Shown piece after piece: positions 1-42,833 of a DNA stretch of 42,833 bases. Below the pieces are notes generated by a model. The model was not told the origin of the DNA. It worked only from the letters and a program-made list of their open reading frames with translations, and did not search any database. The stretch is taken from positions 1 to 42,833 of IMG/VR virus record IMGVR_UViG_3300042476_000400, one strand, 5' to 3'. The position numbers and the translations under genes were made by a program. Position 1 is the first letter of the stretch. Every line of letters begins with the position of its first letter. Source of the DNA: a virus.

Positions 1-41
1 TGTTCACAGTTTGCGTGCCCAGGTAAAGCAAACTGTGAACA
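1..41. repeat. 14-bp perfect inverted repeat at the left edge
   Basis: TGTTCACAGTTTGC (1-14) and its exact reverse complement GCAAACTGTGAACA (28-41) flank a 13-nt loop. It lies in coding sequence at the very first base of the window. A repeat ending exactly at a sequence edge is typical of a fold-back assembly artefact, but a true hairpin is not excluded. Confidence 0.85.
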
Positions 42-1747
42 GCGCAGCGGAGGCGCAGTTGGCGGAGCTGAATCGGGAACTGATCAAGCTGTCCGCCAAG
101 CATCAGGCCGCGAGCATGAAGCTGGCTGACGCCCGCGCCAAGTATGCCCGTATGACTGACCTTGAGCATCACATCGCCGGGAGTGCCACCCAGAAGCAGT
201 TGTGGGTGGAGAACGCTGAAGCCATCGTGGCTTTGGAGAATGAGATTGCAGGTTACGCCAGCGAAACCCCCACGCTGCGCGAAAGGATTGCCGCGTTACA
301 AGGTGCCAGCCGGGATGCTCATGCTGAGATTGCCCGCTTGAAGCAGCGCATTGCAGACCGTGAGAGGCAGTCGTTGAGGATTACTGAACTCAAGGCTCTC
401 GTGGCCCCTGATAGCCAGCAGTCCAAGGAGATTGCCGACATCGAGAAGTTTCTCGCGGAAACCAAGCCGAAGATGGCTGATTACAGCGCGAGCGAGTCGG
501 TGAAAATCAACGCTCGGCTAACAGACGCCAAGGTAGAGTTGTCGGAGTGCTGTGCGAACATCTCCAACCACACCAAGCTGACCGCAAGTCTTGAGAAAAA
601 GATGCGCGACTTGGCGTCTGAGAAGTGCTGCCCGTTCTGCGCAGCCAGCGAGTCTGGATGGCAGGACCGTGTGAACACCGGACTGCAAGAGCAGTTGGAA
701 AAGGCCAAGCGCGATAAGGCCAAGGAAAGCAAGCGGTATGACAAGCTGCACGCAGCCATTGCCACCGCTACTCAAGAGCTGAACTCCAGCATCGAAATGG
801 ATCGGGTAGCAGCAGAGCTAGCCAAGAAAGCTGACCAAGCTAGCACCGCGCTGAAGCTGCTCAAAGCTGACCAAGCGAACGCTAACAAAACCATTACCGA
901 AGATGTTTCCGAAGATGTTGAGCGGTTGAAGGTCCGCCTTCAGGAGCTTTCTCCCGAAGCGATTGATGCACAGATTGCCAAAGAAGCTGCTGCCTTAGAG
1001 AATTCCAAGATGAAAGACGCTGGGGTGGACGCCAAGCGGTTCCAGTTAAGGGGGCTCCGCGAACGGCAAACGCAGCTAACCTCCGAGCAGGAGCTTCTCA
1101 TGCGCCTCCGTGGCGAGTTCGACTCCCTGAAAGACATCACCATCGAAGCTGGTCGAGCCTTAGCTGAAGAGGTTCAGCGGTTGGAAGTTGAGATTGCCAA
1201 CCTCCAAACGAAGCTCCAGCCGCTCACCTTAGAGGTCCGGCAGGCGAACGCTGCCAAAGGCGAAGTTGCCGCCAAGCTCAAAGCTGCCGAGGCTGCTGAA
1301 CGGGTCGCCAAGGAATACGTCGTATGGCGCGAGGTGAAGAAGCTCGTGGATGAAATGCAGGTGGAAGCCGTGAAAGAATCCATGAAGCCGATTCTCCGCC
1401 AAGCCAACCTCATCGCTGGGTCCATCCTGCCATCCAAATTGGAATACCACGACGGAGCGATTGGCCGGTGGTCTGGCCGGAAGTTCATCGGCACACGGTC
1501 ATTCAATCGGAGCGACCAGCAGATCGCCTTTGCGGCGGTGTCCGTGGCCTTGGCTTCCGCAAGTGGTTCGCCCTTGAAAATCCTCCTGATGGACGACCTG
1601 GACAACGTGGAAGAGAAGCGCCTGAAGCCGCTCTTCGAGGCAATCCGTGCGGCGATTGACGCCAAGCAAATCAGCCAGTGCATTGCCTGCGGGGTTCGCT
1701 CCAAAGAGTATGCTGGAATGGAAGGCGTGGAGGTGGTGGAGCTATGA
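2..1747 (+). CDS. SMC/Rad50/SbcC-like ATPase, 5'-truncated
   Basis: The reading frame is open to the left edge, so the N-terminal Walker A part is missing; the first usable start inside is TTG at 11. About 580 residues are visible. Long charged coiled-coil heptads surround a CPFC motif near residue 207, the position and form of a Rad50-type zinc hook. The C-terminal part carries an ABC-signature-like stretch (NRSDQQIAF) and a Walker B motif (ILLMDDLD, about residue 525). The family (SbcC, phage gp46) holds or processes DNA ends with an SbcD/gp47 nuclease, which is not visible here and may lie upstream. The first residues are unreliable because they fall in the edge inverted repeat. It overlaps the next gene by ATGA. 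Confidence 0.8.
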   Translation, partial: VHSLRAQVKQTVNSAAEAQLAELNRELIKLSAKHQAASMKLADARAKYARMTDLEHHIAGSATQKQLWVENAEAIVALENEIAGYASETPTLRERIAALQGASRDAHAEIARLKQRIADRERQSLRITELKALVAPDSQQSKEIADIEKFLAETKPKMADYSASESVKINARLTDAKVELSECCANISNHTKLTASLEKKMRDLASEKCCPFCAASESGWQDRVNTGLQEQLEKAKRDKAKESKRYDKLHAAIATATQELNSSIEMDRVAAELAKKADQASTALKLLKADQANANKTITEDVSEDVERLKVRLQELSPEAIDAQIAKEAAALENSKMKDAGVDAKRFQLRGLRERQTQLTSEQELLMRLRGEFDSLKDITIEAGRALAEEVQRLEVEIANLQTKLQPLTLEVRQANAAKGEVAAKLKAAEAAERVAKEYVVWREVKKLVDEMQVEAVKESMKPILRQANLIAGSILPSKLEYHDGAIGRWSGRKFIGTRSFNRSDQQIAFAAVSVALASASGSPLKILLMDDLDNVEEKRLKPLFEAIRAAIDAKQISQCIACGVRSKEYAGMEGVEVVEL

Positions 1748-2022
1748 GTGATACACCTAGAACGGATGCGGCATGGTATGCCTCAGAAAGTGGTGCAGGC
1801 TGCGAACCACTTCTTAAATGCTCGCTTCAACTCGAACGCGAACTCCGAGAGTCGGAGGCAAATGCGGCGGTGATGCGGGAGGCTTTAGGGCGGCAAATTC
1901 AAGGGTTGTCACCACTTGACTACCTTCACGTCCAGTTCCCAGCCACCATCGGACACATTCCGCTGAACGAGTTTTTTCACGCACAGGCGGACGCCCTCTC
2001 CGAATGGGAGGCGAGCAAGTGA
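1744..2022 (+). CDS. small phage protein with SDTPRTDA N-terminus
   Basis: A 92-residue protein starting at ATG 1744, overlapping the upstream stop in ATGA. It opens with MSDTPRTDAAW, an N-terminus recurring in short proteins of many phages and prophages, followed by a short charged helical part containing LQLERELRESE. No catalytic motif is visible and the function is unknown. It is wedged between the SMC-like gene and the UvrD-like helicase, with 4-nt overlaps on both sides, so it is probably co-transcribed with them. Confidence 0.75.
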   Translation: MSDTPRTDAAWYASESGAGCEPLLKCSLQLERELRESEANAAVMREALGRQIQGLSPLDYLHVQFPATIGHIPLNEFFHAQADALSEWEASK

Positions 2023-3749
2023 ACCTCTCCCCCGAACAATCCGCCGCAGTCCACGCCACCGAGAAGCACGTCGTCGTCGCCTCGGTAGCGGGCTCTGGAA
2101 AATCCCGCGTCATCGTGGAGCGCATCAAGTGGCTCATCTCGCAGGGAGTTCCCGCGCAGAAAATCTGCATGGTGACTTTCACCGTGGCTGGCGCGATGGA
2201 GATTCAGAAGCGGTTGCAAGAGCAGTGCGGGGCTTGCGACCAATACGGAAGGGTTCCGTCATGGGACGGTGATGGGAACGAAATTGGAGATCAACCCTGC
2301 GCGCATTGTGGTGGTTATAGAACGACAAGCATCAAGCTGGGCTTTTGCGGCACCCTCCACGGAATGCTGCTGAAAGCTATCCGCCTCGTGCCCCACCTCG
2401 TCGGCTACTCAACCAGTCCAGCCGTTCTCAGCGAAGAAGCAGCGGAGAAGCTGATGGAAGAATCTGCCAAAGAATCGCGTTGGAAGGGTTCGCTGGAAGA
2501 GCTTCGGAAGTGCGCTTCAAGGACCATCCGCAAGAAGTCCGCGCTCTCCAAGCTGGAGGTGGCAGCGGTCCACTATCAGCAGAAGCTCGTGGATGAGAAC
2601 CTCGTGGATTTCGACAGCGTGCTCCGGCTGGGACTTGAGCTGGTGTATTCGGAAGGGTTTCCGTTTAGGTTTGAGCATTTGGTTTGCGACGAAATGCAAG
2701 ATTCAGCAGCCATTGACTTCGAGATTTATGATGCGATGGCGGTTGAGAACACGTTCGCGGTTGGAGATCCGAACCAAAGAATCATGGGGTTTCGTGGTGC
2801 CTCTGATGGGTTCGAGAAGCTCTGCCAGAGCAAGGATGTCACCCTCTACAAACTTGAGGATTGTTATAGGTGCAGCTTAGAAGTTTGCTCCGCAGCGAAC
2901 AACCTGACCAGCCACCTCCCCGCGAGCGTCGGCAAGAACATTTCCGTCATCGGCTCAAAAGTTCCGGTGGCTGTGTCATCTTTCAAGACCGCTCAGGAAG
3001 AGGTCGCCAGCATTGCCTTGAAGCTCTCAGTCTGGAACTCCAGCGGCCTAGTCCCCTTCAACGACTCCGCCGTGCTTCTCCGCACGAACCTGCTCGTGGA
3101 TTTCTTTCGCAATGGCCTCCGCGCTGCCGGGATACCTGTCAAAGCGCACAAGTCAGGTGGAAAACCGAAAGGCTGGCCCCAAGCACAAGCCATCGTCGCG
3201 CTCTGCGGCAGCCCCGCCAATGACAGATTAGCTCTTGGATACATCTCGGCAGCCTTCTCCGGCTCCGACGCCGCTAAGGCCAAATCCAAGGCCGCTGCTC
3301 AGATGGGGTCCATCTACGAGGCGTGCCCTGAATTGTTCACCGACCTCGGCAACCCCTTCAAGATGATGACCCTAGCGAGGGTGCCCGAGGAAGCCATCGC
3401 CAAGGCTGAATCTTTGAGGGATGCCCTACCGGAAGGCTCCGACTGGTCGGACCTGGCGATGGCCATGCTCAAGGATGAGCCGGACAAGGAGGTTGGGGAG
3501 GGGGTTCACGTCGGGACAATCCATAGCTACAAGGGCCGCGAGGCTCTGGCGGTGTTCCTGCCAGCGTTCGAGCAGCAGGTGATTCCTGCGAGAAGGGAAC
3601 TCGACGAAGAGACCAGACTCGCATACGTGGCCTTCACCCGCGCAAAGGTCTTCCTCGACATCTCCTACTGCGGCGAGCGAGCGAACTTCTACACGGGGAA
3701 GGTCGAGCAGTGTGAACCGAGTGAGTTTATTGGAAAGGCAGGACTGTGA
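2019..3749 (+). CDS. UvrD/PcrA-type superfamily 1 DNA helicase
   Basis: A 576-residue SF1A helicase. GTG 2019 was chosen because GGGAGG (2007-2012) lies 6 nt upstream and GTGA overlaps the previous stop; ATG 2004 in frame lacks such a site. Motifs in order: Walker A AGSGKS (24-29), Walker B CDEMQD (about 223), motif III GDPNQRIMGFRGA (about 250), motif V VGTIHSYKGRE (about 500) and motif VI AYVAFTRAK (about 536). Residues about 72-100 hold a CGAC...CAHC pair, a likely zinc ribbon inserted between motifs I and II. The family unwinds 3'-tailed duplexes in repair and replication. Neighbours suggest a phage recombination/replication role. Confidence 0.93.
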   Translation: MNLSPEQSAAVHATEKHVVVASVAGSGKSRVIVERIKWLISQGVPAQKICMVTFTVAGAMEIQKRLQEQCGACDQYGRVPSWDGDGNEIGDQPCAHCGGYRTTSIKLGFCGTLHGMLLKAIRLVPHLVGYSTSPAVLSEEAAEKLMEESAKESRWKGSLEELRKCASRTIRKKSALSKLEVAAVHYQQKLVDENLVDFDSVLRLGLELVYSEGFPFRFEHLVCDEMQDSAAIDFEIYDAMAVENTFAVGDPNQRIMGFRGASDGFEKLCQSKDVTLYKLEDCYRCSLEVCSAANNLTSHLPASVGKNISVIGSKVPVAVSSFKTAQEEVASIALKLSVWNSSGLVPFNDSAVLLRTNLLVDFFRNGLRAAGIPVKAHKSGGKPKGWPQAQAIVALCGSPANDRLALGYISAAFSGSDAAKAKSKAAAQMGSIYEACPELFTDLGNPFKMMTLARVPEEAIAKAESLRDALPEGSDWSDLAMAMLKDEPDKEVGEGVHVGTIHSYKGREALAVFLPAFEQQVIPARRELDEETRLAYVAFTRAKVFLDISYCGERANFYTGKVEQCEPSEFIGKAGL

Positions 3750-3985
3750 AGAAGGAAACCGGCGTGATGATTGTGAAGGATGGGAAGGGTTGGGGTGTTC
3801 CCTACTCCGACGGCCACTCGACAGCCTCAGGGTGGGTTCAACTGGAAAATGCTACGATTTACGATCCTAGATTCTGCTTAAAACCTACGGATGTCACCTA
3901 TCGCGGAAGCCATTACACCGAAGAGCTGAAGACGGGGAAGGTGGTTAATGTGGTGCGCGTAACAACCGTAACAATCCTACCATGA
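3746..3985 (+). CDS. hypothetical small phage protein
   Basis: A 79-residue protein from GTG 3746, overlapping the helicase stop in GTGA; a purine-rich GGAAAGGCAGGA precedes it. It is rich in beta-branched and aromatic residues, with no recognised motif, signal peptide or membrane segment. It is translationally coupled to its neighbours on both sides. Function unknown. Confidence 0.65.
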   Translation: MKKETGVMIVKDGKGWGVPYSDGHSTASGWVQLENATIYDPRFCLKPTDVTYRGSHYTEELKTGKVVNVVRVTTVTILP

Positions 3986-4221
3986 AAAATCGCATCAACG
4001 TATGGCGCAAAGCCATCACCAATGTCCCCCGCCAAAAGCTCCTCTCCTGCAAGGTGCTCGTCACGAGAGCCTCAACGGGCTGGCGCTGGAGGGTGATGCG
4101 GGACACCTCCCAACTGGATGCCGGAATGGAGCGCACCAAGGACGGTGCCATTGACGCAGGAGCCGCCGCCAAGAAGAGGGTGATGGGAATAACGCAGAAG
4201 CGGGAAGCGATAACGATATAG
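3982..4221 (+). CDS. hypothetical small basic protein
   Basis: A 79-residue, strongly basic protein starting in an ATGA overlap. Many Lys/Arg residues are spread through the chain, with a short Ala-rich stretch near the C-terminus. This fits a nucleic-acid-binding accessory protein, but no named domain is visible. It is the last gene before the promoter/operator of the initiator gene. Confidence 0.6.
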   Translation: MKNRINVWRKAITNVPRQKLLSCKVLVTRASTGWRWRVMRDTSQLDAGMERTKDGAIDAGAAAKKRVMGITQKREAITI

Positions 4222-4222
4222 C

Positions 4223-4251
4223 TGGACAATGTAGAAAAAGACTTCTACATA
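4223..4251 (+). promoter_or_regulatory. leaderless promoter of the initiator gene
   Basis: TGGACA (4223-4228), a 17-bp spacer, then TACATA (4246-4251). ATG 4259 is only 7 nt beyond the -10, so the transcript would start at or within a few nucleotides of the start codon; there is no Shine-Dalgarno. The spacer and -10 overlap an 8-bp inverted repeat (4229-4250). Confidence 0.6.
4229..4250. promoter_or_regulatory. operator-like inverted repeat ATGTAGAA-N6-TTCTACAT
   Basis: Perfect 8-bp arms (4229-4236 and 4243-4250) sit between the -35 and the -10 of the initiator promoter. The same octamer recurs twice as direct repeats inside the gene (4635, 4644). This suggests that one DNA-binding protein, probably the initiator itself, recognises both places. 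Confidence 0.6.
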
Positions 4252-4258
4252 CATCTAC

Positions 4259-5332
4259 ATGAGTATGACTTTCACAAAACTGTTCTCCTCAATTACCGAG
4301 AGCACCATCTGGCGGGAACCCGCCAACGTGCGACTTGTTTGGATTACCATGCTGGCAATGGCCGACCGGCGAGGTCGCGTCTGGGCGAGCCTGCCGGGGT
4401 TGGCCGACCGGGCGCGGGTGCCAGACGAAGACTGCCGCGCTGCCATCAAGACGTTCCTCTCCCCCGACGCTGACAGCCGGACACGGGAGCATGAAGGCCG
4501 TCGGATTGAAGTCATTGATGGCGGCTGGAGGTTGCTGAACCACGAGAAATACCGGGCCATCCGCGACGAGGAAGCCATCAAGGACTCGAAGCGTAACTAC
4601 ATAAACAAGCGTCGTGCTGCCGAAAAGCAGTCAAATGTAGAAAATGTAGAACGCGGTAGAACGCCGTCGAACGATGTATCTCAGTGTAGAGCCAATGCAG
4701 AGTCAGAAGCAGATGCAGATGCAAAAGAAAAAGAAGTAGAGCCTCCGGCTCCTTTTGATTGCCACACCTGTTCAGCCGTTTTTGGAGATGATGAGCAAAT
4801 GCCGGGAGAGCCGAAGCAGGAAAAGAAAGCTCCAAGTTTTACTACTCAGTTCATCGAAGCTTGGTGCGAGTCTTTCCTATCTGTTCGGGGTGAAAAATAC
4901 CTCGTGTGCAAAGGTAAGGACCACGCTGCGGCAAAGCGCATCGCCAGCATGGGGATGCCCATAGCTGACCTGATCGCATTGGCGCGACGGGCATGGGCTA
5001 GTAGTGGCCCGAAGTTCTGGCGCTGTGAGAAGGCTATAACCATCAGCTTCTTCGTCGGCAGCTTCAATGAAATCCGAGCCGAACTTTCAGCCAAACCAAC
5101 CACATCAAATGCAATCCATAGCAAAAATCCTGCCGAGCATCCTCGAAACCGTTTCATCGCTGGAGCTGGCACCGGCCCCAGCACAAGCGAAATCATCAAG
5201 CGTAACAACGAGCGTGCCGCCGCCGAGCGTGCCGCCCGAGAAGCTGAAAGGGTTCCCGCCCCTACCGGACCAATGGCAGGCGAAGTGGCTCCAGTTGAGG
5301 AACACCCATCCGCAGGTTTTGGCAGCGTGTAA
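4259..5332 (+). CDS. phage replication initiator-like protein (winged helix, O/DnaD type)
   Basis: A 357-residue protein. The N-terminal ~110 residues resemble the winged-helix domain of phage replication proteins: NVRLVWITMLAMADRRG followed by a wing ending in GWRLLNHEKY. Next comes a Lys/Glu-rich linker (about 115-180), then a helical C-terminal part and an Ala/Glu/Arg-rich tail. In lambda O and relatives the N-terminal domain binds origin iterons and the C-terminal part recruits the helicase loader. The next gene is a DnaC-like ATPase, which supports this. The octamer repeats at 4635-4672 lie inside this gene, as the lambda origin lies inside O. The 3' end overlaps the loader frame by 266 nt. 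ATG 4265 is an alternative start. Confidence 0.72.
   Translation: MSMTFTKLFSSITESTIWREPANVRLVWITMLAMADRRGRVWASLPGLADRARVPDEDCRAAIKTFLSPDADSRTREHEGRRIEVIDGGWRLLNHEKYRAIRDEEAIKDSKRNYINKRRAAEKQSNVENVERGRTPSNDVSQCRANAESEADADAKEKEVEPPAPFDCHTCSAVFGDDEQMPGEPKQEKKAPSFTTQFIEAWCESFLSVRGEKYLVCKGKDHAAAKRIASMGMPIADLIALARRAWASSGPKFWRCEKAITISFFVGSFNEIRAELSAKPTTSNAIHSKNPAEHPRNRFIAGAGTGPSTSEIIKRNNERAAAERAAREAERVPAPTGPMAGEVAPVEEHPSAGFGSV
4635..4672. repeat. iteron-like phased direct repeats inside the initiator gene
   Basis: GTAGAA cores occur at 4638, 4647 and 4657 with a variant GTCGAA at 4667. Spacing is 9-10 bp, about one helical turn. The first two copies are the full octamer ATGTAGAA shared with the promoter inverted repeat. 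A/G-rich sequence follows. This is a candidate origin comparable to lambda ori. Confidence 0.5.
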
Positions 5333-5831
5333 CGCCGTCCACGCCTTCGGATTCGACTGGTTCCAGCATAAGCGTGCCCGCAGGTTGGTGTTAGCGGGGC
5401 ACAGTGGTTGCGGCAAGACGCAGCTAGCCAAGGCGCTTTACACCTGGGCCTCGGCTGCCTCGATGCGAGCCTACGAGAAGCGCCACTGGTCGAAGCCCCC
5501 TGGCTGCGGCTTCCTGCTTTGGCAGGAGGTGTGCGACCGGCTGGAGGACTCGCGATCCTCGATGGTGGACCTGTTGGCCGACGCTGTGACGGAGCCGCTG
5601 CTGATTGTGGATGACATCGGCGCAGAGAGCGACCGCTTCAAGTCTGGCAAAGGAGTGGACGCACTAGGCTACTTGCTTACGAGACGCCAAGACAGCGGAT
5701 TCACCATGCTAACCACCAACGTCCTACCCGATGAGTGGCACAGCCGTTGGGACGAGCGAGTGCGGGACCGGATGCTCAGAGAATCCACCGTGATTGACAT
5801 GAGCGAATGCCCCTCGTGGGCCGCCCTGTAA
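5067..5831 (+). CDS. DnaC/IstB-like helicase-loader ATPase
   Basis: A 254-residue AAA+ protein with Walker A GHSGCGKT (111-118), Walker B LLIVDD followed by DIGAES (178-187), a sensor-1-like TMLTTN and an Arg-rich RWDERVRDRML near the C-terminus. This is the arrangement of DnaC-type loaders, which place replicative helicase on DNA with help from the initiator. The start is uncertain. ATG 5067 gives a 266-nt overlap with the initiator gene in another frame, and the first ~55 residues are low-complexity Ser/Pro/Ala. Downstream starts such as ATG 5109 would shorten that overlap. A replicative helicase is not visible in this window. Confidence 0.85.
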   Translation: MKSEPNFQPNQPHQMQSIAKILPSILETVSSLELAPAPAQAKSSSVTTSVPPPSVPPEKLKGFPPLPDQWQAKWLQLRNTHPQVLAACNAVHAFGFDWFQHKRARRLVLAGHSGCGKTQLAKALYTWASAASMRAYEKRHWSKPPGCGFLLWQEVCDRLEDSRSSMVDLLADAVTEPLLIVDDIGAESDRFKSGKGVDALGYLLTRRQDSGFTMLTTNVLPDEWHSRWDERVRDRMLRESTVIDMSECPSWAAL

Positions 5832-5840
5832 AATTCCCCC

Positions 5841-5869
5841 TTGACGAATCCACCTGAGTAGCATATTTG
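5841..5869 (+). promoter_or_regulatory. leaderless sigma70-like promoter
   Basis: TTGACG (5841-5846), 17-bp spacer, TATTTG (5864-5869), then 11 nt to ATG 5881. The layout and the string CATATTTGTGACC are repeated at 8140-8168. Confidence 0.7.
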
Positions 5870-5880
5870 TGACCACCAGC

Positions 5881-6249
5881 ATGAGCACGCGCCCACCACA
5901 ACCTCCCGCCAAGCAGTTCATTCATCGGCAGAGAGCTTCGGACGCGGAGCTGTTGGAGTTGTATCGCCAGCGGGATGATGTCTTCCACAACCTTGAAGGG
6001 ATAGCTCGCCGCGTGAAGGCTTTCCTTGAAGCGTCGGAGCAAGAGTATAACGCCGAGAAGGAAGTCGAGCTGACGTTCAACGCGAGGATTCACGCTGCGA
6101 GACAGCAGGTAGAGATTCCTGTCATCGCTGTGATGCACCCAGCTAGGAACATGAAGACCCTCTACCACGCTGCCGACATTGAGTTCAAGAATCCCATTGA
6201 GACTGTCCCGATGAGGCCCGAGGACTACGAACTACCCCTTCCGCTATGA
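5881..6249 (+). CDS. hypothetical helical protein
   Basis: A 122-residue protein. ATG 5881 is preferred because a promoter -10 ends at 5869, where an in-frame GTG also lies. The central part is a charged helix (LLELYRQRDDVFHNLEGIARRVKAF), probably coiled coil; the C-terminus is Pro-rich and acidic. No catalytic motif. It is the first gene of a tightly coupled run continuing to 7664. Function unknown. Confidence 0.7.
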   Translation: MSTRPPQPPAKQFIHRQRASDAELLELYRQRDDVFHNLEGIARRVKAFLEASEQEYNAEKEVELTFNARIHAARQQVEIPVIAVMHPARNMKTLYHAADIEFKNPIETVPMRPEDYELPLPL

Positions 6250-6608
6250 GCCAGACGCTAGACATCCGACCAGAGCCGAACGAGGTGGGCCGATTCCGGG
6301 TGGCCAGCCAGAACCAGCTCCAATGCGCGGCCTGCAAACACGACTTCAAGAGGAACTCCTCGATGAAGTGTCCCAAGTGTCAAGGTGAAGGGGAGCCGGT
6401 GGACTACATCATTGATGTCCGCGCTTTTTGGGGCCGGGGTGCCTGCTCGTGTTCTCAATTTAGGTGCCGCGTCCAGCCGTTTTACGAGAAGAAGGATTTC
6501 TCGGTTCCCGGATGTAAGCATCTAGTTGGAACCGGTTCTCCAGGTGCGTTCACCTTGTTCGGGCAGATGGTGGCGAGGGCTACAGGAGAGGAGCCGCAAA
6601 CGACATGA
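6246..6608 (+). CDS. zinc-ribbon hypothetical protein
   Basis: A 120-residue protein beginning in an ATGA overlap. Residues about 27-46 hold CAAC and CPKC pairs, a classical zinc ribbon. A second Cys cluster (ACSCSQFRC, then C at about 89) follows around a conserved-looking ADVRAFWGRGACSC-type region. This resembles small phage proteins with a nucleic-acid-binding zinc finger. Function unknown. Confidence 0.72.
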   Translation: MSQTLDIRPEPNEVGRFRVASQNQLQCAACKHDFKRNSSMKCPKCQGEGEPVDYIIDVRAFWGRGACSCSQFRCRVQPFYEKKDFSVPGCKHLVGTGSPGAFTLFGQMVARATGEEPQTT

Positions 6609-6979
6609 CCTTCCGAGGCTACCAAAAGAAAACCCGACCAGCTTTGTGGACAAAGCTCCGCAAGGGGCTGCACCCAAGGAGTCCGCAGAAGAAGCCCGCC
6701 CAGAAGAAGCTGCGCCAAAAACCTATCAGGAAGTGTAGCCCGCAGATGCGCAAGCTGTTGAAGGAATACCAGCGGGTGCGCGTTGAGTATCTGATTGAGC
6801 ATCCTATTTGCGAGGTGTGCAACAAAGAGCCATCCGTTCAAATCCACCACAAGAAAGGTCGCGGAAAGTTGCTCTGCGAGAAGAAGTTTTTCTTGGCGAT
6901 TGATGACAATTGCCACCGGAGAATCCACGAGCAGCCAGCGTGGGCGTATGAGATGGGCTACCTATTGAAAAGGATATGA
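6605..6979 (+). CDS. HNH-type nuclease, NinG-like
   Basis: A 124-residue, very basic protein starting in ATGA. The first 50 residues are Lys/Arg-rich. The C-terminal half has CEVC (about 69), IHHKKGRGKLLC (the HH of the beta-beta-alpha metal fold) and CHRRIHE, which together match an HNH fold with a structural zinc. Phage NinG and small HNH proteins process recombination or packaging intermediates. Which role applies here cannot be told. Confidence 0.75.
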   Translation: MTFRGYQKKTRPALWTKLRKGLHPRSPQKKPAQKKLRQKPIRKCSPQMRKLLKEYQRVRVEYLIEHPICEVCNKEPSVQIHHKKGRGKLLCEKKFFLAIDDNCHRRIHEQPAWAYEMGYLLKRI

Positions 6980-7407
6980 GAGTCGAGGACATCAGAAAAG
7001 GAATGACGGTGACAGTTCGTCCAGCCGTGCGTGGAATAGCGCAGTTTGATGGGGTTGTGCTAGGCACCGCTGGAAACTTTGTGATGGTGCAGCGAGGCGA
7101 AAAGAAGGAAAGTTGGGCGGTGGGAGCGCACGAAATTTCCCCTTACGACGGCCTGACAGATTTCCAGCGAAAGATTCTGGCCGTTGTGCGGCGTATGAAA
7201 AGCGTGTCCATTGAAAGCCTTATACACGAGATTGACACCTTCAAAGCTGCCGAGACACCCCGAGAAGCTGGCGCTCAAGAAGCCGCCGTCATGCGAGCCG
7301 CAAAGCGCCACCCTCTCAGCAACTACGTCGAGGCGAAGCGTGCGGAAGGGAACAACCGCAAGGAACGCTTTTGGATTTTAACATTGAAGGAGGAGGCGAA
7401 GGTATGA
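6976..7407 (+). CDS. hypothetical protein with possible winged-helix C-terminus
   Basis: A 143-residue protein in an ATGA-coupled run. The N-terminal ~55 residues look like a small beta-barrel (MTVTVRPAVRGIAQFDGVVLG). The C-terminal part, from LTDFQRKILAVVRRM to a wing-like RFWILTL, looks like a winged helix. No enzyme motif. A DNA-binding role is plausible but inferred only from secondary-structure pattern. Confidence 0.65.
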   Translation: MRVEDIRKGMTVTVRPAVRGIAQFDGVVLGTAGNFVMVQRGEKKESWAVGAHEISPYDGLTDFQRKILAVVRRMKSVSIESLIHEIDTFKAAETPREAGAQEAAVMRAAKRHPLSNYVEAKRAEGNNRKERFWILTLKEEAKV

Positions 7408-7664
7408 GTGTCGAAAACTGGGAGCTGGTCAGCGATGAAAACCTGCCGCCGCTGGATCAAATCGTCTGGCTTTGGGACGGCAAAGGTATCTGGATTGGAG
7501 GGCGCGCTGATGATTGCGACGGCTGGCTCTGGGCAAACACCTACGGAAATACTTGGTGGGACGGAAAGAAATGGAATGGCGAACTCGAAGCCGATGACGA
7601 CTACAAGCCGACGCATTGGAAATCATTGCCGAAGCCGCCAATTATTCCGCAAGCAGTCAACTAA
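7404..7664 (+). CDS. DUF551-like small protein
   Basis: An 86-residue, Trp- and Asp-rich protein. ATG 7404 has a strong AGGAGG (7391-7396) 7 nt upstream and overlaps the previous stop in ATGA. The C-terminus THWKSLPKPP is the hallmark ending of DUF551-type phage proteins. Function unknown. Confidence 0.75.
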   Translation: MSVENWELVSDENLPPLDQIVWLWDGKGIWIGGRADDCDGWLWANTYGNTWWDGKKWNGELEADDDYKPTHWKSLPKPPIIPQAVN

Positions 7665-7669
7665 CCACC

Positions 7670-8143
7670 ATGAAACCATTCTCACAGTGGAACTCCGCCG
7701 AAGTGCTTGCCCACAATGAGCGCATCTTGCAGCAACGAACCAAGAAGTCCGCCCCCATCGGACTCATTGCAGAGTCCATCCAGAAGGAGCAGTTGAAGAA
7801 GACTCAACGGCTGGACCGCAGGCCGATCCTTGAGGCGGAGATTCAACAGCAGATAGATGATTTCCTCAAGACTCAAAGCCATCGTTGCTGGTGGGACCGT
7901 AAGAGAATGGACCAGAAAACCAGCTCAAGGATCGGAGTCCCTGATTTTGTGGGAACAATCACCGCAGCTCCAGGTTCAATCGGGATTCCGTTCGGAATCG
8001 AAGTCAAACGCCCCGGCCAGAAGCCCACCCCAGAGCAACTCGGCGAGCTGGCCTGGATGCAGAAGGCCGGAGCAAAGACCGCCGTGGTGTTCTCCTGCGA
8101 CGAGGCAAAAGATTTTCTGCTAGGGTTGGTTGAAAAGAGTTGA
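7670..8143 (+). CDS. VRR-NUC domain nuclease
   Basis: A 157-residue protein. ATG 7670 lies 5 nt after the upstream stop. The C-terminal ~90 residues have the VRR-NUC/restriction-like core: GVPDFVGTI (catalytic Asp), then GIEVKRPGQKPTPEQ (the E-x-K pair) and a helix before AVVFSCDEA. Small phage VRR-NUC proteins are structure-specific nucleases, often resolvases. The N-terminal MKPFSQWNSAEVLAHNERI region is seen in related phage proteins. Its stop codon forms part of the next promoter. Confidence 0.85.
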   Translation: MKPFSQWNSAEVLAHNERILQQRTKKSAPIGLIAESIQKEQLKKTQRLDRRPILEAEIQQQIDDFLKTQSHRCWWDRKRMDQKTSSRIGVPDFVGTITAAPGSIGIPFGIEVKRPGQKPTPEQLGELAWMQKAGAKTAVVFSCDEAKDFLLGLVEKS

Positions 8144-8168
8144 CCTGAAGATTCCAGTATCATATTTG
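8140..8168 (+). promoter_or_regulatory. leaderless sigma70-like promoter
   Basis: TTGACC (8140-8145), 17-bp spacer, TATTTG (8163-8168), 11 nt to ATG 8180. Geometry and -10 region match the promoter at 5841. The TGA inside TTGACC is the stop codon of the VRR-NUC gene. Confidence 0.7.
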
Positions 8169-8179
8169 TGACCTCAACA

Positions 8180-8428
8180 ATGAAGAAGCAATCCTCCAAA
8201 AAGTTCTCCGAACACTACCTGTCGCCAATCCGCGCAGGATTGAAGGCTGGCATCACCGGCCAGATGCTCGCCGACGAATACCTCAAGATCACCGGCCAGA
8301 AGATTGCCAAGAGCGTCGTCTATCGGTGGCTGTGCAACAAGGGCGAGCCGGTGGAGCCGCTGCTGGGGAGTGGGCTCGCTTTGAAGGCGGCATTTGAGAG
8401 GTTGAAGGCTAGAAAGGCTGCTAAATGA
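8180..8428 (+). CDS. small HTH-like protein
   Basis: An 82-residue basic protein. ATG 8180 is preferred over GTG 8168 because the promoter -10 ends there. The segment TGQMLADEYLKITGQKIAKSVVYRWL has helix-turn-helix spacing, and both ends are Lys/Arg-rich. It may be a DNA-binding regulator. It is the first gene of a new transcript and overlaps the next gene in ATGA. Confidence 0.65.
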   Translation: MKKQSSKKFSEHYLSPIRAGLKAGITGQMLADEYLKITGQKIAKSVVYRWLCNKGEPVEPLLGSGLALKAAFERLKARKAAK

Positions 8429-8781
8429 AGACGACTGACGGCTTGGCTCTGCAAATCGCCTTCAAGCCGAATGACCTGCGGGCGGCGATTGTTGGCATCG
8501 TGGATGCGGCTCTTCAATACCACGGAGACATGTTCTGGCCGGACGAGCAAGCATTCAGCAACGTGCCTCCCGATTCGCGCAATGCCATCGGCAACGGATT
8601 TAAGGTTCTCCTCCGAGCCAACATCATTGAGAAGACCGGCGCTTGGAGGAACTCCCAGCGACCAGAGCAGAAGGGGCGCATCGTGTGGGGATGGCGCTTG
8701 AAGAGTCGAGCCTTGGCGGAGACGCTGCTGAAGAACCACAACGCGGCTACTTGGAAGGGTCAGATGGAGCTGTCGCTGTGA
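8425..8781 (+). CDS. hypothetical protein, possible winged helix
   Basis: A 118-residue protein from ATG 8425 (ATGA overlap). It reads like a small DNA-binding fold: helices around DLRAAIVGIVDAAL and AFSNVPPDSRNAIGNGFKVLLRANII, then a basic wing-like segment GRIVWGWRLKSR. No enzyme motif is seen and no named family is recognised. Confidence 0.65.
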   Translation: MKTTDGLALQIAFKPNDLRAAIVGIVDAALQYHGDMFWPDEQAFSNVPPDSRNAIGNGFKVLLRANIIEKTGAWRNSQRPEQKGRIVWGWRLKSRALAETLLKNHNAATWKGQMELSL

Positions 8782-9200
8782 GCCTCCGCCACGTCCACGT
8801 CACCAAGCAAGACGACGGCAAATACTGCCTGCTGGTTGGCCCTTACAAGTCTTTGGTTGGATACCAGACCGCCGAGGCCGCTGAATTGGATGTCATCACG
8901 AGAGACGGCAGAGGGTTCGGCCTGAACTACTGTCTGCACAAGCTGTCGCACAAGCGGGCTGTCGCTCTGGCAGTGAAGCTGGACGAATGGCTCATTGAGG
9001 TTGGTGCTTTCGAGCCTCGCGGGAAGGGTTCTGGCAAGCCCAGGCTTTCAGAGACTTCCTCCAAATATGCCGAAGCGATGGGCGTCAAGGTGAACTCGGT
9101 GAGGTCGCTTCCGAGGACGGTGGATGATGAGACATTTGCTCGCAACATGGAGGCTTCAGGAACCGCTGATGGGAGCCGCTTTTTGAGGGGGAGACATTGA
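8778..9200 (+). CDS. hypothetical protein
   Basis: A 140-residue protein. GTG 8778 overlaps the previous stop in GTGA; the frame is open further upstream, but that part lies inside the neighbouring gene. No recognised domain; the C-terminal third is basic and Ser/Thr-rich. It directly precedes the DNA methylase gene. Function unknown. Confidence 0.6.
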   Translation: MSLRHVHVTKQDDGKYCLLVGPYKSLVGYQTAEAAELDVITRDGRGFGLNYCLHKLSHKRAVALAVKLDEWLIEVGAFEPRGKGSGKPRLSETSSKYAEAMGVKVNSVRSLPRTVDDETFARNMEASGTADGSRFLRGRH

Positions 9201-9201
9201 G

Positions 9202-9699
9202 ATGAATGCTGCACAACTAATCAATCAGGACTCTGGCGACTACGAATACTACACGCCGCCATTCATCATTGAGGCTGCGAGGAAAACGCTTGGTAGGATT
9301 CATCTTGACCCAGCCTCAAGCGAAACCGCCAACCAGCTTGTTAGGGCGGAACGCTTTCTCTCCAGTAAGGGTTTAGAGATGCACTGGTATGGATCCGTGT
9401 TTATGAATCACCCGTTCAGCCGTGAGAACAATCCGCTCTGGATCAACAAGCTGGTTGGAAGCGTGTCGGATGGGGCTGTGTTTTCCGCCTGCTGCATCAC
9501 CTATGCCGCAACTTCAGAGCAATGGTTCCGTCCGCTGCTGGATTTTCCGCAGTGCTACCTGCAACCCCGCACCAACTACTTCCTACCGGATGGCTCCGTG
9601 AAGAAAGGCGTCACGAAAGGCTCCGTCGTCACCTACATGGGGCCGAACCTGAAGCGCTTCCGTGAGGCGTTTGCTGGATTGGGAGTGGTGAAGGTATGA
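9202..9699 (+). CDS. phage DNA N6-adenine methyltransferase (Dam-like)
   Basis: A 165-residue protein matching the phage DNA N-6-adenine-methyltransferase family: EYYTPPFIIEAAR at the N-terminus, IHLDPAS (36), then the catalytic loop. The expected NPPF/DPPY tetrad reads NHPF (69-72). Conserved downstream blocks NYFLPDG and KGSVVTYMGPN are present. Such enzymes methylate adenine in phage DNA, usually to evade restriction. It lies between a hypothetical gene and an SF2 helicase that starts inside its stop (ATGA). Confidence 0.82.
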   Translation: MNAAQLINQDSGDYEYYTPPFIIEAARKTLGRIHLDPASSETANQLVRAERFLSSKGLEMHWYGSVFMNHPFSRENNPLWINKLVGSVSDGAVFSACCITYAATSEQWFRPLLDFPQCYLQPRTNYFLPDGSVKKGVTKGSVVTYMGPNLKRFREAFAGLGVVKV

Positions 9700-10784
9700 G
9701 CTTTTCTGTAAGGCCGTATCAGCATCAAGCCGCAGAGTGGCTCTCACGGAGGAAGCGGGGGGCAATCATTTCTCCAGCAGGTTCAGGGAAAACTCTCATG
9801 CTGGCTTACGCTTTGGACATGGCCATCAAGAGCCGTGTGAGGGGGCGCAAGGTCCGCATCGGGTGGGTGGCAAATACCAAGGAGCAGTGCCAGCAGGCGC
9901 AGAAGGCAATGGACACCTTCCCGCTAGTTGCTAGGCAGGACATCCGCATCGCCTGCGCTGCGGCAGCTACCGACTGGAGCGACCGTGATGTTCTCATCAT
10001 TGATGAAGCTCATCACCTTGCAAGCGCACTCACATGGCAGTCCCAGGTTGAAACCTGCAAGGGCGCTCTGTGGCTGATGACGGCGACACCTCCTGAAGAC
10101 CCGGCTTTGATGGCGGTCCTGATGCGCTTCTGTGAGAAGTCCTACGTCATCTCCCGTGAAGATGTCGCCAATAATCTCGCTCCGGCAGTCGTCCGATGGC
10201 TCGACGCAACAGACCCCGGCTTAAAGGAGCCGATTGACCGGGAAATTGATCGAGTGGTTCGTATCAGGCAGCGCTATTGGAGTGGTGATCAAGGGCAACT
10301 GTGGGGGCAGGTTGCCTGGCAGGTGGTGGTAGAGATGGGTATTGTTGCAAACGTGGCACGAAACGCTGCCGCTATTGCTGCCGCGACCAACGACCGGCCT
10401 ACGCTGGTTCTCATCAATCAGGTGGAGCACGCACACGCGCTGGCCTCGCAAATACCCGGAGCGGTGCCTTGCTACTCAGCTATGGGGGCGAAGGCTCGCA
10501 GGCAAGTGCTTGATGATTTCTTGGCTGGTAAATGCAGGTGCTTGATTGCCAGCTCCCTCGCTGACGAGGGAATGGATCTGCCAAATGCAGAGGTTCTCGT
10601 GCTGGTAAGTGCAGGCAAGTCAGCAGCCAGAACGGAGCAGCGCACCGGGCGCGTGCTAAGACAGTTCTGTGGGAAAACAACCGCTGTGATTTACGACTTC
10701 AAAGACCTCTACCACCCACTACCAGCCAAGCACGCTAGATTGCGCGGAGAGCTTTACGGGAAACTCGGTTACACAATGGTTTGA
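9696..10784 (+). CDS. SF2 DEAH-type helicase/translocase
   Basis: A 362-residue protein. Walker A PAGSGKT (27-33), Walker B with DEAH (about 104), motif III LMTATPP (about 129), motif V ASSLADEGMDLP (about 285) and motif VI TEQRTGRVLRQ (about 318) define a compact superfamily 2 helicase of the UvsW/RecG-like or restriction-type class. No accessory nuclease domain is present. It could remodel forks or recombination intermediates. The stop codon lies inside the -35 of the next promoter. Confidence 0.9.
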   Translation: MSFSVRPYQHQAAEWLSRRKRGAIISPAGSGKTLMLAYALDMAIKSRVRGRKVRIGWVANTKEQCQQAQKAMDTFPLVARQDIRIACAAAATDWSDRDVLIIDEAHHLASALTWQSQVETCKGALWLMTATPPEDPALMAVLMRFCEKSYVISREDVANNLAPAVVRWLDATDPGLKEPIDREIDRVVRIRQRYWSGDQGQLWGQVAWQVVVEMGIVANVARNAAAIAAATNDRPTLVLINQVEHAHALASQIPGAVPCYSAMGAKARRQVLDDFLAGKCRCLIASSLADEGMDLPNAEVLVLVSAGKSAARTEQRTGRVLRQFCGKTTAVIYDFKDLYHPLPAKHARLRGELYGKLGYTMV

Positions 10785-10809
10785 CAACAACCGCTTGTTG
10801 ATATACAAC
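10781..10809 (+). promoter_or_regulatory. leaderless promoter before the HNH-like gene
   Basis: TTGACA (10781-10786), 17-bp spacer, TACAAC (10804-10809), 7 nt to ATG 10817. A better-looking TATACA (10802) would give a 15-bp spacer. The TGA of TTGACA is the helicase stop codon. Confidence 0.55.
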
Positions 10810-10816
10810 AGGCTCC

Positions 10817-11473
10817 ATGAGCAATGAATCACAGAGAGTTCAGCCGGAAGGGCGGTCGTGCCAAAACGCCTGCGAAAACATTAGCGGGCCGGTCCAATCT
10901 GGAGAAGGCCAGGGAGGCACTGGCAAAGCGACGCCTCCAAAACATTTCAATGCCACCCACGGGCTTACAAAGTCCCGTGAATACAAGACGTGGCTAAAGA
11001 TGAAGGAGCGATGCTACAACCCTCGTGCTATCAACTTCGAGCGATACGGAGCGCGTGGCATTACTGTCTGTGATGAGTGGAGAAACTGCTTTGAACAATT
11101 CCTTGCTGATATGGGGAACAAGCCTTCTCCGAAGCACAGCATTGAGAGGGTGGACAACATGGCTGGATACTCCAAAGAGAACTGTAAGTGGGTCACGATG
11201 AAGGAGCAGAATAGAAACCGTAGAAGCAACCACTACGTCGAATACAAGGGTCAAACCAAGTCCGCCGCACAGTGGGCGGAGGATTTGAAAATTCCACACC
11301 AAACTCTTTTGATACGGCTCAATGCTGGGTGGGCTGTTGATCTTGCTATGGAAACGCCAGTGTCGAATAGCAACCGATGGGTTGGTGTTCCTGAGCATTT
11401 GAGAAGCAGGTTCGCAAAGATTGCCAGAGCCTCGAAGAATCATCCCCACCCAACCAAGAACTTTGTTCCATGA
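10817..11473 (+). CDS. HNH/AP2-like phage endonuclease-type protein
   Basis: A 218-residue protein. The middle part follows a pattern common in phage proteins related to homing endonucleases: HGLTKSREYKTWLKMKERCYN, YGARGITVCDEW, then HSIERVDN and GYSKENCKWVTMKEQNRNRR. The His/Asp/Asn pattern in this block resembles an HNH core. The first ~45 residues are low-complexity and the C-terminus is basic. It is the head of its own transcript, as expected of a mobile gene that brings its own promoter. It may be a homing nuclease, but activity is not certain. Confidence 0.72.
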   Translation: MSNESQRVQPEGRSCQNACENISGPVQSGEGQGGTGKATPPKHFNATHGLTKSREYKTWLKMKERCYNPRAINFERYGARGITVCDEWRNCFEQFLADMGNKPSPKHSIERVDNMAGYSKENCKWVTMKEQNRNRRSNHYVEYKGQTKSAAQWAEDLKIPHQTLLIRLNAGWAVDLAMETPVSNSNRWVGVPEHLRSRFAKIARASKNHPHPTKNFVP

Positions 11474-11562
11474 AACTCCTTTTCCTCCTTGGCATCCTCC
11501 TCTGCATCGTGCTATCAACAGCCATCGCTTTTGCGAGCCTCCCTGGCCGCGACCGCGATTAG
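11470..11562 (+). CDS. 30-residue single-span membrane peptide
   Basis: A 30-codon frame from ATG 11470 (ATGA overlap with the previous gene) to TAG 11562. MKLLFLLGILLCIVLSTAIA is one hydrophobic span, followed by a short charged tail GRDRD. It could be a tiny membrane protein or a signal-peptide-like remnant. It is the last gene before the terminator. It was too short for ordinary gene calling. Confidence 0.55.
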   Translation: MKLLFLLGILLCIVLSTAIAFASLPGRDRD

Positions 11563-11647
11563 ACAAATCGTGAGTGTCGAACTTTGACAGCGTTTCTCAT
11601 ACGCCCCTAGCTGGCAGGTCAGTCAGTGTCAGGCAACCACGAAGACC

Positions 11648-11688
11648 AAAAACCCGGCAGGGTAATTCCTGCCGGGTCATTCTTTCCC
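11648..11688. terminator. bidirectional intrinsic terminator
   Basis: ACCCGGCAGG (11652-11661), 6-nt loop, CCTGCCGGGT (11668-11677). Five A residues precede it and a T-rich TCATTCTTT follows, so it can end both the plus-strand block and the convergent minus-strand block. Confidence 0.8.
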
Positions 11689-11707
11689 GCCTGTAGTTCG
11701 CGCCGGG

Positions 11708-12010
11708 TCAGGTGATTTTGTAGGCTGCTCTGGTAGCGCCGACGAAAGTAGCCCGCGCTTTGCGAATCTTCTGGTGGGTGCTGGCTCCCATCAATATCCG
11801 CTTCAAGGCGTAGTCCTCCGCGATTTCCTTCCAAGCGTCAGGAATGGCCAGCGCCACGCGGGCGTTTAGGCGGGACCGCTTCCAGACGAGGTAGATGATG
11901 CGCTCAGAGTGCGGTCCTGCGAGGTGTTCAAGAGTCCGCTTGGTCGGGTTGTTCATCACGAGTCCCCTGGCGACGAGTGAGGCTGTGTAGTTGAGATCTT
12001 TGGGGGTCAT
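11708..12010 (-). CDS. hypothetical basic protein
   Basis: A 100-residue, Arg/Lys/Ala-rich protein, the last gene of the minus-strand accessory block before the terminator. Its ATG overlaps the upstream stop in ATGA. Predicted mostly helical; no recognised motif. Function unknown. Confidence 0.65.
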   Translation of the reverse strand: MTPKDLNYTASLVARGLVMNNPTKRTLEHLAGPHSERIIYLVWKRSRLNARVALAIPDAWKEIAEDYALKRILMGASTHQKIRKARATFVGATRAAYKIT

Positions 12011-12222
12011 TGAGGGGAAGCCCCGTGTCGGGGCAGGCTGATTTTCTTGCCTTCGATGTTGAGCCCGTAGAACTGCGCTTCTAGGTCAATGCACCGCTGG
12101 CAGATCCACGAGGAGCACTTCATTCGGACGGCTGGGGATCCGCAGTCACAGGTGTAGCGGGAAGGGTTGGCCAGCTTCTCTTTCCGCAGTTCCTTCTGGC
12201 GGGCGTATTGGTCAGGTTTCAC
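12007..12222 (-). CDS. zinc-finger hypothetical protein
   Basis: A 71-residue protein with GTG start (12222). CDCGSPAVRMKC and ICQRC give a four-plus-cysteine zinc-binding pattern, with a basic N-terminus (KELRKEKLA). It overlaps the upstream gene by 11 nt. Likely a small nucleic-acid- or protein-binding zinc protein; no family name. Confidence 0.65.
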   Translation of the reverse strand: MKPDQYARQKELRKEKLANPSRYTCDCGSPAVRMKCSSWICQRCIDLEAQFYGLNIEGKKISLPRHGASPQ

Positions 12223-12370
12223 GGATGAAAGGCTGCACGGGTTTTTCGGTCGGGTCAGGAATGTTCAGGAGTTCATCCTCGGAGATGGTCCCGGTGGCGA
12301 TGTAGTTGCGGAACCAGGCTTCCGAGCGTTTCCGAAGGGCTTCCGCTTCGTCGTGGGCGGTGGTTTTCAT
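12212..12370 (-). CDS. 52-residue hypothetical protein
   Basis: A short frame from ATG 12370 to TGA 12212. The start overlaps the upstream stop as ATGA, and the 3' end overlaps the zinc-finger gene by 11 nt. The protein is acidic and helical (KTTAHDEAEALRKRSEAWF, then SEDELLNIPDP). Its fit into the coupled operon is the main support. Function unknown. Confidence 0.6.
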   Translation of the reverse strand: MKTTAHDEAEALRKRSEAWFRNYIATGTISEDELLNIPDPTEKPVQPFIRET

Positions 12371-12591
12371 GGTGTTTTCGAGCGTTTCTTCTGCCAGTGG
12401 TAGCCTTTTCGGAGGGCGTCGAGGAGGGTCTTGTTGCGAGCGGTCAGGGAGGCATAGCTTCGGCCAGCCTTAAACATCTCCCGGCCACGGGCAAAGGCTG
12501 ATTCGGTATCTGAACCGGCTCCGCAGTCACCCCTCACTTCAAGGGGCTTGTGATAGCGGGGGCCGTTGTAGATTTCCTCGTGGTGCCTCAC
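12367..12591 (-). CDS. hypothetical basic protein
   Basis: A 74-residue protein. GTG 12591 was chosen because it overlaps the upstream stop in GTGA; the longer frame runs through the neighbour. The C-terminal part (ARGREMFKAGRSYASLTARN, ending KKRSKTP) is basic. No recognised domain. Confidence 0.6.
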   Translation of the reverse strand: MRHHEEIYNGPRYHKPLEVRGDCGAGSDTESAFARGREMFKAGRSYASLTARNKTLLDALRKGYHWQKKRSKTP

Positions 12592-12890
12592 TTGGCACCT
12601 CCCGTAGCTTTGGCGATGGCAGCGTCCTTCAACTCGCCCAACCACCGCTTCATGCTTTTCCCGTCAGATGTTCCAGTGTAGCCAGCCTGCCGGAACTCTG
12701 GAAGGCTGGACTCGCAGAGGTAACGACTGTGAAATGTAAGATCCAACTCCAACGCGGCCAACAAGTCAGGCGATGCCTCGAACAACTTCCCGTAGGCTTT
12801 CCCGGCCTCGTCGTTGGTGAAGGTTGCGAGTCTGGTGCGGTATTTGTCGGGACCATTGATCCCGAATCCGTCGAAACTAAGTTGGCTCAT
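12588..12890 (-). CDS. hypothetical protein
   Basis: A 100-residue protein from ATG 12890, preceded by TAGGAAAACATT and a GC-rich hairpin leader. It has an aromatic-rich N-terminus, a central SPDLLAALELDLTF helix and a C-terminal Ala/Lys-rich helix. The segment SPDLLAALE recurs in small phage proteins of unknown role. Confidence 0.65.
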   Translation of the reverse strand: MSQLSFDGFGINGPDKYRTRLATFTNDEAGKAYGKLFEASPDLLAALELDLTFHSRYLCESSLPEFRQAGYTGTSDGKSMKRWLGELKDAAIAKATGGAK

Positions 12891-12969
12891 AATGTTTTCC
12901 TATCAGTTGTTTTCCGGCCCGTAATTGAGCGCGGACTACTCCCGCCTGTCACGCGGGAGGTGTCCATTC
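12891..12969 (-). promoter_or_regulatory. GC-hairpin leader upstream of the 12890 gene
   Basis: An 80-bp non-coding leader. CTCCCGC (12939-12945) pairs with GCGGGAG (12953-12959) across a 7-nt loop, followed on the minus strand by an A-rich stretch and the start codon. Similar hairpin-then-A-rich leaders precede other genes of this block. Confidence 0.45.
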
Positions 12970-13065
12970 TCAGAGTCCTTTGTCGTGATTGTCGTCCTTC
13001 CAGTTGAAGAGCCAAGCGACGGCTCCAAAGAGAAGCCATGAGGCGAATTCTAGGAGGGGTTTCAC
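12970..13065 (-). CDS. 31-residue single-span membrane peptide
   Basis: A frame from GTG 13065 (GTGA overlap with the upstream gene) to TGA 12970. LLEFASWLLFGAVAWLF forms one membrane span, followed by a charged NWKDDNHDKGL tail. It was too short for ordinary gene calling. Overlap and composition support it. Function unknown. Confidence 0.55.
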   Translation of the reverse strand: MKPLLEFASWLLFGAVAWLFNWKDDNHDKGL

Positions 13066-13319
13066 TTGGAAGCCTTCCGCACACGCTGCCGCTTTGGAAT
13101 GCAAACCAAGGAGGAGGTTAGTTCAGGCGCGTATTGTTTGCTTGCCCCCATAAAATAGACGCCTGGAACACTGGCCAAGAGCTTGGCCCGCGTCTCCCCT
13201 GAGAGGGTGTCGCCTTTGTAGTAATCCGCAACCTTGCGGTTGCCTTCGCTGATAGTGCCGAATTCATACCAGCGGAACCCAGCGGCTTCAAGTGCTTGCA
13301 TAAGGCTGAAGGTGTTCAC
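13062..13319 (-). CDS. hypothetical protein
   Basis: An 85-residue protein; GTG 13319 overlaps the upstream stop (GTGA). NTFSLMQALEAAGFRWYEFG starts a compact domain, and the C-terminus is basic (KRQRVRKASK). No recognised family or membrane segment. Confidence 0.6.
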   Translation of the reverse strand: MNTFSLMQALEAAGFRWYEFGTISEGNRKVADYYKGDTLSGETRAKLLASVPGVYFMGASKQYAPELTSSLVCIPKRQRVRKASK

Positions 13320-13711
13320 AGAGAACCCCCTTTCAGATCCCACAACTCCAGATAGTCCTGCATAACCAGCTTGCGGCAATCCTCTGGCAAGTCTCCAAAA
13401 GGAATCCGCCTGCCAAGATGATTCTTGCGCCCCATCGCAGCGGGGAAGCCCCAGCGGTCAACGTCGCAAGGTTTGTTTCTGGTTTCGCCGTGCTGGCCGA
13501 AGCCTTGAGGGTGAAATGGGGCGGAGTTCATGGCGAGGTATGGCCAAACGCGATCAATCCTGGCGGAAGCGTGCCGCCCGCTGAAGACGACGGTGTAACG
13601 GTCAATCGTCCCTTCTGGCTGGCTTGGTCCACCGTTGTCGTAACAGCGGACGTATTTAGGGACGCCTCCGGGGAGAAGGCTTTCAAGGCGCTTTTTGGTG
13701 CGTGTAGGCAT
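13316..13711 (-). CDS. conserved phage hypothetical protein (PFHPQGFGQHGE type)
   Basis: A 131-residue protein from ATG 13711; an upstream extension would run into the neighbour in another frame. It contains DRYTVVFSGR, APFHPQGFGQHGE, HLGRRIPFGDLPEDCRKLV and DYLELWDL, a set that recurs in short proteins of phages, prophages and plasmids. The role of that family is unknown. Basic N-terminus. Confidence 0.75.
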   Translation of the reverse strand: MPTRTKKRLESLLPGGVPKYVRCYDNGGPSQPEGTIDRYTVVFSGRHASARIDRVWPYLAMNSAPFHPQGFGQHGETRNKPCDVDRWGFPAAMGRKNHLGRRIPFGDLPEDCRKLVMQDYLELWDLKGGSL

Positions 13712-13724
13712 ATGGTTTGATTGG

Positions 13725-14387
13725 TTAGGCGAGTTCCCCGTCTTCCGTGAACTCGTATTCGTTGGCGATGATCGACTCGTCCACCTGCTCGTCGGAACGG
13801 GTGTATTCGTATTCCTTCTCAAGCTGCCGATAGATCCAGCGCATGAAGTCCCGCGCAGCTTCGGCAAGTTCGCTTTCCGCATCCTCCGCACGGGTGGCTT
13901 GCTCGTCCGTCAATTCGTAACCATTGCCCAAGGTGAAGTCGAATTCGACGGAGTGCTCGTGGGTGTAGCGGCCACGGTGCGCGACTTGGAATTCAGCGCA
14001 GGGGAATTCAGCGGCCAGCCTTTCAAACTCTCCCGCAATGCGCTTCACCTCCCGGCATTGCTCCGAGTCGCCGACGTGCGCGGCCACTGCCCTTGGCTTC
14101 ACGTTGCAAGCGTGCCAGTCACCTTCAAAACAAGCCCCGTCACCCTGGCTCCAAAAGCCGGACCAGTAGATTGCAGGCTCCTGACGTGTGCCGCCACCCA
14201 TTAGCCGAACGCAACGCTTCCGCAGATCAATTCCCATCAGGTCCGCGATTGCGGCCGCGTCCTCAATAACGGACTCCGCGAAGAAGTTATCCCCGTCCAG
14301 TCCCCGCCGATACCATTCGCGGGCTCGCTCTTTGGCAGCGTCACCTAGTTCGGTGAACTCAAAAACCGTCGTTTCGATTGTTCTCAT
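13725..14387 (-). CDS. conserved phage/plasmid protein (YWSGFWSQGDGACFEG type)
   Basis: A 220-residue acidic protein with FTELGDAAKERAREWYRRG near the N-terminus and YWSGFWSQGDGACFEGDW near residue 75. This pair is seen in a widespread phage/plasmid family, sometimes loosely labelled antitoxin-like without proof. SD GAAGGAAAAACT precedes ATG 14387. It follows a hairpin leader (14388-14482). Role unknown. Confidence 0.78.
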   Translation of the reverse strand: MRTIETTVFEFTELGDAAKERAREWYRRGLDGDNFFAESVIEDAAAIADLMGIDLRKRCVRLMGGGTRQEPAIYWSGFWSQGDGACFEGDWHACNVKPRAVAAHVGDSEQCREVKRIAGEFERLAAEFPCAEFQVAHRGRYTHEHSVEFDFTLGNGYELTDEQATRAEDAESELAEAARDFMRWIYRQLEKEYEYTRSDEQVDESIIANEYEFTEDGELA

Positions 14388-14482
14388 AGTTTTTCCTTCA
14401 ATTTGCCCGCACAGAATAGCGCGGGGAGCGGTATCCCGCCCGGTGAACCGCAGGCGACTGCGCCCCGGCTCAACGGGAGGGA
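14388..14482 (-). promoter_or_regulatory. GC-rich hairpin leader upstream of the 14387 gene
   Basis: A 95-bp gap without a gene. On the minus strand GCGGT...ACCGC and CGGTTCACCG-type inverted repeats precede an A-rich SD region. It resembles the leaders at 12891, 15148 and 15984. Confidence 0.4.
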
Positions 14483-14665
14483 CTACTGCGCGGTGAACTC
14501 CATCTTGGTACCCTTTCGGATTTGCGCTGGTGTCCGGCTTGAATTGAACGCTTCGCAGCGTCGCCTTGCCTCGTCCAGAGTTAGACCGTAGGCATCAGAA
14601 ATCTTCCGCGCCCTGGCAAAGGTTTTCCAGTTGGTAGCGTTGCGCCTAAATGTTTTGAAAAGCAT
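14483..14665 (-). CDS. small conserved basic protein (GTKMEFT type)
   Basis: A 60-residue protein: TNWKTFARARK, then GLTLDEARRRCEAFN, and ending TPAQIRKGTKMEFTAQ. This pattern recurs in small proteins of proteobacterial phages and plasmids. Highly basic, helical, no membrane segment. No Shine-Dalgarno is evident before ATG 14665. Function unknown. Confidence 0.7.
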   Translation of the reverse strand: MLFKTFRRNATNWKTFARARKISDAYGLTLDEARRRCEAFNSSRTPAQIRKGTKMEFTAQ

Positions 14666-14676
14666 AGATCAAAAGG

Positions 14677-15147
14677 TTAGATCCAACGATGCTTCAAGGC
14701 ATAACCGCCGTCGGTATCCCGTCCAGACGTGTCGCCATTACGCCCCACGCCGTCAACCTTGAATCCGTCGGGGTAAAGGGACCGGGACAAGCAATAGACA
14801 AGGTGCCAGCCCATATCCATTCCACAGCCGCCGACAATAACCCCGCCGTCCCTTTCGTGCCGCCGATAGTCCAGAGCCGTCGCCACCCACCCCGACACGT
14901 CCAAAATGCCGCATTCCTTGTCAGGAATCAGCACAGAGATCCGCCGCGACATTCCAGAGCCGGAGACGTGGCGCAGAATGGTGAAGGCGGTGCTCCCTAC
15001 GGGTAGCAACTTCCGCAGCTTCTCCCGCGCTTGTTCCCGATACGCTTCCTTGCCAGCTTTGGCCGACATGGGCTTTGCCTCGGTCCAGATTTCAGGGGAA
15101 TCGGTTTGAATGACCGTCCCATCTGTCAGCTGCATATACTTTGCCAT
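14677..15147 (-). CDS. conserved phage/plasmid hypothetical protein (GMDMGWHLVY type)
   Basis: A 156-residue protein. ATG 15147 has AAAGGGCAAAG upstream; the frame stays open further but is then low-complexity. Conserved-looking blocks are AFTILRHVSGSGMSRRISV, GCGMDMGWHLVYCLSRSL and YALKHRWI, as in a common phage/plasmid family of unknown role. No catalytic motif is certain. Confidence 0.75.
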   Translation of the reverse strand: MAKYMQLTDGTVIQTDSPEIWTEAKPMSAKAGKEAYREQAREKLRKLLPVGSTAFTILRHVSGSGMSRRISVLIPDKECGILDVSGWVATALDYRRHERDGGVIVGGCGMDMGWHLVYCLSRSLYPDGFKVDGVGRNGDTSGRDTDGGYALKHRWI

Positions 15148-15245
15148 AACTTTGCCCTTTATTTTGACCGTCTCGCGGTTACTGGCCGCGCTTGCGCTTG
15201 ATTGCGCCTCCCGCCCTCCCCAGAAGGGAAGGGCGGACGGGGGAA
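15148..15245 (-). promoter_or_regulatory. GC-hairpin leader upstream of the 15147 gene
   Basis: On the minus strand CGCGG-CCAGTAA-CCGCG forms a hairpin about 30 nt before ATG. A long inverted repeat of CCGTCCGCCCTTCCC type with GGGGAGGGCGG lies upstream. No coding frame is convincing in this 98-bp gap. Confidence 0.45.
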
Positions 15246-15791
15246 TCAAGAAAGATGAAGCCGCCCATCGTCGCCCGCGTAGACATCGCACCCGCCAAAC
15301 GTCTTGGCCGCTTTCGTCAGCGTGTCCGCCATCGGTTCCGGCCAGTCTCCGTCCCAAAAGCCAGCCCCGTGGCCGTTCCTAGTAAGCCAGAAATCATGGC
15401 CAGCCCGGCCAAGTGCCCCGAAATCAGGACCAAAGCGCACTTCCCCGGTGTTAATGGCTTCCTGGATTGTCTCCCCCTGCTCAGCTTCAAAGCGCGCACA
15501 GTCGGCCAGCATCCTTGTCAATGCCTCCGGGGAAAGATCCTCCTCGTCATAATTGTCGTCCATTGGCTCGGGTCGCGCCTCCCGCACCCCGCACCCCGGC
15601 GCGTCGCACATCGGCTCTTGATCAAAGTCCTCCTCCGGCAGCTTGCAAAGCAAAGCCTCCCGCCCACAGCAAGGGCAGACGCCAAAGGGATACCCCGTCG
15701 AACTCCAAAGAGCAGAACGCACATAAGCACGGGCAAATTCCCCCGCCTCCCGTATCCGCTCCGTCACAGTTTTCTCAAGTGTCGCGATCAT
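15246..15791 (-). CDS. conserved phage/plasmid protein (DFWLTRNGHGAGFWDG type)
   Basis: A 181-residue acidic protein. An N-terminal zinc ribbon (CPCCGREALLC, later CDAPGC) is followed by a C-terminal block HDFWLTRNGHGAGFWDG and DVYAGDDGRLHLS. The C-terminal block is common in plasmid and phage proteins of unknown role. Its ATG 15791 lies behind a CCGGTA-N5-TACCGG hairpin. Confidence 0.78.
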   Translation of the reverse strand: MIATLEKTVTERIREAGEFARAYVRSALWSSTGYPFGVCPCCGREALLCKLPEEDFDQEPMCDAPGCGVREARPEPMDDNYDEEDLSPEALTRMLADCARFEAEQGETIQEAINTGEVRFGPDFGALGRAGHDFWLTRNGHGAGFWDGDWPEPMADTLTKAAKTFGGCDVYAGDDGRLHLS

Positions 15792-15821
15792 AGTTTTTCC
15801 AATAGTTTCCCCCGGTAAAGC

Positions 15822-15983
15822 CTACCGGAAAGCCAAGCGCTCTAATGCGCCCGCTCCTACCCCCGAAATCCCCATTGAATCACGATGCACCCAAAGAGGC
15901 CCGAACCCGTCGTCATAAATAGGAAGCTCCCTGCCAAACTGATTTACCACACGCACAAGTCGCTGATCGTCTGCAATCTTCAT
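15822..15983 (-). CDS. short member of HRDSMGI family, apparently truncated
   Basis: A 53-residue protein. ATG 15983 is preferred over ATG 16085 because GGGAAGGG lies just upstream. GPLWVHRDSMGISG matches the core of longer phage/plasmid proteins, which usually continue with an acidic helical part. Here the sequence changes to GVGAGALERLAFR and stops, so it may be a truncated or decayed copy. First gene of the minus-strand accessory block. Confidence 0.6.
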   Translation of the reverse strand: MKIADDQRLVRVVNQFGRELPIYDDGFGPLWVHRDSMGISGVGAGALERLAFR

Positions 15984-16243
15984 TTTACCCTTCCCGTGAG
16001 CCCGGCTTACTGGGCCGCGCTCAACTGCAAACACCTTACCAGCCCGCAAAGGAATTTCAACAATTTTCTTCGCATTGCAATGCATTGCATGCTAGACACT
16101 TAGGAAAATACGCGCAAAAAAGCTGAAAATAGTTTTTGCGGATTTGACTGCAAACTAGCCCGCGCACGGATACCTTGCGCGGTATGCGCGAAAGTGAAAC
16201 GGAAGGGGAACACTGTGGGGAGTGGTCTTCTTGAAATACCACA
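15984..16243. promoter_or_regulatory. divergent intergenic region with palindromes and a promoter
   Basis: A 260-bp gap between divergent genes. TGCAATGCATTGCA (16076-16089) is a perfect 14-bp palindrome. TTGACT (16144-16149) with CGGATA/GGATAC 17-18 bp later is a possible plus-strand promoter. Its spacer and -10 overlap a hairpin, CCGCGCA (16160-16166) with TGCGCGG (16176-16182). A minus-strand TTGCAG-N16-TATTTT is possible. Confidence 0.45.
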
Positions 16244-16762
16244 ATGGAAGACTACAGAGTTAGGGAAGGGGTAAGCGTGTCAGGCTTTCCAGCCAGCCAC
16301 CAATCAAAGCTGATTTCTAAGCTCAATGCTTTCAATCCTAAGCAACTTACTTATCTTTCCGTAATCCGCCCCCCGGAGAGCACCCTTTGGAAGTGGGTTG
16401 AAGAGCTGCGCCAGAAGGTTGGGATTGTCGGGCTCGTCGCCTTAGGAATCCCCCACGGGATAGCCAAGGGCGGGAGCGGCTTCAGGTATGGGACGGACGC
16501 TCGCCTGGTGTTCTACCTTTGGAGCGCTCTTTACTGCCCTTCCAACCTGAGCAATGCCTTTCATTTGGCCTCTTGGGGAAGGTTTAACCCAGCAATGCCC
16601 AAAGACTACCAGGAAGCCGCCGAAAGGATACTCTCCCGCAAGAGCGGCCCCCGCAGAGCCCGCCTAGCAGGGAAGCCCTACAAGCCATTTAGGAAGCCGT
16701 GGCAGGGGAAGACACCCCGGCGCAAGATCTACATCACCCCGCCCTCCCTGCCGCTCCTGTAG
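16244..16762 (+). CDS. orphan hypothetical protein
   Basis: A 172-residue plus-strand protein isolated inside minus-strand blocks. ATG 16244 is the first start after an in-frame stop; no SD. It starts with a mixed helical part (LISKLNAFNPKQLTYLSVI), then LWKWVEELRQKVGIVGLVALGIPHG, and ends with a very basic Arg/Lys/Pro-rich tail (from about residue 130). The tail suggests nucleic-acid binding. No family recognised. Confidence 0.6.
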   Translation: MEDYRVREGVSVSGFPASHQSKLISKLNAFNPKQLTYLSVIRPPESTLWKWVEELRQKVGIVGLVALGIPHGIAKGGSGFRYGTDARLVFYLWSALYCPSNLSNAFHLASWGRFNPAMPKDYQEAAERILSRKSGPRRARLAGKPYKPFRKPWQGKTPRRKIYITPPSLPLL

Positions 16763-17144
16763 GGGCATTCTGGCAAGGGGTAGGCTGGGCGGAGTGGCTG
16801 GAAGGGTGCGCGGGAGGGGTGGCCGGGAGGGGAGCCAGGCGGGAGGGCGAGGGTAGGGGGTGGGTTTTGGGGACCGCCCCCTATGCGCGTGTCAGACTAG
16901 TATAGTGGTTTTCTCTCTTACGGGCACTCCCCCAAAAAACGACTTTTCCAGTCCTTCCCTTTTAGCCATCTCCCCTGACCTTCCCTTCAAGCTCACTTTC
17001 CCCACCTCACCATCCCCACCACCCTTTTAGCTGGTTCCTCCCCCTCGCACGCCTTCAGGAGTCCTTTCTTGTCCGCCCCTGTGAAACGCTCCCAAATGAG
17101 CCTTTTGATGGATTTCCTAATGAAACGCTGTTTTCGGTCTTCCA
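16763..17144. other. strand-asymmetric G-rich then C-rich spacer with G-quadruplex motif
   Basis: A 382-bp region without a convincing gene. Bases 16763-16880 are G-rich; 16841-16864 contains GGGAGGGCGAGGGTAGGGGG and then TGGG, a short-loop quadruplex pattern. Bases 16925-17070 are C/T-rich, so the skew flips. TGTCCGCCCCTGTGAA occurs at 17070-17085 and again at 17162-17177, and TGAAACGCT at 17082 and 17121. Confidence 0.6.
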
Positions 17145-17426
17145 ATGCCTATTCAGCCACCTGTCCGCCCCTGTGAATGCGGACTTGACCATTTTTCCTA
17201 TCTGGTTTCTGCTGTTTGGATGGCTGATGAAGCGATACAGATGGATGCACCGGACGAGGTTTTTGCTTCAGGGAGTGGTCGCAGGCCGCGCCCTAGGGGT
17301 GGGAACCGTAAAGCTCAAGCTGCTAGGTATCACCTGAAGAACCGGGTTCGGAGGCGTGCTTACTGGAAGCTGTATCAGGCAGCGAGGAGGGCGGCGGCGA
17401 GGGTGGGGATTTCTGAGGACATTTGA
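17145..17426 (+). CDS. orphan small basic protein
   Basis: A 93-residue protein. The first half has CECG and an acidic patch (MDAPDEVF). The second half is strongly basic (RRPRPRGGNRKAQAARYHLKN, then RRRAYWKLYQAARRAAARVG), suggesting DNA or RNA binding. It has no SD and its 5' end overlaps a 16-bp direct repeat. Convergent with the minus-strand gene at 17447. Moderate support only. Confidence 0.45.
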   Translation: MPIQPPVRPCECGLDHFSYLVSAVWMADEAIQMDAPDEVFASGSGRRPRPRGGNRKAQAARYHLKNRVRRRAYWKLYQAARRAAARVGISEDI

Positions 17427-17436
17427 ATCCCCACCC
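17401..17436. terminator. 11-bp inverted repeat between convergent genes
   Basis: GGGTGGGGATT (17401-17411) and AATCCCCACCC (17426-17436) pair perfectly across 14 nt, spanning the stop codon of the 17145 gene. There is no T-tract, so it is a weak candidate for a bidirectional terminator or transcript-end hairpin. Confidence 0.4.
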
Positions 17437-17446
17437 TGCTGGAGGA

Positions 17447-17860
17447 CTACTCCTCGACTCCACAAGGGAGCCAGGTTTTGCCTTGGTCAGTGGAGTGCTG
17501 GAAGTTTTCAAGGAGGTGTGTTGGGCTTATTTTGCAGAAGCCGTCGCTGTCCACCTGCACTGCCATGCCGCTTACGCAGGCCACGATGAGGCTGTAATCG
17601 AGGTTTCCCTTGTCGCAAATCCACGCTCCCAAGGGAAGCTCTTCAGGTTTCCACGGGCGGAGATGTTTGGTGGTGGCGATGCGGAATCGTGCTGGGTTTT
17701 CGGTTTGGTGTGGCGGGTTGATGGATTTCGCCCACTCATCGGAAAACTGGTTAAACCATTCCAGCTTCCCCTCCCAGAAGGCTTCTACATGCTTCAGGTG
17801 GAGGTCTTTGGTGTAGCTGGCGGGGAGGTGTGAGGTAAGGTTTTCGTCGGTGGGGTTCAT
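17447..17860 (-). CDS. hypothetical protein
   Basis: A 137-residue protein. ATG 17860 was chosen, 11 nt after the upstream stop; GTG 17884 is the alternative and overlaps the neighbour. It is Trp- and Cys-containing with GKLEWFNQFSDEWAKSI in the N-terminal half and mixed beta strands later. No recognised family. Last gene of this minus-strand operon. Confidence 0.6.
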   Translation of the reverse strand: MNPTDENLTSHLPASYTKDLHLKHVEAFWEGKLEWFNQFSDEWAKSINPPHQTENPARFRIATTKHLRPWKPEELPLGAWICDKGNLDYSLIVACVSGMAVQVDSDGFCKISPTHLLENFQHSTDQGKTWLPCGVEE

Positions 17861-17871
17861 TGGGTTCTCAT

Positions 17872-18390
17872 TTATTCTCCGCACTTGGCTTTGAGCCGTT
17901 GGATCTCCTTCAGGAGCATTGGAATGACAGTGGTTGAACGGGCGATGATTTTGGCGTTGGCCTCGATTTCTTGGTGGAAGCCGCTTTTGTAGCAGTGGTT
18001 GTTGGGAGTGTGGGCGATGAACATGGTCCCGACTCGCTTGCGGTATTCCTCGGGGTTAGCTGCCATGATGCTGTATTGGTCCCGGCCATCGTTGTTTCGG
18101 ATGATGGCCCGCCATTCCCCTGGGCTTACCTTGGAGAGTATGGCTTCTAGATCGCTGATGATGATGGTGATGCTTTGCTGAGGTTCGCTCATAGCTACCT
18201 CCTTGTTCGGATGAGCTTCCTCGATCTTCTTCAGAGCTTTCATGGCGGCTTCGCTATAGGTGGGGTGGACGACGGATGGCATGGCAGCAGCGACGAGCAT
18301 GAGTTCCGTAATAGCGATGTCGAGGGCTTTGCAGTGGCGCACAGCCTTGGCGTGCCTTGCCTGGAGTTCTTTACGGGTGGGGATTTTCAT
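17872..18390 (-). CDS. hypothetical protein with SPGEWRA segment
   Basis: A 172-residue protein; a GGAGAAACC site precedes ATG 18390. The N-terminal ~60 residues are a basic helix (TRKELQARHAKAVRHCKALD). From about residue 67, MSEPQQ leads into DLEAILSKVSPGEWRA, a signature of small phage proteins that usually stand alone. The gene may therefore be a fusion, or hold an internal start. A C-terminal coiled-coil (MLLKEIQRLKAKC) follows. Function unknown. Confidence 0.65.
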   Translation of the reverse strand: MKIPTRKELQARHAKAVRHCKALDIAITELMLVAAAMPSVVHPTYSEAAMKALKKIEEAHPNKEVAMSEPQQSITIIISDLEAILSKVSPGEWRAIIRNNDGRDQYSIMAANPEEYRKRVGTMFIAHTPNNHCYKSGFHQEIEANAKIIARSTTVIPMLLKEIQRLKAKCGE

Positions 18391-18575
18391 GGTTTCTCCT
18401 TCAAATTTTTCAGATCTTCTCTCAGCTCATCCTGTTTTTTGACGGCCCAGTGGAGCTTGTCCATGAACCAACTCAGGATGTCGTGAATCAACATGAGCAC
18501 GGCTCGATAGCAGATGCAGCAGGTGAGGCTCAGGAGGAACAGAGCTAGTAGGATGTTGATCTCATTGGTGTTCAT
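18387..18575 (-). CDS. small single-span membrane protein
   Basis: A 62-residue protein with ATGA coupling to the downstream gene. INILLALFLLSLTCCICYRA is a membrane span; the C-terminal DKLHWAVKKQDELREDLKNL is a charged helix, likely coiled coil. The size and topology fit small phage membrane or spanin-like proteins, but no Rz-type partner is seen, so no role is assigned. Confidence 0.6.
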   Translation of the reverse strand: MNTNEINILLALFLLSLTCCICYRAVLMLIHDILSWFMDKLHWAVKKQDELREDLKNLKEKP

Positions 18576-18777
18576 TTTCTGTTAGTGGATTATCAACGTG
18601 AACCCAAAGGCGGTGATTGAGATTGAGTGGGGCCATGCAAAATCCAGGCGCACAGGCTTCCAGATGTTGCTCCACCAGCAATGGCGAAGTCCCCACTTCC
18701 AGACATGCACAAGCAGAACATGCTTCGGTTTTGATTTTATGGATTTCTCCACTCCACTCATGTAGCCATGACCCCAT
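18562..18777 (-). CDS. cysteine-rich small protein
   Basis: A 71-residue protein from ATG 18777, 7 nt after the MazG-like stop. CSACACLE and then HLEACAPGFC suggest metal binding. A competing frame (GTG 18791) lacks any protein-like pattern. It overlaps the membrane-protein gene by 14 nt. Function unknown. Confidence 0.55.
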   Translation of the reverse strand: MGSWLHEWSGEIHKIKTEACSACACLEVGTSPLLVEQHLEACAPGFCMAPLNLNHRLWVHVDNPLTENEHQ

Positions 18778-18784
18778 TGCTTGC

Positions 18785-19369
18785 TCACCACTTCTTCCCT
18801 CCAGCAGCCATCCTGGCCGCGTGCTTGTGGTCCTCCCTTTTGGAGTTGTAGGCCATCTTCTCCTCGAAGGCTCCCTGAAGGTCGTAGCCGCCCTCTGCTG
18901 CATACTCCGCTATGCGTAGGATCAGAAGCACCAAAGCCTCGGCAACTTCTGAGTCTGGCTTGCCTTTGCGTTCCAGTTCGAGAATGCGCGAGACGTGGCT
19001 GTGAATCCCAAGCAGCCAGCAGGTGCTGCCGTAAGGGTGCTCGGGAGCGTTCTCCCGCAAGCTGATGAGGTTCTCAAACCCAGTCACAGCGAACTTCAGC
19101 GCAGCTTTTCCGAGGTCATACTTGAATCCACCCGCGTAATCGAGGGTGCGAATGATGGCGTCAACCAGCTCCACTTCAGCCATCTTCCGATGGGGCAGCT
19201 TGTCATCGTTAAGCTCACCAGCTTCCCCATCGGCACATTCAGAAATCTCCGAGTGGATGAGCGCGAGGAGTTCGCCCTTGTTGCGCTGGATGGGGAGGCC
19301 GGTTTGAGGGTCACGCCACCAGTTGATGTTGGCGGCGTGGACGCGGGAGGAGAGGTCGTTGAGGTTCAT
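18785..19369 (-). CDS. MazG-like NTP pyrophosphohydrolase
   Basis: A 194-residue protein of the all-alpha NTP pyrophosphatase (MazG/dUTPase-2-like) fold. The metal-binding E-x-x-E...E-x-x-D pattern is present: E41-x-x-E44 in HSEISECADGEA and E67-x-x-D70 in MAEVELVDAI. The C-terminus AYNSKREDHKHAARMAAGGKKW is typical of phage MazG-like proteins. These hydrolyse (d)NTPs or alarmones to monophosphates and may tune host starvation signals. It follows the DfrB-like gene by 9 nt, suggesting a nucleotide-metabolism pair. Confidence 0.88.
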   Translation of the reverse strand: MNLNDLSSRVHAANINWWRDPQTGLPIQRNKGELLALIHSEISECADGEAGELNDDKLPHRKMAEVELVDAIIRTLDYAGGFKYDLGKAALKFAVTGFENLISLRENAPEHPYGSTCWLLGIHSHVSRILELERKGKPDSEVAEALVLLILRIAEYAAEGGYDLQGAFEEKMAYNSKREDHKHAARMAAGGKKW

Positions 19370-19378
19370 GTGTGATGG

Positions 19379-19804
19379 TTATCCAATGTGCATTCTGACT
19401 ACGGTTCCTTTTCCGTCGGTGAACAGGTTGAGCCTGCTGTCGGATATGTCCTGTCCGCAGCGTGTCACATCGAAGCGATGGTGAACCCCATGCTGCCTGC
19501 ATATACAGGCAGCTTCAGCAGCAAGGACTGGACTCCTCAAGGTCAGCTCTTCGCAGATAGTGGTGGCAATCCTTCGCTCGATGTCCCTTCGTAATTCCCA
19601 GTCAGATATGCTCGCTGGCTTGATATTCACCTTCTCCAAAGCCGCCGCCGGATAAATCTGCACGGAGCCTTTCTCCGTGCTGCTCTCCACAGCGTAGCCT
19701 TCGGGAGTCAACTCGGTGGAGTAGATGCCGACGACGGCACCGCTCCACTGTGAGCCTTTGGTTTTGCGAACGAGGTCGCCGAGTTTGAATTTGGGAGGAT
19801 TCAT
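19379..19804 (-). CDS. R67/DfrB-type dihydrofolate reductase domain with C-terminal extension
   Basis: A 141-residue protein from ATG 19804 (ATGA overlap). Residues 10-60 align without gaps to the SH3-like core of R67 (DfrB) dihydrofolate reductase. The R67 active-site residues Lys32, Gln67, Ile68 and Tyr69 correspond to K14, Q49, I50 and Y51; W20 matches Trp38, and [10 protein letters not shown] is identical over ten residues. R67 is a homotetramer using NADPH to reduce dihydrofolate and resists trimethoprim. The ~80-residue C-terminal half ([20 protein letters not shown] onward, with a [12 protein letters not shown] segment) is not part of R67. No thymidylate synthase is seen here. Enzymatic activity is inferred; the family may include non-enzymatic homologues. 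Confidence 0.82.
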
Positions 19805-20205
19805 AGAAGTTCTTCCGGCCATGCGGCGATGATGGCGGCTTTTTGTTTCAAGCAAACTGCGAAGCCATTGATCTCTAGCTCTTCCACAAAATCAATCGCC
19901 GCAATCGTCGCCCTCCAGCCAGCCTCGGCTGGACCGGCGCAGGAGGCGATGAAGGCGGCGTCATTGCCAGAGGTTTCAATGCATCCCGGAAGCCCAGTTT
20001 GCGCTCCATCGCTAGACAGCCAAACGCTTCCTGCCGCGCCGATGAATGTCGTCTCGCCTGCCCACTCAAATTCCCCCTCTTCTTTTGCAGCTTTCAGGTC
20101 GTCATAAATTTGTGCAACCCACCTCCCCCGCGTCCGCTTCTCAGCCAACGCCAGCAGTTCAACGCATCGGGCGCGAATCCGTTTCAGATGTTCCCGTCTA
20201 TCCAT
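19801..20205 (-). CDS. conserved phage hypothetical protein (DAAFIASC type)
   Basis: A 134-residue protein: [19 protein letters not shown] at the N-terminus and [26 protein letters not shown] in the middle. This matches small phage proteins with a TPGPW-like then DAAFI pattern, related to the segment in the 17872 gene. Function unknown. It overlaps the DfrB-like gene start. Confidence 0.7.
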
Positions 20206-20220
20206 AGCTGGTGGTTTTGG

Positions 20221-20547
20221 TTACTTCGCCGAGATGATCGCCTCAAGGTCTTTCACTGTGCGAATCTTGCGGGCTTTCTTCCAAGAAGCTGCCTTGGCTT
20301 CCATCGCATTTTTGCCGCAGTCGTTCTCCCAGATGAACCAGTTGAGCCACGCATAATCATCTCCAACCTGGATGGCAACGAGCTTGGTGTAGCTTTCAAA
20401 AAGCTGCCAGAAACGCGCCTGCACATCTCCATCAGGGTTCTTGCCAAAAAGCATTTCAATGGAATTGCAGGTGGATTCAACTTTCTTGTATTCCAACAAC
20501 CACTCCGTAAGAAGTGTGATGCGTTCAGATTTTGTGAGTGCGTTCAT
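20221..20547 (-). CDS. conserved phage hypothetical protein
   Basis: A 108-residue helical protein: RITLLTEWLLEYKKVE, then FGKNPDGDVQARFWQLFESYT, and DDYAWLNWFIWENDCGKNAMEA. The WLNWFIWEN...G...MEA pattern recurs in small phage proteins. Role unknown. It has its own promoter with the -10 only 10 nt before ATG 20547, so a leaderless transcript is likely. Confidence 0.75.
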   Translation of the reverse strand: MNALTKSERITLLTEWLLEYKKVESTCNSIEMLFGKNPDGDVQARFWQLFESYTKLVAIQVGDDYAWLNWFIWENDCGKNAMEAKAASWKKARKIRTVKDLEAIISAK

Positions 20548-20557
20548 GCTGGTAGCA

Positions 20558-20587
20558 AGTATGTGACTAGGGGGTGGGGTTCGTCAA
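20558..20587 (-). promoter_or_regulatory. minus-strand leaderless promoter
   Basis: Reading the minus strand: TTGACG (20587-20582), 18-bp spacer, CATACT (20563-20558), then 10 nt ending in ACCAGC and ATG 20547. The same ACCAGC precedes ATG 5881 after the plus-strand leaderless promoter. Confidence 0.6.
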
Positions 20588-20842
20588 GGCTTTCCTCGCC
20601 TCCCTGAAAGATTTTCTTTTCAAGTCCCACGCATCGCGCTGCTTTTTGAGCTTCCCTGCGCGGCCATTCCAGAAGCGACCCCCGAGTGTTTCGTAGAAAA
20701 TCGCTCTATCCAAGGAGGTGATTCTGCGGTCGGCGTGGCGGAGTTTTTTGAAGATGGCCGAGCGAGCACGACTCGAACGTGCGCTTCCCGCACTTCTGCG
20801 GGAGTTCTGTCCACCTAAACTATCACTCGGGAAGGTTGTCAT
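20567..20842 (-). CDS. hypothetical basic protein read through a tRNA-like element
   Basis: A 91-residue protein. ATG 20842 overlaps the HNH stop in ATGA, so coupled translation is plausible. The first ~30 residues (Ser/Arg-rich) are encoded by the tRNA-like element at 20755-20829. The rest is a basic helix (LDRAIFYETLGGRFWNGRAG, then KLKKQRDAWDLKRKSFREA). Either the element belongs to the gene, or the true start is later. Function unknown. Confidence 0.45.
   Translation of the reverse strand: MTTFPSDSLGGQNSRRSAGSARSSRARSAIFKKLRHADRRITSLDRAIFYETLGGRFWNGRAGKLKKQRDAWDLKRKSFREARKALTNPTP
20755..20829 (-). tRNA. tRNA-like element, isotype undetermined
   Basis: Reading the minus strand: acceptor CGAGTGA/TCGCTCG (7 bp), TA, D stem GTTT/GAAC around a GG-containing loop, anticodon stem CCCGC/GCGGG, T arm GCACG-TTCGAGT-CGTGC, discriminator G and an encoded CCA. 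All four arms pair. The anticodon loop is AGAAGT, only 6 nt and without U33, so no anticodon can be read with confidence (GAA is one option). It may be a decayed tRNA or a tRNA-like structure. It lies inside a coding frame on the same strand. Confidence 0.6.
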
Positions 20843-21321
20843 TTACCTGCCATGATTTCCAAGTAGGTTTCCTTGGAGGTGTGGCGACGGATGTATTTCT
20901 TGATGAAGGGACTCACAATGCTCCTGTCGGGAGCATCGGCTGCGGGAGTGGCGAAGTTCTGCCGGTTGGTGTCAATGCTCCGAAACTTCGGCGTGTATGG
21001 CTTTGAGTAGGCTTCTTCCCTTCGGGCGTTCGCAGCACTCTCCTGAGCCATCTGAGCCGTTAGCTTTTGGCTGGGCTTGTTCTTGGATGGCCGCACAGGC
21101 GGAGCTTTACCATGCTCCCCGGCGTGGCACTTCTCGCACAGCGTTTCCAAGTCTTCAAGCAGGGTGTCCTGCGGTGTCTTGCGATAAACCTTGTGGTGAA
21201 CCTGCAATCGAACCGGCCACTCACAGCGCACGCACCTCCTTCCGTCTCGCTCAATCGCCTCTGAGCGGAGCCGATGCCAGTGCTCGGTGAGGAGGTAAAG
21301 TTGGTAGGCTTCTCGGTTCAT
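20839..21321 (-). CDS. HNH endonuclease
   Basis: A 160-residue protein. The N-terminal half is a standard HNH module: YLLTEHWHRLRSEAIERDG, CVRCEWPVRLQVHHKVYRK, then LETLCEKCHAGEHG; CxxC pairs hold the zinc and HH/H are catalytic. The C-terminal half is basic and low-complexity. Phage HNH proteins near terminase genes often assist packaging as nicking partners. This one lies two genes downstream of TerL, so that role is possible. ATGA with the next gene. Confidence 0.87.
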   Translation of the reverse strand: MNREAYQLYLLTEHWHRLRSEAIERDGRRCVRCEWPVRLQVHHKVYRKTPQDTLLEDLETLCEKCHAGEHGKAPPVRPSKNKPSQKLTAQMAQESAANARREEAYSKPYTPKFRSIDTNRQNFATPAADAPDRSIVSPFIKKYIRRHTSKETYLEIMAGK

Positions 21322-21326
21322 CGGAG

Positions 21327-22061
21327 TTAGGCGAAGTTGTTGTCCATTTTCTCGCCCAACGAGGAAACGTATTTCTTCCAGTCGTAGATCGGAACCCAGC
21401 GGTTAGCTTTGGCTCGCCAATGATGCCATTTGTGGCGGCAGAGGTCACGATACAGGTCGGGACGGTGCGCCCCCAGCAACTCGGAACATTCAAAAAGCAG
21501 GAAGGCGTCGAATTCTTCTTGGCTTGGGAATTGATGCCCCTTCGGGGCAGGTAAATCCCCCAACTGCTGCTCCTTACTTTTCTTAGAAGGTTTCCAAACT
21601 GGCTCAAAAGAAAGACCATCCGGCGCAGCCGATGTCTCTTTAGTCTCTTTAGACTCCTTCTTACTACACTCCTTCTTACTAAGAGGTGGGTTTCCCACAT
21701 GCGGAAAACCGACATCTGGTTTAGAGGGCGAAGATTTTTGATTTTTAAGAGCTGGCGGATTGCAGGTGTCGCTGACAATCCAGCGCCATTCCTGAACCTT
21801 TCCATTCTCGCCCTTAATGCACTCAAGGTTGACGTAGCCAACCTCTCGCAGTTCCTTCAGCGCGGCTCTTACCGAGCAGTCTCCGTCGGTGGACTGGTTG
21901 ATGAGGTCTGCCCTACGAACCTTCCATGTATAAGGCTTTCCGAGAAGGTAGCAGAGCACTCCCTTAGCCTTCCAAGAAAGGCGGTCGTCTGAAAGAATCT
22001 CGTGGGGGATGCGAGCGAAGGGGTCTTCGCGCTTACGGCTGATGTAGATGTTCTGTTCCAT
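21327..22061 (-). CDS. winged-helix replication/regulatory protein
   Basis: A 244-residue protein. ATG 22061 is preferred because a terminator hairpin occupies the only upstream extension. The N-terminal ~90 residues read like a DnaD/initiator-type winged helix: FARIPHEILSDDRLSWKAKGVLC, then SVRAALKELREVGYV as recognition helix and wing. A Lys/Ser/Glu-rich linker (about 100-165) precedes a conserved-looking C-terminal part (DAFLLFECSELLGAHRPDL, WVPIYDWKKYV). It is a second initiator-like protein besides the 4259 gene, or a regulator. It directly precedes the HNH gene. Confidence 0.72.
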   Translation of the reverse strand: MEQNIYISRKREDPFARIPHEILSDDRLSWKAKGVLCYLLGKPYTWKVRRADLINQSTDGDCSVRAALKELREVGYVNLECIKGENGKVQEWRWIVSDTCNPPALKNQKSSPSKPDVGFPHVGNPPLSKKECSKKESKETKETSAAPDGLSFEPVWKPSKKSKEQQLGDLPAPKGHQFPSQEEFDAFLLFECSELLGAHRPDLYRDLCRHKWHHWRAKANRWVPIYDWKKYVSSLGEKMDNNFA

Positions 22062-22066
22062 AAAAG

Positions 22067-22102
22067 AAAAGGCCCGCTCGTGTAGCGCCAAGCGGGCCTT
22101 TT
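22067..22102. terminator. strong bidirectional intrinsic terminator abutting a start codon
   Basis: AAAAGGCCCGCT (22067-22078) and AGCGGGCCTTTT (22091-22102) pair perfectly over 12 bp across a 12-nt loop. On the minus strand the U-tract runs to within a few bases of ATG 22061. It would end transcripts from the terminase operon before the winged-helix gene. Confidence 0.85.
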
Positions 22103-22146
22103 CTACCGTCACCAACAAAAAACTGTGTTTGCTCTCTTCTCAGTCG

Positions 22147-22332
22147 CTACACTGAATCGAACGCCACGACCTTACTCTCGACCGGCGAACCGTCAACAAA
22201 AACTTTCGACTGATGCTTCCGGCATCGTTCCTTCCAAGCCAACCCTTCAGCCTGTTCCCTTGAGCACCCTCCATCGAACTCGTGGATGGCGGCTCGCTCC
22301 TCTTGGATTTCTTGGCAGGTTTCGCAGGTCAC
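22147..22332 (-). CDS. small conserved phage protein (EERAAIHEFDGG type)
   Basis: A 61-residue protein. GTG 22332 overlaps the TerL stop in GTGA. TCETCQEIQEERAAIHEFDGG followed by REQAEGLA is a pattern common in tiny phage and prophage proteins. Two Cys pairs may bind metal. Function unknown; the terminase coupling suggests a structural or packaging context. Confidence 0.68.
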   Translation of the reverse strand: MTCETCQEIQEERAAIHEFDGGCSREQAEGLAWKERCRKHQSKVFVDGSPVESKVVAFDSV

Positions 22333-23906
22333 AACAGCACCGACACTGGCTGAGAGCTGGCCCGGTTGGCAAGGATAGCCTTCTTCGCCCGGAACAATTC
22401 CTCGTAGCACATCGCCTGAAGCGGGTAGGTGAGAGCATCCCATGCGTGCTTGAACTCGGAAGCCCGGTCAACGGGGGTGTTCTTGCCCTTCTTAATGGAC
22501 TGCACCGACATGATGGTTTGCGGGCATTTCGTCTTGGAGAACTGGAGGCGGTCCTCGAAGAGTAGCCTGCGGGTGATGTCAATGCGTTGTCGCACAGAGC
22601 CGTCTCCCTTTTCAACGGCCAGCAGCTTGATTCGCTTCTTCGACGACAGATAGACCTCCACATGCTGCCTTCGATTGGAAATGGACTCCTTGAAGTCGAA
22701 TGCGGAACGGTCGGAGTAGTGCGTCCAGTGAATTGTTCTTCCAAGGTAGCTCTCCCAGAAATCCATCTTTTCGAGCACTCCCTCGGTAAAATCTTCGATG
22801 GATGCGTCGGAATGCAGCATCACCAGCTCGTCTATGATGGAGAAGTGTGGAACCTTGATGCCCTTTGAATTTGGCCAGTAGAAGCGCTCCATCAGGGTGA
22901 ACGCATGATTTGATGTGCCCAAGTCCCAGCCGGTAATCAGCTCATAGCAATCGTCCGATGGGACGAGCATCTGAGGGTCGCGGTTGAGCGGTGTCTCCAT
23001 TTCGCCTTGAACATGGATGGCGGGGCGGAATACGTCGTAGAAGAGGCCATCACCAGCAGCCGCAGTCCATTTCCCGAGATAGTAGCGGTCCCACAGCTCG
23101 GGTGAGTGAGCGTATTTGGTCTTCAGCTCAATTAAATCCTTCTCGGAAAGCGAGAGGTTGTCGTGAACGAAGACTTCAACGAGGCCGTAATTCTTCTGCT
23201 GGGCAACCATGTCTTCAACATTGATTGGCTTGTCGCCAATCAGCTCGATGATCTGCGTGGTGTCCAGCCGCCTAAACTTGTAGAAAATCTGGTAAATCCA
23301 GTGGTCTTCACCAGGGGATTCCGGGTTGGTGTCGATCACCATCGTCAGGTCGCTGGTCTTCCAGAAGCTCTTTTCGCGAAGACATTCTGAGATGATGTCG
23401 AAAGCAGCCCTCGTCTTGACCCACGTAGCAGCTTCGGACCAGTAGATGAACGACATCTTCTTGCCCTTGAACCGCTCCTTGATGTCCGACTCGGTGGCTC
23501 CATCCCGAAAAGATTCAAGCTGGAATTCGCTGACAGTTCCGTGCTTGTTGCGGATGCTGAACTTCATCCTCTTGGTGGACCCGGCCATGTAGGGCTTGCG
23601 GACCCACTCCAAACCAAACCCACCTTCGACCCACATGGGAACGATTTCCTCAACGAGCTGCTGCCAGCATCCGCCATCTATGGCATTCGTGAGGGTTGGC
23701 GAAACGATGGCGATTAGAGCGCGGTCAACCTCCCAAGCGTGTTCGACGGCAGCGTGCAGGCAGCCGACCGTTTTGGAGGATTTACGCGGCCCGGAAACGC
23801 AGGTGTAGCGTGTTCTGTCGGGGTTTGCTGGGTGAACTTGCCAGCGGATTTCGTTCTGCTTGGGAAAACATTTTGGAGCCCAACTGACCTGTTCTTCGGT
23901 TGCCAT
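22329..23906 (-). CDS. terL: terminase large subunit
   Basis: A 525-residue packaging motor from ATG 23906 (GTG 23921 is an alternative and would leave almost no leader). ATPase domain: Walker A GPRKSSKT (about 40), Walker B SFIYWSEA (about 150), coupling motif DTNPESPG. C-terminal RNase H-like nuclease: TGWDLGTSNHA (about 310), DRSAFDFKES (about 380) and HAWDALTYPL near the end supply acidic residues. It translocates DNA into proheads through the portal and cuts concatemers. It is on the strand opposite to the portal and capsid genes, which is unusual. No small subunit is recognised. Confidence 0.93.
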   Translation of the reverse strand: MATEEQVSWAPKCFPKQNEIRWQVHPANPDRTRYTCVSGPRKSSKTVGCLHAAVEHAWEVDRALIAIVSPTLTNAIDGGCWQQLVEEIVPMWVEGGFGLEWVRKPYMAGSTKRMKFSIRNKHGTVSEFQLESFRDGATESDIKERFKGKKMSFIYWSEAATWVKTRAAFDIISECLREKSFWKTSDLTMVIDTNPESPGEDHWIYQIFYKFRRLDTTQIIELIGDKPINVEDMVAQQKNYGLVEVFVHDNLSLSEKDLIELKTKYAHSPELWDRYYLGKWTAAAGDGLFYDVFRPAIHVQGEMETPLNRDPQMLVPSDDCYELITGWDLGTSNHAFTLMERFYWPNSKGIKVPHFSIIDELVMLHSDASIEDFTEGVLEKMDFWESYLGRTIHWTHYSDRSAFDFKESISNRRQHVEVYLSSKKRIKLLAVEKGDGSVRQRIDITRRLLFEDRLQFSKTKCPQTIMSVQSIKKGKNTPVDRASEFKHAWDALTYPLQAMCYEELFRAKKAILANRASSQPVSVLL

Positions 23907-23917
23907 AGATGCTGCTT

Positions 23918-23964
23918 GCACTTTAGAACTGCATCGTTAAAGTGCCAGCACAAACTATGAACAA
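23918..23964. promoter_or_regulatory. divergent promoter/operator between terminase and head genes
   Basis: On the minus strand TTGTTC (23964-23959), 17 bp, TTTAAC (23941-23936) forms a promoter for terL. GCACTTTA (23918-23925) and TAAAGTGC (23938-23945) are perfect inverted arms around 12 nt and overlap that -10. The plus-strand promoter for 23957 is less clear. Confidence 0.55.
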
Positions 23965-24256
23965 GATGACCCTTAACTCCAAAGATCCCGCCGTGATGGA
24001 AGCCATCAAGGACTGCGCCGTGGGTGACGAGAAGGAGCTGCTCGTGAAGGTCAAAGTCACCGAGGTTGGCCCGATGGTGGACTTCGACGTGATGTCCGCC
24101 AAATACGCCGAGGAGAAAGTCGAAGAGGAAGAGGTGGTCGAGAATAATGGTGAAGTCGTCGAGGAGGGCATGGAAGCTGAAGCCCCGATGCCCATGAAGA
24201 AGAAGAAGGGCAACCCCGCGCTGGCCATCCTGATTGCTCCCGGTGGAAAGCGTTAA
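23957..24256 (+). CDS. small acidic protein preceding the portal gene
   Basis: A 99-residue protein (ATG 23957; GTG 23942 in frame). VKVKVTEVGPMVDFDV looks like a beta-rich N-terminal part, followed by a Glu/Val-rich run and a terminal KKKKGNPALAILIAPGGKR. No family recognised. It opens the head operon, 5 nt before the portal gene, so a head-assembly or small-terminase-like role is conceivable but unproven. Confidence 0.68.
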   Translation: MNKMTLNSKDPAVMEAIKDCAVGDEKELLVKVKVTEVGPMVDFDVMSAKYAEEKVEEEEVVENNGEVVEEGMEAEAPMPMKKKKGNPALAILIAPGGKR

Positions 24257-24261
24257 ACTGC

Positions 24262-26763
24262 ATGATCCCCCAGTCAGTCTTCAAGAAGCACGGCTGCGAC
24301 ACGGAATCTCTCCGTGCGCTTTTCACCATTTCTGAAGACCAGATTACTCCCGCGAAGGATAAGAAGGGCGTAAAAGTTCCCCCTCGCAAGACTTCCGACG
24401 AGACGACTACTGGCGAGAAACCAGGCGTGTATCGCCTACGGCAACTCCTGCGGTCCCGCCTTCAGGATGGCGCTCAGAACAACCTGCGCGACTACCGCAT
24501 ATTCGCGGCCATTGACTACGCCTACGACGCGCCTTTCCACCAGACCACCCCGACCCTCGTTCAGCACATCCTCCACCAGAAGATGACGTATGATGAGTCT
24601 CTGAAAGTGGTCGAAGGCTGGGGGCTTGTGTGGGGCGACATCTTCCGTCTGGAACGCGGTCCTGATGGCGCTGTGCTGAAGGATGCTCAAGGCTGCAATC
24701 GCTTTGCGGTCAATGCTCCAAGCCTTGTTCGGACCCTGATTCCATTGGTTAAATCGCTGGTGACAGTGCGGACGGCAAAGCTCTACACCGACCGCGACCA
24801 GATTCCTCTCTTCAAGTTCGAGCCCATCCACGCCACCGACGAGAACCGGCTCCTCTGCGAAGTCCTTACGAGCGTTGCTGAAGCGATGGTGACGCAGTTC
24901 GGCTATCGCTCCGAGCTGAAGGACTTGATCCTTCACACGCTCCTTTACGGCATCTGCCTCATGTTCCCGCAGGAGGCGTGGTTCTGTGAGAAGCAGGAGG
25001 ACATGGAAGGCGAGGAGAAGATCGTGAAGGAGGGTCTGCGCTACCTCCAGCCGCATCCCACCCGGTTTTTCTACGATCTGATGTATCGGACCAGCTCGTT
25101 CAACACGAACACCGGCTGCAAGTTTGCCGGACACTGGCGCATCATTCGCTACGGCGACATCCTTCACAACCCGAACTACTTCAACAAGGGGGCCATCTCC
25201 TACGGAACGAACTGGTTCAATAATCCCTTGGCCGGGAACTACTTCTCGGACTTCTATCCTTGCACGGTGCAATTCCCGCAGTGCGCTCCCGGCAGTGATA
25301 CCAACCGGGAAGACCGGGCGGCGTTCTACTGCGTGGACGATGAGGACAAGGCGGTGTTCCAAGCGGACCTGTTGTGCGAACTGATTCCGAGCCAGTGGGA
25401 CTTGGGCACCTACACGCATCCTGTCTGGTTCCGCTTCGTGATGGCGTCTGATGACACGGTGATCTTTGCGGAGCCGCTGTCTTACAACCCCATCGTTTAT
25501 TCTGGATACGATGCTGATGGGAATCGTGTGCGGAACGCCAGCATGGCGCTGGAGCTGATTCCATTCCAAGACCAGCTCGGGAACATTCTCAGCCAGATTC
25601 TCCTGACGGCGAAGCAGAACCTCGCCAACATCACGTTCTACGACAAGAACATCGTCAACGTCGCGCAGATTGAGAACTTGAAGAACTCCGGCGAGATGCT
25701 GGTTCGCGGGTTGAACTTCGTGGAGATGGACAAGGAGAAGGATGCCATTGCAGGGCTCGACACGCGGAAAGCCTTTGAGACGGTGAACTTTGCCAAGATG
25801 TCCACTGCGGAGCTGGTGAACACGATGAACACCATCATCTCGATGGCGGAGCGGATGCTCTCGTTCAGTGCTCAGGAGCTTGGTGGAGCGGCAAGCCATC
25901 AGCAAAGCGCCGAGGAAATTCGCACCGTGGCCGGTAACGTCGGTGTGCGGGTGGCCTACACGGGCACTTTCATTGACGACGCGATTGATGCGTGGAAGAC
26001 GCAGATTGCCAACGCCTCGATGGCTTACATGGACAGCGGCTTCGTCGCTCTGGTGTCGCCTGACATCCCCAACCTTGAGGAACTCCTCAAGAAGCTCGGC
26101 TTTGAGATGATCGACAAGGGTGGTGGCCGGGTGAAAGCGAAGGTCCGTGTGGACAAAAAGAAGATCGTTCCACTGCTCTTGGAAGGACTGGCCTCTACCC
26201 GTGACGGCCCTGACCGTGGCACTGATGCGCAGGCTGCCACCGTGCAGATGCAAACGTGGTCGGCCATCGCTGCCAACCAGCCGCTCGCCCAGGCAGTCGG
26301 AGCGAAGACCATCCTGCGTGGCATGGAAGAGGCTGCCCGCCTTGGCGGTGCCGGGAAGGACTTCAAGCTGGATGCGTCCGGCGAGGAGCAGCCGAATCAG
26401 GAGCAGATGGTTCAGATGGCGCAGCAGATCCAGCAGAGCGCCGTCGAGGAGTCTGTGAAGCAAGTCACCCAGCTCGTCGCCGAGCAGGTAGTGAAGCCTG
26501 CCGCCGAGCAGATTGGCAAGCAGCAGCAGCAGATCGACCAGATGGCGCAGGAGGTCAACGCAGTGGCTCAGGGCGCAGCCGCAACGCAGGTTGCCGTCGA
26601 GAAGCTCGCCCAGATTGTGCAAAGCGCCATGAGCGCCCCGCCGCTCCCGCCTCAGATGCCGCCGCCGATGCCTTATGGAACAGAACCCATTCCTCCAGTT
26701 GGAGCCGAACCCATTGCCGGAGCCGGACCAGTTGTCCCTCCGCAAATGGCTCTCCCAGTCTGA
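24262..26763 (+). CDS. portal protein
   Basis: An 833-residue protein in the portal position (terminase, portal, scaffold, capsid). The length and the order of domains fit large podovirus-like portals. It has an alpha/beta clip-wing region with many Trp/Tyr, an internal region from LIPFQDQLGNILSQILLTAK that would form the crown, and a Gln-rich coiled-coil C-terminus (QMAQQIQQSAVEESVKQ onward, about 700-790) ending in a Pro-rich tail. Twelve copies form the vertex ring through which DNA enters. Direct family motifs are weak by eye; position and composition carry the call. The 3' end overlaps the next gene by 89 nt out of frame. Confidence 0.82.
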   Translation: MIPQSVFKKHGCDTESLRALFTISEDQITPAKDKKGVKVPPRKTSDETTTGEKPGVYRLRQLLRSRLQDGAQNNLRDYRIFAAIDYAYDAPFHQTTPTLVQHILHQKMTYDESLKVVEGWGLVWGDIFRLERGPDGAVLKDAQGCNRFAVNAPSLVRTLIPLVKSLVTVRTAKLYTDRDQIPLFKFEPIHATDENRLLCEVLTSVAEAMVTQFGYRSELKDLILHTLLYGICLMFPQEAWFCEKQEDMEGEEKIVKEGLRYLQPHPTRFFYDLMYRTSSFNTNTGCKFAGHWRIIRYGDILHNPNYFNKGAISYGTNWFNNPLAGNYFSDFYPCTVQFPQCAPGSDTNREDRAAFYCVDDEDKAVFQADLLCELIPSQWDLGTYTHPVWFRFVMASDDTVIFAEPLSYNPIVYSGYDADGNRVRNASMALELIPFQDQLGNILSQILLTAKQNLANITFYDKNIVNVAQIENLKNSGEMLVRGLNFVEMDKEKDAIAGLDTRKAFETVNFAKMSTAELVNTMNTIISMAERMLSFSAQELGGAASHQQSAEEIRTVAGNVGVRVAYTGTFIDDAIDAWKTQIANASMAYMDSGFVALVSPDIPNLEELLKKLGFEMIDKGGGRVKAKVRVDKKKIVPLLLEGLASTRDGPDRGTDAQAATVQMQTWSAIAANQPLAQAVGAKTILRGMEEAARLGGAGKDFKLDASGEEQPNQEQMVQMAQQIQQSAVEESVKQVTQLVAEQVVKPAAEQIGKQQQQIDQMAQEVNAVAQGAAATQVAVEKLAQIVQSAMSAPPLPPQMPPPMPYGTEPIPPVGAEPIAGAGPVVPPQMALPV

Positions 26764-26968
26764 GCGCACCAAGATTGAGGCAGTGGTGAAAAGCCTTGGA
26801 TTGAAGCACGCAATGGCCGGTTCCGAGCGGGCCATGCACCCGCATGAGGGAAAGATTGCAGCCTCTCGCGGCGACTTTCATGCGGCCATGCGTTACCGGC
26901 ACTTTCTGCAAGTCCTCGATGAGTTGGACAAGCTGCCCCATTTCGAGACGGTGAAGACAAACATCTGA
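26675..26968 (+). CDS. hypothetical head-operon protein
   Basis: A 97-residue helical protein. ATG 26675 lies 89 nt inside the portal gene in another frame. It opens with Pro/Leu-rich EPNPLPEPDQL, then a charged helix (RTKIEAVVKSLGLKHAMAGS) and a C-terminal helix (AMRYRHFLQVLDELDKL). Position suggests a small head-assembly factor. Function unknown. Confidence 0.65.
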   Translation: MEQNPFLQLEPNPLPEPDQLSLRKWLSQSERTKIEAVVKSLGLKHAMAGSERAMHPHEGKIAASRGDFHAAMRYRHFLQVLDELDKLPHFETVKTNI

Positions 26969-26984
26969 CAACCCCACAAAACAC

Positions 26985-28418
26985 ATGCCAGCCACACTAG
27001 ATGCGCCGAAAGGTGCCCCCGTGTCCGAAATGGACAAGACCAAGGATCTGCTTCAACAGTTCAAGGAGAACTGGATTCAGAGTTCGCCCAAAAAGGAAGA
27101 GCCCAAGGCGGAGCGCAAGCCGGAGAACTTCCCGAAGATTTCCGACCCCGTGGCTCCTGAGCCCGCACCTGCACCGGAAGCCAAGAAGGAACCCGCCAAG
27201 GAGCCCGAGAAGGCCGCAGCGGAGGAGCCTGCCAAGCCGAAGCCCGCTCCTGAGCTGGAGCGCAAGCCTGCCATCAATCAGGAAGAACTCTCCGAGTCCA
27301 TCGTCAAAGGCGTGCGTGAGGGCGTCCGTGAAGCGGTGCGACAGGAGCGGAAGGCGGAAGAGCCCAAGGAGGCACCGCTCCCACCTGTCGAGCTGAAGCG
27401 GATGGAGCGGCTGGCTGTGCTGGAGCAGCTCTACCCGGAAGACTACAAGGACATCGCTCAACAGCGAGAGAACTTCCTGAAAGCCCAGCGGAAGTATGAG
27501 GAGAGTTGGATCAAAGAGCATCCCGGCGAAGACTTCGACCCGAACGCCGCCGACCACGAGGAGTTCTTCGAGAAAGACCCCATCAACAAGGTGGATGCAG
27601 AGCACATGGCAGAAGCCATCGCCGAGCACCGCTTGAAGGATGAGCGCAAGGCGTTCGATGCCAAGCTCGAAGCTGTGGCCACTCGCGCCGAGGTGAACCC
27701 CGCAGCGGCCCGTGAAGGGGCTCGTGTAGCGTCCAGCGTAGTGAGCGGAATTCTCGGTAAGGCTGGCAGCGGTCTGGTGAACTCCGACGGCTCCATCAAT
27801 CAGGAACGCTTCGAGGCGCTCCAGACGGAAGACCCTGTTCGCGCCCCCGTTCTGGCTCACGCCGCACAGGCCGCGCAGAAGCTCGGAACCGAAGTGGTGA
27901 AGCTGTTCCGTGGAGCCGTGAAGCCGGACACTGAGCGCAATCCGCTGCACCGCCAGATCGTCGAGTTCGGCAAGGGCGTCGAGGAACGCATGTTGCAACT
28001 GAGCCCAGACCAGTGGGAGGGGCAAGACCAGCGCAACCGCAAGCACGAGGACTTCGTTCCGAGCGCCAAGTTCCACCGCATGAGCAAAGCGGAGCAGGCG
28101 AAACACTGGACCTTTGACGAGCGCGATTTCGTCGAACTCATGGCGCTGGACCTGCAAAATGATGCGAAAAAAGTGATCGACGAAGAGGAAAATCGCATCA
28201 TCACGCTGGCTAAACGGCGAGGTTACGAAGTGACATCTGCACCAAAAGCGCCAGCCGCAGCACCGGCCAAACAGCAATCCCCGCTCATTACACACGAGGA
28301 GAAACCTGTTTCTCCGTCCTCCGCGCTCCAGCCAAAAATGGCGGGCGTAAAAGGTGCCCCTCCAGCCGAGTCGCAAACTTTACTTCAGGCTTGGGGAAAA
28401 GCGTGGCTTGGTAAATAG
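26985..28418 (+). CDS. scaffolding-like head protein
   Basis: A 477-residue, highly charged protein between the portal and capsid genes. Residues about 30-120 are Pro/Glu/Lys/Ala-rich and disordered. The middle is coiled coil (RERIA-type helices, SIVKGVREGVREAVRQERKA). The C-terminus is Ala/Pro-rich. This matches scaffolding proteins, which template the prohead and leave on maturation. No protease catalytic motif is seen. Assignment is by position and composition. Confidence 0.7.
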   Translation: MPATLDAPKGAPVSEMDKTKDLLQQFKENWIQSSPKKEEPKAERKPENFPKISDPVAPEPAPAPEAKKEPAKEPEKAAAEEPAKPKPAPELERKPAINQEELSESIVKGVREGVREAVRQERKAEEPKEAPLPPVELKRMERLAVLEQLYPEDYKDIAQQRENFLKAQRKYEESWIKEHPGEDFDPNAADHEEFFEKDPINKVDAEHMAEAIAEHRLKDERKAFDAKLEAVATRAEVNPAAAREGARVASSVVSGILGKAGSGLVNSDGSINQERFEALQTEDPVRAPVLAHAAQAAQKLGTEVVKLFRGAVKPDTERNPLHRQIVEFGKGVEERMLQLSPDQWEGQDQRNRKHEDFVPSAKFHRMSKAEQAKHWTFDERDFVELMALDLQNDAKKVIDEEENRIITLAKRRGYEVTSAPKAPAAAPAKQQSPLITHEEKPVSPSSALQPKMAGVKGAPPAESQTLLQAWGKAWLGK

Positions 28419-28420
28419 TT

Positions 28421-28480
28421 CTTGCAAGCAAGCCGGGAAAGTTCTCGGCCAGAACAGCAACAACAAACTATAACGATAAA
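28421..28480 (+). promoter_or_regulatory. possible promoter/operator before the capsid gene
   Basis: A 65-bp A-rich gap. GTTCT-CGGCC-AGAAC (28441-28455) is an inverted repeat and CTTGCAAG (28421-28428) a palindrome. TATAAC (28469-28474) ends 9 nt before ATG 28484, with no clear -35 at the right distance and no SD. AACGATAAAG here recurs at 40947. Confidence 0.35.
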
Positions 28481-28483
28481 GCT

Positions 28484-30202
28484 ATGGCCGTATCTGCGAA
28501 TATCTTCAGCAAGTGCTCTCCGGCACTTGGAACCAACATCCAGGCTTGCGGGTCGGTGACGATCTGCAACGCCTCCGTCATCACCGCCGACAACATCGAA
28601 GAGGTCTTCGCTGATGCGGACGGCAACTTCCGCATCATGGATGCTCTGGCTGGTTTCCAGCTTGAGGTCAAGGCGTGCGGTGCCTCGCAGGTCGGAATGT
28701 TCGACTTCCTGATGGCGAACCGTGTGAACTGGTCGAAGCGCGTGGACGCCGTGAAGTCCGCTGGCCTTGCCAGGCTGCGCCCGTTCGTGATCGCTCGCCG
28801 CAAGTGGCCGATCAACAACAAGTATTGGAACGTCAGCGGCGGTCAGGCGTCCGGTGGCAACTGGCGCGTGGACGTGTCCAGCCCGACCGGCGTTCCGTTC
28901 GATGTGCGCTCCTTCATCGCCGATGAGGAAGTGTATATCCAGTCGGCGGGCGATGGCGGCAGCCTCTCCGAAACCCAGTGGAAGATTGTCAGCGCCACCG
29001 CGTTGACCTCGACCTCTGGCCGGTTGGTCCTGTCCTCGCTGAACTCCGGCTCCTACTTGGATGCCGACAAGCTCACCAGTCCCGTGACTGGCTGGCTGAT
29101 TCGCGGCATCAACAACAAGGATGTCACGGAGAGCTTCTGCAATCAGCCTCCGAGCTACATCACCAACTCTGATTACCCGGCGTGGTATCAGACGATGCGT
29201 TTCACCACCTGCAAGAGTGAACTCTACGACCAGTATCGTGAGGCGCTGCTCGCTGGCGGAAACACCTACTTCCGCGATTTCCAAGACCTCCCCGAGGCGG
29301 AAGTCAACCGGCAGGAGGGTCTGGACGCTCAAAACCGCATGGCCTACGCCATGTTCTACAACAAGCCGCTGGTGAACCAAACGATGTCCACCTACGACCA
29401 GTTGGAGGACATCACCACGGCTGCGAGCCAGTTCCTCGACATCCCGACCAGCTCGCGCTGCGTCGGCAAGCGGGCGAACATGGTGGGCATCCTCGAACAG
29501 CTCGCCGAGTGCGACCGTGTGGCGGACCTTCAGGGTGGCCAGCTCATCCTGAGCGACCTGTTCCGCACGCTCTATCTCATGCTCCGCTCGCGCCAGGCGA
29601 ACGGTGACACGAGCAACATGATCGACCTGTTCATGGACACCTCGACGGCGAGCCGGTTCCATCAGGCGATGGTTACTTACTACAGCGCCCAGAACAGCGG
29701 CCTGCTCCGGGTCAACATGAACATGGGTGGCGATTACAGCATCACCAACCCTGCGCAGATCAAGAAGGCCGAGTTCGGCTTCGCTTATCGCAGTTACCCG
29801 CTGGAGTGGCCGCAGGGCTTGGTCATCAACGTCGTCACGCACTTCTTCTTCGACGACCTCGTGACGCAGGCGGCTGCCATCGGCAACACCTCGCTCGGGC
29901 GGAACATCTGGATTCTGGACTTTGCGGGCATCTACCCGTTCACCGTCTCCACGGATCGGACCGTCACCAAGACCAATCCCAATGCGTTGCAGGGGATTGA
30001 TGCCACCTACGCCTGCACTCCGAAAATCTACACGGAGCAGAAGACGCTCAACAGCTTCACGATGGGTATGCACGTTGAGTGCCCCCGTGCGAGCATCGTG
30101 TTGGAGAACGTCGGCGAGGAAGTCCCTGACGCCACTACGGATGACGGCAGCAGCGTCTATCCGAACGATGGCTCCGGTGTGACCACCACGCCTGCGGACT
30201 AA
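28484..30202 (+). CDS. major capsid protein
   Basis: A 572-residue protein in the capsid position, followed directly by a strong terminator as for an abundantly made product. Conserved HK97 motifs are not obvious by eye. The pattern of aromatic/beta-rich segments (PAWYQTMRFTTCKSELYDQ, FAYRSYPLEWPQGLVIN, IWILDFAGIYPF) fits a HK97-like fold or its podovirus relatives. It is Cys-rich for a capsid protein. The last ~25 residues (TTDDGSS, ending VTTTPAD) are Thr/Ser/Asp/Gly-rich and probably surface-exposed; they resemble the tails of neighbouring virion-type proteins. Confidence 0.78.
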   Translation: MAVSANIFSKCSPALGTNIQACGSVTICNASVITADNIEEVFADADGNFRIMDALAGFQLEVKACGASQVGMFDFLMANRVNWSKRVDAVKSAGLARLRPFVIARRKWPINNKYWNVSGGQASGGNWRVDVSSPTGVPFDVRSFIADEEVYIQSAGDGGSLSETQWKIVSATALTSTSGRLVLSSLNSGSYLDADKLTSPVTGWLIRGINNKDVTESFCNQPPSYITNSDYPAWYQTMRFTTCKSELYDQYREALLAGGNTYFRDFQDLPEAEVNRQEGLDAQNRMAYAMFYNKPLVNQTMSTYDQLEDITTAASQFLDIPTSSRCVGKRANMVGILEQLAECDRVADLQGGQLILSDLFRTLYLMLRSRQANGDTSNMIDLFMDTSTASRFHQAMVTYYSAQNSGLLRVNMNMGGDYSITNPAQIKKAEFGFAYRSYPLEWPQGLVINVVTHFFFDDLVTQAAAIGNTSLGRNIWILDFAGIYPFTVSTDRTVTKTNPNALQGIDATYACTPKIYTEQKTLNSFTMGMHVECPRASIVLENVGEEVPDATTDDGSSVYPNDGSGVTTTPAD

Positions 30203-30225
30203 TCGCAGCGGCCCAAGAAATTGCG

Positions 30226-30264
30226 CCGGGCCGTTCAGAAACTCTGGACGGCCCGGTTTTCTTT
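30226..30264 (+). terminator. intrinsic terminator after the capsid gene
   Basis: CCGGGCCGTTCAGA (30226-30239), loop AAC, TCTGGACGGCCCGG (30243-30256): a 14-bp stem with one G-U pair, followed by TTTTCTTT. Strong rho-independent pattern. Confidence 0.88.
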
Positions 30265-30280
30265 GGATACTGTCCCGCCT

Positions 30281-30775
30281 ATGCGCTACTTCAAGAAAGC
30301 AATCCTCAGTCAAAACATCTTCAAAGACCGCGATGGCAAGACTATCGCATGGGAGATTCTTCCGGGTAACACTGGCGTCATCGCCCTCGACCCGGCCACT
30401 AAGGGTCAACTTATTGAGGACTTGGTGAAGTCCATCAATCGCCGTGGTATCACCGAGATCGACGACGCTCGCTACGTCGAGTTAAAAAAAAACCGCAAGA
30501 ACTTCAAGCCCGCGACAAAATTGTCCAGCTTAGGCGGGCCAATGCGCGTCCTCCGCAACGACCTCACCCCCCGAAAACAAGCGGCTGCTCCGTCTGCGGA
30601 CGCCGCCGCCAGCAGCAACCCCAGTGAGCCCAAGCCTGAAGCGCAGCCGAACACACCGCTCCCGAAGGGTGACGCCACCCTCGCTGAAGCGGTGCAGCCC
30701 GCCCCCAAGCCAGTCCGGCTGGGTCGGCCTCGCAAGCAGCGCTTTGCGGAAGCTCCTGAGCCTGTAGCAGCCTGA
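30281..30775 (+). CDS. hypothetical head protein with A9 slippery run
   Basis: A 164-residue protein; ATG 30281 was chosen because the upstream extension runs through the terminator hairpin. The N-terminal ~80 residues form a compact domain (AILSQNIFKDRDGKTIAWEI). The rest is Ala/Pro-rich linker with a basic RLGRPRKQRF patch. The codons TTA AAA AAA AAC at 30482-30493 contain A-AAA-AAC in the correct phase for -1 frameshifting; the -1 frame would stop about 41 codons later. Function unknown. Confidence 0.68.
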   Translation: MRYFKKAILSQNIFKDRDGKTIAWEILPGNTGVIALDPATKGQLIEDLVKSINRRGITEIDDARYVELKKNRKNFKPATKLSSLGGPMRVLRNDLTPRKQAAAPSADAAASSNPSEPKPEAQPNTPLPKGDATLAEAVQPAPKPVRLGRPRKQRFAEAPEPVAA

Positions 30776-30777
30776 AC

Positions 30778-33255
30778 GTGCCCTACACCTACGCCAACCT
30801 GAAGTCCGAGTTGCAGCCGCTCCTGTGGCCACAGGGAGAGGCGGAGAACCTGATTCTCCCGCACAACAAGTTCTTCACGGAAGCGTTGATTGAGATCCAG
30901 CGTTGGGCGGACTGCTACCAATACAACAACAGCCAGCTCTACCGGGCCTGCTCGCGGTTCTACACCTGCGGGCTGAACGTGATGGAGGCTCCCGGTGCGT
31001 TGGTTGCTGGAAGCATCGCCAACACGATTCGCCGCCTGTCCGTCATTGACCAGATTGATCCGGCAACACAGCTTGAATCGGCGGCGGCCCCTGACCAGTG
31101 GTGTTCTCGCATCTACTACAAGCAGGTTCCCCATTGCGAGCTACTCAAGTATCAGCAGAAGGTGGCTTCCTGTTTGAGCTGTGGTGGCAACGCCAACTTC
31201 AGCGGTCTGTTCGGGTTCCCCGGCGCTTCGTGCCAGAAGGGGAACTTTCCGACGCCGACGGACGCGGAGTATCTCGCCAGCCCTGCGCTCCCGTTGGGAC
31301 ATCACTACCAGCCGCAAGCCTCCACGGACTCCCGATGGGGACGCTCCCGGCATGGTGTCTGGTCGCTGGAGCGGGGCCGCATTTACCTCGCGCCGTGGCT
31401 CCAGAGCACCGAGACGGTGATTGTGGAGTGGGACGGCATCAAAGCTGACTGGGATTCTCTCGACCTCGTGGTGGACAACGCACAGCTCAAGCGAGCGGTG
31501 CGCTACTACGTTCTCTGGAATCACCTGAAGGACTACGAGCGGGACGACGTGGCGGCAGCGCAGGCGGAGAAGGATTGGATCATGGCTCTGCGCGGCCTCA
31601 TGCGGGATTGCCGAGAGGAAACCCGTGTGCGTGGCTGCGAGGGCAGCAATGCGCGGCAGGCGGACATTCGCATCAATGGAGATCCAGAGCCGATTCCAGC
31701 CACATTGCAGTATCCCGGCAACGGTGGGAGCGCTGGCGCTGGCGGTTCAAATCCGGGTGGAGCTGGAGGGGGAGTCCCTGGATGTGTTCCGGTCGAAGCT
31801 CCTGAATTTGATCCGCCGTCCGGTGCGATTGTTACCTATCCAACGTGGGTCACGATCACGTCTGCAACAGATGGTGCGGAGATTTACTTCACCACGGATG
31901 GATCAGAGCCAACCCGCGCAAGCAATCGTTACAGCGGTCCTTTCCAGCTTGCTTCTGGATACAGCATCAACGCTGTCGCATTCCTTGGCGTCTGCCCGTC
32001 TCCTGAGAACTCGTCGGACTACATCTCGGCGCAGGACTACCTGAATCCTCCTGACGATCCTACCAAGACCGGCTCTGCTCCAGTGCTGACAGTTCTTTGC
32101 ACTGATACAGACCGAGCTGGACGTTGGTATGTGTTCACCCCGGATGGTAGCAAGGACATCAACTGGAGGCTTGAGTTTGCCTTCAACGCTGGCTCCACAG
32201 TAAAGCGGCTGGAGATGTATGAGACGGATGAGAATGGCGTCTGGTCAAGTGGCCGAGCGTGGGCTACTCAGTATCTCATCAACGGCAATTTTGCCACATT
32301 CCCGCTGGTGCTTGATGACGGTGGGCAGATTAACCATGCTTATACAACAAACCTGAACGAGCCGGGTGACGACGCTCATTCGTGGGCTATGTTTGGAGAG
32401 TCGGTTGGTCGTCCGAGCACTGGTTCTCACTACAAGCTGATAATCTTTCTTGAGGACGGAACGAAGTTTTACACCACTCACAGCATTGAGTGCGTAGGGG
32501 AAGACCCGGAAGAGGGGTGCATTGAGCTTGAGGCAAACGATCAAGGGGAAGTTTCATACACTTTCAACATTGGAACAAAGCTTAGCCCTGATGGAACGAT
32601 TGTTCCGGCGGTGGTTGTAACGGGAACATGGGTGGTGTTCGTTCTGGATGGGCAGTGGGTTCTTGGCAGGGTTGAAGCAGTTGATTCCAACGGCAATAGC
32701 GTGACACTTGATCCGTCTTCGTTCGTTCCCGGCGTGAGGTATGCCCCTGGAGATGTGGTTGTTCTTTCCGGTGTATCCGCAGGTGGAGTTACTGGCAGTG
32801 GTGGATGCGTGATTCTCCCACCGATACCGCCGACTACAACCACGACAACAACTGGAGGTAGCACTACAACTACAACTGCGGCACCTGATTTGTGCTGCGA
32901 TGATCTTCCGAACAGCCTTATTATTGGTGGCGGTTACGGATCACTTCCAGCATCCGGTGGATTCAGTTTTGGCCTTGGGGCTGTCTGCACAAAGCAGGTT
33001 GTTGGCGGTGAGGTTCAATACGTCGGAACCGTGAGCGAAATTGTCACATACGCCAATGCGCCGGGATATTTTGGTGATGCGTCTTTTGTGTTCAGGAGAA
33101 ATTCTGAAACGTGCATTTGGACGTTGGAGCAAACTCTGAACAGTCCTTTGGATGGAAGTGTAACTGAGTCTGGAACAAGTTCTCAAAACTGGTGTCAGGA
33201 GCGGCAGCTGGAGAGTGTTGTCGTGTTTGGCGGATTTACAGGAGTCCAGATATGA
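30778..33255 (+). CDS. connector-like virion protein with CHB_HEX_C-type Ig-like domain
   Basis: An 825-residue chimera from GTG 30778. Residues 1-310 look like a head-tail connector/adaptor (LKSELQPLLWPQG, EALIEIQRWADCYQ) with a Cys-rich block near 150. A Gly-rich linker (about 315-340) leads to a chitobiase-C/CHB_HEX_C_1-type domain (about 340-408: IYFTTDGSEPT, YSGPFQL). Further beta-rich segments follow, then a Thr-rich linker (TTTTTTTGGSTTTTT, about 690) and a C-terminal beta domain. Such outer domains decorate virions and may bind glycans. The Thr run is a candidate O-glycosylation site. Role of the N-terminal part is inferred from position. Confidence 0.68.
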   Translation: MPYTYANLKSELQPLLWPQGEAENLILPHNKFFTEALIEIQRWADCYQYNNSQLYRACSRFYTCGLNVMEAPGALVAGSIANTIRRLSVIDQIDPATQLESAAAPDQWCSRIYYKQVPHCELLKYQQKVASCLSCGGNANFSGLFGFPGASCQKGNFPTPTDAEYLASPALPLGHHYQPQASTDSRWGRSRHGVWSLERGRIYLAPWLQSTETVIVEWDGIKADWDSLDLVVDNAQLKRAVRYYVLWNHLKDYERDDVAAAQAEKDWIMALRGLMRDCREETRVRGCEGSNARQADIRINGDPEPIPATLQYPGNGGSAGAGGSNPGGAGGGVPGCVPVEAPEFDPPSGAIVTYPTWVTITSATDGAEIYFTTDGSEPTRASNRYSGPFQLASGYSINAVAFLGVCPSPENSSDYISAQDYLNPPDDPTKTGSAPVLTVLCTDTDRAGRWYVFTPDGSKDINWRLEFAFNAGSTVKRLEMYETDENGVWSSGRAWATQYLINGNFATFPLVLDDGGQINHAYTTNLNEPGDDAHSWAMFGESVGRPSTGSHYKLIIFLEDGTKFYTTHSIECVGEDPEEGCIELEANDQGEVSYTFNIGTKLSPDGTIVPAVVVTGTWVVFVLDGQWVLGRVEAVDSNGNSVTLDPSSFVPGVRYAPGDVVVLSGVSAGGVTGSGGCVILPPIPPTTTTTTTGGSTTTTTAAPDLCCDDLPNSLIIGGGYGSLPASGGFSFGLGAVCTKQVVGGEVQYVGTVSEIVTYANAPGYFGDASFVFRRNSETCIWTLEQTLNSPLDGSVTESGTSSQNWCQERQLESVVVFGGFTGVQI

Positions 33256-33281
33256 AAGTCGCACCTAAATCCTGAACAGAT

Positions 33282-33428
33282 ATGCGCTTCGACCGAATCA
33301 TAGAAACTCCCTGCGAGACGCCGGGGACTAGCGTGACAACGACAACCGGCAGTGATTCAACGTCCACCACCGGAAGCGGTGCCACTAGCACAACCGCTGG
33401 TGACTCGACAACGACTACGCCTGCATGA
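33282..33428 (+). CDS. 48-residue Thr/Ser-rich mucin-like protein
   Basis: ATG 33282 to TGA 33428, overlapping the next gene in ATGA. After MRFDRIIETPCETPG the chain is 16 Thr and 7 Ser among its last 36 residues, with Gly/Asp/Ala spacers (TTTTGSDSTSTTGSG). There is no signal peptide and no SD. The composition resembles an extended mucin-type linker, as in the Thr run of the preceding gene. It lies at the start of the glycosyltransferase block, so it is a prime candidate acceptor. It was too short for ordinary gene calling. Confidence 0.6.
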   Translation: MRFDRIIETPCETPGTSVTTTTGSDSTSTTGSGATSTTAGDSTTTTPA

Positions 33429-33733
33429 ACATCTCCTTCGTCCCATTCCACGGCTTCTGGGTGCCTATCATTGGAGTGGACGAGCAGGAAACGCTGAACG
33501 AATGCGCTGATTGCCACGACCAGTTCGACCTGCTACAGATTCGGCTAAACCAAGACGGGTGGTTTAGATGCGACCGATGCACAGCCCGGAACGACAAGTA
33601 TCTGACAGAACAACATGCGCTTCGTAATCAAGTATCCCACCAGGGGCAGGCCGGGGCAGTTCATCCGGCAGGTGCAGAAGTATCGGGCATTCCTTTCCCG
33701 CCGCAATCCAGTCCGCTTTGTGGTGTCCATTGA
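33425..33733 (+). CDS. zinc-ribbon hypothetical protein
   Basis: A 102-residue protein starting in ATGA. The first ~60 residues hold CADCHDQF and CDRCTARN, a two-pair zinc ribbon. The last ~40 residues lie in a 119-nt overlap with the next gene in another frame and look unstructured. The N-terminal ribbon is well supported; the exact 3' part is less certain. Function unknown. Confidence 0.6.
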   Translation: MNISFVPFHGFWVPIIGVDEQETLNECADCHDQFDLLQIRLNQDGWFRCDRCTARNDKYLTEQHALRNQVSHQGQAGAVHPAGAEVSGIPFPPQSSPLCGVH

Positions 33734-34271
33734 CGAGGACGACCGGACGATGCACGCCGCCGACGTGCAGGCGTTTATCTCCCGGCAGCGCGACATGAAG
33801 GTGTATGTCGGCGCATCGAAGGGGAAGATTGAGGCTGTCAACGCGAACTTCGACAAGCTGGGCGACTACGACGTGCTCATCCTCGCCTCCGACGACATGG
33901 TGCCACAGGTGCGCAACTACGATGTCACCATTGAGCAGTTGATGATGAAGCACTTCCCAAATCTGGACGGCTGCCTGCACTTTGATGACGGCCTTAACAA
34001 GCATGGCCTGAACACGATGCCGATAGCGGGGAAGAAGCTGATCGACTCGTGGGGTTACATCTACCACCCCTCGTATCGTTCGGAGTTCTGCGATAACGAG
34101 TTCCAAGATGTGACTGAGAGGGATGGTAAATCGGTCAAGTCTCCGCTCTGCCTGTTCAAGCACGAGTGGGCAAAGACAGGCAAGGATGCCACATTCATTC
34201 GCAACAGTAATTTGTGGTGTGTGGACAAACCGAACTACGAGCGGAGGAAGGCTGCTGGCTTCCCCAAATGA
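33615..34271 (+). CDS. GT-A-type glycosyltransferase
   Basis: A 218-residue protein with GT-A features: KYPTRGRPGQF and FVVSIDEDDRTM near the N-terminus, then DVLILASDDMVPQ (SDD at 92-94), the metal/nucleotide-binding acidic motif. ATG 33615 lies inside the zinc-ribbon gene. First transferase of the island. Donor and acceptor sugar cannot be told. It ends in an ATGA overlap with the next transferase. Confidence 0.75.
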   Translation: MRFVIKYPTRGRPGQFIRQVQKYRAFLSRRNPVRFVVSIDEDDRTMHAADVQAFISRQRDMKVYVGASKGKIEAVNANFDKLGDYDVLILASDDMVPQVRNYDVTIEQLMMKHFPNLDGCLHFDDGLNKHGLNTMPIAGKKLIDSWGYIYHPSYRSEFCDNEFQDVTERDGKSVKSPLCLFKHEWAKTGKDATFIRNSNLWCVDKPNYERRKAAGFPK

Positions 34272-34825
34272 GCCTATTCGTTCTCAGCATCCTCATTTGC
34301 ACCCTGCCAGAGCGTGCGATGTTTCTGCGTCGCCTGATGGCATCACTTGAAAAGCAGGCTCGCGGATTCCCAGTCGAAATCCTGACCGACAATCGCGGCA
34401 AGAACATCTCCATCGGAGCCAAGCGGAACGCACTTATGAAGCGGGCCAGAGGGGAATACGTCGCATTTGTGGATGATGACGACGAGGTGGCAGCGAATTA
34501 CGTTCAGCTCGTCCTGCAAGCCCTCCGCTCAAAGCCGGACTGCGCCGAGCTGCGTGGCGAGATTACCACTGACGGGAAGAACCCAAAGCCGTTTATCCAC
34601 ACTGTCACCTGCCAGAAGTGGCACGAGAAGGATGGCGTCTATTGGAGGATGCCAAACCACCTGAATGCGATTCGCCTCGATCTGGCACTTCAAGCTGGAT
34701 TCCCCGAGAAGAGCTTTGGGGAAGACCACGACTTCAGCAAGCGTGTTCAGCCCTTCTTGAAGACCCAGGGAGACATCCCGCAGACGATCTACTACTATCG
34801 CTATCGAAGTAAGAAACGCGCTTGA
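34268..34825 (+). CDS. GT2-type glycosyltransferase
   Basis: A 185-residue protein, ATG 34268 (ATGA). VLSILICTLPERAMFL starts the nucleotide-binding fold. GEYVAFVDDDDEV (DDDD at 69-72) is the DxD-like metal site, and GEDHDFSKRV (about 155) matches the acceptor-side ED region of GT2. Short for GT2, so a minimal catalytic domain. The stop codon TGA lies in the -35 of the next promoter. Confidence 0.8.
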   Translation: MSLFVLSILICTLPERAMFLRRLMASLEKQARGFPVEILTDNRGKNISIGAKRNALMKRARGEYVAFVDDDDEVAANYVQLVLQALRSKPDCAELRGEITTDGKNPKPFIHTVTCQKWHEKDGVYWRMPNHLNAIRLDLALQAGFPEKSFGEDHDFSKRVQPFLKTQGDIPQTIYYYRYRSKKRA

Positions 34826-34850
34826 CACCCGCCAAAGCTGGCGGTTAGAT
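34822..34850 (+). promoter_or_regulatory. strong sigma70-like promoter with spacer palindrome
   Basis: TTGACA (34822-34827), 17-bp spacer, TTAGAT (34845-34850). The spacer holds CCGCCA-AAGC-TGGCGG (34829-34844), a hairpin/operator-like inverted repeat. The TGA of TTGACA is the stop of the upstream transferase. Leader to ATG 34980 is about 120 nt. Confidence 0.72.
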
Positions 34851-34855
34851 GGAAC

Positions 34856-34891
34856 GCACCGGGCAGTCCATCTGACAAGCCTGCCCGGTGC
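34856..34891 (+). other. leader stem-loop
   Basis: GCACCGGGCAG (34856-34866) and CTGCCCGGTGC (34881-34891) pair perfectly over 11 bp with a 14-nt loop, just after the predicted start of transcription. No T-tract follows, so it is more likely a stability or regulatory hairpin than a terminator. The rest of the 155-bp gap holds only a 13-codon frame. Confidence 0.65.
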
Positions 34892-34979
34892 TAACATCAA
34901 CCAACATGCGCGAATGATTGACGCTGAAGAAACCCTTTCAGGAATGTCCCTCTAAGTCAATCAGCACTCGGCATCCTCA

Positions 34980-35777
34980 ATGAAAAACGTAGTCTCGTAT
35001 TCGCTGTTCTGGGCCGGAAAAGACGATCACGCCAAGCTCTACACGAACGGCCTTCGGGCCACTGTTCTCGCGCACCACAGCATCTATCCCGGCTGGGAGC
35101 TGCGTATCCACCACGACGGCACGCTGCATCTCGACAAGGATTCCGAGCGGCTGATTGCTTTTGCAGAACTCGGGCTGGTGAAGCTCGTGCATGTGAAGCC
35201 TGCGACGCGCATCTGTGAAGCGATGCTGTGGCGGATGCTGCCAGTGTTCGACCAGAGCGTTGGCTACACGCTTTGCCGCGACCTTGACTCGCTGGTGATT
35301 CCACGTGAGCGGCTGATGACGGAGGACTTCATCAAGAGCGGTGCCGGGATGCACTGCATCAACGACCACCCGCAGCATGGGGCTCCCATCATGGGTGGAA
35401 TGTGCTCTTTCAAGGGCGACATCTTCCGGCGTCTCACCGACAAGGATTCCTTCGAGCGGATGATTGCCGGGTTCTCACTCGACCGGCACGGGGACGATCA
35501 GGATTTGCTGATGACGCGCATCTGGCCGGTCATGCAGCATTCGCTCTGCGAGCATCGCATCTCGGGGCGTGAACAGACCCCCGGCGCGATGGCCAGCTTC
35601 AAATACACCAGCACGAAGGAGTCCGAAATCAAGGACATGACGGATGCGGTGCGAGATCGTGCCGACATGCTCATTCCGTTCCTCGGCGTTCCGGGGTTCG
35701 ACTACAAGCGCGTCGAGGAGTTCTTTCTGAAAGAGGGTCATCCGCAGATTTCAAAGCTGGTCAATTCCATCCCGTGA
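34980..35777 (+). CDS. glycosyltransferase (GT-A, DxD)
   Basis: A 265-residue protein. YTLCRDLDSLVIPRER holds a DxD motif (D101, D103). GDDQDLLMTRIW (about 170) is the downstream acidic/aromatic region. The arrangement resembles GT8/GT32-like sugar transferases that put a sugar on from a nucleotide donor. It starts a second transcript of the island, behind the promoter at 34822. Donor unknown. Confidence 0.72.
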   Translation: MKNVVSYSLFWAGKDDHAKLYTNGLRATVLAHHSIYPGWELRIHHDGTLHLDKDSERLIAFAELGLVKLVHVKPATRICEAMLWRMLPVFDQSVGYTLCRDLDSLVIPRERLMTEDFIKSGAGMHCINDHPQHGAPIMGGMCSFKGDIFRRLTDKDSFERMIAGFSLDRHGDDQDLLMTRIWPVMQHSLCEHRISGREQTPGAMASFKYTSTKESEIKDMTDAVRDRADMLIPFLGVPGFDYKRVEEFFLKEGHPQISKLVNSIP

Positions 35778-36460
35778 ACACGATTTTCAACTACAACTCC
35801 ATCAGCCTTGCCACACTGGGGCGGCTGAACGCATTTGCCACGATGGCTTACTCCACGGTGCAAGGCATCCAGCACACCTACCTTGCGGCTCGTGACATCG
35901 TGCAGCGCGGCATCCCCGGAGCCTTCGTGGAGTGCGGGGTGGCGAACGGCGCACAGGTTTGCTCGATGGCGGAAGCCAATGGTAAGTTCGCCCGCGAGTT
36001 CCACCTGTTCGATTCCTTCCAAGGCATCCCGATGGCTGGCCCGAACGACCACGACCAACCTGGCATTGGCAAGTTCGTGGTGGACCAGAACCTCCCTCTG
36101 CGCGAACGCTTGGTGTCCAGCGGAATCAGCTCCAGCTCAGTGCAGAACGTGAAGAACAATCTCGCCAAGCACGGCTTCGGGGCTGGCTACAAGTTCCATG
36201 TCGGATGGTTTCAGGACACGGTGCCGGTCGTGGAGACTGGTCCGATTGCGCTGCTCCGACTGGATGGCGACCTCTACGAATCCACGAAGGTCTGCCTTGA
36301 GCATCTCTTCCCGAAGATTGTTCCGGGTGGTGCAATGATTCTGGACGACTACCCGCTTCCCGGTTCCCGCAAAGCGTGGGAGGAATACTGCGAGCAGCAC
36401 AAGTTGAACCTCACGCCGATCATCGCCTGTGACACGGGCGCAGCCTACTTCCAACTGTGA
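35774..36460 (+). CDS. TylF/MycF-family O-methyltransferase
   Basis: A 228-residue protein starting at GTG 35774 (GTGA overlap). FVECGVANGAQVCSMAEA is the SAM-binding motif I. HLFDSFQGIPM matches the conserved TylF/macrocin O-methyltransferase segment, and IALLRLDGDLYESTK with MILDDYP supplies the metal-binding acids. Known members methylate sugar hydroxyls. Among glycosyltransferases, the likely substrate is a glycan unit of the island's product. Confidence 0.85.
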   Translation: MNTIFNYNSISLATLGRLNAFATMAYSTVQGIQHTYLAARDIVQRGIPGAFVECGVANGAQVCSMAEANGKFAREFHLFDSFQGIPMAGPNDHDQPGIGKFVVDQNLPLRERLVSSGISSSSVQNVKNNLAKHGFGAGYKFHVGWFQDTVPVVETGPIALLRLDGDLYESTKVCLEHLFPKIVPGGAMILDDYPLPGSRKAWEEYCEQHKLNLTPIIACDTGAAYFQL

Positions 36461-37311
36461 GCATCGCCGTCGTCTATCTTGCTTCTCCGAGGGACTGGTC
36501 ACACCAAAAGTGGACCCGGTTGGAGTGCCTGCGGGCTTCATTGAAGCTGCTGCGGAAGTTTGCTCCACCGTGGCCGGTCATCATTTTCCACGAGAACTAT
36601 CGCAAGGAAGATGAGGAGTTTCTTCGTGCAGTCTATCCTGACATCACGTTCTCGCAGGTGGACTTCTCCACGCACATTCACCGCTACAAGCCGGGTTATC
36701 GTGACGCTCGGGTTGGAACCTACGGCTACGGGATGATGTGCCGCTTCTTCAGCGGGGTGATGCAGGTTCATCCGCTGCTGAATCCCTACACGCACTACAT
36801 CCGGCTGGACGATGACTCCTACATCCAGAGCCCGATCACGCCTGAGATTGTTCAGCGAATCCTCTCCAACGACTACACCTATCGCTGCACCTTCGAGGAC
36901 TACTCGCCATCGCTGTGGGATTACTCCATTGAGTTCATGCGGAAGAACGGTCTGCCAGTGGACCCGAAGCTGCGCACCATCGCAACGGCTCCCTACACCA
37001 ACTACCACTCCAGCAGCATCCGGCTCTGGAAGCATCACGTCGTTCGGGAATACCTGCGGGGAATCGAGGAGCAAGACGGCTGTATCACGAAGGGGTGGGA
37101 TGACGCCATCATTCAGGGTGTGATTGCCAAGATGATCTGCCCCGTGCTCGGCTACGGTGTTCATCTGGAAAACGGCTTCTGCTATCGCCATAACCAGCAC
37201 TGCTCGCATCGCCCTGGGCATGGCCATTCAGAGCTGTGCTTGGATGGAAACGACGAGCACCACAAGGGCGACATTAACTACCAGTGGGGTCCACCGAAAT
37301 CAATATGCTGA
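36457..37311 (+). CDS. GT15-like (KRE2/MNT1) mannosyltransferase-type protein
   Basis: A 284-residue protein from GTG 36457. HENYRKEDEEFLR, CRFFSGVMQVHPLLNPYTHYIRLDDDSYI (acidic motif 117-120) and YTNYHSSSI followed by GWDDAII (214-217) follow the block order of GT15 enzymes, fungal alpha-1,2-mannosyltransferases that act on protein-linked glycans. The FFSG and HPLL spacing is the strongest link. It is shorter than fungal enzymes and lacks a membrane anchor. Donor GDP-mannose is family knowledge, not visible here. Confidence 0.68.
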   Translation: MSIAVVYLASPRDWSHQKWTRLECLRASLKLLRKFAPPWPVIIFHENYRKEDEEFLRAVYPDITFSQVDFSTHIHRYKPGYRDARVGTYGYGMMCRFFSGVMQVHPLLNPYTHYIRLDDDSYIQSPITPEIVQRILSNDYTYRCTFEDYSPSLWDYSIEFMRKNGLPVDPKLRTIATAPYTNYHSSSIRLWKHHVVREYLRGIEEQDGCITKGWDDAIIQGVIAKMICPVLGYGVHLENGFCYRHNQHCSHRPGHGHSELCLDGNDEHHKGDINYQWGPPKSIC

Positions 37312-38027
37312 CCAGAGTGATAGCGGTGACGCAGCTTGGCCAAGGCGTTCATTCAAAGTTCGCCAAGCGGAACCTCCATGTCAGGAACACGCTGATTCCA
37401 TCTCTCGCTCAAATCGGACTTTCAGCGGAAATCTTCCCAGCCATAATCGGTTCATCCGTGAAGGTGAGCGGTGGAGCCGCGCTGCATGATTCGCTGGAGA
37501 TTCCGCTTGGGGAAGGCTGCATTGGGAACCTGCTTTCAAACTACGAGCTTTGGAAGTTGAGTGTCACCACCGGCCAATCGGTGCTCATCCTTGAGGATGA
37601 CGCCATCCTGCCGTCGCAGAACGCACAGTTTGTGGCTGATGCGATTCGGTCCTTTCAGCAGTCCCACCAAGATCAGCCGGACATCCTCTACCTGCTTTCG
37701 CAGTCACCATTCATCAAGGACACCTTCAAGCGGTATGCTCCGAGCGAGCTGAAGGCGATAAACAACAGCATCTCCCGGCTGATTCGCACCAGCGACCTCG
37801 CCTGCACGGCAGCTTACATGGTGACACCTTTCTCGGCTCGCCGCCTGATGGAGCGTATCACAAAGTCGAAGACGATTCCGACGGACGGCTACGTTCACAC
37901 CGCGCAGATGGATGGCGCTATTGGAATCGTTGTTCAAACGGACCCAACTAAGGGGTTTATGCTGAACGAGAACTGGGCGGAGTGGAATCACAAACACGAT
38001 CCTTCGGTGAAGATGGAGCCGTCGTGA
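37305..38027 (+). CDS. GT25-like glycosyltransferase
   Basis: A 240-residue protein; ATG 37305 overlaps the upstream stop by 7 nt. LGEGCIGNLLSNYELWKL (about 69) and SVLILEDDAIL (LEDD 96-99) are the two hallmark blocks of GT25, the LPS/LOS galactosyl-type and procollagen glycosyltransferase family. FMLNENWAEWN near the C-terminus fits its later part. It probably extends the glycan made by the island. Confidence 0.82.
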   Translation: MLTRVIAVTQLGQGVHSKFAKRNLHVRNTLIPSLAQIGLSAEIFPAIIGSSVKVSGGAALHDSLEIPLGEGCIGNLLSNYELWKLSVTTGQSVLILEDDAILPSQNAQFVADAIRSFQQSHQDQPDILYLLSQSPFIKDTFKRYAPSELKAINNSISRLIRTSDLACTAAYMVTPFSARRLMERITKSKTIPTDGYVHTAQMDGAIGIVVQTDPTKGFMLNENWAEWNHKHDPSVKMEPS

Positions 38028-38740
38028 AAATCTCCTGCGCCACACTCACCTACGCCCGCACGGGGATGCTGGAGGAAGCCATCGAGAGCTTTCTCCGGCA
38101 GGACTATCCCAACAAGGAGATGGTGATCTACAACACCTACGAGCGGCAACATCTGGTGTGCAACTCTCCCGGCGTGCGCGTCATCAATGCCTACTCAAGA
38201 CCGGCCACCCTCGGTGAAACCCGGAACAAGTGCATCGAGAAGTGCGAAGGGGAGTTCATCCTCAACCTCGATGACGACGACATCATCCTGCCGGGATACC
38301 TCTCATGGCTGGTATCCAGGCTGGAAGGCCGGGATTGGATTCGGCAGGACCGCCGCTTCTGCCTGCGCAACGGGAGGATTGTAGGGATGGCCGAGCAAGC
38401 CACCAACCAGTCGCTTTTCAGGAAGTCGGCTTGGGCGGCTGTCGGAGGGTTCCCCCACGAGAACTCCGGGGAGGACAAGGGTTTTAGAAGACTGCTGGCT
38501 AATCGTCATGGTGGAGCGCGGGTGGAATGCCGCCCGCAAGACGCTGGATTCCTTTACCGCTGGCATTCCAACAACATCTCCCGCACGGGACCAGACCGAC
38601 CGGGGCAGCTCAATGGAATGCAGACCACCAAGCGTCTCGTAATGAAGGCCATGCCGAAGCGGGGCAAGGTAACGCTGCATCCTCGCTGGGGAGTGGACTA
38701 CTGGCAGCTCACACGGGAATATCTCAAAGCGCACCCATGA
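38024..38740 (+). CDS. GT2-type glycosyltransferase
   Basis: A 238-residue protein from GTG 38024 (GTGA). ISCATLTYARTGMLEEAIESFLRQDYPNK is a typical GT2 start, FILNLDDDDIIL holds the metal site (DDDD 83-86) and GEDKGFRRLL the ED-like acceptor motif. C-terminal YRWHSNNISRTG is common in phage GT2 proteins. Confidence 0.87.
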   Translation: MKISCATLTYARTGMLEEAIESFLRQDYPNKEMVIYNTYERQHLVCNSPGVRVINAYSRPATLGETRNKCIEKCEGEFILNLDDDDIILPGYLSWLVSRLEGRDWIRQDRRFCLRNGRIVGMAEQATNQSLFRKSAWAAVGGFPHENSGEDKGFRRLLANRHGGARVECRPQDAGFLYRWHSNNISRTGPDRPGQLNGMQTTKRLVMKAMPKRGKVTLHPRWGVDYWQLTREYLKAHP

Positions 38741-39264
38741 AAAGCGACGTGGATATTCAACCCTTATCGCATCCCGTTCTCGACGCCTGCTGCGGAAGCC
38801 GGATGATGTGGATGGACAAGGCTGATAGCCGGGTGACGTTCGTGGACAGGAGGGATTGCGACTACACAATCGCTCCCGACCGAGCCTACCCGAGCGGCAC
38901 CACCATTCGCGTGCGACCCGACGTGGTGGCGGACTTCACCGCGCTGCCGTTTCCAGACAACTCGTTCTGGCACATTGTCTTCGACCCACCCCACATCATC
39001 CGCAATGCGGAACTTGGCACGGTGACGAAGAAATACGGCTGCCTGAACGGCGAGTGGAAGGAGATGCTACGGATCGGGTTTGCTGAATGCTTCCGAGTCC
39101 TAAAGCCGAACGGAACGCTGATTTTTAAGTGGTGCGAAACGCAGATTCCACTGAAGGACATTCTGGCGCTTACACCGGAGAAGCCGCTCTACGGCCACAA
39201 AGGGGGCCAGAAATCAGTCACCCACTGGGTCGCATTTCTAAAGCCTGACAAATCCAACCCATGA
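38737..39264 (+). CDS. class I SAM-dependent methyltransferase
   Basis: A 175-residue protein, ATG 38737 (ATGA). LDACCGSRMMW near the N-terminus, FPDNSFWHIVFDPPH (DPPH catalytic-type motif) and FRVLKPNGTLIFKWCE define a common phage methyltransferase family. YGHKGGQKSVTHWVAFLKP closes it. The substrate is unknown; DNA or a glycan/small molecule are both possible. A close paralogue lies at 39469-40011. Confidence 0.85.
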   Translation: MKSDVDIQPLSHPVLDACCGSRMMWMDKADSRVTFVDRRDCDYTIAPDRAYPSGTTIRVRPDVVADFTALPFPDNSFWHIVFDPPHIIRNAELGTVTKKYGCLNGEWKEMLRIGFAECFRVLKPNGTLIFKWCETQIPLKDILALTPEKPLYGHKGGQKSVTHWVAFLKPDKSNP

Positions 39265-39461
39265 ACCCACTCACCCTGCAATCCACCGTCGCAGAAGTTC
39301 TGGCCGAGATAGACCGTGAGCACCAGCAGATAGTGTCCGCGCTTGGGGAGTTGACCGGCGAGTGGGATGCCGAGCAGAAGGAACGCTACGAGGAGCTGGT
39401 GGAGGAGCGTCTGGAGATGGTGGCTGCGAGGGATTACCTTTTGAGGAGGTGCAAGCAATGA
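39261..39461 (+). CDS. small coiled-coil protein
   Basis: A 66-residue acidic protein between two methyltransferase paralogues, ATGA overlap. VAEVLAEIDREHQQIVSAL and YEELVEERLEMVAARDYLLRR are helical heptads. It may form a dimer or adaptor. Function unknown. Confidence 0.65.
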   Translation: MNPLTLQSTVAEVLAEIDREHQQIVSALGELTGEWDAEQKERYEELVEERLEMVAARDYLLRRCKQ

Positions 39462-39468
39462 GTGGATT

Positions 39469-40011
39469 ATGAATACTGTAAAAGACACCGTAAAATGTGC
39501 GGCGGCTGCTTTAGATTCATTCCCGCCCGTGCTCGACGCCTGCTGCGGAAGCCGGATGTTTTGGTTCAACAAGCAAGATGACCGGACGCTGTTCGTGGAC
39601 AAGCGCCGCGAGACGCATCCAATAGACATTGGAACTCCTGGCACAATCGGACGAAGCCCAATCGTGGTAGATCCTGACATGCTTGCCGACTTCACAAGTC
39701 TTCCGTTCCCAGATGACACGTTCGCACTCGTCGTGTTTGACCCTCCGCACATTGAGCGGACTGCCGCGAAAGGGCTGCTGACAAAGAAGTATGGGCATCT
39801 GACAGGTGACTGGCGCGAAACTCTACGCCGAGGCTTTGCGGAGTGTTTTCGTGTGCTCAAGCCGCATGGAACGCTCATCTTCAAATGGGCTGAATCGGAC
39901 TATCCAGTATCCGAAGTGCTGTCCTTAACCTGTGAGCAACCGCTATTTGGACACAAATCCGGAAAGCAGAGCGCGACGCACTGGATTGCTTTCTTGAAGC
40001 CGAACGCATGA
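39469..40011 (+). CDS. class I SAM-dependent methyltransferase (paralogue)
   Basis: A 180-residue protein sharing the whole core of the 38737 gene: LDACCGSRMFWF, LVVFDPPH, KYGHLTGDW, FRVLKPHGTLIFKW and LFGHKSGKQSATHWIAFLKP. A divergent 15-residue N-terminus and a different middle set them apart. The pair probably arose by duplication, then diverged. Substrate unknown. Confidence 0.86.
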   Translation: MNTVKDTVKCAAAALDSFPPVLDACCGSRMFWFNKQDDRTLFVDKRRETHPIDIGTPGTIGRSPIVVDPDMLADFTSLPFPDDTFALVVFDPPHIERTAAKGLLTKKYGHLTGDWRETLRRGFAECFRVLKPHGTLIFKWAESDYPVSEVLSLTCEQPLFGHKSGKQSATHWIAFLKPNA

Positions 40012-40946
40012 TCTCCGTCTGCATCACCTGCCGGAACGACCAAGAGGAAACGAACGCCACGATTCGCTCTATCAGGGAGACGGCTGGCGACCTTCCTGAA
40101 TTGGTTGTGCTGGATGACGGCTCAGACAAGCCACTCCAACTGGATGACAAGAACGTAGTCTTCAGGACCGTCCACGGGAGAGCTGGGGTGGGACCAGCCC
40201 GCCATATCGCCGCCACGATGGCCAGCCGGAAGCATCTGCTCATCATAGACGCCCACATGCGATTTGAGCCGGGATGGTATGAGAAGGCTTTGGAGAGGTT
40301 GGAGTCCAGCGACGGCACCCTCTGGGGCTGCACCTGCGTCCACCTGAACGCGGAGAACATGCAGATGACCCTGGAGAGCAAGACCTACAACGGGGCTACC
40401 TTGAACTTCTTCGGGCCGAACAAGAACCAGCCGCAGAAGATGCAGTTCATCGAGCCGGTCTGGATTCCCCATGCGCAGCATCCCAAGAACAACGACGTGA
40501 TACCTTGCGTCCTCGGAGCTGCCTACTTTATGCCCCGCAGCCTGTTCTTCAAGATTGGCGGCATGAGGATGCTCCGCCACTGGGGTTCCTCAGAGCCTTA
40601 CCTCTCGCTGAAAGTCTGGCTGGCTGGTGGTGAATGCAGGCAGATGACGGATGTGCGGATAGGACACCAGTTCAGGACCGCAACCACCTACACCTACAAG
40701 ATTGCCGCCTCGCTCTACAACAAGTTGATGATTGCGGCCACGCTCTTCCCGGAAGACGCCACGGCGTTCATGGTGGCGAAGATGCGCCAGCACGCGCTCC
40801 CAGCGCAGGACTTCAAGATTGCGATGGACCTGTTCCGCAACGACCAGTCCAACATTGAGATTGAGCGGGTCTTCGCGGAGAGGGTCTTCACAAGGTCTTT
40901 GGAGGAGTATCTGGAGCGGTTTGGAATGCCGAGGTTTTGGACTTGA
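40008..40946 (+). CDS. GT27-like polypeptide GalNAc-transferase-type glycosyltransferase
   Basis: A 312-residue GT-A protein, ATG 40008 (ATGA). LVVLDDGSD (33-40) is the sugar-nucleotide motif. HLLIIDAHMRFEPGW carries D81-A-H83, matching the GT27 D-x-H motif rather than DxD. HWGSSEPYLSLKVWLAGGE and then RIGHQFRTATTYTYK (about 191-231) follow the GT27 W-G-x-E-N...S-x-R-x-W-x-C-G-G...G-H-x-F-R pattern closely. GT27 enzymes start mucin-type O-glycosylation by adding GalNAc to Thr/Ser. There is no membrane anchor or ricin lectin domain. Substrate is inferred from family and from nearby Thr-rich proteins. Related GT2 enzymes could share part of this. Confidence 0.8.
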   Translation: MISVCITCRNDQEETNATIRSIRETAGDLPELVVLDDGSDKPLQLDDKNVVFRTVHGRAGVGPARHIAATMASRKHLLIIDAHMRFEPGWYEKALERLESSDGTLWGCTCVHLNAENMQMTLESKTYNGATLNFFGPNKNQPQKMQFIEPVWIPHAQHPKNNDVIPCVLGAAYFMPRSLFFKIGGMRMLRHWGSSEPYLSLKVWLAGGECRQMTDVRIGHQFRTATTYTYKIAASLYNKLMIAATLFPEDATAFMVAKMRQHALPAQDFKIAMDLFRNDQSNIEIERVFAERVFTRSLEEYLERFGMPRFWT

Positions 40947-40971
40947 ACGATAAAGGTTAAGCTCCATAGTA
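40943..40971 (+). promoter_or_regulatory. possible promoter before the 40981 gene
   Basis: TTGAAC (40943-40948) followed 16-17 bp later by CATAGT/ATAGTA, 9-10 nt before ATG 40981. AGGAGG lies between -10 and ATG. The TGA of TTGAAC is the stop of the transferase gene. AACGATAAAG (40947) also occurs before the capsid gene. Confidence 0.4.
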
Positions 40972-40980
40972 GGAGGCAGC

Positions 40981-41211
40981 ATGTCGCTACCGCTGCCATC
41001 TGAATTCGAGGCACTCGTCCCCGCCGATCCGAACAACCCCACCTGCGATGAGCTGCGTGCGTTGTTGGACCGCGAGACTGGCTTGCAGGCGTTGCTGTAT
41101 CGGTGGTGGTCCTACTGGTTCAATGAGGATGGCACGCTGACCGAGGATTTTACTGAGCAAATCTGCAATGCTGGCTGCGGAAGCAGTGGCTCAAGCTCCA
41201 CCCCACCATGA
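40981..41211 (+). CDS. small virion-type protein, paralogue of the next gene's N-terminus
   Basis: A 76-residue protein, ATG 40981 with AGGAGG upstream. Residues 1-66 align with the N-terminal domain of the next gene: LPLPSEFEALV / CPIPSDFQDLI, two conserved Cys, then FTEQICNAGCG / FRTKICDTGCG. It ends in SSGSSSTPP, a Ser/Thr-rich tail. It looks like an isolated attachment module of a fibre protein. Confidence 0.72.
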   Translation: MSLPLPSEFEALVPADPNNPTCDELRALLDRETGLQALLYRWWSYWFNEDGTLTEDFTEQICNAGCGSSGSSSTPP

Positions 41212-41987
41212 GTTGCCCCATACCGTCGGACTTTCAGGACTTGATTATTGACCAGAACTCCTCGGTGTGCGAGGCGTTGAGCAAGCTCGGGCCAGCCTCC
41301 CAGCTTTGGTATCAAGCCTACTCCTGCATCTACAAGAACAACCTTGAGTTCACCGAGGAGTTTCGCACGAAGATTTGCGATACCGGCTGCGGTGGCGGTG
41401 GTGGCGGGACATCCACATCCACTACTCAGGCAGGTTCCGGCGAGCAGCCTTACGACGCTGCTGGGTCGTATGAGTTCACGGTTCCTGATGGGGTTACGGA
41501 GCTGACTGTGGTTGTGGTTGGCGGTGGTGGTGGCGGTGGTGGGCGTGGAAGTCCGTCCCTTTTCCCAACCCGAGTATGCTCTGGTGGCGGTTCCGGCGAG
41601 AAGCGAGTGCATACTTTTGCGGTCGTTCCGTCTGCGACGGTCAACGTCACTGTTGGAGGTGGCGGAACTCAAGACAGTGTGACAGGTGATGGCTCAAGCG
41701 GTGGAGCTTCCGGCGTTTTTTACAGTGCTGTCAATATCGTTGCTAACGGTGGTGGTGGTGGTCAAAACGAAGACTGCACAACTGCCCCATTCGCAGGTGG
41801 CGCTGGTGGTAGTGGTGGTAGCGGTGGAACTGGAACCAGCGGAAATGCTGGCGGTCCATCCACTGTGGCTTGCGGAAGTGGTGCTGGTGGCGCATCGGTT
41901 GGTCTTTCCGCTGGCGCTGGTTCAGCCGGAAGCATGGCTGACAACTCGCACCCTGGATTCGCTGGCGCAGTTCTGATCACTTGGTAA
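41208..41987 (+). CDS. glycine-rich tail-fibre-like protein
   Basis: A 259-residue protein (ATGA start). An N-terminal ~60-residue Cys-containing domain is shared with the preceding protein. A Gly run and Thr/Ser linker (GTSTSTTQAGSG) follow. The rest is a Gly-rich domain: SYEFTVPDGVTELTVVVVGG, then long poly-Gly stretches (VGGGGTQDS, ANGGGGGQNED), as in phage tail fibres with polyglycine-helix sandwiches. Such tips bind host surface glycans. Confidence 0.8.
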   Translation: MSCPIPSDFQDLIIDQNSSVCEALSKLGPASQLWYQAYSCIYKNNLEFTEEFRTKICDTGCGGGGGGTSTSTTQAGSGEQPYDAAGSYEFTVPDGVTELTVVVVGGGGGGGGRGSPSLFPTRVCSGGGSGEKRVHTFAVVPSATVNVTVGGGGTQDSVTGDGSSGGASGVFYSAVNIVANGGGGGQNEDCTTAPFAGGAGGSGGSGGTGTSGNAGGPSTVACGSGAGGASVGLSAGAGSAGSMADNSHPGFAGAVLITW

Positions 41988-42833
41988 TGTCCACCACCCC
42001 CTACAAGTCAATCATCCTGCGGCCCCTCCTTGGGCCGATGGACTCGCGGTCCAACCCGGAGGACGCACCCGCGAACTCGTTCCGCTTCAAGCTGAACATG
42101 ATGGTGGACGACAACGACAAGCTCGCCCGAGGCTACGGATGGGAGCGGCTGCTCGCAGATGCCTCGCCTTACGTTAATCAAGACGCGCACGACCAAGGAG
42201 ACTGTTTCGACACTCTACCTCCTAGAGAGCCGATTACGCTGCTTTACGAGGCTACCAACAACCTCGGCATCCGCCGACTGATTCGCGGCCAGCAATCCTC
42301 CCTCGCCATCCTGAGCGAAAGCACTGGCGACTGGACTTACATCGGCAGGAACTTTGGGGGTGGAACAACTGCCACCCAGCTCAGGTGGTCGGTTGGTCAG
42401 GCTGGCAACACCATCATCTTCACGAACAACCGCGATAAGCCTCAAAGCTACTCCATCGGAACGCTTCCAGCAGGATGCGGCGATTCAGCCGTCAACGAGA
42501 TTGCCGCACTGAACACCTTAGACGTGACGCAAGCTGCGGTCGCTGCCAGCTTCAACGGCTGCATTTTCCTGATGAACGTGGTTCAGGAGGGAACTCGCAT
42601 CACGAGTCGCGTCCGGTGGAGTGGTGTGAACCGACCTCTGACTTGGGTTCCTGCTGATGACACCATAGCAAACTTCCAAGACCTCCCTTACACGGAGACA
42701 ATCCTTGCAGCGCGGGAGTTGCAGGGAAACCTCATCATCTTCACCGACAAAAGTATCTATCGGTGCTTCGTGAACGGCATTTCGTTCGGGTTTGCCCGCG
42801 TCTATACCGAGCCAACGAACCGGGACAAGTGCC
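41987..42833 (+). CDS. phage tail-type structural protein, 3'-truncated by window edge
   Basis: ATG 41987 overlaps the previous stop as TAATG; the frame is open to the last base (at least 282 residues). It begins MSTTPYKSIILRPLLGPMDSRSNPED. Later SRVRWSGVNRPLTWVP, DLPYTETILAARELQGNLIIFTD and SIYRCFV follow a pattern seen in phage tail/stopper-type structural proteins of the beta-propeller-like kind. Exact role is open. Confidence 0.72.
   Translation, partial: MSTTPYKSIILRPLLGPMDSRSNPEDAPANSFRFKLNMMVDDNDKLARGYGWERLLADASPYVNQDAHDQGDCFDTLPPREPITLLYEATNNLGIRRLIRGQQSSLAILSESTGDWTYIGRNFGGGTTATQLRWSVGQAGNTIIFTNNRDKPQSYSIGTLPAGCGDSAVNEIAALNTLDVTQAAVAASFNGCIFLMNVVQEGTRITSRVRWSGVNRPLTWVPADDTIANFQDLPYTETILAARELQGNLIIFTDKSIYRCFVNGISFGFARVYTEPTNRDKC

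What the first reader, a model, noticed from the sequence alone, without database searches (positions are those of the whole stretch)
33282..40946. Candidate phage-encoded protein O-glycosylation island
Seven glycosyltransferase-like genes (GT-A, GT2 x2, GT8/32-like, GT15-like, GT25-like, GT27-like), a TylF sugar O-methyltransferase and two class I methyltransferases lie co-directionally between virion genes. Directly upstream are Thr/Ser-rich virion segments. The set could start, extend and cap an O-glycan on virion proteins. Phage-encoded virion glycosylation is known in some mycobacteriophages; this enzyme combination beside mucin-like acceptors would be a distinct system. The alternative is host-surface or LPS modification, or glycosylation of modified DNA.
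Basis: partly seen in the sequence, partly recalled or inferred. Interest (0 to 1): 0.9.

Follow-up and report, generated by a model that had tools for sequence, protein, structure and literature searches.

The report
Phage island sugar-coating its own particle
An uncultured phage carries, among its particle genes, a swappable set of sugar-attaching enzymes, one of them like the animal enzyme that starts mucin-type sugar chains, next to threonine-rich particle proteins, so it probably builds its own variable sugar coat; nobody has yet measured that coat.

Summary
In an IMG/VR phage fragment, ten coupled genes (33615-40946) lie between virion genes: seven glycosyltransferases (six with family support, one probable), a TylF sugar O-methyltransferase, and two phrog_954 methyltransferases. 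The last two are most likely DNA-methylase morons: relatives lack them or carry other genes there. Virion protein O-glycosylation is the best reading. GTb and TylF match the two halves of one Che8 fusion protein (gp108), and GTe is GT25 like Che8 gp110, reported essential for capsid glycosylation. The new part: GTg, kept in every relative that covers it, finds polypeptide GalNAc-transferases (GT27) as its best PDB matches (best 5e-11; next family 0.05) and has their DxH and C-terminal His. A relative with a 99% identical capsid protein carries a wholly different central cassette between conserved flanks: a fixed core with a swappable outer glycan (inferred). Thr-rich acceptor candidates are conserved: a linker before a swapped C-terminal domain, a 48-aa protein under purifying selection, and the capsid tail (GVTTTPAD). 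That these Thr residues are the acceptors is untested; precedents modify capsid and tail-tube proteins lacking Thr tracts. No thymidylate synthase/dCMP hydroxymethylase or GtrA was found. Both AlphaFold models failed; host unknown.

The parts
28484..30202 (+). Predicted major capsid protein; conserved Ser/Thr-rich C-terminal tail ...DGSSVYPNDGSGVTTTPAD (about 30116-30199), candidate acceptor
   Evidence: Position after portal and scaffold candidates; no family hit; tail kept in relatives down to 78% identity
30778..33255 (+). Virion (neck/adaptor-like) protein with Fn3_assoc/CHB_HEX_C_1 domain, Thr linker (32818-32886, PPIPPTTTTTTTGGSTTTTTAAP) and hypervariable C-terminal domain
   Evidence: PF13290 4e-16, PF13287 2.8e-13; linker and swapped C-terminal domain in relatives; role inferred from position
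33282..33428 (+). 48-aa Thr-rich protein, MRFDRIIETPCETP + Thr/Ser tail, candidate acceptor
   Evidence: Found in all relatives covering it; pN/pS 0.11-0.38, all four Thr codons used
33615..34271 (+). GTa, glycosyltransferase (core, always present)
   Evidence: phrog_14945 9.7e-13; Streptomyces phage GTs
34268..34825 (+). GTb, GT2 (core, always present); homologous to N-terminal half of Che8 gp108
   Evidence: PF00535 3.8e-8; 37% to Che8 gp108
34980..35777 (+). GTc, probable GT-A glycosyltransferase, family unassigned (cassette A; its 3' part also before cassette C in L032)
   Evidence: No Pfam hit; relative in another phage GT island; model failed
35774..36460 (+). TylF-type sugar O-methyltransferase (cassette A)
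   Evidence: PF05711 4.9e-37; homologous to Firecracker gp33 and C-terminal half of Che8 gp108
36457..37311 (+). GTd, GT15-like (Kre2/Mnt1) glycosyltransferase (cassette A)
   Evidence: PF01793 3e-7; PDB 1s4n 3.5e-13
37305..38027 (+). GTe, GT25 (cassette A); same Pfam family as Che8 gp110
   Evidence: PF01755 3.6e-11; Che8 gp110 PF01755 1.2e-7
38024..38740 (+). GTf, GT2 (core, always present)
   Evidence: PF00535 3.7e-11
38737..39264 (+). MT1, phrog_954 methyltransferase, moron slot, probably acts on DNA
   Evidence: phrog_954 6.7e-64; absent or replaced in relatives
39469..40011 (+). MT2, phrog_954 methyltransferase, moron slot, probably acts on DNA
   Evidence: phrog_954 2.7e-65; 234 isolate phage records carry a relative
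40008..40946 (+). GTg, GT27 (polypeptide GalNAc-transferase)-like, DxH motif D81-A-H83, C-terminal His H220, no lectin domain; predicted initiating enzyme (core, always present)
   Evidence: PDB searches: best 5.1e-11 to GALNT2, 16 hits (15 named polypeptide GalNAc-transferases, one 'glycosyl transferase') before any other family
40981..41211 (+). 76-aa fibre-like protein, paralogue of the next gene's N terminus
41208..41987 (+). Gly-rich tail-fibre-like protein
   Evidence: phrog_863 4.9e-6
41981..42833 (+). Virion structural protein, 'phage stabilization protein'-like (cut by the end of the window)
   Evidence: phrog_3287 9e-22; phage stabilization protein hits

Best explanation
The island is a phage-encoded virion protein O-glycosylation locus. 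Inferred steps: GTg (GT27/GT60-type, retaining) puts the first sugar from a nucleotide sugar directly on Ser/Thr of virion proteins in the cytoplasm; GTa, GTb and GTf build a conserved core; the central cassette (here GTc, TylF, GT15-like GTd, GT25 GTe) makes and caps a lineage-specific outer glycan, and can be swapped for another cassette by recombination in the conserved flanks. Likely acceptors are the capsid C-terminal tail, the Thr linker of the 30778-33255 protein and the 48-aa Thr-rich protein. Shown: the families, the active-site residues of GTg, the position, the conserved core and the swapped cassette. Not shown: activity, donor sugar, acceptors, order of steps.
For: Che8 gp108 is one GT2+TylF protein whose halves match GTb (37%) and TylF (28%). 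GTe is GT25, as is Che8 gp110, reported essential for capsid glycosylation (PMC12363180). TylF's isolate-phage matches all lie in mycobacteriophages of the Corndog/Firecracker kind, where an O-methyltransferase and three GTs sit between portal and capsid genes and are said to modify capsid and tail tube (PMC11600133). LittleE has a GT set directly after its capsid gene. GTg: GT27-type structures at 5e-11 to 7e-5, next family 0.05; DxH in place of DxD is given as a GT27/GT60 variation, and these families share polypeptide Ser/Thr O-glycosylation (PMC7185993); metal role of DxH and His in GALNT1 (PMC4202792). GTa, GTb, GTf and GTg are present in every relative that covers their positions, the central cassette in three kinds. 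The Thr-rich protein is under purifying selection. No GtrA, no thymidylate synthase/dCMP hydroxymethylase.
Against: No biochemical or mass-spectrometric data on this phage. Capsid and portal are called mostly from position. [quoted passage not shown] In GTg the GALNT 'WGGEN' segment reads WGSSE, so the donor may not be GalNAc. Homology of GTg to GT27 is remote and the AlphaFold model failed (41.8). Precedent details are second-hand: Freeman et al. 2023 is not held.
Confidence: 0.75

Rival explanations
1. Host-surface modification: the enzymes change host LPS, capsule or teichoic acid to block superinfection or receptor binding.
For: GT2, GT25 and GT15 families also occur in surface glycan pathways; GTb and GTf have weak NCBIfam hits to polysaccharide GTs.
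Against: No GtrA flippase found (control rang); no protein has a multi-pass membrane profile (single segments of GTb and GTd just above a 1.6 hydropathy cut); the locus lies inside the virion gene cluster; GTg is of a polypeptide-modifying type; homologues of GTb and TylF lie in phages reported to glycosylate virions.
Confidence: 0.12
2. Glycosylation of hypermodified phage DNA bases.
For: Phages do this with GT sets; the window also has DNA methyltransferases and a DfrB-type reductase.
Against: No PF00303 (thymidylate synthase/dCMP hydroxymethylase) in the window, the 72-kb relative or G002 (control rang); no TAGT or other DNA-GT match at E<=1 in Pfam for any island protein (only a 0.069 PHROG hit of GTf to a beta-glucosyl-HMC-alpha-glucosyltransferase). 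The TET/JBP search is uninformative because its control did not ring.
Confidence: 0.05
3. A sub-rival, overlapping with the best explanation: virion glycosylation is right, but GTg only resembles GT27 and extends a glycan; initiation is by another enzyme at capsid C-termini as in Che8/Corndog, and the Thr tracts are plain flexible linkers.
For: Che8 gp110 and Corndog gp38 (GT25 in Che8 and Firecracker) are reported essential; [quoted passage not shown] glycans reported at C-termini; GTg sugar-contact segment differs from GALNT2.
Against: GT25 GTe is absent from cassette B members while GTg is always kept; DxH is a GT27/GT60 variation.
Confidence: 0.35

Closest known systems
Cluster O mycobacteriophages (Corndog, Firecracker): O-methyltransferase plus three GTs between portal and capsid genes
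   Same: TylF-type methyltransferase and GT25 among head genes; reported capsid and tail-tube glycosylation
   Different: No GT27-like or GT15-like enzyme found, no Thr tracts in capsid and tail-tube proteins, three GTs instead of seven
Che8 gp108-gp110 (cluster F1)
   Same: GT2+TylF fusion and GT25; same enzyme classes as GTb, TylF and GTe
   Different: Located at the far end of the genome; no DxH enzyme in the set; fused rather than separate genes
Eukaryotic polypeptide GalNAc-transferases (GT27)
   Same: GTg: whole GT-A domain alignable, DxH, C-terminal His, W-G and GHxFR segments
   Different: No lectin domain, WGSSE instead of WGGEN, not secretory, donor unknown
LittleE (Omegavirus) head-gene GT set
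   Same: GTs directly after the capsid gene; gp15 37% identical to GTb
   Different: Includes a kinase-like gene; no DxH enzyme of the GTg kind among those checked
Tunturiibacter phage Tunturi_4 gp2
   Same: GT with a DxH-like motif (DNH) between terminase and portal
   Different: Single gene, only a faint profile match to GTg (14 bits)

Membership tests
Phage virion glycosylation systems (Che8/Corndog type) | Homologous GT and TylF enzymes | tested here: met
   GTb/TylF to Che8 gp108; TylF to Firecracker gp33; GTe and Che8 gp110 both PF01755
Phage virion glycosylation systems (Che8/Corndog type) | Location in or near the virion gene cluster | tested here: met
   Between virion genes here; between portal and capsid in Firecracker. 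Che8's own set is not near virion genes
Phage virion glycosylation systems (Che8/Corndog type) | Covalent glycans on virion proteins | not testable with these tools
   Needs mass spectrometry
GT27 polypeptide GalNAc-transferases (GTg) | Sequence match to the family better than to other GT-A families | tested here: met
   16 PDB sequences, 15 of them named polypeptide GalNAc-transferases, before GmaR at 0.051; NCBIfam's best match TIGR04283 covers only residues 2-126
GT27 polypeptide GalNAc-transferases (GTg) | DxH motif and C-terminal metal His | tested here: met
   D81, H83 and H220 invariant in 8 sequences
GT27 polypeptide GalNAc-transferases (GTg) | WGGEN sugar-contact segment | tested here: not met
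   WGSSE / WGVSD
GT27 polypeptide GalNAc-transferases (GTg) | C-terminal ricin-type lectin domain | tested here: not met
   Protein ends about 80 residues after the GT-A domain; no lectin hit
GT27 polypeptide GalNAc-transferases (GTg) | Fold confirmed by model | tested here: inconclusive
   AlphaFold mean pLDDT 41.8
GT27 polypeptide GalNAc-transferases (GTg) | UDP-GalNAc:Ser/Thr transfer activity | not testable with these tools
   Needs enzyme assay
gtr-type seroconversion clusters | GtrA flippase | tested here: not met
   PF04138 absent in window, G001, G002; control rang
DNA base glycosylation systems | dCMP hydroxymethylase / thymidylate synthase homologue | tested here: not met
   PF00303 absent in window, G001, G002; control rang
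DNA base glycosylation systems | TET/JBP dioxygenase | tested here: inconclusive
   Control did not ring
phrog_954 methyltransferases (MT1, MT2) | Family match | tested here: met
   6.7e-64 and 2.7e-65

The most novel reading that the evidence does not exclude
A phage carries out mucin-type protein O-glycosylation: a GT27/GT60-type enzyme starts O-glycans directly on Thr-rich, mucin-like stalks and tails of its virion, and exchangeable cassettes switch the outer glycan while the initiator and core stay fixed, a serotype-switching sugar coat on a phage.
Probability: 0.4. Interest if true: 0.9.

Novelty: new variant of a known kind. Interest (0 to 1): 0.72.

Why it matters
Virion glycosylation has been shown in a few mycobacteriophages, with few enzymes and little known of how glycan diversity arises. 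Here a compact, soluble set has an identifiable candidate initiator, clear candidate acceptors and naturally exchanged outer cassettes in otherwise nearly identical phages, so the questions 'which enzyme starts the glycan, on which residue, and what does changing the glycan do' become directly testable. A GT27-type enzyme in a phage would also bear on the origin of mucin-type O-glycosylation and could be a handy soluble enzyme for making O-glycoproteins in E. coli.

Tried and rejected
AlphaFold models of GTc and GTg were too poor to use, so no fold search was run. Profile comparison of GTe with Che8 gp110/Firecracker gp36 was not significant by hhalign (probability 13%), though both are PF01755; GTg against Che8 gp109 and GTd against gp110 gave nothing. 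Capsid protein and GTg have no relative in bacterial genome contigs by the pattern scans, so the host stays unknown; these scans use few short patterns and would miss distant kin. Portal and capsid protein have no match in isolate phages. Broader viral scans with capsid, portal and GTg alignments returned only the same small clade. Rejected: methyltransferases MT1/MT2 as glycan enzymes; Thr tracts as DNA microsatellites (all four Thr codons used). Literature searches for phage GT27 enzymes found none in the held library, which is not proof of absence.
Full report
WHAT IS THERE. The window is a 42,833-base IMG/VR virus record. Ten co-directional genes from 33615 to 40946, preceded by a small Thr-rich gene at 33282, lie between predicted head genes (portal 24262, scaffold 26985, capsid 28484, 30221, 30778) and virion genes at 40981 onwards. 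Starts overlap preceding stops (ATGA or GTGA) at GTa/GTb, GTc/TylF, TylF/GTd, GTe/GTf, GTf/MT1 and MT2/GTg, and by 7 bases at GTd/GTe, so this looks like one tightly coupled operon. Island proteins from GTb to GTg compared with a near relative are under strong purifying selection (pN/pS 0.00-0.14).

FAMILIES. Pfam, PHROG and PDB searches support six of seven glycosyltransferases: GTa (phrog_14945), GTb and GTf (GT2), GTd (GT15; Kre2/Mnt1 structure 3.5e-13), GTe (GT25) and GTg. GTc is probable only: no family hit and a failed model, but a conserved RDxDS motif and a 31% relative in another phage's island downstream of a Mu-like portal gene. TylF is clear (4.9e-37). MT1 and MT2 belong to phrog_954, annotated DNA methyltransferase; relatives of MT2 are in 234 isolate phage records of unrelated hosts.

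GTg. Searched as one sequence or as a profile of 3 or 8 relatives, its best PDB matches are polypeptide GalNAc-transferases, plus 8uhv, named only 'glycosyl transferase'; with 8 sequences these 16 come at 5e-11 to 7e-5, then GmaR at 0.051 and GalT1 at 0.83. The alignment spans residues 3-230, the whole GT-A domain. D81-x-H83 aligns with the GALNT2 DSH, H220 in GHQFR with the His in GHVFR of GALNT2, and these are invariant in 8 sequences. Taujale et al. (PMC7185993) give DxH in place of DxD as a variation of GT27 and GT60, and say that these two share polypeptide Ser/Thr O-glycosylation; GTg also has a weak hit to PF11397 'GlcNAc' (0.0028), which I recall as the GT60 family. The WGGEN segment reads WGSSE, and there is no lectin domain, so donor and acceptor preferences may differ. 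Membership in GT27 proper is therefore not claimed; 'GT27/GT60-type' is.

LINK TO SHOWN VIRION GLYCOSYLATION. Che8 gp108 carries PF00535 and PF05711 in one chain; GTb matches its first half and TylF its second. Che8 gp110 and Firecracker gp36 are GT25, like GTe. Papers report that Che8 gp110 and Corndog gp38 are essential for capsid glycosylation (PMC12363180), that cluster O enzymes modify capsid and tail tube (PMC11600133), and that glycans sit at the C-termini (PMC12619734). The primary paper (Freeman et al. 2023) was not available. I take Firecracker gp36 to be the counterpart of Corndog gp38 from position and family; that was not tested.

SWAPPABLE CASSETTES. Relatives found in viral contigs share the Thr-rich gene, GTa and GTb upstream and GTf and GTg downstream wherever the contig covers them. 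The centre comes in three kinds: A (GTc, TylF, GTd, GTe; window, L003, L010, the 72-kb record G001 which adds an FkbM methyltransferase, and, as far as their contigs reach, L034 and L035); B (a GT1-type [weak], a CAP59-type and a nucleotidyltransferase; L005/L039, L033, L036); C (end of GTc, a WbqC-type gene and others; L032). L005 has a 99% identical capsid protein and 97-99% identical GTa and GTb but cassette B, so the exchange is recent. The slot between GTf and GTg holds phrog_954 genes, a cytosine-5 methylase-like gene (weak, 0.0044), a DnaQ-like gene (by eye) or nothing recognised, which is why MT1/MT2 are read as morons. The C-terminal domain of the 30778 protein is also swapped, independently of the cassette.

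ACCEPTOR CANDIDATES. A Thr-rich linker separates the conserved body from the swapped C-terminal domain of the 30778 protein in all relatives read. The 48-aa protein is kept in all, with pN/pS 0.11-0.38 and mixed Thr codons. The capsid protein ends in GVTTTPAD or GVTTTPQD. The linkers and capsid tails contain Thr with Pro at +3, a preference of GALNT enzymes that I recall and did not test; the 40-aa forms of the small protein in L033 and L036 lack this in their Thr tail. [quoted passage not shown] all four end in Ser. The acceptor assignment is inference.

RIVALS. Surface modification is disfavoured by the place among virion genes, absence of GtrA and GTg's type; hydropathy gives one segment each of GTb (1.75) and GTd (1.63) just over a 1.6 cut, which I read as buried strands of the GT-A fold. 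DNA glycosylation is disfavoured by absence of PF00303 and of any DNA-GT Pfam hit; the TET/JBP test failed its control. The window is a fragment and G001 may not be complete, so absence is of limited weight.

NOVELTY. Phage virion glycosylation islands are known; this is a new variant with a GT27/GT60-type candidate initiator, exchangeable outer cassettes and conserved Thr-rich candidates. tblastn of GTg against 50,697 phage records gives nothing at 1e-5 and only faint matches otherwise, among them Tunturi_4 gp2 with a DNH motif between terminase and portal, a hint that such enzymes may be more widespread.

Noticed in passing
window 19379-19855 (-): R67/DfrB-type dihydrofolate reductase homologue, PF06442 E=1.1e-22, encoded by the phage.
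   Followed up: no
window 33425-33733 (+): Zinc-ribbon-like ORF (two CxxC pairs) starting on the stop of the Thr-rich gene and overlapping GTa by about 119 bases in another frame; conserved in relatives.
   Followed up: partly
window 30778-33255 and L003, L008, L033, L036, L007: C-terminal domain of the neck/adaptor-like protein is replaced by unrelated domains after the Thr linker in close relatives.
   Followed up: partly
L028 1277-12288: Another phage contig with a large GT, epimerase and FkbM island after a Mu-like portal gene, with a 31% relative of GTc.
   Followed up: partly
L048 1567-2565 (Tunturi_4 gp2): Glycosyltransferase with a DNH (DxH-like) motif between terminase and portal of a Tunturiibacter phage.
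   Followed up: partly
L033 7351-8004: Cytosine-5 DNA methylase-like gene in the slot that holds phrog_954 genes in the window.
   Followed up: partly
L016 / G001: The ends of the 72-kb record fall at the TylF-GTd junction, so it may be a complete circularly permuted genome.
   Followed up: no
window 20755-20829 (-): ARAGORN reports a tRNA with an odd four-base anticodon (gaag); probably spurious.
   Followed up: no
L047 5986-7260 (prophiGD57-2 gene 73): M. abscessus prophage GT2+TylF fusion annotated N-acetylgalactosaminyltransferase, near further GTs including one resembling Che8 gp110; no DxH.
   Followed up: partly

What the first reader, a model, noticed from the sequence alone, without database searches (positions are those of the whole stretch)
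40008..40946. GT27-like polypeptide GalNAc-transferase in a phage
D-x-H (DAH, residues 81-83) and the WGSSEPYLSLKVW...GG...GHQFRTATTY region follow the GT27 signature of enzymes that start mucin-type O-glycosylation. GT27 is mainly known from animals, and it lacks the lectin domain here.
Basis: partly seen in the sequence, partly recalled or inferred. Interest (0 to 1): 0.82.

Follow-up and report, generated by a model that had tools for sequence, protein, structure and literature searches.

The report
Phage enzyme resembling mucin-starting sugar transferases
A group of uncultured bacterial viruses carries an enzyme built like the animal enzymes that start mucin sugars, and the same viruses carry a capsid-like protein ending in a run of threonines that could be its target.

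Summary
The ORF, the motifs and the GT27 resemblance are real. PDB hits with the protein alone are all polypeptide GalNAc-transferases (best E 1e-9); a family profile gives 2e-25 to 4e-17, against 8.5e-7 for ordinary GT2. The AlphaFold model (pLDDT 92) matches the whole GALNT2 catalytic domain (Z 30.5; best non-GALNT 21.2). It is not a GT27 member proper: it is a separate phage lineage inside the DxH (GT27/GT60) clade, with Glu where GT27 has Asn335, and no lectin domain. Sugar and acceptor are untested. The gene is under purifying selection and lies beside a tail-protein gene in 11 of 12 contigs of at least 40 kb. New lead: a conserved capsid-like protein (28484-30202) has a Thr-rich C-terminal tail; among contigs of at least 40 kb, 12 of 12 with the tail and 0 of 7 without it carry the enzyme. 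That is one clade, hence one evolutionary event. Most likely role: O-glycosylation of virion Thr clusters (confidence 0.5).

The parts
40008..40946 (+). GT27-like DxH glycosyltransferase, 312 aa, no lectin domain
40248..40256 (+). codons of D81-A82-H83 (DxH; aligns with GALNT2 Asp224/His226)
40581..40619 (+). codons of W192-W204, WGSSEPYLSLKVW (aligns with GALNT2 WGGENLEISFRVW; E196 at the Asn335 position)
40665..40676 (+). codons of H220-Q-F-R223 (aligns with GALNT2 His359 and Arg362)
41981..42832 (+). virion (tail stabilization-like) protein, cut by the window end; the GT27-like gene lies just upstream in 11 of 12 contigs of at least 40 kb
   Evidence: phrog_3287 9e-22; weak homology to annotated phage stabilization proteins
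28484..30202 (+). conserved capsid-like virion protein (572 aa; capsid role inferred from gene order only), candidate acceptor
30155..30199 (+). C-terminal Thr-containing tail VYPNDGSGVTTTPAD of the capsid-like protein
30778..33255 (+). large protein with Pro/Thr linker (residues 681-703, PPIPPTTTTTTTGGSTTTTTAAP) and a C-terminal domain that changes between relatives; second candidate acceptor
40981..41211 (+). 76-aa protein ending CGSSGSSSTPP, N-terminus paralogous to the next gene
41208..41987 (+). 259-aa protein: helical N-terminus, low-confidence G/S/T linker (residues 60-74), glycine-rich C-terminal domain; possible acceptor
33615..34271 (+). glycosyltransferase (phrog_14945), first gene of the cassette
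34214..34825 (+). GT2 glycosyltransferase (phrog_14775)
35774..36460 (+). TylF-like (macrocin O-methyltransferase) sugar methyltransferase
   Evidence: PF05711 5e-37
36457..37311 (+). GT15-like (KRE2/MNT1) glycosyltransferase
   Evidence: PF01793 3e-7; yeast 1s4n 9e-10
37284..38027 (+). GT25-like glycosyltransferase
   Evidence: PF01755 4e-11
37982..38740 (+). ordinary GT2 glycosyltransferase (DxD), used as in-window negative control
38527..39264 (+). methyltransferase (phrog_954); listed start probably too early
39469..40011 (+). second methyltransferase (phrog_954), overlaps the GT27-like start by 4 bases
22329..23921 (-). terminase large subunit
   Evidence: phrog_2 6.5e-19

Best explanation
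A phage-encoded, metal-dependent GT-A enzyme of the DxH (GT27/GT60) clade that attaches a sugar, probably an alpha-linked HexNAc from a UDP donor, to clustered Ser/Thr of the phage's own virion proteins. The best acceptor candidate is the Thr-rich C-terminal tail of the capsid-like protein (28484-30202); the Pro/Thr and Ser/Thr linkers of 30778-33255, 40981-41211 and 41208-41987 are alternatives. In the window's phage the neighbouring GT2, GT25-like, GT15-like and TylF-like genes could then extend and O-methylate the glycan. Shown: homology, fold, kept metal and loop residues, purifying selection, virion-module location, co-occurrence with the Thr-rich tail. Inferred: acceptor, donor sugar, retaining mechanism, order of action.
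For: GALNT-only PDB hits. Profile E 2e-25 to GALNT10 against 8.5e-7 for the best ordinary GT2. VIA Z 30.5 with GALNT2 residues 137-441. D81, H83, H220 kept in 22 of 22 rows. R223 and Y228 align with flexible-loop residues Arg362 and Tyr367 of GALNT2. Gene next to a virion tail-protein gene in 11 of 12 contigs of at least 40 kb and in 22 of 24 loci with enough upstream DNA among 28 found by searching with that tail protein. Thr-rich tail in 35 of 35 homologs of its clade, including all 19 with the enzyme on the contig; contigs of at least 40 kb: 12 of 12 against 0 of 7. Similar C-termini in other ORFs of the same loci: 10 of 338 and 10 of 319, two of the first ten being the protein itself. Thr runs use two or more Thr codons in 34 of 34, so not simple codon slippage. 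PMC12619734 (passages) states that glycans were seen at the C-termini of capsid and tail-tube subunits of Mycobacterium phages.
Against: Thr-tailed proteins form one clade, so the association is a single independent change. The tail's Thr content in the window itself is modest (TTTP). L142 (with the enzyme) has no YP-TTT tail but a long extension with TTTT further on. The protein's capsid role rests on gene order; Pfam, PHROGs and PDB gave nothing. S/T-dense segments of other kinds also occur in control phages without the enzyme. Ser195-Glu196 replaces Glu334-Asn335, so UDP-GalNAc use is not assured. Host and its UDP-sugars are unknown.
Confidence: 0.5

Rival explanations
1. It modifies a host cell-surface polysaccharide (LPS, capsule or teichoic acid) during infection, as many phage glycosyltransferases do, together with the rest of the cassette.
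For: It sits in a cassette with GT2, GT25-like (LPS-type) and methyltransferase genes in the window.
Against: The cassette differs between phages while this gene is kept beside the tail-protein gene: in L021 and L034 it lies between terminase and tail protein with no other glycosyltransferase matched alongside. Its fold matches peptide-acting enzymes best.
Confidence: 0.2
2. Same enzyme class, but the acceptor is a fibre or adhesin linker (30778-33255, 40981-41211, 41208-41987) and not the capsid-like tail.
For: The most S/T-dense 12-residue windows of 19 genes lie in these proteins. The g30778 linker stays Pro/Thr-rich while its sequence and the domain after it change. TSTxTT positions are kept in 7 of 7 homologs of 41208 and the linker is predicted with low confidence, consistent with disorder.
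Against: The 40981/41208 proteins were not detected in several phages with the enzyme (L021, L023, L025, L034, L035, L036). Flexible S/T/G linkers are common in phage fibres (general knowledge).
Confidence: 0.15
3. It glycosylates hypermodified phage DNA bases.
For: Virus-encoded DNA glycosyltransferases are known (reference title seen); methyltransferases named as DNA methyltransferases lie next to it.
Against: A thymidylate synthase or dCMP-hydroxymethylase-like gene (PF00303) was found in 0 of 12 contigs of at least 40 kb that carry the enzyme; the same search rings in 9 of 14 control genomes. Fold and motifs are of peptide-acting enzymes.
Confidence: 0.05
4. It extends a glycan started by another enzyme, perhaps as an inverting transferase with Glu196 as base.
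For: Glu196 sits at the xED-Asp position that is the base in most inverting GT-A enzymes; chondroitin synthase is the next-best PDB family.
Against: GT60, called retaining in the passages, has Glu at the same position; the same passages confine DxH to GT27 and GT60.
Confidence: 0.1

Closest known systems
GT27 polypeptide GalNAc-transferases (GALNT2, GALNT10, Toxoplasma GalNAc-T3)
   Same: GT-A fold over the entire catalytic domain (Z up to 30.5), DxH, Trp331 and His359 positions, WG...S..VW..GG, Arg362 loop residue
   Different: no ricin-type lectin domain; Ser-Glu in place of Glu334-Asn335; outside the GT27 clade; phage-encoded; activity unknown
GT60 / PF11397 (GlcNAc transferases; bacterial and phage homologs L027, L029-L033)
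   Same: D-S/A-H-M-R-F-E-P-G-W block, C-terminal His, Glu at the xED-Asp position
   Different: lower profile score (111 against 184 for GT27); lacks the second G of GG and GHxFR; separate clade
Mycobacteriophage virion glycosylation (Che8 gp110, Corndog gp38)
   Same: phage-encoded transferases that decorate capsid and tail proteins, reportedly at C-termini (PMC12619734 and PMC12363180, passages only)
   Different: those enzymes were not compared here; host, sequence family and sugar are unknown for the window
Cytobacillus spongiae plasmid glycosyltransferase (WP_233812127.1)
   Same: DxH, WGHED, HLFRK; GALNT10 hit 7e-21; joins the DxH clade
   Different: bacterial, keeps the ED form of xED, lies near spore-coat gene cotE

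Membership tests
GT27 | best profile and fold match to GT27 above GT2 | tested here: met
   hhalign 184 against GT2 168 and GT60 111; the GT2 margin in hhalign is small
GT27 | DxH metal site plus C-terminal His | tested here: met
   22 of 22 rows (20 distinct phages)
GT27 | WGGE[N/Q] at the xED site | tested here: not met
   Glu in 12 of 13 and Asp in 1 of 13 phage rows; GT27 rows have Asn or Gln in 5 of 5
GT27 | falls inside the GT27 clade | tested here: not met
   GT27 100/100 without phage rows
GT27 | C-terminal ricin-type lectin domain | tested here: not met
   ORF ends at residue 312, the end of the catalytic domain
GT27 | UDP-GalNAc to Ser/Thr, retaining | not testable with these tools
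   needs an assay
GT60 | Pfam PF11397 over cut-off | tested here: not met
   17.6 bits against cut-off 21
GT60 | falls inside the GT60 clade | tested here: not met
   GT60 100/99 and 100/100 without phage rows; sister position weak, 84/80 and 84/57
GT2 (ordinary) | DxD metal site and ED | tested here: not met
   PF00535 itself matches, 51 bits over cut-off 23.3
phage virion glycosylation system | gene kept in the virion module with a candidate virion acceptor | tested here: met
phage virion glycosylation system | sugar found on a virion protein | not testable with these tools
   needs mass spectrometry

The most novel reading that the evidence does not exclude
Phages run their own mucin-type O-glycosylation: a third, virus-borne branch of the GT27/GT60 clade that puts alpha-HexNAc on fast-evolving but always Thr-rich tails of a capsid protein, so that peptide-initiating enzymes with the GT27 metal site exist and may have diversified outside eukaryotes.
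Probability: 0.35. Interest if true: 0.85.

Novelty: new variant of a known kind. Interest (0 to 1): 0.62.

Why it matters
If right, it gives a small lectin-free enzyme with the GT27 metal site together with a candidate natural acceptor peptide in the same genome, which makes the origin of mucin-type glycosylation and the GT27/GT60 split directly testable, and it extends virion glycosylation to a lineage of uncultured phages. The enzyme could also be a compact tool for bacterial O-glycoprotein production.

Tried and rejected
Close relatives in named phages: none in 50,697 records at E<=0.01; with the L034 homolog at E<=1, 22 records, none covering 80%. Bacterial source: the genome-contig scan gave 5 loci, all GT60-like; 41 of 398 Pseudomonadota genomes matched the profile at E<=1e-10, every listed match ending by position 124 of 310, and the proteins from the 20 fetched loci match mainly that N-terminal part. 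So a close bacterial donor was not found; other phyla were not sampled in this way. One plasmid hit (Cytobacillus) covers the domain; five of the weaker matches to the Cytobacillus protein that were put in the table are DxD; a sixth was fetched and not aligned.

General S/T-density as a marker was tried and rejected as too loose: control phages with a homologous tail protein but no GT27-like gene also gave segments (0-2 per record in 7 controls, 0-3 in 8 GT27-like records). The C-terminal tail of the capsid-like protein emerged from that table, so the hypothesis was formed on 8 phages and then tested on 70 loci, of which 5 were dropped (L145, L172, L178, L179 incomplete, L180 no match); some of the 70 are the same contigs as the first 8. 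Thr-tailed contigs without the enzyme (16 of 35) are all fragments under 40 kb. The structure job on 41208 left no job for the capsid-like protein, so its fold is untested. VIA-align lists no GT60 structure; that is no evidence against GT60 kinship. Paper searches combining phage with mucin-type, O-glycosylation, polypeptide N-acetylgalactosaminyltransferase or GT27 listed no report of a GT27-like phage enzyme by title or abstract start (listings only). Freeman 2023 is not held.

Full report
What is there. The ORF at 40008-40946 is intact and starts with ATG. The window is a virus record and carries phage genes: terminase 22329-23921, helicases, and a virion structural protein at the right end. 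Seven full-length relatives at 91-95% identity exist in uncultured viral contigs; dN/dS against the window is 0.078 to 0.116 in 7 of 7 comparisons.

What it is. Pfam calls it GT2 (PF00535, 51 bits), a superfamily-level label. Searched alone against the PDB it hits only polypeptide GalNAc-transferases (16 of 16 hits at E<=10, best 1e-9). Two distant family members do likewise at the top: L021, 3e-16, and L025, 8e-12, both to GALNT10. A profile of 12 family members hits GALNTs at 2e-25 to 4e-17, then E. coli K4 chondroitin synthase at 6e-11, then ordinary GT2 at 8.5e-7 and weaker. The AlphaFold model from the same 12 sequences has pLDDT 92.0 and pTM 0.91. Foldseek rows 1-50 are all GALNTs; VIA rows 1-29 are all GALNTs, Z 30.5 to 25.3, followed by GlfT2 at 21.2 and B4GALNT1 at 18.5. 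Profile-profile scores are less one-sided: GT27 184, ordinary GT2 168 (over the N-terminal two thirds), GT60 111; the GT27 set there had only four sequences.

Active site. By alignment D81, H83 and H220 fall on the three Mn ligands of GALNT2, Asp224, His226 and His359 (named in PMC4432651, passages). W192 falls on the mobile Trp331 and R223 on Arg362 of the flexible loop. DxH and C-His are kept in 22 of 22 aligned phage rows (rows L181 and L188 are the same contigs as L085 and L092, so 20 phages). At the xED site GT27 rows read E-N or E-Q (5 of 5), ordinary GT2 rows end in D (11 of 11), GT60 rows D/E-E (8 of 8), phage rows S/D/E-E in 12 of 13 and S-D in one. According to Taujale et al. (PMC7185993, passages) DxH in place of DxD is confined to GT27 and GT60, the xED acid is the catalytic base of most inverting enzymes, and it varies in retaining ones.

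Place in the tree. With 13 phage, 8 GT60, 5 GT27 and 11 GT2 rows and L026, the DxH rows separate from GT2 at 99/96. Adding a Cytobacillus plasmid enzyme and five weaker hits gives a DxH clade at 97/95 with Cytobacillus at its base, GT27 100/100, GT60 100/100 and the phage rows together at 94/91 (77/84). The phage plus GT60 grouping is weak (84/80; 84/57). GT7 and chondroitin synthase were not in the tree. The phage enzymes are thus a separate lineage in the GT27/GT60 clade, members of neither.

Surroundings. In the window the gene ends a cassette of glycosyltransferases and methyltransferases (33615-40011), including a TylF-like sugar O-methyltransferase and a GT15-like gene whose best PDB match is yeast Kre2 (9e-10). 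Across relatives the cassette changes but the GT27-like gene stays just upstream of the tail-protein gene. Searching with the tail protein instead gave 28 loci: 22 carry the gene, 2 with ample upstream sequence lack it (L096, L098), 4 are too short. In the 12 contigs of at least 40 kb with the enzyme it lies 38 to 1348 bases upstream of the tail-protein match on the same strand in 11; in G423 it lies elsewhere. This is the pattern of a core virion-module gene, not of a loose cargo gene.

Candidate acceptors. A scan of 19 genes for S/T-dense 12-residue windows (5801 windows) put a Pro/Thr linker in 30778-33255 first and linkers in 41208-41987 and 40981-41211 next. The first linker stays Pro/Thr-rich in four relatives while its sequence, and in three of them the domain after it, change. 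As a marker, S/T density alone did not separate phages with and without the enzyme. A clearer signal came from the 572-aa protein 28484-30202, found in all eight GT27-like phages read most fully. Its core is conserved and its C-terminus is Thr-rich, for example VYPNDGSGVTTTPAD, TYPTTTTTTTPTTPQ, DYPSGGTTTTTPHH. A new scan gave 70 loci, of which 65 were complete, plus the window: 35 rows Thr-tailed (at least 3 Thr and 4 Ser/Thr within 8 residues of the tail) and 31 not. The enzyme was found on 19 of 35 Thr-tailed contigs and 0 of 31 others; for contigs of at least 40 kb, 12 of 12 and 0 of 7. All 19 large contigs hold the tail-protein gene, so the absence is not a missing module. One tail-less contig, G465, has a weak partial GT2-like match to the profile (model 6-106, E 4.6e-5) that was not counted as the enzyme. 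The limit: the Thr-tailed rows form one clade (100/99), so this is one independent change. Within that clade the tail stays Thr-rich through deep divergence, with two or more Thr codons in 34 of 34 runs; other ORFs of the same loci have such C-termini in 10 of 338 and 10 of 319 (two of the first ten are this protein, missed by the filter). Sequence searches do not name the protein; 'capsid-like' is inferred from its place after two large head-module genes.

Mechanism. Most likely the enzyme binds a UDP-sugar through the Mn site and transfers it to Thr hydroxyls in these exposed tails; in the window phage the cassette may extend and methylate the sugar. The donor is uncertain because the GALNT2 pair Glu334-Asn335 is replaced. 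PMC12619734 (passages) reports that glycans occur at C-termini of capsid and tail-tube subunits of Mycobacterium phages, citing Freeman 2023, which I could not read. That precedent fits this location.

Verdict. As a phage-borne branch of the clade with a candidate acceptor in the same genome it is a new variant of a known kind and worth an experiment.

Noticed in passing
window 36457-37311: GT15-like gene (PF01793, best PDB match yeast Kre2 9e-10); among the 12 enzyme-bearing contigs of at least 40 kb only the window and G413 gave a match, and 0 of 14 control genomes did.
   Followed up: partly
L029 4939-9942: Bacterial 1668-aa protein with repeated GT60 (PF11397) domains, an AhpC/TSA domain and a 2OG-Fe(II) oxygenase, reminiscent of hydroxylation followed by GlcNAc transfer.
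   Followed up: no
L099 5986-6861: Cytobacillus spongiae plasmid enzyme with DxH, WGHED and HLFRK, GALNT10 hit 7e-21, near cotE and a protein with PTPTPTG segments.
   Followed up: partly
L014 1937-2218 and L015 6969-7223: Tails SPVTTTTGGGSATTTT... differ by one 9-residue repeat between two near-identical phage loci (94 against 85 aa).
   Followed up: no
window 38527-39264 and 39469-40011: Two paralogous phrog_954 methyltransferases; relatives vary in which copy matches well.
   Followed up: no
window 20755-20829 (-): ARAGORN reports a tRNA-like gene with a four-base anticodon (gaag), type undetermined.
   Followed up: no
L026 5509-6903: Phage-borne 465-aa protein with an N-terminal stretch matching sialyltransferase family PF00777 and a C-terminal DxH domain related to the window enzyme at 26%.
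   Followed up: no
G448, G452, G455 (tail-less class contigs): The tail-protein match contains one in-frame stop in each of these three contigs (TAA or TGA).
   Followed up: no
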